Origin: Desulfobacula sp.
GTDB lineage: Bacteria > Desulfobacterota > Desulfobacteria > Desulfobacterales > Desulfobacteraceae
Direction of reading: 5' to 3'
Assembly (NCBI GenBank): GCA_023701135.1
Contig: JAMPXP010000018.1
Location: 1-42,285 of the forward strand
Length of the DNA stretch: 42,285 nt
The notes under the pieces were generated by a model that had not been told where the DNA came from, ran no database searches, and saw only the letters and a program-made list of their open reading frames with translations. The position numbers and the translations under genes are program-made. Below, one piece after another: positions 1 to 42,285 of this stretch. How positions within the stretch are numbered: position 1 is the stretch's first letter; each line of letters opens with the position of its first letter.

Positions 1-58
1 GCATGTGTTAAGCACGCCGCCAGCGTTCATTCTGAGCCAGGATCAAACTCTCCAGTTT
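1..58 (-). rRNA. rrs: 16S ribosomal RNA, 5' end only (rest lies outside the window)
   Basis: Read on the minus strand, the first 58 bases contain the universal 16S start, including AGAGTTTGATCCTGGCTCAG, followed by the conserved block ending in CTTAACACATGC. By alignment to the E. coli 5' end, mature position 1 falls at about base 58. The wording just after the 27F site (GAATGAACGCTGGCGGCGTG) is typical of Desulfobacterota. The gene runs off the left edge, so the rest of the rRNA operon is not visible. Confidence 0.97.
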
Positions 59-124
59 TATCCTTTGTACTTCAAACTCTTAAGGTCTTGTTATAGACCC
101 GCTCTTAATTTCTTCACTGACCAA

Positions 125-137
125 TTTTCAAAGATCA
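125..137 (-). promoter_or_regulatory. boxA-like antitermination element in the rRNA leader
   Basis: The minus-strand leader between the rRNA promoter and 16S contains TGATCTTTGAAAA, similar to the boxA element (TGCTCTTTGAAAA type) that recruits Nus factors for rRNA antitermination. A small perfect hairpin (GGTCT, 6-base loop, AGACC; 84-99) lies between it and the 16S start and may belong to leader processing. The assignment rests on position and motif only. Confidence 0.5.
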
Positions 138-188
138 AATCTTACTGCTGTTCCGTATCACTGCTCGCGTGACCGACAAAACCCGATC

Positions 189-235
189 AATATATATGTG
201 GATCAGGTCTTTGTCAATTAGTTTTTAGTTTTTGG
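189..235 (-). promoter_or_regulatory. rRNA operon promoter with AT-rich UP-like element
   Basis: On the minus strand a perfect -35 box TTGACA (212-217) is separated by exactly 17 bases from TATATT (189-194). Transcription should start near base 182, about 125 bases upstream of mature 16S. Immediately upstream of -35 is an A-rich tract made of a repeated AAAAACT unit (218-235), resembling the UP element bound by RNA polymerase alpha subunits. This tract is also the end of tyrS, so promoter and coding sequence overlap. No terminator is visible between tyrS and this promoter. Confidence 0.85.
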
Positions 236-1517
236 TTAAAATAATTTTATGATATTTTTTCTTCCCTGCCCTCAGCAGGATTTCATCTTTGTCAACATCT
301 TTTCCCGAGACCACTTGGTCAAGACTTGAAACCCTGAAACCGTTGATGTATGCTCCTCCCTGCTGAATCAACCGCCTTGCATCGGATTTGGATGCACACA
401 GCTTTACGGCCATAAAAAGATCAACCACGGACAGATGTCCGACAATCTCAGAGAGGTTATAAGCCGTTGAGGGTATGGAATCCTCTTCTGCAGAAGCATA
501 AATTCCCCTTGGAATGGAGCTGGCCGGAAGAATATCATCCGGAATTTCAATTGACCCAAAAACCGACGCTGACGCCTTCAGCGCTTTAAGGGCTTCCTCC
601 TCCCCATGGCATATCTTAGTCGCCTCAAAGGCGAGAACCGCTTTTGCCTTGTTTACATCAGCATCTTTTAGCTGTTTAACCCTGTTTATTTCTTCCATGG
701 GAAGGAAAGTAAACAAGGATAGGAATCGATGGACATCTTCATCCTCTGCATTGACCCAGAACTGGTAATAGTCATAGGGTGAAAATCTTTCAGGATCAAG
801 CCATACCGCCCCTTTATGGGTTTTTCCCATCTTGATGCCGCTGGCCGTGGTGATCAAGGGAAAAGTGACGCCAAAAGCCTGTTTTCCGAGGGTCCGTCTT
901 ACCAGGTCCACGCCTGCTACGATATTGCCCCATTGGTCTGAGCCTCCCATTTGCAGTAAACAATCATAGGATTTGGCCAATTGCATAAAATCGTATGCCT
1001 GAAGCAGCATATAATTGAATTCTATAAACGTTAATCCATCTTCAGAGTCAAGTCTTGCCTTGTAGGCCTCTGCCTTTATCATCCGGTTAACGCTGAAATG
1101 CCGTCCGATATCCCGTAAAAAAGGAATATACTCGAGTTTGGTCAGCCAGAGGGCATTATCTAGAAGCAGGGCCTTGTCCGAAGAAAAATCAAGGAACCGG
1201 GATAATTGTCTTCTGATTCCGTTTTTATTGACATCGATTTCATCCTGGGTGATGATTTTACGCAATTCCGTTTTTCCGGAGGGATCTCCGATAAGGCCGG
1301 TTCCTCCCCCGACAAGGGCAATGGGTCTGTGTCCCTCCCTCTGCATATGGGCCAGGGTCATGATACAAACCAGGCTTCCGACATGGAGACTGGATGCCGT
1401 GGGATCAAATCCGATATAACAGGTCGCCCTGTTATTGGATAGATAGGCCTCCAATTCTTCGGTATGGGTCAGATCTTCAATAAACCCTCTTTCTTTTAAT
1501 ATGGATAGCACACTCAT
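225..1517 (-). CDS. tyrS: Tyrosine--tRNA ligase
   Basis: This 430-residue cytoplasmic class I aminoacyl-tRNA synthetase charges tRNA-Tyr with tyrosine. The HIGH-type signature is HVGS (residues 45-48) and the KMSKS-type signature is KMGKT (229-233). The GGSDQWGN block (191-198) belongs to the tyrosine and ATP pocket. The C-terminal part (about 365-425, with SDARRLIQQGGAYING) is an S4-like RNA-binding domain. Length matches bacterial TyrRS. The ATG start lies 12 bases after the rny stop, with a weak GGG-type ribosome site, so the two genes are probably cotranscribed. The last codons double as the UP element of the downstream rRNA promoter. Confidence 0.97.
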   Translation of the reverse strand: MSVLSILKERGFIEDLTHTEELEAYLSNNRATCYIGFDPTASSLHVGSLVCIMTLAHMQREGHRPIALVGGGTGLIGDPSGKTELRKIITQDEIDVNKNGIRRQLSRFLDFSSDKALLLDNALWLTKLEYIPFLRDIGRHFSVNRMIKAEAYKARLDSEDGLTFIEFNYMLLQAYDFMQLAKSYDCLLQMGGSDQWGNIVAGVDLVRRTLGKQAFGVTFPLITTASGIKMGKTHKGAVWLDPERFSPYDYYQFWVNAEDEDVHRFLSLFTFLPMEEINRVKQLKDADVNKAKAVLAFEATKICHGEEEALKALKASASVFGSIEIPDDILPASSIPRGIYASAEEDSIPSTAYNLSEIVGHLSVVDLFMAVKLCASKSDARRLIQQGGAYINGFRVSSLDQVVSGKDVDKDEILLRAGKKKYHKIILTKN

Positions 1518-1529
1518 CTGTTTTAACCC

Positions 1530-3092
1530 TTATTTCCTGGTATATTCAACTGCCCGGGTCTCCCGGATGACCACGACCTTCACCTGTCCGGGGAAGGTCA
1601 AATTTTCTTCGATCTGACGGGCAATGTTCCGGGAAAGAAGCATGGCGTCTTCATCGGAAATTCTTTCACTCTCGGTGATGACCCGGATTTCACGTCCTGC
1701 CTGGATGGCATAGGTATTGGTGACTCCATCAAAGGAATTGGCAATTTTTTCAAGATCTTCCAGTCTTTTAATATAATTTTCAAGACTTTCTTTTCTTGCT
1801 CCAGGCCTTGCCCCGGACAAGGCATCCGCTGCCTGGACAATATAGTCATATACGGTTTCAGGCATCTGATCCTCATGGTGGGAGGCTATGGCATTGACAA
1901 CGCTATCGATTTCACCGTATTTTTTTGCAAGCTTTGCCCCGATGATGGCATGGGCACCATCCACTTCATAATCAACCGCCTTTCCAATGTCATGCAGCAA
2001 ACCCATGCGTTTGGCCAGCTTGAAATCCAAATTCAGTTCGGCAGCAATGGCACCTGCCAGAAAAGCGACCTCGACAGAGTGCTGAAGAACATTCTGGGCA
2101 TAACTGGTTCTAAATTTCAGTTTCCCGACGACCTTGATCAATTCAGGATCAATGCCGTGAACGCCCAGATCAAAGGCTGCCTGTTCGCCGGCTTCCTTAA
2201 TGGCCAGGTCTACTTCTTCGGTGGCCCGCTGAACCACATCTTCGATGCGGGCCGGATGGATCCTTCCATCGGATATCAATTTTTCAAGGGACAGCCTTGC
2301 TATTTCTCTTCTGACAGGATTAAACCCTGACAAGATAACCGCCTCGGGCGTATCATCAATAATCAGATCAATTCCGGTGGCTGCTTCGAGGGCCCTTATA
2401 TTCCTTCCCTCACGACCGATAATCCGTCCCTTCATTTCATCTCCGGGGAGATGAACCACTGAAACGGTCCTTTCCGCCACATAGTCGCCCGCATACCGTT
2501 GTATGGCCGTTGATATGATCTTCTTGGCTTCTTTATCGGCATTTTCCCGGGCTTCGCTGGTGATCTTCTTGATCAGCTTGGCCCCTTCGTGCTTGACATC
2601 CTCTTCAATGGTCTTGAGCAAAAGCTCTTTTGCTTCTTCCAGGGTGAGCCCGGAGACTTTTTCAAGTTCTTTTTTCGTCTCCTCCAACAGCTCGGAATAA
2701 TGATTTTCCTTATGTGTTGCTGACTCTAATTTTTTCTGGGTTTCACTTTCTTTTCTCTGAAGGGTCTGCTCCCTTTTTGCCAATTGTTCTTCCTGGCTAT
2801 CCAGTTTCTCGCTCTTTTTTGATAATCGTCTTTCTTCTTTTTTTAACTCAGCTCTGGTTTCTTCTGTTTCTGAATCAAAATCACTTTTCATTTCCAAAAG
2901 CCTGGACTTGGCTTCCAGCTTTGCTTCTTTCAATAAAGAAGCTGCCTTGGCTCTGGCTTCTTCAATCAAGCGCTTTTGCTCTTCTTCTATATTCAGATTT
3001 TCCTGAACCGCCCTTTTCTTGAATTTGAAAAAGGCAAAGACTCCCATTATGATCAGAAGAACAATTAATGAGAGTACAACCATATATTCCAT
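1530..3092 (-). CDS. rny: Ribonuclease Y
   Basis: A 520-residue membrane-anchored endoribonuclease that starts mRNA decay. Visible parts in order: one N-terminal transmembrane segment (about 4-23); a long Lys/Glu-rich coiled coil (about 30-200); a KH RNA-binding domain with GxxG loop GREG (225-228); and an HD metal-phosphohydrolase domain with His337 and the His366-Asp367 pair in LLHDIGK. Length and order match the RNase Y family exactly. The ATG follows a strong AGGAGA ribosome site at 8 bases. It lies between 6S RNA and tyrS on the same strand. Confidence 0.97.
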
Positions 3093-3230
3093 TAGAAAAA
3101 TCTCCTAAATTATATTGATATCAACACCTTATGGTGCAATCTTATTAATTTTCAGACGCTATAAAAATATGAATCAGGGAAAAACCGTTAAGAAGGGAAA
3201 AAAATCGAAAAAAACCGGATTTTAATATAA

Positions 3231-3419
3231 ATTACCCCCACAAACTGCCGTGTTGCTATAAAGGCTTTGAACCATGGGTTCAGAAGGTGGTCGTCCAGTT
3301 ATACCTTTAGGCTTTTCCTTACAAGAGGAACATAGCACACCGGTACAAGTGTGGACTCCCTTTTGCTTATGCGTTAGGACAAAGACTGTCATACAATCAC
3401 GCACACTGCAGGGGTAAAT
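3231..3419 (-). ncRNA. ssrS: 6S RNA
   Basis: About 189 bases on the minus strand fold as 6S RNA, the sigma-70 RNA polymerase inhibitor made in stationary phase. The ends pair (TTACCCC near 3411-3417 with GGGGTAA near 3232-3238), and the 3' half holds the conserved block GACGACC, TCTGAACCCATGGTTCA and AAGCC, close to the E. coli sequence. The position directly after zapA is the classic proteobacterial location. A short open frame across this stretch (3222-3404) is not a protein gene. Ends are estimated to within a few bases, and a -10-like TATAAA (3421-3426) suggests the start may be nearer 3415. Confidence 0.93.
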
Positions 3420-3420
3420 A

Positions 3421-3426
3421 TTTATA
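3421..3426 (-). promoter_or_regulatory. Probable -10 box for 6S RNA, overlapping the zapA stop codon
   Basis: TATAAA on the minus strand lies six to eight bases upstream of the expected 6S 5' end and overlaps the zapA stop codon. No good -35 box at 16-18 bases is visible; the nearest, TTGAAA (3448-3453), is 21 bases away. 6S RNA could therefore have its own promoter inside zapA, or be processed from a zapA transcript. Confidence 0.4.
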
Positions 3427-3739
3427 ACAATTTAAAATTGTTGTTCTTTTCAAATCCTTTGTTAATTTTTTCCAATATGGATGAGACTCTTTTTTCAGTA
3501 ACCTCTTCAAGTTCTGAACAATTCTTTTTAAGTTCGTGAAAATCCCTGGACAAATTCATGGCAGCCAGCAATAAGATAACAATTTTATTTTTGTCTGAAG
3601 GCTTGTTTTGAAATATTGCTTCAGACTCTTTTATATATTGTTTTAAATGCTGAGCAACTTGGTCCGGATTCTCAACCTGGCCGTCCGGCCTAAATCTATA
3701 CTCCTCCCCGAAAATTTCAATTACAATAAGCTCATCCAA
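3422..3739 (-). CDS. zapA: Cell division protein ZapA
   Basis: A 105-residue cytoplasmic protein that bundles FtsZ filaments at the division ring. It has the ZapA pattern: an N-terminal beta-strand part with IFGEEYRFRPDG (about 9-20), a conserved ILLLAAMNLSRDF helix (about 55-67), then a coiled coil. The start is TTG at 3739, preceded by AAGGGA at a good spacing; no ATG gives a sensible N-terminus. The stop codon is only a few bases from the 6S RNA 5' end. Upstream is a small ZapB-like gene, which fits a shared division role. Confidence 0.9.
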   Translation of the reverse strand: MDELIVIEIFGEEYRFRPDGQVENPDQVAQHLKQYIKESEAIFQNKPSDKNKIVILLLAAMNLSRDFHELKKNCSELEEVTEKRVSSILEKINKGFEKNNNFKLL

Positions 3740-3769
3740 TGAATTCCCTTTTTTTTGACATCCTGTTGA

Positions 3770-4069
3770 TCACAGGCTTGATGACTCGGTTCTATTCAGG
3801 GCGGTTGAAAAAGTGTCCAATTTTAGAAAAAGCCCTTCAATTTTTGATTGAATAATTGCCTCTTGTTCCGAACTATTTGTTTCAGCGGTTGTTTTTCCGT
3901 CAAGGTCTGCTTTAAGCGTTTCAATTTTCAGCAAAAGCGCCTTGTTTTCCGACTGAAGCGATTGGCAACATTCAATCATTAAATCTATTTTATCATCGAT
4001 ATCATCAAACTTTTTTTTAATACGGTCATTGCCCAATGTCATCTTCTCATAATACTGCTTCTTGTTCAC
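3770..4069 (-). CDS. zapB: ZapB-like coiled-coil protein
   Basis: A 99-residue, charged, probably fully helical coiled-coil protein with heptad-like spacing of Leu and Ile and a Glu-Ser-rich middle. It lacks membrane segments or a signal peptide. Its size, coiled-coil character and place 30 bases upstream of zapA match ZapB-type division proteins, which bind ZapA. Sequence signatures in this family are weak, so the name rests mainly on context. Confidence 0.6.
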   Translation of the reverse strand: MNKKQYYEKMTLGNDRIKKKFDDIDDKIDLMIECCQSLQSENKALLLKIETLKADLDGKTTAETNSSEQEAIIQSKIEGLFLKLDTFSTALNRTESSSL

Positions 4070-4102
4070 TATAATTCAAAATATTTAACAAAGTCAAGGC
4101 AA

Positions 4103-4858
4103 TTATCCGCCGAGGCTCTGCATCAGGTGTTCTGCCCTGTCAAGCTCTTCAAGCGTATTCACTCCCATGACCTGGTTTGAATCCAGTGTGGTGACAACCG
4201 TGATCTTTTGACCTTTCTTTTGTGCAATTTCAACAACATCCGTCAAATAATATTCCCCCTGACTGTTTTCCGGGGATATTGCGCTAATGGCATCACACAG
4301 AAGATCTTTATTGAAGCAATATATTCCAGTATTTATGGTTCTAATCTGTTTTTCATCAGGGCCGGCATCGCCCTCTTCTCTGATACACAGTAGACGGTTG
4401 TGATGATCCAGAACAATCCGGCCGTAGCCCGTTGGATCATCGACCTTGGTCGCAAGCACCGTGATCCCTGATTTGGATTTTTTATGGGTGCGAACAAGTT
4501 CTTGAAGGGTTTTTCCCTTGATCAGGGGAACATCTCCGCACAACACCAGGACATCTCTAATCCCTGGATCAAGGTCTGGGATTGCCGTTTTAACAGCATC
4601 TCCGGTCCCAAGAAGCTGTTTTTGACAAACATAACGGACTCGATAGAACCGGTTGACCTCATCTTTTACGCTCTCTGCCTGGTGTCCAACAACAATATGA
4701 ACATGATCCGGGGCAATTTCCAGGGCACGCTCCACCACATGGACAATCATTGTTTTCCGGGCCACCCGGTGAAGGACCTTGGCCGTTTCGGACTTCATCC
4801 GGGTCCCCTTGCCGGCTGCAAGGATGATAACCCCAACATCATCAAAATTCATAGTCAT
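4103..4858 (-). CDS. GlmU-like UDP-N-acetylglucosamine pyrophosphorylase domain protein (no acetyltransferase half)
   Basis: A 251-residue nucleotidyltransferase like the N-terminal half of GlmU, which makes UDP-GlcNAc from GlcNAc-1-phosphate and UTP. Key motifs are present: LAAGKGTRM (13-21) with Lys27, QLLGTG (81-86), CGDVPL (107-112), GYGRIV and NTGIY. Full GlmU is about 450 residues with a C-terminal left-handed beta helix carrying glucosamine-1-phosphate acetyltransferase. Here the gene stops cleanly after the first domain and is followed by zapB, with no remnant of the helix. Substrate specificity is therefore inferred; other sugar nucleotidyltransferase roles are possible. Confidence 0.8.
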   Translation of the reverse strand: MTMNFDDVGVIILAAGKGTRMKSETAKVLHRVARKTMIVHVVERALEIAPDHVHIVVGHQAESVKDEVNRFYRVRYVCQKQLLGTGDAVKTAIPDLDPGIRDVLVLCGDVPLIKGKTLQELVRTHKKSKSGITVLATKVDDPTGYGRIVLDHHNRLLCIREEGDAGPDEKQIRTINTGIYCFNKDLLCDAISAISPENSQGEYYLTDVVEIAQKKGQKITVVTTLDSNQVMGVNTLEELDRAEHLMQSLGG

Positions 4859-4905
4859 ATCCGATGTAACTTAATTTTAGTGTTTAAAACCGAATTGCCC
4901 ATATG

Positions 4906-4939
4906 AAAAGAGGAGGCCCCCATTTGCGTGAGCCTCCTC
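4906..4939 (-). terminator. Rho-independent terminator of the atp operon
   Basis: On the minus strand, 47 bases after the atpC stop, GAGGAGGC (4932-4939) pairs perfectly with GCCTCCTC (4910-4917) across a 14-base loop and is followed at once by TTTT (4906-4909). The stem is GC-rich. It separates the atp operon from the GlmU-like gene. Confidence 0.75.
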
Positions 4940-4986
4940 CCTGTATTTCATCATTTTCTTCAGAGTATGGATACGTCTTGGTCACA

Positions 4987-5394
4987 TCATCTGATATCTT
5001 TCAGCTTAAGTCTGTGCAAAGCGCGCCTTAAAGCAGCTTCGGCCCTGACCAGGTCCGTGTCGGGGGTTTTTGCCGCCAGACGTTTTTCAGCTCTCTCCTT
5101 GGCCTTCATTGCCCTTTCAACGTCGATATCTTTTCGACGCTCAGCAGACTCGGCAAGAATCGTCACCTTATGGGGTAACACTTCGGCAAACCCGCCATTG
5201 ATGAAAACATATCTTTCTTTTCCATCGGTTCCTTTATACCGGAGGGTCCCCAGCTTCAAGGAGGTCAGGAATGTGGTATGCCCCTTCAGAGCACCAAACT
5301 CACCTTCTGAACCCGGAGCCACCACAATCTCAACTTCTTCGCTGACAACTGATTTCTGCGGTGTAACGACTTCAAGAAATAATTTCTCAGCCAT
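4987..5394 (-). CDS. atpC: ATP synthase F1 subunit epsilon
   Basis: A 135-residue epsilon subunit of the F1 central stalk, linking gamma to the c ring and inhibiting ATP hydrolysis. It has the N-terminal beta-sandwich (VAPGSEGEFGALKGHTTFLT, about 26-45) and a C-terminal helical hairpin rich in Lys, Arg and Ala (about 90-135). It is the last gene of the atp operon, 17 bases after atpD, and is followed by a hairpin terminator. Confidence 0.95.
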   Translation of the reverse strand: MAEKLFLEVVTPQKSVVSEEVEIVVAPGSEGEFGALKGHTTFLTSLKLGTLRYKGTDGKERYVFINGGFAEVLPHKVTILAESAERRKDIDVERAMKAKERAEKRLAAKTPDTDLVRAEAALRRALHRLKLKDIR

Positions 5395-5411
5395 AATATA
5401 CCTCCGGATGT

Positions 5412-6827
<1,416 letters not shown>

Positions 6828-6868
6828 CTATAAAGCTGTTTTCTTAAATTAAGCATATCGATTAAAAT

Positions 6869-7762
6869 TTATCCCTTGAGTGCTTCAGCGCCTCCGACAA
6901 TATCCATGAGATCACCGGTAATTTTTGACTGCCGGGTCTTGTTGAATATGGACTTAAGCTCTCCGACCATGTCTTCACACGCCTTGGTTGCATTTTCCAT
7001 GGCCCTCATTCGGGCGGCATGCTCACTGGTGGATGTCTGAAGCAAAGCATCATATATCTGAATAAATACGTTTTTCGGTAGCATTTCACCCAGAAGCTTA
7101 TCAGAAGATGGTTCGCAGATATGCTCCGGAAGGAATCCATCCGATTGAACCGCTTCTTTCTCTCCCGTCAGTTCATTAAGAGAGGGAATGGGTAAAATCT
7201 TTTTTAAAGTTGCTTCCTGCCTTGCCATGGTCACAAACCTGGAATAAATCAGATATACTTCATCAACAGCTCCGCCAAGGAAACTGTCGATCACTTTCTG
7301 CCCGGAAGAAGAGGCAATCCCAAAGCCTATATTTCCGCCTACAACACCGATATACTGCTCCTCAATAGGTTGGGGCTGTTTTTTAGCCCAGTCTCTTCCT
7401 TTTTTGCCGAAACAGATATAAGAGACTTCTTTTCCGTCAAGTTCCGATTGTACAAATTTATCTGCCTTAGTAATTAAATTCGAATTAAAACCGCCACATA
7501 ATCCTCTGTCGGAGGTGCAGAGGATGACCGCCACTTTTTTTACTTCATCCCGGGCAACCAGCAAAGGACTTGCATCTTCGCCGGATTTACCCGCGATACT
7601 GCCCAACACTTCTGCAAATTTACCCGCATAGGGTTTAAATGCTTCCATCCTGTTTTGAGCACCGCGCAATCTTGAAGTGGCGACCATTTTCATGGCAGAG
7701 GTAATCTGTTTAGTCTTTTTTACGCTGACTATTTTTGATTTTACTTCTTTTAAAGTTGCCAT
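6869..7762 (-). CDS. atpG: ATP synthase F1 subunit gamma
   Basis: A 297-residue rotor shaft subunit of F1. The N-terminal helix (IVSVKKTKQITSAMKMVATS, about 11-30) and C-terminal helix (AARMRAMENATKACEDM) form the coiled coil inside the alpha-beta hexamer. The SDRGLCGGFNSN block in the central Rossmann-like domain is diagnostic. It lies between atpA and atpD as usual. Confidence 0.97.
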   Translation of the reverse strand: MATLKEVKSKIVSVKKTKQITSAMKMVATSRLRGAQNRMEAFKPYAGKFAEVLGSIAGKSGEDASPLLVARDEVKKVAVILCTSDRGLCGGFNSNLITKADKFVQSELDGKEVSYICFGKKGRDWAKKQPQPIEEQYIGVVGGNIGFGIASSSGQKVIDSFLGGAVDEVYLIYSRFVTMARQEATLKKILPIPSLNELTGEKEAVQSDGFLPEHICEPSSDKLLGEMLPKNVFIQIYDALLQTSTSEHAARMRAMENATKACEDMVGELKSIFNKTRQSKITGDLMDIVGGAEALKG

Positions 7763-7825
7763 ATGATCTACCTTTCAAGCCTGTTGTTAATGAATCATTA
7801 AACTAAAAAAATCCAAAAATACCCA

Positions 7826-9340
7826 CTAAATGGTATCCTTGAATTCTTCATCATAGGCTTCAAGGCATTGTTTGAGTTTGCTTTCAATCTCTTTTGTAAT
7901 TTCCTTTTTTTCCTTCAAGCCGGAAAAAATTTCAGGGAATCGATTTTCGACAAACGGATACAGGCCTTCTTCATATTTTGCAACCGCATCTCTGGGATAT
8001 TTATCAAGATATCCCCGGGTGCCGGCAAAAAGAACCGTAACCATTCTCTCCATTGGAAGCGGTTTAAACTGGGGCTGTTTTAAGAGTTCAACCAGTCTCT
8101 CACCACGGGTCAACTGTCTCTGGGTAGCCGCATCAAGGTCTGAACCAAAAGCGGCAAAGGCTTCCAGTTCACGGAACTGGGCCAGATCCAGACGAAGGGT
8201 TCCAGCCACCTGTTTCATGGCTTTCACCTGGGCAGCCCCACCCACGCGGGATACGGAAAGTCCGACGTCTATGGCAGGACGGATACCGGCGAAAAACAAA
8301 CTCTTATCCAGAAAGATCTGACCGTCGGTAATGGAGATAACATTGGTCGGAATAAAGGCAGATACGTCACCTTCCTGAGTTTCAATGATGGGAAGAGCTG
8401 TCAGAGAACCGGCGCCTTTTTCATCACTGAGCTTTGCAGAGCGTTCCAGCAATCTAGAATGATTGTAAAAAATGTCACCGGGGAAGGCCTCACGTCCCGG
8501 CGGACGTCTTAAGAGCAGGGAAACCTGACGGTAGGCAACGGCCTGTTTTGAAAGATCATCGTAAATGATCAGGGCATGTTCGCCTTTGTCCCTGAAATAT
8601 TCGCCCATGGCGCATCCGGCATAGGGAGCCAGATACTGCATGGCTGCCGATTCAGAGGCCGAGGCAATGACCACCGTCGTATATTCCATGGCGCCGTGTT
8701 CTTCAAGTGCTGCAACAACCTGGGCAACCGTTGATTTTTTCTGACCGCAGGCCACATAGATGCATTTCATATCCGTCTCTTTTTGAGCCAGGATGGCATC
8801 TACAGCCAGTGCTGTTTTACCGATCTGACGGTCACCGATAATGAGTTCCCGCTGCCCTCTGCCGACAGGGGTCATGCCATCAACGGCTTTGGCACCTGTG
8901 TAGCAGGGTTCATGAACTGATTTTCTGGCAATAACGCCGGGAGCAACCAGTTCCATGTTCATAAAGGTCTTGGCATTGATGGGGCCCTTACCGTCTACCG
9001 GTTCACCTGTTGTTGTAACAACGCGGCCCAGAAGTTCTTCGCCGACAGGGACAGATGCAATACGGTCGGTCCGCTTTACAATGTCGCCTTCCTTGATCTG
9101 TTTGTCATCCCCCAGAATCGCGATACCCACATTATCGGATTCAAGGTTTAAGGCAAGTCCCAAGATCCCGCCGGGGAATTCAACAAGCTCCATGGCTTTT
9201 ACTTTTTCAAGACCATATACGCGGGCGATACCATCGCCTGCCGAAAGGACAACGCCTGTTTCACTCAGGTCCACCTCTGCATCAAAACCTTTGATCTGGT
9301 CTTTTATGATTTGGCTTATTTCTTCTGCTTTAATTTCCAT
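7826..9340 (-). CDS. atpA: ATP synthase F1 subunit alpha
   Basis: A 504-residue regulatory nucleotide-binding subunit of F1. Walker A is GDRQIGKT (169-176), with the [19 protein letters not shown] block and the SRVGGAAQ arginine-finger region. Length matches the family. Its ATG overlaps the last base of the atpH stop codon (TAATG), a translational-coupling arrangement. Confidence 0.98.
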
Positions 9341-9891
9341 TAGACATTCTCACCTTTTTTTAATGTTTCTCTCAAATTCATCAGCTGGGTTTTTACGCTG
9401 CCATCCAGAACAAGATCGCCTATTTTTGTAACCACACCCCCAATGAGACTTGGATCCTGCTCCACCTTCAGAACAATATTTTTTCCGACTTTTTTCGACA
9501 ATGCCTCTTTGATTTTGCTTACCGCATCTGATGACAGCTCAGTGGCGGAAACGATACTGGCCTTGACAACCCCTTTGAGTTCATCAGCCAGATCTTTATA
9601 ATATGAAGCGATTTCACGCAGGAAACCAATACGGCCCTTATCAAACAAAAGCGTTAAAAAAGACTTCATGATGGCGGACAGGTCCGTTGCAGCCAATACA
9701 GCCTGCAGAACTCTTTTCCGGTCATTCTTGTTATATAAGGGATTGGTTAACGCCTTTTCAAAATCTTTCTGGGAATCAAAAAGTCCGACAACCGATTCAA
9801 GCTCGGCATTATACTGTTCAGCCCTGCCGTCTTCCTGGCCGATAAGAATCAATGCTTTGGCATAACGCCTTGAAACCGTTAGATTTTTCAT
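9340..9891 (-). CDS. atpH: ATP synthase F1 subunit delta
   Basis: A 183-residue stator subunit that joins the b/b' stalk to the top of F1. The N-terminal pattern SRRYAKALI (about 7-15) and the C-terminal [22 protein letters not shown] block (about 146-167) are typical of the delta/OSCP family. Both ends overlap neighbouring genes by one base (TAATG), which suggests tightly coupled translation from atpF through atpA. Confidence 0.96.
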
Positions 9892-10487
9892 TATGCCACC
9901 ACCTTTTTCAAATATTCATCCACAAGTTTGTCCTGATCATCCGATGAAATGGAGGCCTTAATGAGTTCTTCAGCTTTTATCATTGCTTTCTCGGCAATTT
10001 CCTGCTGAAGTTTTGTTTTTGCAGACTTGAATTCCTGCTCAATATTTCGTTTGGCCATGGCTTCAAGTTTTGCCGCCTGTGCTTCAGCTTCGGCAAGAAT
10101 TCTGATTTTTGCTTCCTGGCCCTGTTTCATGTATTCTTCAAGAATCTTTTTGGATTCCTGATCAAGGCTTTTAAACCTGGCCTGATATTCGGCCAGCTTC
10201 TTTTCAGCCTCTGCCTTTTTCTGTTCAAGGGCTTTGATCTCATCTTCAATGCCTTTGGCACGGGATGAGAAAAACTCAGCCACTGGTTTTTTGGCAATAA
10301 AAAACAAGGCAATGATCAGCACACCGAAGTTTAACACCTTGGCAGTATCAATGCCGAGCCATGCATTGTGAACTCCGCCGTGTCCTCCGTCGGAAGACGC
10401 AAGAGCAATGCCGCAAACAGAAAAGAGAAGAGCAGCGGCACAGCCGATGAACTTCAGGCATTTTTGAATTGTTCTTTTTTCTTTCAT
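9891..10487 (-). CDS. atpF: ATP synthase Fo subunit b
   Basis: A 198-residue peripheral stalk subunit. An N-terminal hydrophobic segment that looks like a signal peptide (CAAALLFSVCGIALASS) precedes a second membrane segment (VLNFGVLIIALFFIA), then a long Ala/Glu/Lys-rich helix that dimerises with b'. The ATG at 10487 shares one base with the atpF' stop (TGATG) and follows GGAGGG; a TTG two codons upstream is a weaker alternative. Deltaproteobacterial b subunits often carry this extra N-terminal segment. Confidence 0.93.
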   Translation of the reverse strand: MKEKRTIQKCLKFIGCAAALLFSVCGIALASSDGGHGGVHNAWLGIDTAKVLNFGVLIIALFFIAKKPVAEFFSSRAKGIEDEIKALEQKKAEAEKKLAEYQARFKSLDQESKKILEEYMKQGQEAKIRILAEAEAQAAKLEAMAKRNIEQEFKSAKTKLQQEIAEKAMIKAEELIKASISSDDQDKLVDEYLKKVVA

Positions 10488-10918
10488 CAGCAAGCCCTCC
10501 CTAATATCTTTTCACCGATCGCTTTGGCATAACCGTCAACCTCCGCTTCCAGCGCCTTTCGGGCCTGCTCAGTTTCCTGGGCCACCTGCTTTTTGATGTC
10601 AGCAAGATTGGCCTGAGCTTTCTTGTTAATCCTGTCGATAATTTCCTTTTCTTCCTTTGATGCTTCTTCAATAAAGGCTTCTTTACTCTTTAAGCCTTTT
10701 GACCGGGCCTGTTTCAATCCGCTATTGTATGCATCTTCTCCGGCAACAAGGTCGCTCTGGGCTTTTTCAGCCCCATTTTGCATCCCTTCAATTTTTGCCT
10801 TTCTTTCAAGAAGAACATTACGGATTGGTTTGTACAGAACCAGGTTGAGCACAAAAAGCAGAACAAGGAAATTGATCATCTGATATACCAGGGATATATC
10901 AGGAATCACAGTTATCAT
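10487..10918 (-). CDS. atpF2: ATP synthase Fo subunit b'
   Basis: A 143-residue second b-type stalk subunit: one N-terminal membrane segment (LVYQMINFLVLLFVLNLVLY, about 10-29) followed by a Lys/Glu/Ala-rich helix. Together with the next gene it gives a b/b' heterodimer as in photosynthetic bacteria and many Desulfobacterota. It is the first gene of the F1 operon, with a strong GGAGGGG ribosome site. The a and c genes (atpB, atpE) are absent from the window and must lie elsewhere. Confidence 0.92.
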   Translation of the reverse strand: MITVIPDISLVYQMINFLVLLFVLNLVLYKPIRNVLLERKAKIEGMQNGAEKAQSDLVAGEDAYNSGLKQARSKGLKSKEAFIEEASKEEKEIIDRINKKAQANLADIKKQVAQETEQARKALEAEVDGYAKAIGEKILGRAC

Positions 10919-11119
10919 AAAATCCCCTCCGCCAGTTAATAATTATAAAAAAATTAACACCTTATATCTTTCTGACTGTTTTTCAACAAAAACAGCCCAA
11001 ACTCGAATTGAATCGTGATTTGAGTACCATCCGGACACACATTTGTCAACATGGATTCACAAAATATTTAAGGTCTTTAAAGGATATTTTAGCCTTTTAT
11101 TTTAAGCGGCTTTAAACCT
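10919..11119 (-). promoter_or_regulatory. Intergenic leader between rodA and the atp operon
   Basis: About 200 bases separate the rodA stop from atpF'. On the minus strand a perfect TTGACA (11044-11049) is followed at 17 bases only by a poor -10, TACTCA (11021-11026), so the promoter call is tentative. In the presumed untranslated leader, CTGTTTTT and AAAAACAG (10976-10995) form a perfect 8-bp stem with a 4-base loop. It lacks a T tract after it, so it looks like an mRNA-stability or regulatory hairpin and not a terminator. No clear rodA terminator is visible. Confidence 0.4.
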
Positions 11120-12229
11120 TTAATGGGATGAGAATTTCCGCATGCTGATATTTAACAAAATTCCAAACCCCACCATATTGGTGATGACCGAGGAGCCCCC
11201 ATAGGAAACAAGGGGAAGCGGCACACCGACAACAGGCATAAGCCCCATGACCATGCCGGTATTGATAAATATCTGCCAGAAAATCATGGCGGTGATGCCG
11301 AAGGCCAGAATGGACCCGAACATATTGCGGCAGTTATAGGCGATGTTCAGGCCCCATAAAAGAAGGATTAAATAAAAAGTCAATAGCACACTGACGCCCA
11401 AAAGCCCCCATTCTTCGGCAAGGACTGAAACAATGAAATCCGTATGTTGTTCAGGCAAAAAAGACAAGGCATTCTGGGTTCCTTTTAAAAACCCTTTTCC
11501 GGTCAGCATACCCGAGCCAATGGCAATTTTTGACTGAATAATATGATAGCCTGCACCCAGAGGATCCCGGTCCGGATTTAAAAACGTTAAAATCCTGTCT
11601 TTCTGATAGTCTTTCAACATGAACCAGAACAGGGGAACGACAGATAGCCCGGCTATAAAAAGCGTAACGAAAACCTTCCGTTCAACCTTGACAAATAGAG
11701 TAATGGACCCTGCGATTAAAATCATCAGCATGGCGGTGCCAAGATCCGGCTGATCAACGATCAATGCAAAGGGGATCAGAGACAGAACGGCCGGTTTTAT
11801 CAATTTTCGAAAATTGATCCCGGTCTGGGAAACGCTTGTGGAATAAGCAGATGCCAAGCTGATGATCAACGCGATTTTCATCAGTTCCGACGGCTGAATC
11901 CGGATGAATCCAAGAGCCAGCCATCTTCTGGACCCGCCGCTGATCTGTCCGAAGATCAGAACAACTACAAGAAGTCCGGCGCAAAGGGCGTAAATAAAAA
12001 GATGCAGTTTATCTAATTCCCGATAATCCACTATGGTTAGAATCATCATTATAATAAGACCTGCGCCCATCCAGACCATCTGTTTTTTAAACAGAACACT
12101 GACGATGCCGGCTTCATGACCGGCGCTTGAAGCGCTGTATAAAACGACCAATCCCAGACAACCAATGGAAGAGATAACCATCAGAAATCCCCAGTCAAAA
12201 TTTTCGATGAGCCGTCTATCAAACATCAT
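11120..12229 (-). CDS. rodA: Peptidoglycan glycosyltransferase RodA
   Basis: A 369-residue SEDS-family polymerase of lateral-wall peptidoglycan, with about ten membrane segments. Family blocks seen include GGSRRWLALGFIRIQPSELMK, a DQPDLGTAM motif, the HTDFIVSVLAEEWGLLG block containing the catalytic Asp, and the C-terminal GMVMGLMPVVGVPLPLVSYGG. The ATG shares one base with the mrdA stop codon (TAATG), so it is coupled to its partner PBP2. It is the last gene of the mre-mrd operon. Confidence 0.96.
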   Translation of the reverse strand: MMFDRRLIENFDWGFLMVISSIGCLGLVVLYSASSAGHEAGIVSVLFKKQMVWMGAGLIIMMILTIVDYRELDKLHLFIYALCAGLLVVVLIFGQISGGSRRWLALGFIRIQPSELMKIALIISLASAYSTSVSQTGINFRKLIKPAVLSLIPFALIVDQPDLGTAMLMILIAGSITLFVKVERKVFVTLFIAGLSVVPLFWFMLKDYQKDRILTFLNPDRDPLGAGYHIIQSKIAIGSGMLTGKGFLKGTQNALSFLPEQHTDFIVSVLAEEWGLLGVSVLLTFYLILLLWGLNIAYNCRNMFGSILAFGITAMIFWQIFINTGMVMGLMPVVGVPLPLVSYGGSSVITNMVGFGILLNISMRKFSSH

Positions 12230-14100
12230 TACTCCGTTTCTGATTCTTCTTCTAAAACCTTTGTCTCAATTTCTTCTGCCAAAGGATCATGAATATATTG
12301 TCCGATCAATGCTGCGGCAATGGGGGCTGCTGCCGTGGAACCATGGGCGCCGTGCTCAATGAGGACCGAGACGGCGATGACCGGGTTTTCAGCCGGGGCA
12401 TAGCAGATGAACCAGGCATGATCTCGGAGATAAAAATCCAGGTGTTCGGTTTTAAGCTTTTCACCGCTTTTAACGCTGAACACCTGGGCGGTTCCTGTTT
12501 TACCGGCAATCTTGACATGCTTGAGCCGGATTCTTTTGGCTGTTCCCCGATCCGTTTCAACCACATCCAAAAGCCCTTTTTGGAGAATCTCCAAAGTTTT
12601 TACACCGGCAGGCAGCCTCCCTGAGACCTCAGGAAGAATTTCTTTTATGACATTGCCTTGACTGCCTTCAATGGTGCTGACGATTCTGGGTTTGTATAAG
12701 GTCCCGCCGTTCCCGACGGCGGCTATAAAAACAGCCATTTGAAGCGGGGTAACAAGGTCATAACCCTGACCAATGGCAATGGAAAGGGTTTCCCCCCGAT
12801 GCCAGGGTTCATTAAATCTTTTCTTTTTCCAGGAAGATGTCGGGATGAGTCCTTTTTTTTCGTCTTCCAGCAGGATGCCTGTTTTTTTTCCAAGGCCGCT
12901 GGCCATGGCATATTTAGCCAAACCGTCCACACCGACCTTGTCCCCTGCCTGGTAATAAAACACATCGCAGGATTGGGTGATGGCCTCGATAATGCTTACA
13001 TTCCCGTGTCCGTGTTTGCTCCAGCAGCGATACACCCTGTTTCCGTATTTGAAAAACCCGGGGCAGAAGGTTGTGGTATGCAAATCGATTACTTTTTCTT
13101 CAAGGGCAGCCATGGACGTAATGATTTTATAGGTTGAGGCCGGAGGGTATTCTCCCTGGATGGCTTTGTTACTCATGGGTTTTCCCCGGTCCGTCATCAA
13201 TGCTTTCCATTTTTTGCTGTTGATGCCGCCGACAAAATCATTTTGGTCAAAACTCGGGGCACTGGCCATCACCAACACATCGCCGGTATTCGGATCAAGG
13301 GCAACCACGGCCCCATGTTTATCCGCCAGCATTTTCTCGGCTGTCTGCTGAAGGTCAAGATCAATGGTCAGTTTCAAATCGAGACCGGTAATGGGCTCCA
13401 CAGTTTTTAAGACATTGATGGTCCTGCCGTTGGCATCGACTTCAATCTGCCGTCCTCCCCGTTTCCCCTGGAGATAAGTTTCAAAGCTTTTTTCAACACC
13501 ATACCGGCCGATGGAGTCGCCGGTTTTGACATTGGGATATTTCCCGCCGAGAAGCTCGTCATTGTTCACCTCTCCCAAGTATCCCAGGAGATGGGAGGCA
13601 GTTTTATTATGGATATAATGGCGTGTGGGTTCAATGTCGATAAAAACCCCGGGAAGATCAAATTTATGGGCTTCAATAATGGCCAGATGATCCCTTGAGA
13701 TATCCTCCTGCAATACAACAGGTTTGTAGAATGCCCCCTGACCGGCATCTGAAATTTTTTTCATCAGGTCTTCAAAGGGTATTTCCATCATCTGAGATAC
13801 TTTACGCATGGTTTCCTTTAGATCGCCGGCATCTTCGATCATTATTTTAAGATTGAAAGAAGGCCGGTTATCCACCAGCAATTTCCTGTTCCGATCCAGA
13901 ATAAGACCCCGGGGGGCTTTGATCCCCGTGAGACGGACGGCGTTTTTTTCCGACAGGATTCTGAACTCCTCTCCCTTGATGATCTGAAGGTATACAAACC
14001 TGAGAAAGAGGACTGAAAAAGCAAAAATAATACAAACACTTACACCGATAATCCGCTGCTTTAACCATTCCCGGTCCGGGTTCTTTCCAAATTCAGTCAA
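12229..14100 (-). CDS. mrdA: Penicillin-binding protein 2 (transpeptidase of the elongasome)
   Basis: A 623-residue class B PBP that crosslinks lateral-wall peptidoglycan together with RodA. One N-terminal membrane segment (about 17-40) is followed by the pedestal domain and the transpeptidase domain. Active-site motifs: STYK with nucleophile Ser322 and Lys325, SCD (377-379) as the SxN-type motif, and KTG (534-536). Length is typical. It lies between mreD and rodA, six bases after mreD. Confidence 0.97.
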   Translation of the reverse strand: MTEFGKNPDREWLKQRIIGVSVCIIFAFSVLFLRFVYLQIIKGEEFRILSEKNAVRLTGIKAPRGLILDRNRKLLVDNRPSFNLKIMIEDAGDLKETMRKVSQMMEIPFEDLMKKISDAGQGAFYKPVVLQEDISRDHLAIIEAHKFDLPGVFIDIEPTRHYIHNKTASHLLGYLGEVNNDELLGGKYPNVKTGDSIGRYGVEKSFETYLQGKRGGRQIEVDANGRTINVLKTVEPITGLDLKLTIDLDLQQTAEKMLADKHGAVVALDPNTGDVLVMASAPSFDQNDFVGGINSKKWKALMTDRGKPMSNKAIQGEYPPASTYKIITSMAALEEKVIDLHTTTFCPGFFKYGNRVYRCWSKHGHGNVSIIEAITQSCDVFYYQAGDKVGVDGLAKYAMASGLGKKTGILLEDEKKGLIPTSSWKKKRFNEPWHRGETLSIAIGQGYDLVTPLQMAVFIAAVGNGGTLYKPRIVSTIEGSQGNVIKEILPEVSGRLPAGVKTLEILQKGLLDVVETDRGTAKRIRLKHVKIAGKTGTAQVFSVKSGEKLKTEHLDFYLRDHAWFICYAPAENPVIAVSVLIEHGAHGSTAAAPIAAALIGQYIHDPLAEEIETKVLEEESETE

Positions 14101-14106
14101 TGTTAA

Positions 14107-14637
14107 TTATCCTCTATACGTCTCGGCCATCTGCTTTTTTATCTTCTTTGTCATCCCGAGCCAATTGCGCCGATATCGGTGAAGAAGGGTAATGCAGGGC
14201 GGTATGATGATAACACCCTGGAAGGCCTGCTTGGACAGAAGAACGAAATCAAACCCAAGGGGGGTGCCGGTCTTCTGGCGAACAAATATGGAAAAAAAGA
14301 GCAAGAGGTGTTGAATGAGAACAGCCATGAGGCTGATGATGATAAGAAAAGCAATGCTTTGTTTAAAAATCAGTCTCTTAACCAAATGGACAATCAGATA
14401 AATCATTACATATGAAAAAATGTGAAAAAAGAAGGGAACTCCCGAGATGCTGTCCATGATGCACCCGATCATGACGAGGGCGATAACCATGGTATGGTGG
14501 GTTGAAATCAGGCTTAAATAAAGTGCGGCAATGATTAACAGATCAAACCGGTCTGAAAAAAGGGAAAAAGAAGGGAGGATAACGGTCTGCATGACTGCCA
14601 GAAAAAACGTGAGAAGTATTAAAAATACCGTGTTCAT
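14107..14637 (-). CDS. mreD: Rod shape-determining protein MreD
   Basis: A 176-residue integral membrane protein with about five hydrophobic segments and little else, as is usual for MreD. The segment SGVPFFFHIFSYVMIYLIV is typical of the family. Identity is secured by position between mreC and mrdA. It helps hold the MreB-MreC-RodA-PBP2 elongasome in the inner membrane. Confidence 0.88.
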   Translation of the reverse strand: MNTVFLILLTFFLAVMQTVILPSFSLFSDRFDLLIIAALYLSLISTHHTMVIALVMIGCIMDSISGVPFFFHIFSYVMIYLIVHLVKRLIFKQSIAFLIIISLMAVLIQHLLLFFSIFVRQKTGTPLGFDFVLLSKQAFQGVIIIPPCITLLHRYRRNWLGMTKKIKKQMAETYRG

Positions 14638-14667
14638 GGATAGGTCATCTTAAATTGAGCCCCTGAA

Positions 14668-15474
14668 TTATTTCTTTAACACCAGGACTTCTTCTATTTT
14701 TTCAAAATCCACACTGGTCTCGATGGTAATGTCCTGGAAAAGATGGGACTGGTCCTTGGTCACCTTCAAAACCCGACCGATCATCAATCCCTTGGGGAAT
14801 ACCTGGTCCAGGCCGGAAGAAACAATAAATTCGCCCTCCTTGACCTCATCTTTTCTCAAGGTATATACAAATGAACAGTCATCTTCATTATTTCCCTTTA
14901 CAATCCCTCGAACCCGTGAGTTCTGAACAAGAGCGTCAACGGCTGAATTCCTATCCGTGATCAAAAGGATTCTGGAAAAATTACCCGTAACTTCAATGAC
15001 CTGTCCGACAATCCCTTCGGATACCATTGCCGGGCTTCCTTTCAGGAGCCCGTCATTGAAGCCCTTATCAATCATAACCGTCTGAAACCAGGGGGATGGG
15101 TCCCTTGCAATAATTCTGGCCGCAATATAAATGCCAGGACCTGAGTTTGTAAAATTAACAAATTTCTTTAACCGGATATTTTCAAGTTCCAGCTCCTGAT
15201 ACCGGTTCCTGATCTCCAGTGCTTCTCCCAATTGTTTTTTAAGCAGCGTATTTTCGTTAACGGCACTGACCGCCATAAAATACGTACTCCACAGATCCCG
15301 TGTAAAATAAATGATACTTGTGACGGCTCCCAAAAAAGGGGAGGTTATGGAAATGGCAACCCGTTTAATGCCGCTGACCGGCAATTTTTCTCTGCTGCTC
15401 ATGGTTATTACGGTAAAAATGATCGCAATAAACAGAGCAACCCCTACAAAAATAAACAGTCTTCTTGAAAACAT
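14668..15474 (-). CDS. mreC: Rod shape-determining protein MreC
   Basis: A 268-residue bitopic protein: one N-terminal membrane segment (about 6-25), a periplasmic coiled coil (about 75-110) and a double beta-barrel C-terminal domain. The IIARDPSPWFQTVMIDKG block and the VSEGIVGQVIEV and TDRNSAVDALVQ blocks are family hallmarks. It activates PBP2-RodA from the periplasm. It lies four bases after mreB. Confidence 0.95.
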   Translation of the reverse strand: MFSRRLFIFVGVALFIAIIFTVITMSSREKLPVSGIKRVAISITSPFLGAVTSIIYFTRDLWSTYFMAVSAVNENTLLKKQLGEALEIRNRYQELELENIRLKKFVNFTNSGPGIYIAARIIARDPSPWFQTVMIDKGFNDGLLKGSPAMVSEGIVGQVIEVTGNFSRILLITDRNSAVDALVQNSRVRGIVKGNNEDDCSFVYTLRKDEVKEGEFIVSSGLDQVFPKGLMIGRVLKVTKDQSHLFQDITIETSVDFEKIEEVLVLKK

Positions 15475-15478
15475 TAAA

Positions 15479-16552
<1,074 letters not shown>

Positions 16553-16646
16553 TTACCGAGTTCAACTATAACAAAATAATCAGACATTATCTGCTAACAA
16601 AGTTACAGGTTTTTTACAAGCCCAAAAACCATTAATGAATATTATT

Positions 16647-17792
16647 TTACATCAGCTCAATCCGGATCAGATCATGAATCCGGGGCCGGAATTTTTTAAT
16701 TCCCTCTCCGGATCTTGATGGATGAACTCTGTTGGTCAAAAGGACGACAATCAATCCATTTTCAGGATCAATCCAGAAAGAGGTCCCTGTAAATCCAAGA
16801 TGGCCGATGGAAAATTCCGAAAAAAAACGGCCTGAAGAGGATTCTTGTTTTGAAGGGGTATCAAATCCTGCCACCCTTTCAAATCCTTTGTCCCTTTTGA
16901 CGAAATTTTTAATGATATCCGGGTTTAAAACCGCCGAAGGGCTGTTCTGAATGGCTTTCAATACTTCGGAGCAAATCCTGTACACGGACAGGGCATCTCC
17001 AAAAAGTCCGGCATGGCCTTCTATTCCGCCGACTGCATAGGCATTGTCATCATCGACTTCCCCTCTCAGGACTCGTTTTCGCCAGGGGCATCGCTGGGTG
17101 GATGCAAATTGTCCCTGCCAAAGTTTGAATTTTTCTCTCTCCGGGTTCAATTCCATGAAAAACAAACGGTCAATCCCAAGAGGGATATAAATTTCATGGG
17201 AGACAAACCGGTCCAACTGCTGACCGGACACCCTTTCAATGATCCATGCCAGGACCATGAACCCAAGATCACTGTAAACCTCTTTTTCGCCGATCTTGGA
17301 TTCAAGCGGTTCTTTGATCAGAAGATCTCTTAAATATGGCCTGGGTTCTTTTCCGGAATGAAGAATATCTCGATAATAATGCCGGTGAGCCGGGAATCCT
17401 GATCTGTGCCGGAGCAGCATATCAATGGTGATACCGGCTTTGTCGGAATTTTGAAATTCAGCCAGAATCGTACCGATTTGCTGATCCAGGGACAGTTTCC
17501 CCTTTTCTATGAGTTTGGATACGGCCAAGGTGGTTGCCAGGGGTTTGGTAAGGGAGGCCAGATCAAAAAGACTGTGCTTTTGCATTTTTCTGTTCTCAAA
17601 CAGATCTGCCATGCCGAAGGCTTCATGGAAAATGATACGGTGGTCCAGAGCGCATAAAAGGACTGCCCCCGGAAAGACTCCCTTTGAAACGGCGTCCTCA
17701 ACCGCCTGCCTGATCCGGTCCGGATGCTTAATGGTCAGACCCACTGTATTTTCCGGGCCATGGTATCCATCTTGATCATTCGTCCAAAGCAC
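16647..17792 (-). CDS. Beta-lactamase-fold serine hydrolase (class C/esterase-like)
   Basis: A 381-residue protein of the beta-lactamase/transpeptidase-like family (PF00144 type). Active-site motifs are SLTK (Ser80, Lys83) and YSD (173-175); a C-terminal HLGFTGTSFWIDP block carries the third motif region. There is no signal peptide, so it is probably cytoplasmic. It overlaps the 3' end of the LD-carboxypeptidase gene by 58 bases if it starts at the GTG at 17792. A later GTG at 17744 would shorten the overlap, and neither has a good ribosome site. The neighbourhood suggests muropeptide or amide substrates; esterase activity is also possible. Confidence 0.85.
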   Translation of the reverse strand: MLWTNDQDGYHGPENTVGLTIKHPDRIRQAVEDAVSKGVFPGAVLLCALDHRIIFHEAFGMADLFENRKMQKHSLFDLASLTKPLATTLAVSKLIEKGKLSLDQQIGTILAEFQNSDKAGITIDMLLRHRSGFPAHRHYYRDILHSGKEPRPYLRDLLIKEPLESKIGEKEVYSDLGFMVLAWIIERVSGQQLDRFVSHEIYIPLGIDRLFFMELNPEREKFKLWQGQFASTQRCPWRKRVLRGEVDDDNAYAVGGIEGHAGLFGDALSVYRICSEVLKAIQNSPSAVLNPDIIKNFVKRDKGFERVAGFDTPSKQESSSGRFFSEFSIGHLGFTGTSFWIDPENGLIVVLLTNRVHPSRSGEGIKKFRPRIHDLIRIELM

Positions 17793-18601
17793 AGGGAGAG
17801 ATTGGTTTTCCCGTGGCCTGCGTCAAGTCCGAAAAGGACAGGCACCTGGTATTCATCAAAGCATTCATCCACGATCTCTTCAATATATTCTCCATTGTCA
17901 CAATTTTCAAAGGACCCGGTGATGACCCCGTGTGTTTTGTCAAATAGTCCTGCCAGTTTCATCTGGGTCAGCATCCGGTCTATTTTATAGGCCGGTTCCC
18001 CGATATCTTCAAAAAAAAGAACGGCCTCTGCAAAATCCGGTTGAAACCGGGTCCCCAGAAGATGGCAAAGGGTGGCCAGGTTTCCCCCTTTTAGAATACC
18101 CATCCCAATCCCTTCTCTGATGGCCTTTCCGTCAGGGATTTCAATGGTCTTTGACGACCCTGAAAGCGCATCGACAAAGGAAGCCAGGGTCTTTGCGTCG
18201 GCTGTCGCCAGAGACACCACATGGGGACCGTGAAGGACCGGCATCCCGGTTTCGCTGAGGATGGCCGTGAGAATGGCGGTAATATCGGAATAGCCCATAA
18301 AGGGTTTGGGATTTTTACGGATCAGGTCCCAATCCAGGTGGTTGAGAATCCTTAGGGCGCCATACCCTCCCCTTGCACAAATGATCCCCTTGATGCCGGG
18401 ATCTGAAAAAAGCCGGTTGACAATCTTTGCCCTTTCCATATCATCACCGGCCAGATATCTTTTTCTTTGGAAAATCTCCCGGGGAACCTGTACCTGAAAA
18501 CCAAGGGTTTTTAAGACCTCAATCCCCCGATTGAATTTTTCCATGTCAAAACTTCCGGAAGGTGCACAAACACCCAATGTATCCCCTGGTTTTAAAAAAA
18601 T
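17735..18601 (-). CDS. ldcA: Muramoyltetrapeptide LD-carboxypeptidase (LdcA family, S66)
   Basis: About 288 residues. S66 serine peptidases remove the terminal D-Ala from cytoplasmic murein tetrapeptides during cell-wall recycling. Visible: the N-terminal LKPGDTLGVCAPSG block, RGGYGALRIL, the nucleophile elbow GYSDIT with the catalytic Ser, the acid region FFEDIGEPAYKIDRM, and the His region DAGHGKTNLSL. The start is odd. The conserved KPGD block lies upstream of the only standard start codon (TTG, 18577), while a strong GGAGG (18607-18611) sits five bases before an ATT (18599-18601). I took ATT as the start; a homopolymer error in the T run is the main alternative. Confidence 0.88.
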   Translation of the reverse strand: MFLKPGDTLGVCAPSGSFDMEKFNRGIEVLKTLGFQVQVPREIFQRKRYLAGDDMERAKIVNRLFSDPGIKGIICARGGYGALRILNHLDWDLIRKNPKPFMGYSDITAILTAILSETGMPVLHGPHVVSLATADAKTLASFVDALSGSSKTIEIPDGKAIREGIGMGILKGGNLATLCHLLGTRFQPDFAEAVLFFEDIGEPAYKIDRMLTQMKLAGLFDKTHGVITGSFENCDNGEYIEEIVDECFDEYQVPVLFGLDAGHGKTNLSLCFGRMIKMDTMARKIQWV

Positions 18602-18673
18602 AACCGCCTCCTTTTTGAATCATGATTCGCCCCGGTTTGCTTATTATGGAACAAACGCGTTCTGATGAACAGC

Positions 18674-19000
18674 CTAGGCCGGAAGATAATCTTCCCTTAT
18701 GGGAGAAAACACTTCAATGGCCGTCGAGTCCTCCAGTATCTCCGCCCGATGCACCACGCCGCCCTTGATGGACCAGGAATCCCCTGCTTCGGCCGTAAAT
18801 GCTTCGTTACCGATAAAGAGCGTCATCTTTCCCGATACCATGAAACCGGTCTGTTCCTGGGGATGGCTGTGAAGGGGCAAAAAGCTCCCTTTTTTCAGAT
18901 GAAACCGGGCCAGAAGGCTGTTTTCACCGTAAACAAAAGTTTTCATTTCAATGCCGTCAACAGGGCTGATAAAACCTGCGGGAGTGTATTTTGCAAACAT
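18674..19000 (-). CDS. Small cupin-domain protein
   Basis: A 108-residue single-domain cupin. The first metal motif is LPLHSHPQEQTGFMVSG and the second GDSWSIKGGVVHRAE, giving a His/Glu metal site typical of the fold. The ATG at 19000 has an AAAGGA ribosome site; an ATG ten codons upstream (19030) does not. It is the first gene before ldcA on the same strand, with about 70 bases between. No specific substrate can be read from the sequence; sensing or binding of small sugars or acids is common in the family. Confidence 0.8.
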   Translation of the reverse strand: MFAKYTPAGFISPVDGIEMKTFVYGENSLLARFHLKKGSFLPLHSHPQEQTGFMVSGKMTLFIGNEAFTAEAGDSWSIKGGVVHRAEILEDSTAIEVFSPIREDYLPA

Positions 19001-19047
19001 ACAAATTTCCTTTCCAGCTATGATAAACATTTCAAATTTTCATATTT

Positions 19048-19076
19048 TTGACAAAAATCCATAAAATTGCAATACT
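19048..19076 (+). promoter_or_regulatory. Sigma-70-type promoter for the U32 gene
   Basis: Perfect -35 TTGACA (19048-19053), 17-base spacer, -10 AATACT (19071-19076, four of six consensus positions). Transcription would start near 19083, about 30 bases before the TTG start, leaving room for the AAGGA ribosome site at 19098-19102. Confidence 0.65.
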
Positions 19077-19112
19077 GTTGCCATTATAAATTCAAAAAAG
19101 GATGCTATTGAT

Positions 19113-21062
19113 TTGAAATTTCCTGAAATCCTTGCCCCGGCAGGAGATAAAAATTCGTTTCTGGCTGCCCTGGCCGCAGGCGCCGACGCTGTCTATTGCG
19201 GCCTGAAAATCTTTTCCGCCCGCATGGAAGCTGAAAATTTCAGTATGGAAGACCTGGCAGGACTGGCAAAACTTGCAAAAAAAAGGAAGGTAAAGGTCTA
19301 TGTGGCGTTTAATTCCCTGATCAAGGAAACAGAGCTTGAAAAAGTCCTTCGGATTTTATCCAAACTGGTTGAATATGTTGATCCGGACGCCCTGATCATC
19401 CAGGATCTTTCCATGATCCCCCTGGCCCGGAAAGCAGGATTTAAAAAAGAATTTCACCTGTCCACCCTGGGCAACCTCACCTTTCCTGCGGGATTGCAGA
19501 CCATGCCCCCCCTGGGATTCAAGAGAATCGTGCTGCCCAGGGAATTCACCATTGATGAAATCAAGGAAATGGCCCTGAACACCCCTGCCGATATCGGGCT
19601 TGAGATTTTTATCCACGGGGCTTTGTGTTATTCCGTGTCCGGTCGGTGCTACTGGAGTTCCTGGTTTGGCGGAAAAAGTGCGCTTCGGGGCCGATGCGTC
19701 CAGCCCTGCAGAAGGATCTATGAACAAAAAGGCATCTCAAAAAGACATTTTTCCTGCATGGATTTTTCGGCTGATGTCCTTGCAAAGATATTAAAACAAA
19801 TCCCAAAAATCACGGCCCTTAAAATCGAGGGCCGGAAAAAAAGCCCCCATTATGTGTATTATACGGTCAAGGCCTATCGGTTGTTAAGAGATGCCCCTGA
19901 AAAGAAAAAAGAGGCCCTGGCCTATCTGGATTATGCCCTTGGAAGGGAATTCACCCATTATCAACTGCTGCCCCAGAGGATGATGAACCCCCTGGACCAT
20001 GAATCGGAAACCGGCTCAGGGCTTTTTGCCGGACGGGTCCAGAACCCTCCTGCCCCGTTTTTTACCGCACGGGAAGCCCTTCTCCCCTCAGACCTCCTGA
20101 GAATAGGATCCGAAGAAGACAGCTTTCACGACATCCAGCGGGTGACCCGGGCCGTGCCGAAAAAAGGAAGTTTTTATTTGAGCAAATCCTCCCGATTCAA
20201 AATCAAGGTGGGTACCCCGGTGTATATCATTGACCGGAGAGGACCGGAACTTGAATCCGAGATCAGGCTACTGGAAGATGAACTGAACGCTTTGGAGAGA
20301 ATATCGGTCCGGCCCGTTGATCCTGAAGAAAAAACAGCCCCTGCCCGGAGGGCAGGCAAAAAAGCCGCCCTCCCCAGGGGAATCATGCTGATGAGAGGCC
20401 GCCAAAAATCTTCACACTGGACCGGGGATACCGGGATCTGGATTTCCTCCCAGGACTATTCCATCCCACCCTCGGCCGGAACCTGGCTATGGCTGGACCC
20501 GGTCCTGTTTCCAGGGGAAGAAAAAAAATGCGCTGATTATATTGCCGGAGCCGTCAAAAAAGGAGTTAAACATTTTGTCCTGAATTCTATCTGGCAGATC
20601 TCTTTTTTTAAATCTCTAAAACACCTGAATATCTGGGCCGGGCCCTTCTGCAATATCGCCAACAGCATGACCGTCAACTTATTGAAGCAGCATGGATTTT
20701 CCGGTGCCGTTGTCAGCCCGGAACTGGACCAGGAAACTCTGATGGCGCTTCCCGGCCGGAGTGAACTGCCTTTGGGTCTTGTCATCTATGGCAACTGGCC
20801 CCTGGGAATTTCACGGATTATGTCAAAGGATCTTGACATTGACAAGGCTTTCATCAGCCCCAAAGGGGAAACCGCCTGGATTTCCAAACACAGCCATAAT
20901 TATTATATTTTCCCGAACTGGCCCCTGGATTTGACCGCAAAAAAAGAAATCCTGACCAAGGCCGGATTTTCACTCTTTGTTCATATGCATGAGCCCATTC
21001 CCAAAGGCGTCCATATGAAAGACCGGCCCGGTCTCTGGAACTGGAGCTTAAAGCTGCTCTAA
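19113..21062 (+). CDS. U32 family protein (RlhA/TrhP/UbiU-like)
   Basis: A 649-residue member of the U32 family, once called collagenase-like peptidases. Several members are now known as oxygen-independent RNA or ubiquinone hydroxylation factors with a 4Fe-4S cluster and prephenate. The N-terminal EILAPAGDKNSFLAALAAGA barrel start and the signature E-IFIHGALCYSVSGRC (164-179) are clear. Cys172, Cys179, Cys195/199 and Cys215 are candidate cluster ligands. Length resembles RlhA (23S rRNA C2501 hydroxylation) more than TrhP, but the exact role is not provable here. The TTG start has a ribosome site ten bases upstream. It converges on the next gene with seven bases between stop codons. Confidence 0.9.
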   Translation: MKFPEILAPAGDKNSFLAALAAGADAVYCGLKIFSARMEAENFSMEDLAGLAKLAKKRKVKVYVAFNSLIKETELEKVLRILSKLVEYVDPDALIIQDLSMIPLARKAGFKKEFHLSTLGNLTFPAGLQTMPPLGFKRIVLPREFTIDEIKEMALNTPADIGLEIFIHGALCYSVSGRCYWSSWFGGKSALRGRCVQPCRRIYEQKGISKRHFSCMDFSADVLAKILKQIPKITALKIEGRKKSPHYVYYTVKAYRLLRDAPEKKKEALAYLDYALGREFTHYQLLPQRMMNPLDHESETGSGLFAGRVQNPPAPFFTAREALLPSDLLRIGSEEDSFHDIQRVTRAVPKKGSFYLSKSSRFKIKVGTPVYIIDRRGPELESEIRLLEDELNALERISVRPVDPEEKTAPARRAGKKAALPRGIMLMRGRQKSSHWTGDTGIWISSQDYSIPPSAGTWLWLDPVLFPGEEKKCADYIAGAVKKGVKHFVLNSIWQISFFKSLKHLNIWAGPFCNIANSMTVNLLKQHGFSGAVVSPELDQETLMALPGRSELPLGLVIYGNWPLGISRIMSKDLDIDKAFISPKGETAWISKHSHNYYIFPNWPLDLTAKKEILTKAGFSLFVHMHEPIPKGVHMKDRPGLWNWSLKLL

Positions 21063-21069
21063 AACCGAA

Positions 21070-22482
21070 CTAGGGTTCAATCCGGATGGACGGGTACAAG
21101 CCCATATATTTTCCCGTTGTATAGGGCTGGATCAGATTAAAGGAAATATTCTGGTCATCCTGGGCATGGCCCCGGTTTTCTCCCTTATGGAACCTGGCCC
21201 CGTTCTGCAGCAGGATATTACTGATTCTTTTCCGGAATGCATCCAGAAAGATGGAGCCCTTGCCTGAAAAGGTCATTTTACCGATTCTTAATGTATCCCT
21301 TACCTCGGCCAGTCCGTCCAGGGAAATGGTATGGGTCTCAATATCTTCCTCTGACCGGATAAAACCCCAGATTAGATGCTCGGCCGGGATCCGGATGGAC
21401 ACCTGGGGGTCGATGATGGTATGGGGCATCACAATGCATCGCTCTCCGATTTCTATCATGGCATCGGGTTTGCCGTTTAAGAAGGAATTGAATCCGACAA
21501 AGGTGCCGTGCCCCATGAGGCAATGGATGATTTTCCCGCCATGGGCCGTAATATTCATTCCTTCCAGGGTTGAGTCAATGATATAGGTATTTTCCTGGGC
21601 GTTGGAGCCGTCTCCCATGACGGCATTTTCAAGGAATGCCCGCTGGGAAACCAGTACATTTTCACCGATCCTTGTCTTTCCCTTGATCACGGCATACCGG
21701 TTCACGGCCGAGGTGGGAGGAGCTTCATAAAGCTCGAGATTCATCACTTCAAAGAGTCTTTCATAATCCTGTTCCCGTTCTTTTACAAAATCATAGATCA
21801 GGCCCCGGGGTTGGTGGGAGGCGTTGACTCCCACGAAATTATCCAGGATACTCTTTTCAAATCGGTATTTGAATTCAAAATTCGGATGACGGATCCAGAC
21901 GGTTCCCGGATCAATCTTGCGGTGAAACAGCTCCCCTGCCTGGACATAAGCAAATTCACCCAGAATGCAGGAGTGAAGATTCATGAGATCCACAGTGGAA
22001 AAGGCACCCAGAAAGCACCCTTCCAAGGTGGACCCGTGGATATTGGCATGATGGGCGGATATGGTATTGTGGATACTGAATTCTTCAGGGTTTTCCAAAT
22101 TGTGGGAATTGCTGTGGACCAGCGTTTTATAAAGCAGGCTATCTCTGATGACAATCTTTTCATCTTCCACCAGGGGAATGTTTTTGGCGCTGCGAATTTT
22201 ATCCCCAGCCCGTTTCAATTCATCGCCCCGGACATCGCTTTTATAAATGGCAGACCGGCTCACCTGGCATTTGCCCAGAAAATAACTGCCGGCAATATTG
22301 GAATGTTTGAAATCAAAAAAAATCGGATGCTGGGAGGTTATGCCGTAAAATGCATAGAATTTCAGCATCTTTTCATGGTCAAGAGCATCCCTTACAAAGG
22401 GCTCCGTATCAAAATCAAATTCGCTCAGATTAACGTTCACACGGCTGATGATTCTGTCGTTGAGTAAGGTCAACTGGTCCAT
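21070..22482 (-). CDS. Left-handed beta-helix (hexapeptide-repeat) protein, function unknown
   Basis: A 470-residue soluble protein with at least two blocks of hexapeptide-like repeats: about 130-175 (SIHNTISAHHANIHGSTLEG) and about 260-380 (RIGENVLVSQRAFLENAVMG and IIDSTLEGMNITAHGGKII). Such repeats build the left-handed beta helix of acyl- and nucleotidyl-transferases. An N-terminal region (1-100) and the long insertion (about 185-250, including VGVNASHQPRGLIYDF) match nothing I recognise. No nucleotidyltransferase motif is present. The ATG has a perfect AAGGAGA site. It is transcribed after the Ehr cluster on the same strand, 24 bases downstream of it, so may be cotranscribed. Confidence 0.8.
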   Translation of the reverse strand: MDQLTLLNDRIISRVNVNLSEFDFDTEPFVRDALDHEKMLKFYAFYGITSQHPIFFDFKHSNIAGSYFLGKCQVSRSAIYKSDVRGDELKRAGDKIRSAKNIPLVEDEKIVIRDSLLYKTLVHSNSHNLENPEEFSIHNTISAHHANIHGSTLEGCFLGAFSTVDLMNLHSCILGEFAYVQAGELFHRKIDPGTVWIRHPNFEFKYRFEKSILDNFVGVNASHQPRGLIYDFVKEREQDYERLFEVMNLELYEAPPTSAVNRYAVIKGKTRIGENVLVSQRAFLENAVMGDGSNAQENTYIIDSTLEGMNITAHGGKIIHCLMGHGTFVGFNSFLNGKPDAMIEIGERCIVMPHTIIDPQVSIRIPAEHLIWGFIRSEEDIETHTISLDGLAEVRDTLRIGKMTFSGKGSIFLDAFRKRISNILLQNGARFHKGENRGHAQDDQNISFNLIQPYTTGKYMGLYPSIRIEP

Positions 22483-22506
22483 GATCTTCTCCTTTTAAAT
22501 TAAATC

Positions 22507-23250
22507 CTATTTAAAAAACCTCAGCAATGCATGAAGATTGGTCAAAGGATGGGGCGGGCAACCGGGAATGAAAAGGTCCACCGGCAGGATTTTGTCCAGG
22601 CCCTCGGTGATCTCCGGGCTGCCGGAAAAAGGCCCGCCCGTGAGGGTGCAACTGCCCACGGCAATGACCACCTTAGGATCTGGAACCGCTTCATAGGTCT
22701 GTAAAAGGGCGGTTCTCATATTCCGGGACACCGGCCCCGTCACGACGATCCCGTCGGAATGGCGGGGAGAGGCCACAAAATTAATACCAAACCTGGCCAG
22801 GTCAAAGAACGGGGTGGCCAGTACATTCAAATCCGCTTCACAGGCATTGCAGCCTGCGGCAGATACCTGGCGCAGTTGAAGGGAGCGGCCGAAGAGACTT
22901 TTAAAATGCTGCTTGGAATGTCGGGCCAGGTCCGGCAGATCTCCGGCCGTCAGCAAATGTTCTTTTTGAGCCGTTGCAATCTCAAAATCTCCGGTGAACC
23001 GAACAAATTCTCCCTGGGAGATCTGCTCACAGGTGCCGCAAAAAATACACCGGCCCATGTCTATCTTTTTTTGCTGAACATCAATGGCATCCTGGGGACA
23101 GGCATTGGCGCAGATTTCAACCCATTCCGGGGAAGCATCCTGCCGCACCAAGGGTTTTCCCCGGTATCGGCCAAAAACGGCCGGCTTTTCCTTGGGATAG
23201 CTGCAGGTCCTGTATCCCTGCTCATATCTGTTTTTAAGTACGCTGAACAT
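22507..23250 (-). CDS. Ehr complex small subunit: ferredoxin-NuoB/HycG-like fusion
   Basis: A 247-residue cytoplasmic electron-transfer subunit. The N-terminal third resembles the HycF/HyfH ferredoxin (SYPKEKPAVFGRYRGKP) but keeps ligands for only one 4Fe-4S cluster: Cys68, Cys71, Cys74 and Cys51 before Pro. The remainder is a NuoB/HycG-type small subunit with cluster ligands in CNAC (134-137), GSC (Cys201) and PGCPPHP (Cys231), the site equivalent to complex I cluster N2. In hydrogenase-4 and formate hydrogenlyase these are separate genes; here they are fused. It is the last gene of the operon. Confidence 0.88.
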   Translation of the reverse strand: MFSVLKNRYEQGYRTCSYPKEKPAVFGRYRGKPLVRQDASPEWVEICANACPQDAIDVQQKKIDMGRCIFCGTCEQISQGEFVRFTGDFEIATAQKEHLLTAGDLPDLARHSKQHFKSLFGRSLQLRQVSAAGCNACEADLNVLATPFFDLARFGINFVASPRHSDGIVVTGPVSRNMRTALLQTYEAVPDPKVVIAVGSCTLTGGPFSGSPEITEGLDKILPVDLFIPGCPPHPLTNLHALLRFFK

Positions 23251-23277
23251 GGCATCTACCCTCTTTATGGTGTTTTA

Positions 23278-24783
23278 TCAAAGGTCAAATCCGCAATAGG
23301 ACAGGTTAAAACTCTTGTTATTCAGGGGAAAATCCGATATTCCCGTATTCCGGAGGGCCATGGCAAGCCCGTTCCAATTGTGGAAGGACGGATCCTTCAC
23401 CTTATACCGTAAAATCTTCCCTTCATTGTCCGTTAAGAGGGCATGGGACACTTCCCCCCGCCAGGCCTCATTCAGGGTCACGACAAAGCTCAACGGCGCC
23501 AGGTTAAGATCGGAAGCCGCCACTGTTTTTGTTTCAACAGAACTGCCGATCAGGGACTGGATGATGCCCATGGACTGATGGATTTCATCGTACCGAACCC
23601 TGGCCCGGGCATAGACATCGCCCGTGGTTTTCTTGTTTTCAGGAATACCCAGCTCACCATAATGCTCCGTGGGAAAACAGCGCCGGACATCATAAGCAAG
23701 TCCGGAGGCCCTTCCGGCCGGTCCCACAAGGCCCAGGTGATCCGCATCGGCCGGGCTGACACAGCCGCAGTCTTCAAACCTGGCCCGGACCGTGGACGCA
23801 AGAAAAAGAAGTTCCAGGACATGTTCAACCTGGGGCTTTAATTCTTTGAGCCGTTCATTAAGGGTTTTCCGAACCTCATCGGAAAGGGTGAACCTCACCC
23901 CGCCCGGGCGGACCAGGCCTTTGCCGAACCGGTTGCCGCAGAGAAGAAGGCTGAGATTTAAAAAATCCCCCCGGAGCCTGCCGAAATAATTGGCCGGCGG
24001 CAGGAAGGCCACATCCCCGCTCAGGGCCCCGAGGTCCCCGATGTGGTTGGCCAAGCGCTCCAATTCCAAGGCAATGGAGCGAATGATCCTGGCCCCCTTA
24101 TCCGGTTGAACAGGGGTAAGGGCTTCAACGGCCTGGGCCATACAGAGGCTGTGACCGATGGTGGTGTCTCCGGCAATATTCTCTGCCAGGATGGGCAAAC
24201 GCTTGGCCTGAACCCCCTGTAAAAGCTGTTCTACGCCCCGGTGCTGATACCCAAGCTGGATTTCCAGGTGAAGAACTTTTTCTCCAATGCAGTTAAACCG
24301 GAAATGGCCGGGTTCGATGACGCCCGCATGGACCGGCCCCACGGCAACCTCATGGATTTCATTGCCTTCCACCTGATAATAGGTGTAATTGCCCGGAATA
24401 TCCTCTTTATAATGATTGCCGAACACATCCTTTGCCTTGTGGTAATTGGGATGATACCGGACCATTTTCAGCCAGGGATGACCCTCGGGCCGCAGGCCGA
24501 ACTGTTCGGCCATCTCCCTTTCAAACAGATGGAAAGGTTCAGAAACTTGGGTCAAAGACGGATAGGATCCAGGCGCGTCACATCCGGCCACCATGAGCCG
24601 GTCGGTTCTGAGCACGGCCAGAAGCTTGAGGGATGTCCCGTCCGGGTAAGCGAAAAACTGAACCACTTTTCCGCCCTTTCCCACTATTTCCAGAGCGTTC
24701 TCCCGGAAATCGGCAAAGGCAAGATGGGGTATTTTTCTTCGATCCAGTTTTTCACCATTGGAAATATTCAAAAATGCATTCAT
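23278..24783 (-). CDS. Ehr complex large subunit: NuoCD/HycE-like, NiFe ligands lost
   Basis: A 501-residue fusion of a NuoC-like domain (about 1-115) and a NuoD/hydrogenase large-subunit domain (about 140-501), as in HycE/HyfG. The blocks EVAVGPVHAGVIEPGHFRF and LGYQHRGVE are conserved. The proximal NiFe motif (RxCGxCxxxH) is replaced by ENIAGDTTIGHS (201-212) with no cysteine. The C-terminal DPCxxC motif is replaced by a sequence ending SYCGFDL with one cysteine. The protein therefore should not bind NiFe and is not a hydrogenase. The quinone- or unknown-substrate site is open. It starts three bases after the preceding gene. Confidence 0.92.
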   Translation of the reverse strand: MNAFLNISNGEKLDRRKIPHLAFADFRENALEIVGKGGKVVQFFAYPDGTSLKLLAVLRTDRLMVAGCDAPGSYPSLTQVSEPFHLFEREMAEQFGLRPEGHPWLKMVRYHPNYHKAKDVFGNHYKEDIPGNYTYYQVEGNEIHEVAVGPVHAGVIEPGHFRFNCIGEKVLHLEIQLGYQHRGVEQLLQGVQAKRLPILAENIAGDTTIGHSLCMAQAVEALTPVQPDKGARIIRSIALELERLANHIGDLGALSGDVAFLPPANYFGRLRGDFLNLSLLLCGNRFGKGLVRPGGVRFTLSDEVRKTLNERLKELKPQVEHVLELLFLASTVRARFEDCGCVSPADADHLGLVGPAGRASGLAYDVRRCFPTEHYGELGIPENKKTTGDVYARARVRYDEIHQSMGIIQSLIGSSVETKTVAASDLNLAPLSFVVTLNEAWRGEVSHALLTDNEGKILRYKVKDPSFHNWNGLAMALRNTGISDFPLNNKSFNLSYCGFDL

Positions 24784-24785
24784 GG

Positions 24786-26207
24786 CTAAAATCCTCCGCC
24801 AATGGCCGATATCGCATCAATAATGGTTTGATGAACCGTGTCCGGGATAGAAATACACAGCGCCAGGGAAGTCAACAGCAGGACATACTGGGGCCAGACA
24901 AGGCCCGGCTTTTCTTTGAGCCGGATGGTCGCCTTTGAATGATCAAAGGATATTTTCATGACCTGGTTGGCAAACCCGGCAAAGATCACGCAGAGACTCA
25001 GGATAAAGATCCCCGCCATGGCATAATGCTTTCCCCTGAAGGCCCCCAGAATAATAAACAGTTCACCGATGAAGATCCCGAAGGGCGGGAAGCCTGAAAT
25101 TCCGGCAAACCCGGCAAAAAAGGCCAGAAAGGTTTTCGGCATGAGGGTGATGAGGCCCCCTGTGTTTTTGATGAGCCGGTTTCCATATCCCAGCAGAATA
25201 TTACCAGCCGACAGGAAAAGGGAGGACTTGATGAGGCTGTGATGGATCATGCAGATGACGGCCCCGTATACCCCTATCCCGCCGATACCGGTGCCAAAGG
25301 CGATGATGCCCATGTTTTCAATGCTGGAATAGGCCAGCATCCGTTTATATTCGTTCTGCCGGATAATAAAGGTGGCGGCGGCCAGGATGGACATAAGCCC
25401 GAAGACCATCAGGATTATCCCGGAAAAATCGCCAAGCCCTGCGGCATGCATGATTTTATTGGTCTTGAATATGCCCAGATAGGCGCAGTTCAGGAGCACC
25501 CCGGAAAAGAGGGCCGAAGCCGGTCCGGGGGCCTCGCTGTGGGCATCGGGAAGCCAGGTATGCATGGGGGCCAGTCCCATTTTGGTTCCGTAGCCCACCA
25601 GGATAAAAATAAATCCGGCTTTAAGCCAGAAGGGGTCCAGTTTCCCGGCAACCCCGGTGATGGCTGAAAAGGAAAGTACCGCATTCACATTCCCGATATC
25701 CATGGACAGGGTAATGAGGACGGACCCGAGAAGAGCCATGGCGATTCCCACGGAGCAGATGAGTACGTATTTCCAGGTGGCCTCCAGGGAGGCTGAAGAC
25801 CGGTGGGTATAGATGAGGGGGGCGCTGGCCAGGGTGGTGGCCTCGATGGCGATCCAGAACACCATGATATGATCGGATACCGTGACCATGGACATGGTGG
25901 ACAAAAACAAGAGCATGAACCCGGTAAAGACGTTTTCCGCCTGGAGTTCTCTTTCCTTCAGATAGGACACCGCATAAATGGAAATCAGAAAAAACAAAAA
26001 AGAAATGACCAAAAGAGACAAAAGGCCCTCCGGTGTCACGGAGAAATAGCGGTTAAAAACAGCTTCGGGCCTGTTGTTCCACAAAAAAAGGGATAGGATC
26101 AGATGAAGTGCCCCGGTTCCCACGAGAAGCCACCGGCCCAGGGATTTTGGGAGGAAAAAAGCCAGGATGCCAGCGACCAAAGGTGTTAGAAAGATAAGTT
26201 CAACCAT
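24786..26207 (-). CDS. Ehr complex antiporter-like membrane subunit (HyfF/NuoN-like)
   Basis: A 473-residue, about 14-segment membrane protein of the Mrp antiporter/NuoL-M-N family. Key charged positions are visible: Glu in WIAIEATTLASAPLIY and Lys in GYGTKMGLAPMHTWLPDAH, the proposed ion-translocation residues. A strong GGAGGAGCC ribosome site precedes the ATG, eight bases after the HyfE-like gene. It should pump protons or sodium when driven by the soluble arm. Confidence 0.92.
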   Translation of the reverse strand: MVELIFLTPLVAGILAFFLPKSLGRWLLVGTGALHLILSLFLWNNRPEAVFNRYFSVTPEGLLSLLVISFLFFLISIYAVSYLKERELQAENVFTGFMLLFLSTMSMVTVSDHIMVFWIAIEATTLASAPLIYTHRSSASLEATWKYVLICSVGIAMALLGSVLITLSMDIGNVNAVLSFSAITGVAGKLDPFWLKAGFIFILVGYGTKMGLAPMHTWLPDAHSEAPGPASALFSGVLLNCAYLGIFKTNKIMHAAGLGDFSGIILMVFGLMSILAAATFIIRQNEYKRMLAYSSIENMGIIAFGTGIGGIGVYGAVICMIHHSLIKSSLFLSAGNILLGYGNRLIKNTGGLITLMPKTFLAFFAGFAGISGFPPFGIFIGELFIILGAFRGKHYAMAGIFILSLCVIFAGFANQVMKISFDHSKATIRLKEKPGLVWPQYVLLLTSLALCISIPDTVHQTIIDAISAIGGGF

Positions 26208-26215
26208 GGCTCCTC

Positions 26216-26860
26216 CTATTCCTTTAATGATCTCAGATGGGCTGTGTCCACATCATCAAAGGTTTGTTTGATATTCTGAAGAATAACGGCCATGATCATG
26301 ACCCCGGCCAGGATATCCAGCAGGATGCCGAACTCAACAATGTGGCGGGCCCGGACCGATATGGTGGTTCCCAAGAGATAGATCCCGTTTTCCATCATGA
26401 TATAGCCCAGAACCATGGCAATGGCGTTTCTCCTGGCCATGAGCAGAAACATACCGGTGACCAGAAGGGCCATGGCCGTGGGAAAAAGGAGGGTATAGTC
26501 TTTAATGGCCGGGATATTCAATTGCCGGCTGATCCAGGTGGCGGCCACGATCAGCAGAAGCCCGCAGATGATGGATGCATGATAACCGACAATGGGCTCC
26601 ACCTCCCTTTTGATATTCACCCGGTTGATGGCCTTATAAATGCTCATGGGAATAATAATACCCCGGATGGCCAGGGTGGCCAGGGTGAACACAATGCCTC
26701 CGGCCGTCATGTCATGGCCCACAAAAAGAGGAACCAGGGAAACCACAATGCCCTGAAAGCCAACCACCGATATCAGACGGGGCAACCGGCTGGAGCCAAA
26801 GGAAAACAGGACGGAAAGCAAAACCAGGGTTAAAATGGTGTCAACTTGAAGTATGCTCAT
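26216..26860 (-). CDS. Ehr complex membrane subunit (HyfE-like)
   Basis: A 214-residue membrane protein with six to seven hydrophobic segments. Length matches HyfE of hydrogenase-4, whose C-terminal part resembles NuoK. The segment LGYIMMENGIYLLGTTI, with a buried Glu, is the NuoK-like hallmark. I chose the ATG at 26860, one base after the preceding stop and downstream of GGAG, over a longer frame that would begin inside the HyfC-like gene. Confidence 0.88.
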   Translation of the reverse strand: MSILQVDTILTLVLLSVLFSFGSSRLPRLISVVGFQGIVVSLVPLFVGHDMTAGGIVFTLATLAIRGIIIPMSIYKAINRVNIKREVEPIVGYHASIICGLLLIVAATWISRQLNIPAIKDYTLLFPTAMALLVTGMFLLMARRNAIAMVLGYIMMENGIYLLGTTISVRARHIVEFGILLDILAGVMIMAVILQNIKQTFDDVDTAHLRSLKE

Positions 26861-26861
26861 T

Positions 26862-27776
26862 TTAGATAAACTCCAATGTGATGATGGTTGCAAAAAAGGC
26901 CAGGGCAAAAGAGGTCAGAACAAACTGGGGAACCTTATCCATCCTGTACCGGGCCATGACCGATTCCGTTACCCCAACAGCCACGCTCACAAGGACAAGA
27001 CCTGAAAAATAGAACGCAAAGGTGAGGGGAATATTCAGGTCAAAGGGCAGGATCATCCTTGAAATCAGGGTGGCATAAAAAAACAATTTGCAGAATGATC
27101 CCAGCTCAATGAGACCAAAATCAGGACCGCTGTGGTCCAGGACCATGACTTCATGGATCATGGTCAATTCAAGATGAGTGGCGGGATCATCCACCGGAAC
27201 CCTGGAATTCTCTGTCAACAAAATGATAAAAAATGCAACCACAATAAACAATAAGGGCGGACCGGCCAAATGCCACAGCAAAAAAGGATTCTCTCCTGAA
27301 AAATAGGCAGACAGGGAAAGTTCACCGGTAAGGCGGTAAAACAGAATCAGGATCATGAAAAAGGCGGCTTCACAGATAATCGGGAAATATGCTTCCCGGG
27401 CCGCACCCATGCCTTCAAAGGGAGAGGCCGTATCCATGGCCGCGGAAATGGTGAAAAACCGGCCCAGCCCCAACAGATAAAGAACGACAATCACATCCCC
27501 GTGAAATGAAAACACAGGGGCATGCCCGGCAATGGGCAGAAAAAGAAGGACGGTCAGGGCCGAGCCAAGAGAAACGATGGGTCCCAGCTTGAACATCAGG
27601 GTTGTGCTCCTGCTGTAAACCGATCCCTTTTGTATCAGCTTGATCAGGGTATAATACTGGATCAGGACCGGAGGCCCTTTTTTCCCTCCAAAAAAGGCCT
27701 TTACTTTCAGGATGATCCCTGAAAAAAAGGGCGCCGTCAGAACAGCCAGAATAAAAAGAAGAATGGATTCAATCAT
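26862..27776 (-). CDS. Ehr complex membrane subunit (HyfC/NuoH-like)
   Basis: A 304-residue membrane protein with about eight segments that connects the soluble arm to the pump modules, as NuoH does in complex I. The conserved block GMGAAREAYFPIICEAAFF and the loop ENSRVPVDDPATHLELTMIH match the HycD/HyfC group. The start is the ATG at 27776 (MIESILLF), preceded by AAAGG 14 bases after the upstream stop; the longer frame starting at 27869 would overlap the previous gene. Confidence 0.92.
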   Translation of the reverse strand: MIESILLFILAVLTAPFFSGIILKVKAFFGGKKGPPVLIQYYTLIKLIQKGSVYSRSTTLMFKLGPIVSLGSALTVLLFLPIAGHAPVFSFHGDVIVVLYLLGLGRFFTISAAMDTASPFEGMGAAREAYFPIICEAAFFMILILFYRLTGELSLSAYFSGENPFLLWHLAGPPLLFIVVAFFIILLTENSRVPVDDPATHLELTMIHEVMVLDHSGPDFGLIELGSFCKLFFYATLISRMILPFDLNIPLTFAFYFSGLVLVSVAVGVTESVMARYRMDKVPQFVLTSFALAFFATIITLEFI

Positions 27777-27790
27777 CGGTTTACCTTTAA

Positions 27791-29749
27791 TTATATAAAA
27801 AAGAGCAATAATACAATGGCCAGCAGGATATATCCGATATACAGATGAATATCCCCGTGCTGGATCCATCTCAGCTTTTCAAACACCAACAGGATGGGAT
27901 CAACCACGAGCTTGTTCATATGGAGCCCGGCAATATCGTTGATGTGGCTTTTATAATGGGTTTTTACAGGGAACCGGCCCTGAATGGCAGGGTGTTCTTC
28001 GGACAAGGGGGCCACGGGCCGGAAAAAATCCAGAATAAAGGACGCATAGGAGGACCCGGTATACTGCATTTTAACCGTGGGCTGGGTAAACCCGCATCCC
28101 CAGGTACCGGACGCGGCAATGGGTTTGTTCCGGTAAAAAAAAGACCGGATCAGGGCCACCAGGATCACTACGGCAAAGAAAACAACGGCGGCAAAGCTGA
28201 GATTGCCGGCAATGGTCATGACCGGCTGGAACCCGGTGGGTTCCAGCCCAAGGCCCAGGGCGGCAACGGCCCGAAGCGGCAAAAGGATGATGACACCGGG
28301 GAAGAGGCCTATCAACACACAGGCAGCGGCCAGGACCACCATGGAAACCAGCATGGTCGCTCCTTTTTCCGTTGCCTTTTCAGCGGCCCGGGTTCTGGGT
28401 TCTCCTTGAAAGACAACTCCCACCACCTTGGTAAAACAGGCCAGGGCCAGGCCCCCGATAACCGCAAGACTGATGATGGCCACAATGCTCATGATGAAAT
28501 CGGAGGTTTCCAGGGCCAGGCCTTTGAATCCCCCCAGGTAAATTAAAAATTCTCCCACAAATCCATTCAGGGGAGGCAGACCCGATATGGCCAGGGAACC
28601 GATAATCACCGCCGTTCCCGTGATTTTCATACGTTTCAGCAATCCGCCCAGGGCATCAATGGAGCGGGTACCAGTTTGATGCAGGACCATGCCGGCTCCC
28701 ATGAACAACAGGCTTTTAAAAACAGCATGGTTGAGAACATGTAAAAACCCTCCCGTAAACCCCAGGACGGCCATGGCCGGGTTGCCCGACGATACACCCG
28801 TCATCCCGATACCCATTCCGATAAGAATAATACCGATATTTTCAACGCTGGAATAGGCCAGCAGACGCTTCAGATCATGCTGGCCCAGGGCATAGACCAC
28901 TCCCAGTATCCCGGACACGGCCCCGGCAATGATCATCACCATGCCCGGCAAGGGAGTATGAAGATCCAGCAGGGTATAGATGCGGATCATCCCATAGATA
29001 CCGGTCTTGATCATGACCCCGGACATGACGGCAGATATATGGCTGGGAGCGGCCGGATGTGCAAAGGGAAGCCAGACATGGAAGGGGAACACCCCGGCCT
29101 TGGACCCGAAGCCGATAAAGGAAAAAAGAAAGATCAGGATTTTCATGGTTTCAGGCATCCGGGTCATGGGGCCCAAGGCAAAATTTCCCGTATGGGCGTA
29201 GATCAATGCAAAGGCGGCCAGGATGAACATGGCGCCCACATGGGAAAACACAAAATACAGATACCCGGCTTTTCGATTGTCCGAAGCCTCATGGTTGTAT
29301 ATGACAAGGAAAAACGAAGACAGGGACATGGCTTCCCAGGACAGCATAAAGGCAAGAATATTGGAAGCGGTAATGACCAGGGCCATGGAAGCGATGAGAA
29401 CACTGAAGAAAAAATAATTGACCCCTATCCTTACCGGTTTTTTTTCATGGGCCATATAGTGGAAACTGTAAACTGAGGACAAAAGACAGATACCAAACAC
29501 GGCAACAAGAAAAAATGCGGAAAGCCCGTCCATTTTAAATGACAGGGAGAAAAGCGTCAGATATTCAAAACTTCTTGCGGCGGTGACGGAATGGATGAGG
29601 GCTGAACTTGCATTGATCAAACCCAAAAGACAGCCGATACTTAAAAGAAAAGCCGTAATGATTCTGCCGGACTTCGCCTGTCTTGCAAAGCAAATGGAAA
29701 AAAAACCCCCGGTCAGAATGATCAGTATGGAAATGAAAAATTGACTCAT
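27791..29749 (-). CDS. Ehr complex antiporter-like membrane subunit (HyfB/NuoL-like)
   Basis: A 652-residue member of the NuoL/HyfB family and first gene of the six-gene operon. About 14 core segments carry the conserved Glu in SWEAMSLSSFFLV and Lys in GFGSKAGVFPFHVWLP. The C-terminal extension (about 480-652) ends in a last membrane segment (YIGYILLAIVLLLFFI) and may correspond to the lateral arm of HyfB-type subunits. GGGGA precedes the ATG. The gene is divergent from the DASS transporter gene. Confidence 0.92.
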   Translation of the reverse strand: MSQFFISILIILTGGFFSICFARQAKSGRIITAFLLSIGCLLGLINASSALIHSVTAARSFEYLTLFSLSFKMDGLSAFFLVAVFGICLLSSVYSFHYMAHEKKPVRIGVNYFFFSVLIASMALVITASNILAFMLSWEAMSLSSFFLVIYNHEASDNRKAGYLYFVFSHVGAMFILAAFALIYAHTGNFALGPMTRMPETMKILIFLFSFIGFGSKAGVFPFHVWLPFAHPAAPSHISAVMSGVMIKTGIYGMIRIYTLLDLHTPLPGMVMIIAGAVSGILGVVYALGQHDLKRLLAYSSVENIGIILIGMGIGMTGVSSGNPAMAVLGFTGGFLHVLNHAVFKSLLFMGAGMVLHQTGTRSIDALGGLLKRMKITGTAVIIGSLAISGLPPLNGFVGEFLIYLGGFKGLALETSDFIMSIVAIISLAVIGGLALACFTKVVGVVFQGEPRTRAAEKATEKGATMLVSMVVLAAACVLIGLFPGVIILLPLRAVAALGLGLEPTGFQPVMTIAGNLSFAAVVFFAVVILVALIRSFFYRNKPIAASGTWGCGFTQPTVKMQYTGSSYASFILDFFRPVAPLSEEHPAIQGRFPVKTHYKSHINDIAGLHMNKLVVDPILLVFEKLRWIQHGDIHLYIGYILLAIVLLLFFI

Positions 29750-29840
29750 AAGTTCCCCGATTTTAGATTTTCATCTGTATTGCCCAACCTTTTTAAAGGG
29801 CATCCCATTTCAACCATAAAATGGAAATTTAATCCAGTGA

Positions 29841-29869
29841 CAAATAGAATAGCCGATATTTTTTGTCAA
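29841..29869 (-). promoter_or_regulatory. Candidate promoter of the Ehr operon
   Basis: TTGACA on the minus strand (29864-29869), 17-base spacer, then TATTTG (29841-29846), a weak -10. The presumed leader of about 85 bases contains two short inverted repeats: CCTTT-AAAGG (29789-29800) and CCATTT-AAATGG with an 8-base loop (29805-29824). These could modulate mRNA stability. Confidence 0.4.
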
Positions 29870-29899
29870 GCCGGAACTGTTTCAATCTGAATCATTTTC

Positions 29900-29931
29900 T
29901 TGACAAAATTTAATTTCCCTGATTATCTAAT
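29900..29931 (+). promoter_or_regulatory. Candidate promoter of the DASS transporter gene
   Basis: A perfect TTGACA (29900-29905) is followed at a long 20-base spacing by TCTAAT (29926-29931), a good -10; at 17 bases only TTATCT is found. The -35 boxes of the two divergent transcription units are 30 bases apart. The 256-base gap holds nothing else I can identify. Confidence 0.35.
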
Positions 29932-30005
29932 GAAATTTTTAAAAGCAAGGGGCGGATATAAGCCCGTGATAAATTATATAAATGTTTAAGGAGATATGAA
30001 TTACC

Positions 30006-31478
30006 ATGAATGATGCAACAATGACCCTGGAAGGCGCCCGCATTGACTGGAAAAGAATATTTTTCCTGGTTCTCGGGGTGGCACTGTTTTTTATCATTTA
30101 TTATTGTCCGCCCTGGCCCGATGCCATTGATCCGGCCGGCAAGCATTTCACTTTGAGTGTGGAAGGAAAAGGCGCCCTTGCGGTTTTTGCCCTGGCCGCC
30201 ACCTGGTGGATCTTTGAAGTCCTGCCCATCGGCGTTACCGGCATTGCCATCGGCGTCGCCCAGGCCATGTTTCTCATCCGTAAGCCGGAGGTGGCTTTCA
30301 AGGATTTTATGGATCCTTCCGTGCTTTTTATCCTGGGCTCCGTTGTTATCGGACTGACCTTTACCAAGAGTGGTCTGACCAAGCGCATGGCCTATAAGAT
30401 GCTCTCCATCGTCGGTGAAAAGACCAGCATGATCTATCTGGGATGCTTTGTCATGACTGCGGCCCTGACCCATCTCATGGCCCATACGGCGGTGGCGGCC
30501 ACCATGTTCCCCCTGCTTCTGGCCATTCATTCCTTTTATTCAGATGAAGACAAACCCACCAAATTCGGCAAGGGCCTTTTCATCGGCATGGCCTATGTGG
30601 CCGGGGCCGGGTCCATCATCACCTTGCTGGGTGCGGCCCGGGGCGCCGTGGCCATTGGTTTTTTCAAAGAAATGACGGGAAGAGAAGTCAGTTTTTTTGA
30701 ATTATCCTATTATATGGCCCCCATCGGCTGGCTCATGGTCTTCATCATCTGGGGCCTCATCATGGTTCTGTGTAAACCTGAAAAAGCCGTTATCCACGGT
30801 CTCAAGGCAAAGGCCACCAAAATGTATGCCGACCTGGGAGGCTGGGGAAGAAAGGAAATCCTGACCCTGACCATCACCCTGGCCGTCATTGTCCTCATCG
30901 GTCTCAAAAACTTTGTCCCGGCCCTGCAGACCATTGACAAAACCGCCATTCTTCTAACTTCCACCCTTTTGTTTTTTATTTTGAATATTCTTGATATCAA
31001 TGATCTTGAAGCCATCCCCTGGAATATCATCCTGCTTTTCGGCGGGGCCATGTCCATCGGGTTCTGCCTCTGGCAGACCAAGGCGGCCGAATGGCTGGCC
31101 GTCAACTGGCTTCAGCTCTTTGCCAATGCGCCGTCTGTGGTCTTCATACTGGGCATGGCCTTTTTTGTCATGATCATGACCAATTTTATCATGAATGTGG
31201 CCGCCATTGCCATTTCCCTGCCCGTGGCCCTGGTCATTGCCCCCTATCTCGGGGTGGCCGGAGAGGTCATCTTTTTCTCGGCCCTCATGACTGCGGGTAT
31301 GCCCTTTATCCTTCTCATCGGTGCGGCCCCCAATGCCATTGCCTATAATTCCAACCAGTTCACGGCCGGAGAATTTTTCAAATTCGGCATCATCGCCAGT
31401 ATCATATTGATGATCGTGGTCTGGCTGGCCGTAGCCGTCATCTGGCCCATGATGGGAATGCCTATTTTACTGAAATAA
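30006..31478 (+). CDS. DASS/SLC13-family anion:sodium symporter
   Basis: A 490-residue inner-membrane transporter with 11 or more hydrophobic segments. The layout (EVLPIGVTGIAIGV, DPSVLFILGSVVIGL, then a second inverted half beginning near 310) matches the divalent anion:Na+ symporter family, which carries dicarboxylates, sulfate or related anions. The two clamshell SNT motifs are altered to AHT (159-161) and MNV (396-398), so substrate cannot be assumed. Sulfate uptake is plausible given the sulfate-reducer-like context and nearby TauE/SafE gene. AAGGAG lies 12 bases upstream of the ATG and better fits a five-codon minicistron that overlaps the start. A CBS protein follows. Confidence 0.85.
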   Translation: MNDATMTLEGARIDWKRIFFLVLGVALFFIIYYCPPWPDAIDPAGKHFTLSVEGKGALAVFALAATWWIFEVLPIGVTGIAIGVAQAMFLIRKPEVAFKDFMDPSVLFILGSVVIGLTFTKSGLTKRMAYKMLSIVGEKTSMIYLGCFVMTAALTHLMAHTAVAATMFPLLLAIHSFYSDEDKPTKFGKGLFIGMAYVAGAGSIITLLGAARGAVAIGFFKEMTGREVSFFELSYYMAPIGWLMVFIIWGLIMVLCKPEKAVIHGLKAKATKMYADLGGWGRKEILTLTITLAVIVLIGLKNFVPALQTIDKTAILLTSTLLFFILNILDINDLEAIPWNIILLFGGAMSIGFCLWQTKAAEWLAVNWLQLFANAPSVVFILGMAFFVMIMTNFIMNVAAIAISLPVALVIAPYLGVAGEVIFFSALMTAGMPFILLIGAAPNAIAYNSNQFTAGEFFKFGIIASIILMIVVWLAVAVIWPMMGMPILLK

Positions 31479-31521
31479 TATATTTGGATGAAAGAATCTC
31501 CAAGTTTAAGGATAGAAAAAA

Positions 31522-32079
31522 ATGAAAGATAAAAAAGTCAAAGAAATCATGATCGCCCTGTCCGACTATGCCACCGTGTCAGAAGAGGATACCCTTGCCT
31601 CTGTCATACGCACGCTTAAAAAAGCCCGTGAGGATAAAAAATACACGCACAAGCACCGGGCCGTGCTGGTGTATGATAAGAATAAAAAAATCGTCGGCAA
31701 AGTCAGTATCCGCTGCATTCTGCAATCCCTTGAGCCCAAATACTGTCATATTCAAAATCCCAACGGCCACGAAAACATTGGATTGTCCAGATTCGGTTTC
31801 AGCGATGACTTCCTGAATTCCATGGTCAAAAATTTCTGCCTCTGGGATGAAAGCCTGGAAGAGCTGGTAAAACATGCGTCCGCATTAAAAGTCAAGAATA
31901 TCATGTACACCCCTTCCAACGGGGAATATGTGGATGAAGAAGCCTCTGTTGCAGAGGCGGTTCACCAGTTCATCCTGGGATGTCACCAGTCCCTTTTGGT
32001 GACTAAAGATAAAAAAGTAACCGGGGTTTTGCGCCTGGTGGATATGTTTGAACTGGTCAGCGAGGCCCTTGAAAAATAA
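31522..32079 (+). CDS. CBS-domain protein
   Basis: A 185-residue soluble protein with a pair of CBS motifs (about 5-70 and 120-183), separated by a middle segment with HENIGLSRFGFSDD. CBS pairs usually bind adenine nucleotides and act as energy sensors. The gene is 43 bases downstream of the DASS gene with its own AAGGA site, so it probably modulates that transporter or a downstream process. No catalytic domain is present. Confidence 0.85.
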   Translation: MKDKKVKEIMIALSDYATVSEEDTLASVIRTLKKAREDKKYTHKHRAVLVYDKNKKIVGKVSIRCILQSLEPKYCHIQNPNGHENIGLSRFGFSDDFLNSMVKNFCLWDESLEELVKHASALKVKNIMYTPSNGEYVDEEASVAEAVHQFILGCHQSLLVTKDKKVTGVLRLVDMFELVSEALEK

Positions 32080-32090
32080 GCCGCAAAAAT

Positions 32091-32131
32091 TTCAGGTTGT
32101 CTGCCCAACCCATTCCGGCAGACAACCTGAA
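32091..32131. terminator. Bidirectional hairpin terminator between converging units
   Basis: A perfect 15-bp inverted repeat: TTCAGGTTGTCTGCC (32091-32105) and GGCAGACAACCTGAA (32117-32131), loop 11 bases. Read on the minus strand it is followed by AAATTTTTG, a reasonable T tract for ending transcripts of the NtrC-type gene. On the plus strand a T-rich tract starts near 32144. The loop CAACCCATT is complementary to AATGGGTTG just after the stem (32130-32138), so an alternative or pseudoknotted fold is possible. Confidence 0.8.
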
Positions 32132-32157
32132 TGGGTTGGCTCAATTTTCTCTCTTTC

Positions 32158-33582
32158 TTAGTCTGAAATTTCTGTTTTCAATTTGATATTGTATTTTTCA
32201 ATCTTGGCGTGGAGGGTGGGCCTTGACAGCCCCAGGAGCTTGGCCGCCTGGGTGCGGTTGCCGTTTGTTGATTTAAGGGCCTCTGAAATCACAATGCCGG
32301 ATACCGTGTCCATAAAATCGTCAAAACTGTAGGTTCCGGACGAACCTGCCAAAATCTGTCGCACCCAGTCCCGGATGGTGATCAATTCGATTTCCCCTTC
32401 CCGGCCTGCCGTGTTCTTTTTTTCAATGATCTGCTCCAGGTCTGCAGCAGAAATCGGGGCTCCCCGGTTGAAAATCAGCACCTTCTGGATCAGATTGGAC
32501 AATTCCCTGATATTTCCCGGCCAGTCATAGCGATTCAAAAGGGCCAAGGCTTCAGGCTGGATGCTGGGGTTATCAATTTTCAATTCCGCGGAAAATTTAT
32601 GCAGGTAAAAGGAAATCAAGGGGTCGATATCTTCTTTTCTTTCTCTCAGCGGCGGCAATTCAATGGTCACGACCTTTAACCGGAAATAGAGATCTTCCCT
32701 GAATTTTCCTTCCAAAATGGCTTGTTCCAGGTTCTTATTGGTGGCGGCAATGATCCGGACATCAACCGGAATGGTTTCTTCACCTCCCAGCCGCTCGATG
32801 CTTTTTTCCTGTAGGAGTCTTAGAATCTTGGCCTGGATATTCAGCGGCATATCCCCGATTTCATCCAGGAATACAGTTCCACCGTTGGCTTGTTCTATTT
32901 TCCCGATATGCCGCTGGGAGGCACCGGTAAAAGCCCCTTTTTCATAGCCGAACAATTCACTTTCCAGAAGGGTCTCCGGGATGGCCACGCAATTGATAAT
33001 CAGAAAGGATTTTCCGGAACGGATGCCGTGCTGATAAACGGCTCTGGCCACCAGTTCTTTTCCGGTTCCGGATTCCCCCCGGATGAGAACCGTTGCATCG
33101 GTCTGGGATACCCGGCCAATGGTTTTATAGACGCTCTGCATGAGGCGACTCTGGCCGATGATGGCATCCCCCTGCTGGCCTCCGGGGCTTGCATCCACGG
33201 CCACAGGGGATCGCATGAAATAGCCCGCTTCAATGGCCTGGCGGATGAGAACCAGCATTTCCGGGACCTCAAAGGGTTTCAGCACATAGTCATAGGCCCC
33301 CATTTTCGTGGCCTCTATGGCAATATCCGTTGTGCCGTAAGCCGTTACAATAATGACCGGCAATTTTGTGTCTATCTTGCGGATCTCTTTAAAGGTTTCC
33401 ATACCATTCATGCCCGGCAGGCGCATGTCAAGGATGACCAGATCCAGTGGGGTCCCCCGGACAATATCAATCCCGGCCTCGCCGGAGGCAGCACTGATGA
33501 CGGTATAGTTTTCTTCTTTTAAAAGACGGCAGAAACTTAACCGCAACTGGTCATCATCATCGATTACAAGGATGGTATTCAT
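32158..33582 (-). CDS. NtrC-type sigma-54-dependent response regulator
   Basis: A 474-residue transcription activator. Order: receiver domain with phospho-acceptor Asp52 (LVILDMRLPG) and Lys in VLKPFE; AAA+ domain with Walker A GESGTGKE (169-176) and the sigma-54 contact loop GAFTGA (216-221); Walker B GGTVFLDEIGDM; C-terminal Fis-type helix-turn-helix (TQAAKLLGLSRPTLHAKI). All motifs for sigma-54 activation are intact. It lies 55 bases after a stand-alone receiver gene, probably in one operon. A sigma-54 promoter before the kinase operon at 37472 is an obvious target. Confidence 0.96.
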   Translation of the reverse strand: MNTILVIDDDDQLRLSFCRLLKEENYTVISAASGEAGIDIVRGTPLDLVILDMRLPGMNGMETFKEIRKIDTKLPVIIVTAYGTTDIAIEATKMGAYDYVLKPFEVPEMLVLIRQAIEAGYFMRSPVAVDASPGGQQGDAIIGQSRLMQSVYKTIGRVSQTDATVLIRGESGTGKELVARAVYQHGIRSGKSFLIINCVAIPETLLESELFGYEKGAFTGASQRHIGKIEQANGGTVFLDEIGDMPLNIQAKILRLLQEKSIERLGGEETIPVDVRIIAATNKNLEQAILEGKFREDLYFRLKVVTIELPPLRERKEDIDPLISFYLHKFSAELKIDNPSIQPEALALLNRYDWPGNIRELSNLIQKVLIFNRGAPISAADLEQIIEKKNTAGREGEIELITIRDWVRQILAGSSGTYSFDDFMDTVSGIVISEALKSTNGNRTQAAKLLGLSRPTLHAKIEKYNIKLKTEISD

Positions 33583-33637
33583 CGCCTAGGCTCCATCATT
33601 CATCGTTTAACATCCGTGTGAAGAAAATAATAGGAAT

Positions 33638-34024
33638 TCATTTATGCTTTGCCTCCTGCAGTGATTTTTTCTTATATGCGTCCCCAATCTTATAATACAA
33701 CTCGTCAATATCCACCGGTTTGACAATATAATCAAAGGCGCCGTTGTCCATTCCTGCCCTTGCCGCTTCCAGCATGGCATGGCCCGTGAGCATGATGACT
33801 TCTATCAAGGGCCACCGGGTTTTAATCTCCTTAAGGATCATGATCCCGTTTCTATTGCCCGGCATTTTCACATCCAGAACCACCACATCAATATTCTCTT
33901 TGGCAATGCGCTCAAGGGCCTGTTCTCCGTCCGATACCCCGGAAGCGTCAATATCCCTTTTTCTGATCCGTTTGATGATCACATCCAGAAAACCGGTTTC
34001 ATCATCCACAAACAATACTTTCAT
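33638..34024 (-). CDS. Single-domain response regulator (receiver only)
   Basis: A 128-residue CheY-like receiver: acidic pair DD (7-8), phospho-acceptor Asp51 in VVLDVKMPG, Thr in LTGH, Lys in IVKPVD. There is no output domain, so it acts by protein contact or as a phosphorelay intermediate. It lies upstream of the NtrC-type gene on the same strand and has its own promoter. It closely resembles the receivers at 39279 and 39726. Confidence 0.92.
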   Translation of the reverse strand: MKVLFVDDETGFLDVIIKRIRKRDIDASGVSDGEQALERIAKENIDVVVLDVKMPGNRNGIMILKEIKTRWPLIEVIMLTGHAMLEAARAGMDNGAFDYIVKPVDIDELYYKIGDAYKKKSLQEAKHK

Positions 34025-34063
34025 TTCCTATCCACCTTCTTTTTGTATTGATTTAGCCTGGAA

Positions 34064-34093
34064 ACTGTAGGATAGGAACCTTGATCTTGTCAA
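34064..34093 (-). promoter_or_regulatory. Promoter of the receiver/NtrC-type operon
   Basis: Minus strand TTGACA (34088-34093), 18-base spacer, TACAGT (34064-34069). The start point would be about 30 bases upstream of the ATG at 34024, which has an AAGGTGGATAGGA ribosome region. Confidence 0.55.
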
Positions 34094-34250
34094 TCAAAAT
34101 ATCATTTCGGAATAACGGATACCCCGGACGACATTTTCCTTTCCCGGAATCCGGATGCAAACAAGATAACAATCAATATTGAATAGATTTTAATGCCGTG
34201 GTATAGCTCTCATATAAATAGACATCATTTGATGAGGATTCAAAAGAAGA

Positions 34251-37200
34251 TTGAAGTTCAGGCACCTGTTTTTCGACAAGCGCGACCATGATCTGATCCG
34301 GATTGTTAATTCCGTCTATGATTCCGGAAAGACCCTTGGATATACACGAAAACTCTATTATCCTTTTTTTCATCCCCTGGGAATCAAGGAACTGGCTGAA
34401 TCCAAGGGCCTTCGCACGGCCTATGCCATCGCTTCCCTCCTGGAGTCCATGGAACGGGGGGTGATCGAAAACCGGCTCCAGGCCCTCCAGGGGCTTAAAG
34501 ATGAAATCCTGAATACCACCGCCGGTTCCATGCCCAAGAATACGGCCAGGGTTCTCCTTCAGATCATGAAAGAACTGGTCAGGGCCAGGGGCAACGACGC
34601 CCTTCAGCTTGAACTGGCCCATAGCTTCCGTATGGCGGCCTTTGGCAAACCCAGGGTGATCCGGCGGTTGCTCAAACACTACCACCTCCTGGAAATGCCT
34701 GAAGAATGGGACCAGATTGCTTTTGACGACCATGTTCACGATGCCAATACCTCGGGTAGAAAATCTCCCACCCATCTCATCATGGATGCCTGGATCAAGG
34801 GTATCCGCCGGCTCAGGGTGATTTACTATCATTGTATTGAACCCCGGTTTGCCACGGAATTGATTCAGGCCGCCCGGATCATGGAAATCGACCTTCGGAT
34901 CGGCATTGAATTCTGGGCCCGGTACCGTGACCGTTATATCTCCTTTATCTGGGTATCACGGGGCCTGCCTGATACCGAAGCCTTTCTCTGCTTTCTGGCC
35001 GAACCCCATGTGGTGTCGTTCATGGAACAGGGCAAGACCGTTCTGAAATATCAGGAAAGATATGTCTTACGAATCCTTGCAAGCTTTAACCGGACCTATA
35101 TGGAAGACATGTGCCGGGATCTGGGCATTGATCTTCAACCCTTGCAGCCTGAAGATTTCCTGAAATTTGCTGCGCCGGGACTGCCCTCCATTCCCCATCT
35201 GGGAGAATATATCCATTCCCTTGCGGTGAAGGCCATGTCCCAGCGCCTCAAAGATCTGAGCCAAACCTATGAAACAGCAGACCCCGCTCAAAGGGAGGGC
35301 ATCAAAGACCTGGTCGAAAGAATGAATTCCTTTTCGACCAAGGATGTTATTGTCAACTATTTAACTCCCCTGAAACACCCGGAAGTGCCCCATCCTTTTT
35401 CCCTCAGTATTGATGCCGATATCCCCCATCGTCTCAAACTGGATTTTAAAACCCTTCTTTTTGAAGTCAGGAAACTTCGCCATGATTTCAGGATCACCCT
35501 GAAACTCGGCAATCTCAAACCTGAAGATGTGATTGAAATCCTGTATGATGGAGACGGATATGTTAACCGGCTTGAAATCATCAATTTAAAGGATTTTGCA
35601 TCCGATGATGCTGAATCCCTTTTCTCCATCAATGTGCTCCAGAAATCCATCAACTCCGGAAGCCTGTTAAAACTCAAACGGGTGGTCCGGCAGATCATCC
35701 TGGCCGTAGAAAAAACCGATTATCCGGATAAAGAGGACCGGTTGAAAAAATTGCTCAATATTCTCCATGATATTGATGCATTAAAAGACATGTACACCAT
35801 CCGGCCCCTTAAGTCCAGGATTGGCAGCGATTCAACCGGGAAGGCCCATCAGACTTACGGCATGGGGTTTTGCATCATCCCCACCCTTTCTGCAAGAGCC
35901 CGGGCGGAAATTCGTAAGAATAAGGTGGATCGACTGATTTTGCCCGCAAAGATGAATGTCAGCCGACGAATGACCACCTTTGCATTGAATGAGATCTCCC
36001 CCATCCTGAAATGGGTTATAAAAAAATTCCGGTGGCTTCCCGGTTTGGAACAAATTCTGCCGGTCAAGACAAGGGAATGGGTATTTGAATCCTTTGCCCT
36101 GGACATGAGGTCCCTTGGAAATGTTGTAACCCTGAGCGGAATTCAGAAAGAAGCCAAAAACAATCTGAAACTGGACCTGTCGGAAAAAGAAAAACAAATA
36201 TCTCCTGCTTCCTGGCAAAACCTGAACACAAAACTGAAAAACTCTTTGAAAATTCTGGGAGGGTTTATCCCGGCCTTTCTTTGTTTCTATCTGACCAAAG
36301 ACTGGTGGTTCCTGGCCTATTTCGGGGCTGTGATCTGGTTCGGTATTACCGGCTTTCGGGTCATTCTGCAATCGGTCCTGGGAGGCGGCGGCATCAACCG
36401 GTCTTCTCTGACCAAATGGAATGATTATGTGAGCTGGGACCGGTTGACGGATTCTCTTTTCTTTACAGGCTTTTCCGTGCCGATCCTGGATTATCTTGTC
36501 AAAACCCTTATCCTGGACCGGACCTTCGGGGTCACCATGTCCACCAGCCCGGTCCTTCTGTATTCCGTCATGGGACTGGCCAACGGAATTTATCTATCAT
36601 CCCATAATGTCTTTCGCGGCCTTCCCAAAGGAATGATCACGGGCAATTTTTTCAGGAGCATTCTTTCCATTCCCGTGGCCATCCTGTTTAACAGCATCAT
36701 CGGCGCAATTCTAACGTTTTATCATGTGCCGTCCATTGAAGGCATTCTCCAGAAATGGGCCGCCGTTATTTCAAAGGCCGCATCTGATACGGTGGCGGGC
36801 CTGATTGAAGGCACGGTGGACCGATTCTCCAACCTGGACTTGAGAAAAAGGGACATTGGGAAGAAATTTTCAGACCTGTTTGAAACCTATACCAAACTTG
36901 AACTCCTCTTCCCCGAAACGGAAGAAATGAAAATACTTGAAAAACCGGAAAAACTTTTTATCAGCAGGAATTCAGAGGTCAGGGATCTTGCCGTCATGAT
37001 CATTATCAGTGCCCTTGATCTTTTTTATTTCTGGATGTACCTGCCAAGAGCTCGGATGACCATGCTGGATATGGTTTCCCGGCTGACTCCGGAAGAAAGA
37101 ACCCTGTTTATTCAATCCCAGAAAATCCTCGAACATGAACAGTATATCAGCCGGCTTTTTGTGGATGGAATCCTGGGGAAAAATTTTTCAAAGCCCCTGT

Positions 37201-37271
37201 CATTTTATCTTACAAATTATCAGAATTATCTGTCCGGTATCCAGAAAATCGATTCGGATCCTTTCCAATAA
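34251..37271 (+). CDS. Large membrane protein with PHP-like N-terminal domain, function unknown
   Basis: A 1006-residue protein I do not recognise as a named family. Residues about 158-225 resemble the start of a PHP metal-phosphoesterase domain: an H-x-H pair (His161, His163) in FDDHVHDANTSGRKSP, then YYHC (His194) and GIEF (Glu220). This resemblance is my inference and the domain may be degenerate. Residues about 250-650 are soluble and mostly helical. From about 665 there are several membrane segments (IPAFLCFYLT, FLAYFGAVIWFGITGF, SPVLLYSVMGLANGIYL, SIPVAILFNSIIGAIL), with another near 920. The TTG start has a weak purine-rich ribosome site; no upstream in-frame start exists. It sits between the activator operon and the kinase operon. 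Confidence 0.75.
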   Translation: MKFRHLFFDKRDHDLIRIVNSVYDSGKTLGYTRKLYYPFFHPLGIKELAESKGLRTAYAIASLLESMERGVIENRLQALQGLKDEILNTTAGSMPKNTARVLLQIMKELVRARGNDALQLELAHSFRMAAFGKPRVIRRLLKHYHLLEMPEEWDQIAFDDHVHDANTSGRKSPTHLIMDAWIKGIRRLRVIYYHCIEPRFATELIQAARIMEIDLRIGIEFWARYRDRYISFIWVSRGLPDTEAFLCFLAEPHVVSFMEQGKTVLKYQERYVLRILASFNRTYMEDMCRDLGIDLQPLQPEDFLKFAAPGLPSIPHLGEYIHSLAVKAMSQRLKDLSQTYETADPAQREGIKDLVERMNSFSTKDVIVNYLTPLKHPEVPHPFSLSIDADIPHRLKLDFKTLLFEVRKLRHDFRITLKLGNLKPEDVIEILYDGDGYVNRLEIINLKDFASDDAESLFSINVLQKSINSGSLLKLKRVVRQIILAVEKTDYPDKEDRLKKLLNILHDIDALKDMYTIRPLKSRIGSDSTGKAHQTYGMGFCIIPTLSARARAEIRKNKVDRLILPAKMNVSRRMTTFALNEISPILKWVIKKFRWLPGLEQILPVKTREWVFESFALDMRSLGNVVTLSGIQKEAKNNLKLDLSEKEKQISPASWQNLNTKLKNSLKILGGFIPAFLCFYLTKDWWFLAYFGAVIWFGITGFRVILQSVLGGGGINRSSLTKWNDYVSWDRLTDSLFFTGFSVPILDYLVKTLILDRTFGVTMSTSPVLLYSVMGLANGIYLSSHNVFRGLPKGMITGNFFRSILSIPVAILFNSIIGAILTFYHVPSIEGILQKWAAVISKAASDTVAGLIEGTVDRFSNLDLRKRDIGKKFSDLFETYTKLELLFPETEEMKILEKPEKLFISRNSEVRDLAVMIIISALDLFYFWMYLPRARMTMLDMVSRLTPEERTLFIQSQKILEHEQYISRLFVDGILGKNFSKPLSFYLTNYQNYLSGIQKIDSDPFQ

Positions 37272-37399
37272 GTCACTTGTTTTTACGTAAGCTTCAGTTT
37301 AGTGGATTTCAAGGGCAGACAGCCCGGTAAAAAAAATTAACACCCTGTCGATATAGTTTTCGATCTGTAAAAAAAACAGACAGATTTATAATTCTCGAC

Positions 37400-37412
37400 C
37401 ACCTGTCAGGTG
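37400..37412. promoter_or_regulatory. Palindrome, candidate enhancer site for an NtrC-type activator
   Basis: CACCTGTCAGGTG is a perfect 6-bp dyad around one base, centred about 90 bases upstream of the predicted sigma-54 start point, the usual place for an activator site. A related half site, CACCCTGTC (37341-37349), and a TCTGT-N7-ACAGA dyad (37364-37380) lie further upstream. Confidence 0.45.
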
Positions 37413-37454
37413 TTTCAATAATACCTTTGTTTTAAATCCCTTAGGAGGAAATGC

Positions 37455-37511
37455 ATGTCTGAGATGCTGTATGGCATACCTTTTGCTGCAATAAAGACGG
37501 CTCATAAATAA
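37455..37511 (+). CDS. Possible 18-codon small ORF
   Basis: AGGAGG (37443-37448) stands six bases before an ATG that opens MSEMLYGIPFAAIKTAHK and a TAA stop. The ribosome site is better than that of most genes in the window. The sigma-54 promoter lies inside it, so it could be translated only from a transcript starting further upstream. It may be a leader peptide, a gene remnant or chance. Confidence 0.3.
   Translation: MSEMLYGIPFAAIKTAHK
37472..37487 (+). promoter_or_regulatory. Sigma-54 (RpoN) promoter
   Basis: TGGCAT (37472-37477), five bases, TTGCT (37483-37487) gives the invariant GG and GC exactly ten bases apart, close to the consensus TGGCAC-N5-TTGCW. Transcription would start near 37498, about 35 bases before the kinase ATG. 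The activator at 32158 has the GAFTGA loop needed for this polymerase form. Confidence 0.75.
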
Positions 37512-37533
37512 AAGCTGAAACTTGGGGAAAAGA

Positions 37534-39267
37534 ATGGAAACTCTATCAGCAGAACGAAATGCATTTTACCAGGAATTATCCAGAAAAATCAAAATCCTGA
37601 TTCTGGTGATTTCATTTTTCCCCTTTATCCTGACCACTGGTTTTCTCTTCTACCGGTTCAACCTGACCTATACCGAAAAAATCCAGGCCCATGTCTCAGA
37701 ACTGGTTCAGAAGCATACCCAGAACATCGACACTTTTTTATCGGAAAAACTGGGGAATATCCGTTATCTGGCCTATCAACTTGAAAATAACAGTACCAAA
37801 TCCATTGAACTCTTTTTAAAAACAAATCTTGAACTGCTGGAAGAGGAATACCCGGATTCATTCACCGATATCGGAATTGTTGATGGAAACGGGATACAGA
37901 TCGCCTATGAAGGACCCTTCAACCTTAAAAATGCGGATTATAAAAATGCGGATTGGTTTCAAAACGCCATACAAAAGCCCTTTTATATCAGCGATGTCTT
38001 TGCCGGGCTGAGGGGGCATCCCCATTTTATCATCGCCGTCAGGGTCCGTATCGACGGAATGGAACATATTCTCAGGGCCACCATCAATTTTACCGGATTC
38101 AATTCCATGGTGGAAAATATTCAGATCGGAAAAACCGGTATCGCCTATATTCTCAACGCCGACGGCCAGCTTCAGACCAAGGCCGATATCCGGATCGATC
38201 CGACGATTATCGCCTCCCTGGTGGATTATAAAAACCCGGAGAGCCGGACCATTATCACGGAAAAACAGGACCCGGCCGGAACCAGATATCTCTATGCCAT
38301 CTCGACACTGAAGAATATTGATTGGAGCGTGGTATTCCGCCAGGACGTAAGGGATGCCTTCAGTGAACTCCGGAAAACACAGATGCTGACCCTTATTCTT
38401 ATGATGGCCGGATGTATCGCGGTCGTTGCCGTTACCTTTACCCTGCCGCGGTATATCATAAAGCTGATTTCCAGCGCAGAAACTAAAAGCGAGGCCATGA
38501 ACCGGCAGGTCATCGAAAGCGGGAAGCTTGCCAGCATAGGTGAACTGGCGGCCGGCATCGCCCATGAGATCAACAATCCCGTGGCCATCATGGTTGAAGA
38601 GGCCGGATGGATCGAAGACCTTTTGGAGGATGAGGTGCTGAAAGAAACGGAAAACCTTGCCGAATTCAAACGGGCTTTAAAACAGATCAACACCCAGGGC
38701 AAACGCTGCAAGGAAATCACCCATAAACTGTTGAGCTTTGCCCGGAAAACCGATTCCACCATCAATGACGTGGAAGTCAATGACGCCATCCGGGAAATGG
38801 TGTCCCTCACCGCCCAGATGGCCCGGTATAACAATGTCATCATAGAGACGAAATTGGAGGACCATCTCCCCTTTGTCCGGATTTCTCCCTCAGAGCTTCA
38901 GCAGGTGATGCTGAACCTCATCAACAATGCCATTGACGCCATGGAAAAAACAGGGGGGACCCTTACCATAGAAACCCGGAAAAGCAGGATTGAACAGAAT
39001 CATATTGCTATTTCCATTGAAGACACCGGACCGGGTATCCCTAAAGAAAACCTGGACCGGATATTTAATCCTTTTTTTACCACCAAGGCCGTTGGAAAAG
39101 GAACAGGATTAGGGCTTTCCATCTGCTACGGTCTTGTCCAAAAAATGGGCGGAAAAATCGAGGTGTCCAGCCAGGTAGGTGTCGGTACCCAATTCCGTAT
39201 CTTTATCCCGTTCCAGGACAGTTCGAATGATACCCTAACCAATGAATTTAATTCTACAATCGTATAA
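37534..39267 (+). CDS. Membrane sensor histidine kinase with periplasmic Cache-like domain
   Basis: A 577-residue kinase. Two membrane segments (about 20-40 and 283-305) flank a periplasmic domain resembling double Cache sensors (YPDSFTDIGIVDGNG, FYISDVFAGLRGHPHFIIAV and IGKTGIAYILNADGQ). These often bind small organic ligands. The cytoplasmic part has the phospho-acceptor His344 in AHEINNP, an N box VMLNLINNAIDAM, and DTGPGIP, FNPFFTTK and GTGLGLS, typical of the NtrB group. The ATG at 37534 (GGGGA five bases away) is preferred over a TTG four codons upstream. It heads a five-gene operon under a sigma-54 promoter. Confidence 0.93.
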   Translation: METLSAERNAFYQELSRKIKILILVISFFPFILTTGFLFYRFNLTYTEKIQAHVSELVQKHTQNIDTFLSEKLGNIRYLAYQLENNSTKSIELFLKTNLELLEEEYPDSFTDIGIVDGNGIQIAYEGPFNLKNADYKNADWFQNAIQKPFYISDVFAGLRGHPHFIIAVRVRIDGMEHILRATINFTGFNSMVENIQIGKTGIAYILNADGQLQTKADIRIDPTIIASLVDYKNPESRTIITEKQDPAGTRYLYAISTLKNIDWSVVFRQDVRDAFSELRKTQMLTLILMMAGCIAVVAVTFTLPRYIIKLISSAETKSEAMNRQVIESGKLASIGELAAGIAHEINNPVAIMVEEAGWIEDLLEDEVLKETENLAEFKRALKQINTQGKRCKEITHKLLSFARKTDSTINDVEVNDAIREMVSLTAQMARYNNVIIETKLEDHLPFVRISPSELQQVMLNLINNAIDAMEKTGGTLTIETRKSRIEQNHIAISIEDTGPGIPKENLDRIFNPFFTTKAVGKGTGLGLSICYGLVQKMGGKIEVSSQVGVGTQFRIFIPFQDSSNDTLTNEFNSTIV

Positions 39268-39278
39268 GGAGCGTAACC

Positions 39279-39710
39279 ATGAAAAAAATTAAACTATTGC
39301 TGGTAGATGATGAACGAGCATTTCTGGAGACCATTACCAAACGCCTTGAAAAAAGGGACCTGGATGTTTCAACGGTTTACAGCGGAAAAGAAGCGCTTGC
39401 GGAAATTGAAAAAAACAAGACCCTTGAAGTCGTTGTTCTGGATGTTAAAATGCCTGAAATGGACGGCATCCAGACCCTGGTCGAACTGAAACGAAAGGCC
39501 CCCCTGGTGGAGGTCATCATGCTGACCGGCCATGCCACCGTAGAAACCGCCATTGACGGGATGAAGCTGGGGGCCTTTGATTATCTCATGAAGCCCTGTG
39601 ACATCGATACTCTGATCGGAAAAGTGAAGGGGGCCGCGGCAAAAAAAAGAGAACATGAAGAAAAAATTACCGAAGCCCGCATCAAGGAAATCACTGAACG
39701 AAGGGTATAG
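39279..39710 (+). CDS. Single-domain response regulator
   Basis: A 143-residue receiver-only protein: DDE (10-12), phospho-acceptor Asp55 in VVLDVKMPEMDG, LTGH and LMKPCD. A charged C-terminal tail (about 120-143) has no recognisable output domain. Eleven bases separate it from the kinase gene, so it is a likely direct phosphorylation partner. Confidence 0.93.
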   Translation: MKKIKLLLVDDERAFLETITKRLEKRDLDVSTVYSGKEALAEIEKNKTLEVVVLDVKMPEMDGIQTLVELKRKAPLVEVIMLTGHATVETAIDGMKLGAFDYLMKPCDIDTLIGKVKGAAAKKREHEEKITEARIKEITERRV

Positions 39711-39725
39711 GTAAACGAGGCGACC

Positions 39726-40166
39726 ATGAATCCCTGCGGTAATGATAAAGAAAAAAAAGCCATCCGTCTCCTCCTGGTGGATGATGAAAAAGGATATCTG
39801 GATGTTCTTTCCAACCGGCTGTCCAGGAGGCTGATCCATCCCGTCAAGGCTTACAGCGGGACACAGGCCATCCAGATTCTGCGTAAACAGGATTTTGACG
39901 TGGTGGTCCTGGATCTGAAGATGGAAGACATGGACGGGATAGAGGTCTTGAAAGTGATCAAACGGATGGTTCCGGATCTTCCGGTGATTCTTTTGACCGG
40001 ACATGGCTCCCAAACTGCGGCAAAGGAAGGGATTCTGGCCGGCGCCTTTGATTTTCTGACCAAACCCTGCGAACTGGTGGAACTCATGGAAAAAATCAAA
40101 GAAGCCCATGAACACCATCAAAAACTTGCAGAAAATTTTAATCTACTAGATGTTGACAAGGATTAA
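39726..40166 (+). CDS. Single-domain response regulator
   Basis: A 146-residue receiver-only protein with an N-terminal extension of about 12 residues. Phospho-acceptor Asp63 lies in VVLDLKMEDMDG, where the usual Pro after Met is Glu; LTGH and LTKPCE are intact. It is 15 bases downstream of the previous receiver and probably arose by duplication of it. There is no output domain. Confidence 0.92.
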   Translation: MNPCGNDKEKKAIRLLLVDDEKGYLDVLSNRLSRRLIHPVKAYSGTQAIQILRKQDFDVVVLDLKMEDMDGIEVLKVIKRMVPDLPVILLTGHGSQTAAKEGILAGAFDFLTKPCELVELMEKIKEAHEHHQKLAENFNLLDVDKD

Positions 40167-40205
40167 TCATCAAAAATTCAAGGGGAGCACTGATCCGATA
40201 AGATC

Positions 40206-41720
40206 ATGAATATGTGGGAAAAAACCAAAGGCATCCCGGAATTATTTTCATTCCATCTGAGCCTGAAATCCAGGGTATACCTGGTGAATGCCGTTCTTCT
40301 GGGCATCACCCTGGTGGGAGCCGTTCTCATGGTCTGGTACACCTACAAAATCGAAAATGTGTTTAAAACCATTATCAGCAGAAACGTGGTGATTTTCGAA
40401 TCAGCCGAAGCTCTGGGAACGGATTTAGTCAATCAGAAAGGCTATGTCACCTATTTTTTCCAGGACGGGAAACAGGAATGGCTGGTGGAGCTGGCCCGTT
40501 ACCGGACCCGTTTTGAAAACACCCTTGAAGGATTGAAGGCCCAGGTCAAGGACACCTGGGAAATAAAAACCGTATATCAGATTGAAGCCGATTACCGGAA
40601 ATATATTGCCGCCCGGGATGAAGTCATCGAACTCTATAAAAAAGGGGATCGGGAAAAAGGGTTTTCAATGCACCAGGATGTCCGGCAGTCGTTTTTTGAA
40701 ATTCTTGAATTATGTAACCAGTTCAAGGACTTCCATAAGGAAAAGATAGAGACCGCCATTGAAAAAAGCAGTGAAGAAGCCAACCGCCTGAGGATCATTG
40801 CCCTCATGGCCATCGTTTCCGTTACCCTGTTGAGCCTCCTGGTGAATTTTATATTTGCCCGCCATATCATGGAGCCCATCCGGAAACTGATATCCCAGGT
40901 GAGCGAGGATGGCACGGGAAAGGCCCGTGATGAGGTGGACGCCCTCCAGCGGGGAGTCCTGGGTCTTCTTGAGGACGCCGAGGAGACCCATCAGAAATTA
41001 CGGCAGAGCCAGGTTTCCCTTTTGCAGTCGGAAAAAATGGCGCTCATCGGAAGACTTGCCGCGGGAACGGCCCACAGCATCCGGAATCCTTTAACCTCGG
41101 TGAAGATGAGGCTGTTTTCCCTGAACCGGTCCGCCGCCCTCTCCAATACCCAGAGGGATGATTTGAATGTCATCTCCGGTGAGATCATCCAGATCAATAA
41201 AATTGTTGAAAATTTTCTGGAGTTTGCCCGGCCTCCCAAACTCATCATGAAACGGATGAGCCCTTCAACGGTGGTGGACAGTGCGGTGTATCTTCTCGAC
41301 CAACGGCTTCGGTCCTATCATGTGAATTTAAAGATTGAACGGTCGGGACCTTTATCGGAAACCCTGATAGACCCGGAACAACTCAAGGAGGTATTGGTCA
41401 ATATTATCATCAATGCCTGTGAAGCCATGCAAAAAGGGGGCAATATCATGATTCGGGAACAGGAGGTGGAACCCGGTTTCCTTCAAAAAGCAGATGTCAT
41501 CCGGATCAGTGATAACGGCGAGGGGATGACCGAGGAGATCATGAAAAATATCTTTGACCCGTTTTTTACGACCAAGGAAGAGGGAACGGGCCTCGGGCTC
41601 AGCATTGCCTATAATATCATCCATGAACACGGCGGAACCCTGGAGGTCTCAAGTCAAAAAGGAAGGGGCACCGATTTTATCATCATGCTACCCATAAGGG
41701 AAAAAGGACCAACCGGGTAA
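40206..41720 (+). CDS. Membrane sensor histidine kinase with four-helix-bundle-type sensor
   Basis: A 504-residue kinase. Two membrane segments (about 25-48 and 195-220) flank a mostly helical periplasmic region with little beta structure, as in 4HB/MCP-type sensors. HAMP-like residues (HIMEPIRKL) follow. The H box is [10 protein letters not shown] with His290. N box [27 protein letters not shown] and GTGLGLS are intact. The ATG at 40206 has only a weak ribosome site; a stop codon 15 bases upstream rules out a longer N-terminus. The 39-base gap and shared strand place it in the same operon. Confidence 0.92.
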
Positions 41721-41791
41721 TACCCATGGAATCATATAATCAATTGGATACATTGATTATTTAACTTAAATACAACTACAAGGAGAAAAAA

Positions 41792-42285
41792 ATGAAGTTT
41801 TTTCGTGATCTGAATCAGTTCATGGTGGCCGGGTCAAAGGCCCACGCCCGCTGGGAGCTGGAAATGTCCAACAACATCCTGCACAGCCGCACCCGAATGC
41901 TGATCCTGGGGCTGTTGCTCATTCCCGTTTTCCTGGGCGGCGTTGCCTTTGCCGACGCCGTCAGCCAGGCCCTGCCGTCCTTCATCGGCAGCAAGCAGGC
42001 CTATGGGCCCGCCCACTACACCAACCTCATCTTCGGCGCATCGGTGCTGGTCGGCGTCTGCGCCGGTCTCATCACCGGCTGCATCGGCGCCGGCGGCGGC
42101 TTCATCATCGCCCCGGCCCTCATGAGTGCCGGCGTCAAGGGTATCCTTGCGGTCGGAACCGACCTGTTCCACATCTTCGCCAAGGCCATCATGGGATCGG
42201 TCCTTCACCGCAAGATGGGCAATATCTCGGTTTCTCTGGCCGTCACCTTCCTCATCGGCGCCATCGGCGGCTCGAGCCTTGGCGG
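41792..42285 (+). CDS. TauE/SafE-family anion permease, 5' part only
   Basis: The first 164 codons are present and run off the right edge. After a soluble N-terminus with RWELEMSNN comes a membrane segment (MLILGLLLIPVFLGGVAFA), then the family repeat LVGVCAGLITGCIGAGGGFIIAPALMSAGVKG, where G-GGG-FI-P is the TauE/SafE signature. Family members move sulfite, sulfonates or related anions. AAGGAG lies seven bases before the ATG. It is the last visible gene after the second kinase (71-base gap). Base composition here is much richer in G and C, with C-ending codons, than in the neighbours. Confidence 0.85.
   Translation, partial: MKFFRDLNQFMVAGSKAHARWELEMSNNILHSRTRMLILGLLLIPVFLGGVAFADAVSQALPSFIGSKQAYGPAHYTNLIFGASVLVGVCAGLITGCIGAGGGFIIAPALMSAGVKGILAVGTDLFHIFAKAIMGSVLHRKMGNISVSLAVTFLIGAIGGSSLG

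What the first reader, a model, noticed from the sequence alone, without database searches (positions are those of the whole stretch)
22507..29749. Six-gene Ehr-type complex: a hydrogenase-4/complex I relative without NiFe ligands
Gene content and order (HyfB, HyfC, HyfE, HyfF, HyfG, HyfI-like) match hydrogenase-4 and formate hydrogenlyase membrane modules, but the large subunit lacks cysteines at both NiFe motifs (ENIAGDTTIGHS at 201-212; the C-terminus has one lone Cys). No hydrogenase maturation or formate dehydrogenase gene is nearby. Energy-converting hydrogenase-related (Ehr) complexes are recognised as a class, but their electron donor and acceptor are largely unknown. This is a compact candidate for ion pumping driven by an unidentified redox couple, possibly ferredoxin and a quinone-like acceptor.
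Basis: partly seen in the sequence, partly recalled or inferred. Interest (0 to 1): 0.75.

Follow-up and report, generated by a model that had tools for sequence, protein, structure and literature searches.

The report
Nickel-free hydrogenase-like ion pump (Ehr)
A sulfate-reducing bacterium carries a membrane complex built like a hydrogen-making enzyme and like respiratory complex I, but its metal-binding cysteines are replaced by other strictly conserved residues and one iron-sulfur cluster is gone, so it is probably a ferredoxin-driven ion pump whose electron acceptor is still unknown.

Summary
In detail: window 22507-29749 (minus strand) is a six-gene Ehr operon, and EhrL has A, T, S and G at the four NiFe cysteine positions. 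Ehr is a known class without an assigned reaction; this is a member with variant features.

(1) The emptied site is conserved, not decayed: AGDT in 80 of 80 close loci; D206, K490 and G498 in 58 of 58 aligned Ehr rows.
(2) The sixth gene is a HyfH-HyfI fusion. In 83 of 83 clade-1 relatives its ferredoxin domain lacks ligands for one [4Fe-4S] cluster and keeps the other; 24 of 28 sister-clade proteins clearly keep both.
(3) The site matches neither hydrogenase, complex I nor MBS.
(4) The host has no NuoD; in its family Ehr is in 57 of 86 genomes, NuoD in 7.
(5) A beta-helix protein of unknown function lies within 19 kb of Ehr in 12 of 12 near-complete family genomes, 10 of them one genus.

Best reading: a ferredoxin-driven ion pump passing electrons to a membrane acceptor, perhaps menaquinone. 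Donor, acceptor and ion are inferred, not shown.

The parts
27791..29749 (-). EhrB (HyfB/NuoL-like antiporter subunit, 652 aa)
   Evidence: PF00361, PF00662; NF005086 hydrogenase 4 subunit B 1.7e-169, below its cut-off; conserved E139, K217, K248, H337, H341, K345
26862..27869 (-). EhrC (HyfC/NuoH-like membrane anchor); start more likely near 27776
   Evidence: PF00146; conserved E159, E167, E220, R223, D227, E234, E240 in 33 of 33 rows
26216..26908 (-). EhrE (HyfE, NuoK-like); start more likely near 26860
   Evidence: PF00420, NF008556 4.5e-23, below its cut-off; conserved E173, E192, D198
24786..26207 (-). EhrF (HyfF-like antiporter subunit)
   Evidence: PF00361, NF005044 1.8e-99, below its cut-off; conserved E122, K209, H216, K288, E297, K327
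23278..24783 (-). EhrL (NuoCD/HycE-like large subunit) without NiFe ligands
   Evidence: PF00346, PF00329; best PDB relative HycE 7z0s_E by sequence and fold; A204/T207/S495/G498 at the ligand positions
22507..23250 (-). EhrS (fused HyfH-type ferredoxin domain and NuoB/HyfI-type small subunit): ligands for one ferredoxin-domain cluster plus a four-Cys proximal cluster
   Evidence: NF009053 at 1-105, NuoB models at 132-244; cysteine patterns
21070..22482 (-). LbH: left-handed beta-helix protein, 24 bp after EhrS, linked gene of unknown function
   Evidence: PF18776; solved relative 3c8v 'putative acetyltransferase', E 3.2e-209; near Ehr in many relatives
30006..31478 (+). DASS (SLC13) anion transporter, divergent neighbour; possible association only
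   Evidence: PF00939; only near-full-length PF00939 match in the host; near Ehr in 10 of 34 and 6 of 20 relatives' stretches, sets overlapping
31522..32079 (+). CBS-domain protein beside the transporter; possible association only
   Evidence: PF00571; CBS-like match in 15 of 34 flanked loci

Best explanation
An Ehr complex of a distinct clade. Shown by sequence: no NiFe ligands; a conserved replacement site; a four-Cys proximal cluster motif; conserved charged residues in the membrane arm; ligands for only one cluster in the ferredoxin domain of EhrS. Inferred: a soluble low-potential donor, most likely reduced ferredoxin, docks on EhrS; electrons pass the remaining ferredoxin-domain cluster and the proximal cluster to a membrane-soluble acceptor, most likely menaquinone, protonated through E157 in the remodelled pocket; this is relayed through EhrC and EhrE to two antiporter-like subunits that export ions. 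It would partly stand in for complex I, which the host lacks. The reaction may be reversible.
For: Site conservation. E157 aligns with the proton-transfer Glu HycE E193 / MbhL E21, and EhrS keeps the CxxC proximal motif at hydrogenase spacing (roles from passages). Membrane-arm residues conserved. No flavin, formate dehydrogenase or extra ferredoxin subunit family among the 34 scanned window ORFs, which fits a soluble donor. No NuoD in the host; Ehr in 57 and NuoD in 7 of 86 family genomes. Host has menaquinone genes, Nqr and an Rnf-like protein.
Against: Complex I's quinone residues H38 and Y87 correspond to I156 and G205, and the canopy Asp to N493. Menaquinone markers do not separate Ehr-positive (52 of 57) from Ehr-negative genomes (27 of 29), and G348, rated 100% complete, has Ehr but neither marker. 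Ehr is reported in Riflemargulisbacteria genomes without a quinone pathway (PMC6349859, passages). Ehr and NuoD do not exclude each other (4 of 57 against 3 of 29). No donor, acceptor or ion has been measured.
Confidence: 0.45

Rival explanations
1. It works like MBS: ferredoxin-driven reduction of a sulfur compound at the proximal cluster, coupled to ion pumping.
For: Sulfate reducers handle sulfur compounds; complex I quinone residues are absent in both MBS and Ehr.
Against: The MBS small-subunit loop is three residues shorter, freeing one iron, and MBS lacks the MbhL E21 Glu (passages). EhrS has CxxC at hydrogenase spacing and EhrL keeps E157 in 58 of 58 rows.
Confidence: 0.1
2. It runs mainly in reverse: the ion gradient drives reduction of ferredoxin by quinol or another carrier.
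For: Complexes of this superfamily can be reversible (general knowledge); the parts are the same.
Against: Rnf-like, Nqr and Ech-type enzymes also present in the host could serve this; nothing in the sequence shows direction.
Confidence: 0.15
3. It couples a formate dehydrogenase or another unlinked oxidoreductase to the membrane, as proposed for FDH-Ehr.
For: Proposed for Riflemargulisbacteria and Saganbacteria (passages); Ehr raised on formate in Geobacter proteomics (passage).
Against: No formate dehydrogenase family among the scanned window ORFs; EhrS has fewer, not more, clusters for wiring to a partner. A distant gene was not searched for.
Confidence: 0.12
4. A vestigial, non-redox remnant; the membrane arm serves only as an ion exchanger or nothing.
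For: A 2026 Geobacter evolution paper calls Ehr nonfunctional because it lacks the NiFe centre (PMC13194489, passage).
Against: 14 Ehr-specific positions identical in 58 of 58 rows across three clades, and cluster ligands kept.
Confidence: 0.06
5. A true H2-evolving group 4 NiFe hydrogenase.
For: Gene order; a six-gene Hyf-like cluster was reported as an H2-evolving hydrogenase in Desulfotignum phosphitoxidans (PMC4046663, passage).
Against: No cysteine at any of the four ligand positions; the same in 8 of 8 Desulfotignum-titled loci.
Confidence: 0.01

Closest known systems
Ehr complex (Geobacter sulfurreducens GSU0739-0745; also Riflemargulisbacteria, comammox Nitrospira)
   Same: Hydrogenase-4/complex I-like gene set, large subunit without NiFe ligands (passages)
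   Different: This clade has ligands for one, not two, ferredoxin-domain clusters in EhrS and a linked beta-helix gene. I did not fetch the Geobacter proteins.
Formate hydrogenlyase / hydrogenase-4 (HycE, Hyf)
   Same: Closest solved relative of EhrL by sequence and fold; proton-transfer Glu and canopy Arg kept
   Different: No NiFe ligands, canopy Asp replaced by Asn, protein ends where the hydrogenase C-terminal extension would start; no HyfD or HyfA gene in the operon
Respiratory complex I (NuoCD, NuoB, NuoH, NuoL)
   Same: Same fold and membrane-arm plan
   Different: No tandem N2 cysteines, no H38/Y87 equivalents; no NADH module in the operon
MBS (Pyrococcus furiosus)
   Same: NiFe ligands lost in a hydrogenase-derived ion pump
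   Different: MBS keeps two of four cysteines and has a shortened proximal-cluster loop (passages); here none is kept and the loop is full length

Membership tests
Ehr complex | Group-4-hydrogenase-like large subunit without the four NiFe cysteines | tested here: met
   A204, T207, S495, G498; 80 of 80 close loci with AGDT
Ehr complex | Antiporter-like, NuoH-like and HyfE-like membrane subunits in one gene cluster | tested here: met
Ehr complex | Grouping with characterised or named Ehr proteins | not tested
Group 4 NiFe hydrogenase | Two CxxC NiFe ligand pairs in the large subunit | tested here: not met
Respiratory complex I | Quinone residues H38 and Y87 (Nqo4) and tandem N2 cysteines | tested here: not met
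   I156 and G205; CNACE instead of tandem CC
MBS | Shortened proximal-cluster loop and no MbhL E21 equivalent | tested here: not met
   Loop at hydrogenase spacing; E157 present
Ferredoxin:quinone oxidoreductase (function) | Measured ferredoxin-dependent quinone reduction | not testable with these tools
   Needs biochemistry; genome co-occurrence was not discriminating

The most novel reading that the evidence does not exclude
Clade-1 Ehr is the main complex-I-like enzyme of Desulfobacteraceae-type sulfate reducers: a ferredoxin:menaquinone ion pump with a third kind of acceptor site in the complex I superfamily (a conserved Asp206/Lys490/Asn493 pocket in place of NiFe or of the His/Tyr quinone site) and a shortened electron wire, the outer ferredoxin-domain cluster having been dropped more than once in the superfamily.
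Probability: 0.35. Interest if true: 0.75.

Novelty: new variant of a known kind. Interest (0 to 1): 0.5.

Why it matters
Ehr complexes are a recognised but functionally unassigned branch between hydrogenases and complex I. The conserved replacement residues and the pared-down iron-sulfur chain give concrete targets for asking what such a pump reduces. In the host's family Ehr is in 57 of 86 genomes and NuoD in 7, yet the main text of a 2025 Desulfobacteraceae overview holds no word beginning with Ehr (PMC11887813), and a 2013 Desulfotignum paper reports a six-gene Hyf-like cluster as an H2-evolving hydrogenase (PMC4046663, passage). If Ehr feeds ferredoxin electrons into the quinone pool, energy budgets of marine sulfate reducers change.

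Tried and rejected
Chance or sequencing error: rejected, the substitutions recur in 80 of 80 close loci. Hydrogenase, MBS-like and complex-I-like sites: rejected on residues. Menaquinone co-occurrence as a test of the acceptor: run and not discriminating; futalosine genes were not found in 21 of 86 genomes, 14 of which have MenD over its cut-off. Ehr as an exclusive replacement of complex I: NuoD is rare, but 4 of 57 Ehr-positive against 3 of 29 Ehr-negative genomes show no exclusion. The AlphaFold model of LbH was poor (mean pLDDT 65.5) and was not used; the solved relative 3c8v was found by sequence. The paper search for EhrL/EhrS mostly returned health-record papers. Searches listed nothing that I recognised as describing the single-cluster variant; the library holds open-access papers only, the listings were capped, and Coppi 2005 and Marreiros 2013 were not read (seen as citations).

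The check changed these points: the EIIA-type regulator count is 10 of 18 clade-2 stretches, not 10 of 20; four proximal-motif misses proved to be CNSCE or CNCCE; a fourth group without NiFe ligands also shows the one-cluster pattern, so the direction of change is less certain.

Full report
Observation. On the minus strand of 22507-29749 lie EhrB, EhrC, EhrE, EhrF, EhrL and EhrS, followed after 24 bp by a seventh gene, LbH. Pfam and NCBIfam give HyfB/NuoL-like, NuoH-like, HyfE-like, HyfF-like, a 30+49 kDa fusion and NuoB-like. The sixth gene is more than HyfI: residues 1-105 match the formate hydrogenlyase iron-sulfur subunit model NF009053 (3.7e-17, below its cut-off) and residues 132-244 match NuoB. 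The genome has 4.8 Mb in 42 contigs.

The emptied NiFe site. EhrL aligns best with E. coli HycE (7z0s_E) by sequence and by fold (TM 0.89; model mean pLDDT 90.6 but low at residues 498-501). HycE C241, C244 and C531 fall on A204, T207 and S495; the fourth ligand column holds G498, where 5 of 5 hydrogenase rows have Cys; C497 is not a ligand position. In the 80 close loci AGDT is present in 80 and NKSxNLSYCGxD in 77; of the other three, one frame ends at the contig end, one is broken and one is masked there. In an alignment of the window and 26 of these 80 (down to 66% identity) both motifs are invariant at the ligand positions. A wider alignment has 69 rows; before it I dropped 68 of the 80 close loci, the self-hit loci and loci holding the same gene twice. 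It holds 58 Ehr rows of three clades, 4 rows of a further group without NiFe ligands, 5 NiFe hydrogenases and 2 NuoD. Fourteen positions past residue 140 (V148, A153, G154, I156, G159, D206, D250, W441, D464, F485, N489, K490, Y496, G498) are identical in 58 of 58 Ehr rows and seen in none of the seven hydrogenase and NuoD rows; F163, G249, N493 and S495 in 57 of 58. C497 itself varies (48 Cys, 9 Ser, 1 Ala). This is the pattern of a remodelled, working site.

What the site keeps and lacks. Kept: E157, which aligns with the proton-transfer Glu HycE E193 / MbhL E21; R442 (canopy Arg); the R358/E400 pair; and the CxxC proximal motif at hydrogenase spacing (roles from passages of PMC9474812 and PMC7684303). 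Lacking: complex I's H38 and Y87 (here I156 and G205), its tandem cysteines, and the canopy Asp (here N493). MBS lacks the Glu and has a loop three residues shorter; neither holds here. So the site is none of the three known types. EhrL ends where the hydrogenase C-terminal extension begins, as NuoD does.

A missing cluster. EhrS was found in 111 of 116 loci examined: 83 of clade 1 and 28 of clade 2. Numbering the eight ferredoxin cysteines in order, clade 2 has all eight in 24 of 28 (23 by pattern, L114 by eye); L144 and L151 have small indels and may keep them; L148 and L154 have lost those of one cluster. In clade 1 (77 by pattern, 6 by eye) the second is missing in 83 of 83, the eighth in 82 (L063 has one) and the first in 79 (L088, L091, L135, L136 have a Cys near it), while the fourth to seventh, enough for one [4Fe-4S] cluster, are kept in 83 of 83. 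By the usual ferredoxin wiring the kept cluster is the inner one, N6b by complex I naming (both recalled). The proximal CxxC is present throughout: CNACE or CNGCE in 79 of 83 clade-1 proteins, CNSCE or CNCCE in the other four. Against a simple story, a fourth group without NiFe ligands (L124, L125, L126, L131) also shows the one-cluster pattern in 4 of 4, and clade-3 EhrS has no ferredoxin domain at all. Clade 1 and the L148/L154 pair are separate supported groups (100/99 each), so repeated loss is the simplest reading, but the ancestral state is not settled.

Tree. All 62 rows of the Ehr clades and the fourth group lie across a 100/100 branch from the hydrogenases and NuoD; clade 1 (21 rows) has 100/99. 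The five hydrogenases do not form one group, several branches are long and the program warns that long branches meet, so deeper order is not to be trusted.

Membrane arm. In 33 rows (window plus 32 chosen loci) the lysines, glutamates and histidines expected in the antiporter-like, NuoH-like and NuoK-like subunits are conserved (93% or more). Ion translocation is therefore likely; H+ or Na+ is open.

Distribution. In 297 genomes of the phylum 237 match the EhrL profile at 1e-20, but this includes hydrogenases and NuoD, whose scores are lower. In 86 genomes of the host's family, 57 match at 1e-80 (32 of 42 of high quality; G353 only with a clade-2-like score) and 7 have NuoD over its cut-off; the host has none. 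The rarity of complete nuo sets in Desulfobacteraceae is also in print (PMC5109826, passage). The host has futalosine menaquinone genes, Nqr, an RnfC-like protein below cut-off and a hydrogenase with all four cysteines on contig 42 (L132). A menaquinone marker was found in 52 of 57 Ehr-positive and 27 of 29 Ehr-negative genomes. Of the five Ehr-positive genomes without one, four are 56-84% complete, but G348 is rated 100%. This fits a quinone acceptor without proving it.

Neighbours. In 34 clade-1 loci with enough flank, LbH is near in 24, a CBS protein in 15, DASS in 10 and none of the three in 9. In 20 further 20-kb stretches that I chose, some from the same genomes, LbH is in 16 and DASS in 6. 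In 12 of 12 family genomes of at most 10 contigs with clade-1 Ehr, LbH lies 2.3 to 18.5 kb away in differing layouts; 10 of the 12 are one genus, and G353, with only a clade-2-like Ehr, has LbH 139 kb away. LbH occurs without Ehr too (41 of 42 high-quality genomes), so it is linked, not dedicated. Its relative 3c8v is deposited as a putative acetyltransferase. None of the 18 clade-2 stretches showed LbH, CBS or DASS at the thresholds used; 10 of the 18 have a common neighbour, identified in one (L142) as an EIIA/HTH protein. DASS transporters include Na+/sulfate symporters (PMC5840216, passages).

Mechanism. Most likely soluble ferredoxin, then the EhrS ferredoxin-domain cluster, then the proximal cluster, then a membrane acceptor protonated via E157, with ion export by EhrB and EhrF. 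The wiring follows from ligands; donor, acceptor and ion are inference. Ferredoxin to menaquinone would release enough energy to pump (recalled potentials).

Known record. Ehr as a class is in print (passages). One Geobacter paper calls it nonfunctional; the conservation here argues against that for this clade. The six-gene Hyf-like 'hydrogenase' of Desulfotignum phosphitoxidans (passage) is probably this complex: I did not have that strain's sequence, but 8 of 8 Desulfotignum-titled loci lack the ligands.

Noticed in passing
Selenocysteine machinery was not searched; the one paper search listed two papers, and the passages seen of one do not describe this.
   Followed up: partly
G063 contig 1 near 634-651 kb (L118) and G153 contig 6 near 28-45 kb (L119, L147): A clade-2 and a clade-3 Ehr cluster lie within about 16 kb of each other in both genomes.
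   Followed up: no
L124, L125, L126, L131: A further group of large subunits without NiFe ligands (ERFSG, then SFGLSNAECDR or close variants) with the one-cluster ferredoxin pattern in the small subunit.
   Followed up: partly
Family genomes of genus g202: Fourteen genomes have MenD over its cut-off and no futalosine-pathway match, all in one genus, while other genera have the futalosine genes: a pathway swap.
   Followed up: no
window 34251-37271 (+): A 1006-codon ORF between response-regulator and kinase genes with no Pfam or NCBIfam match and no tblastn match in the 20 stretches.
   Followed up: partly
window 5412-10918 (-): F-type ATP synthase genes lie about 12 kb from the Ehr operon on the same strand.
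   Followed up: no
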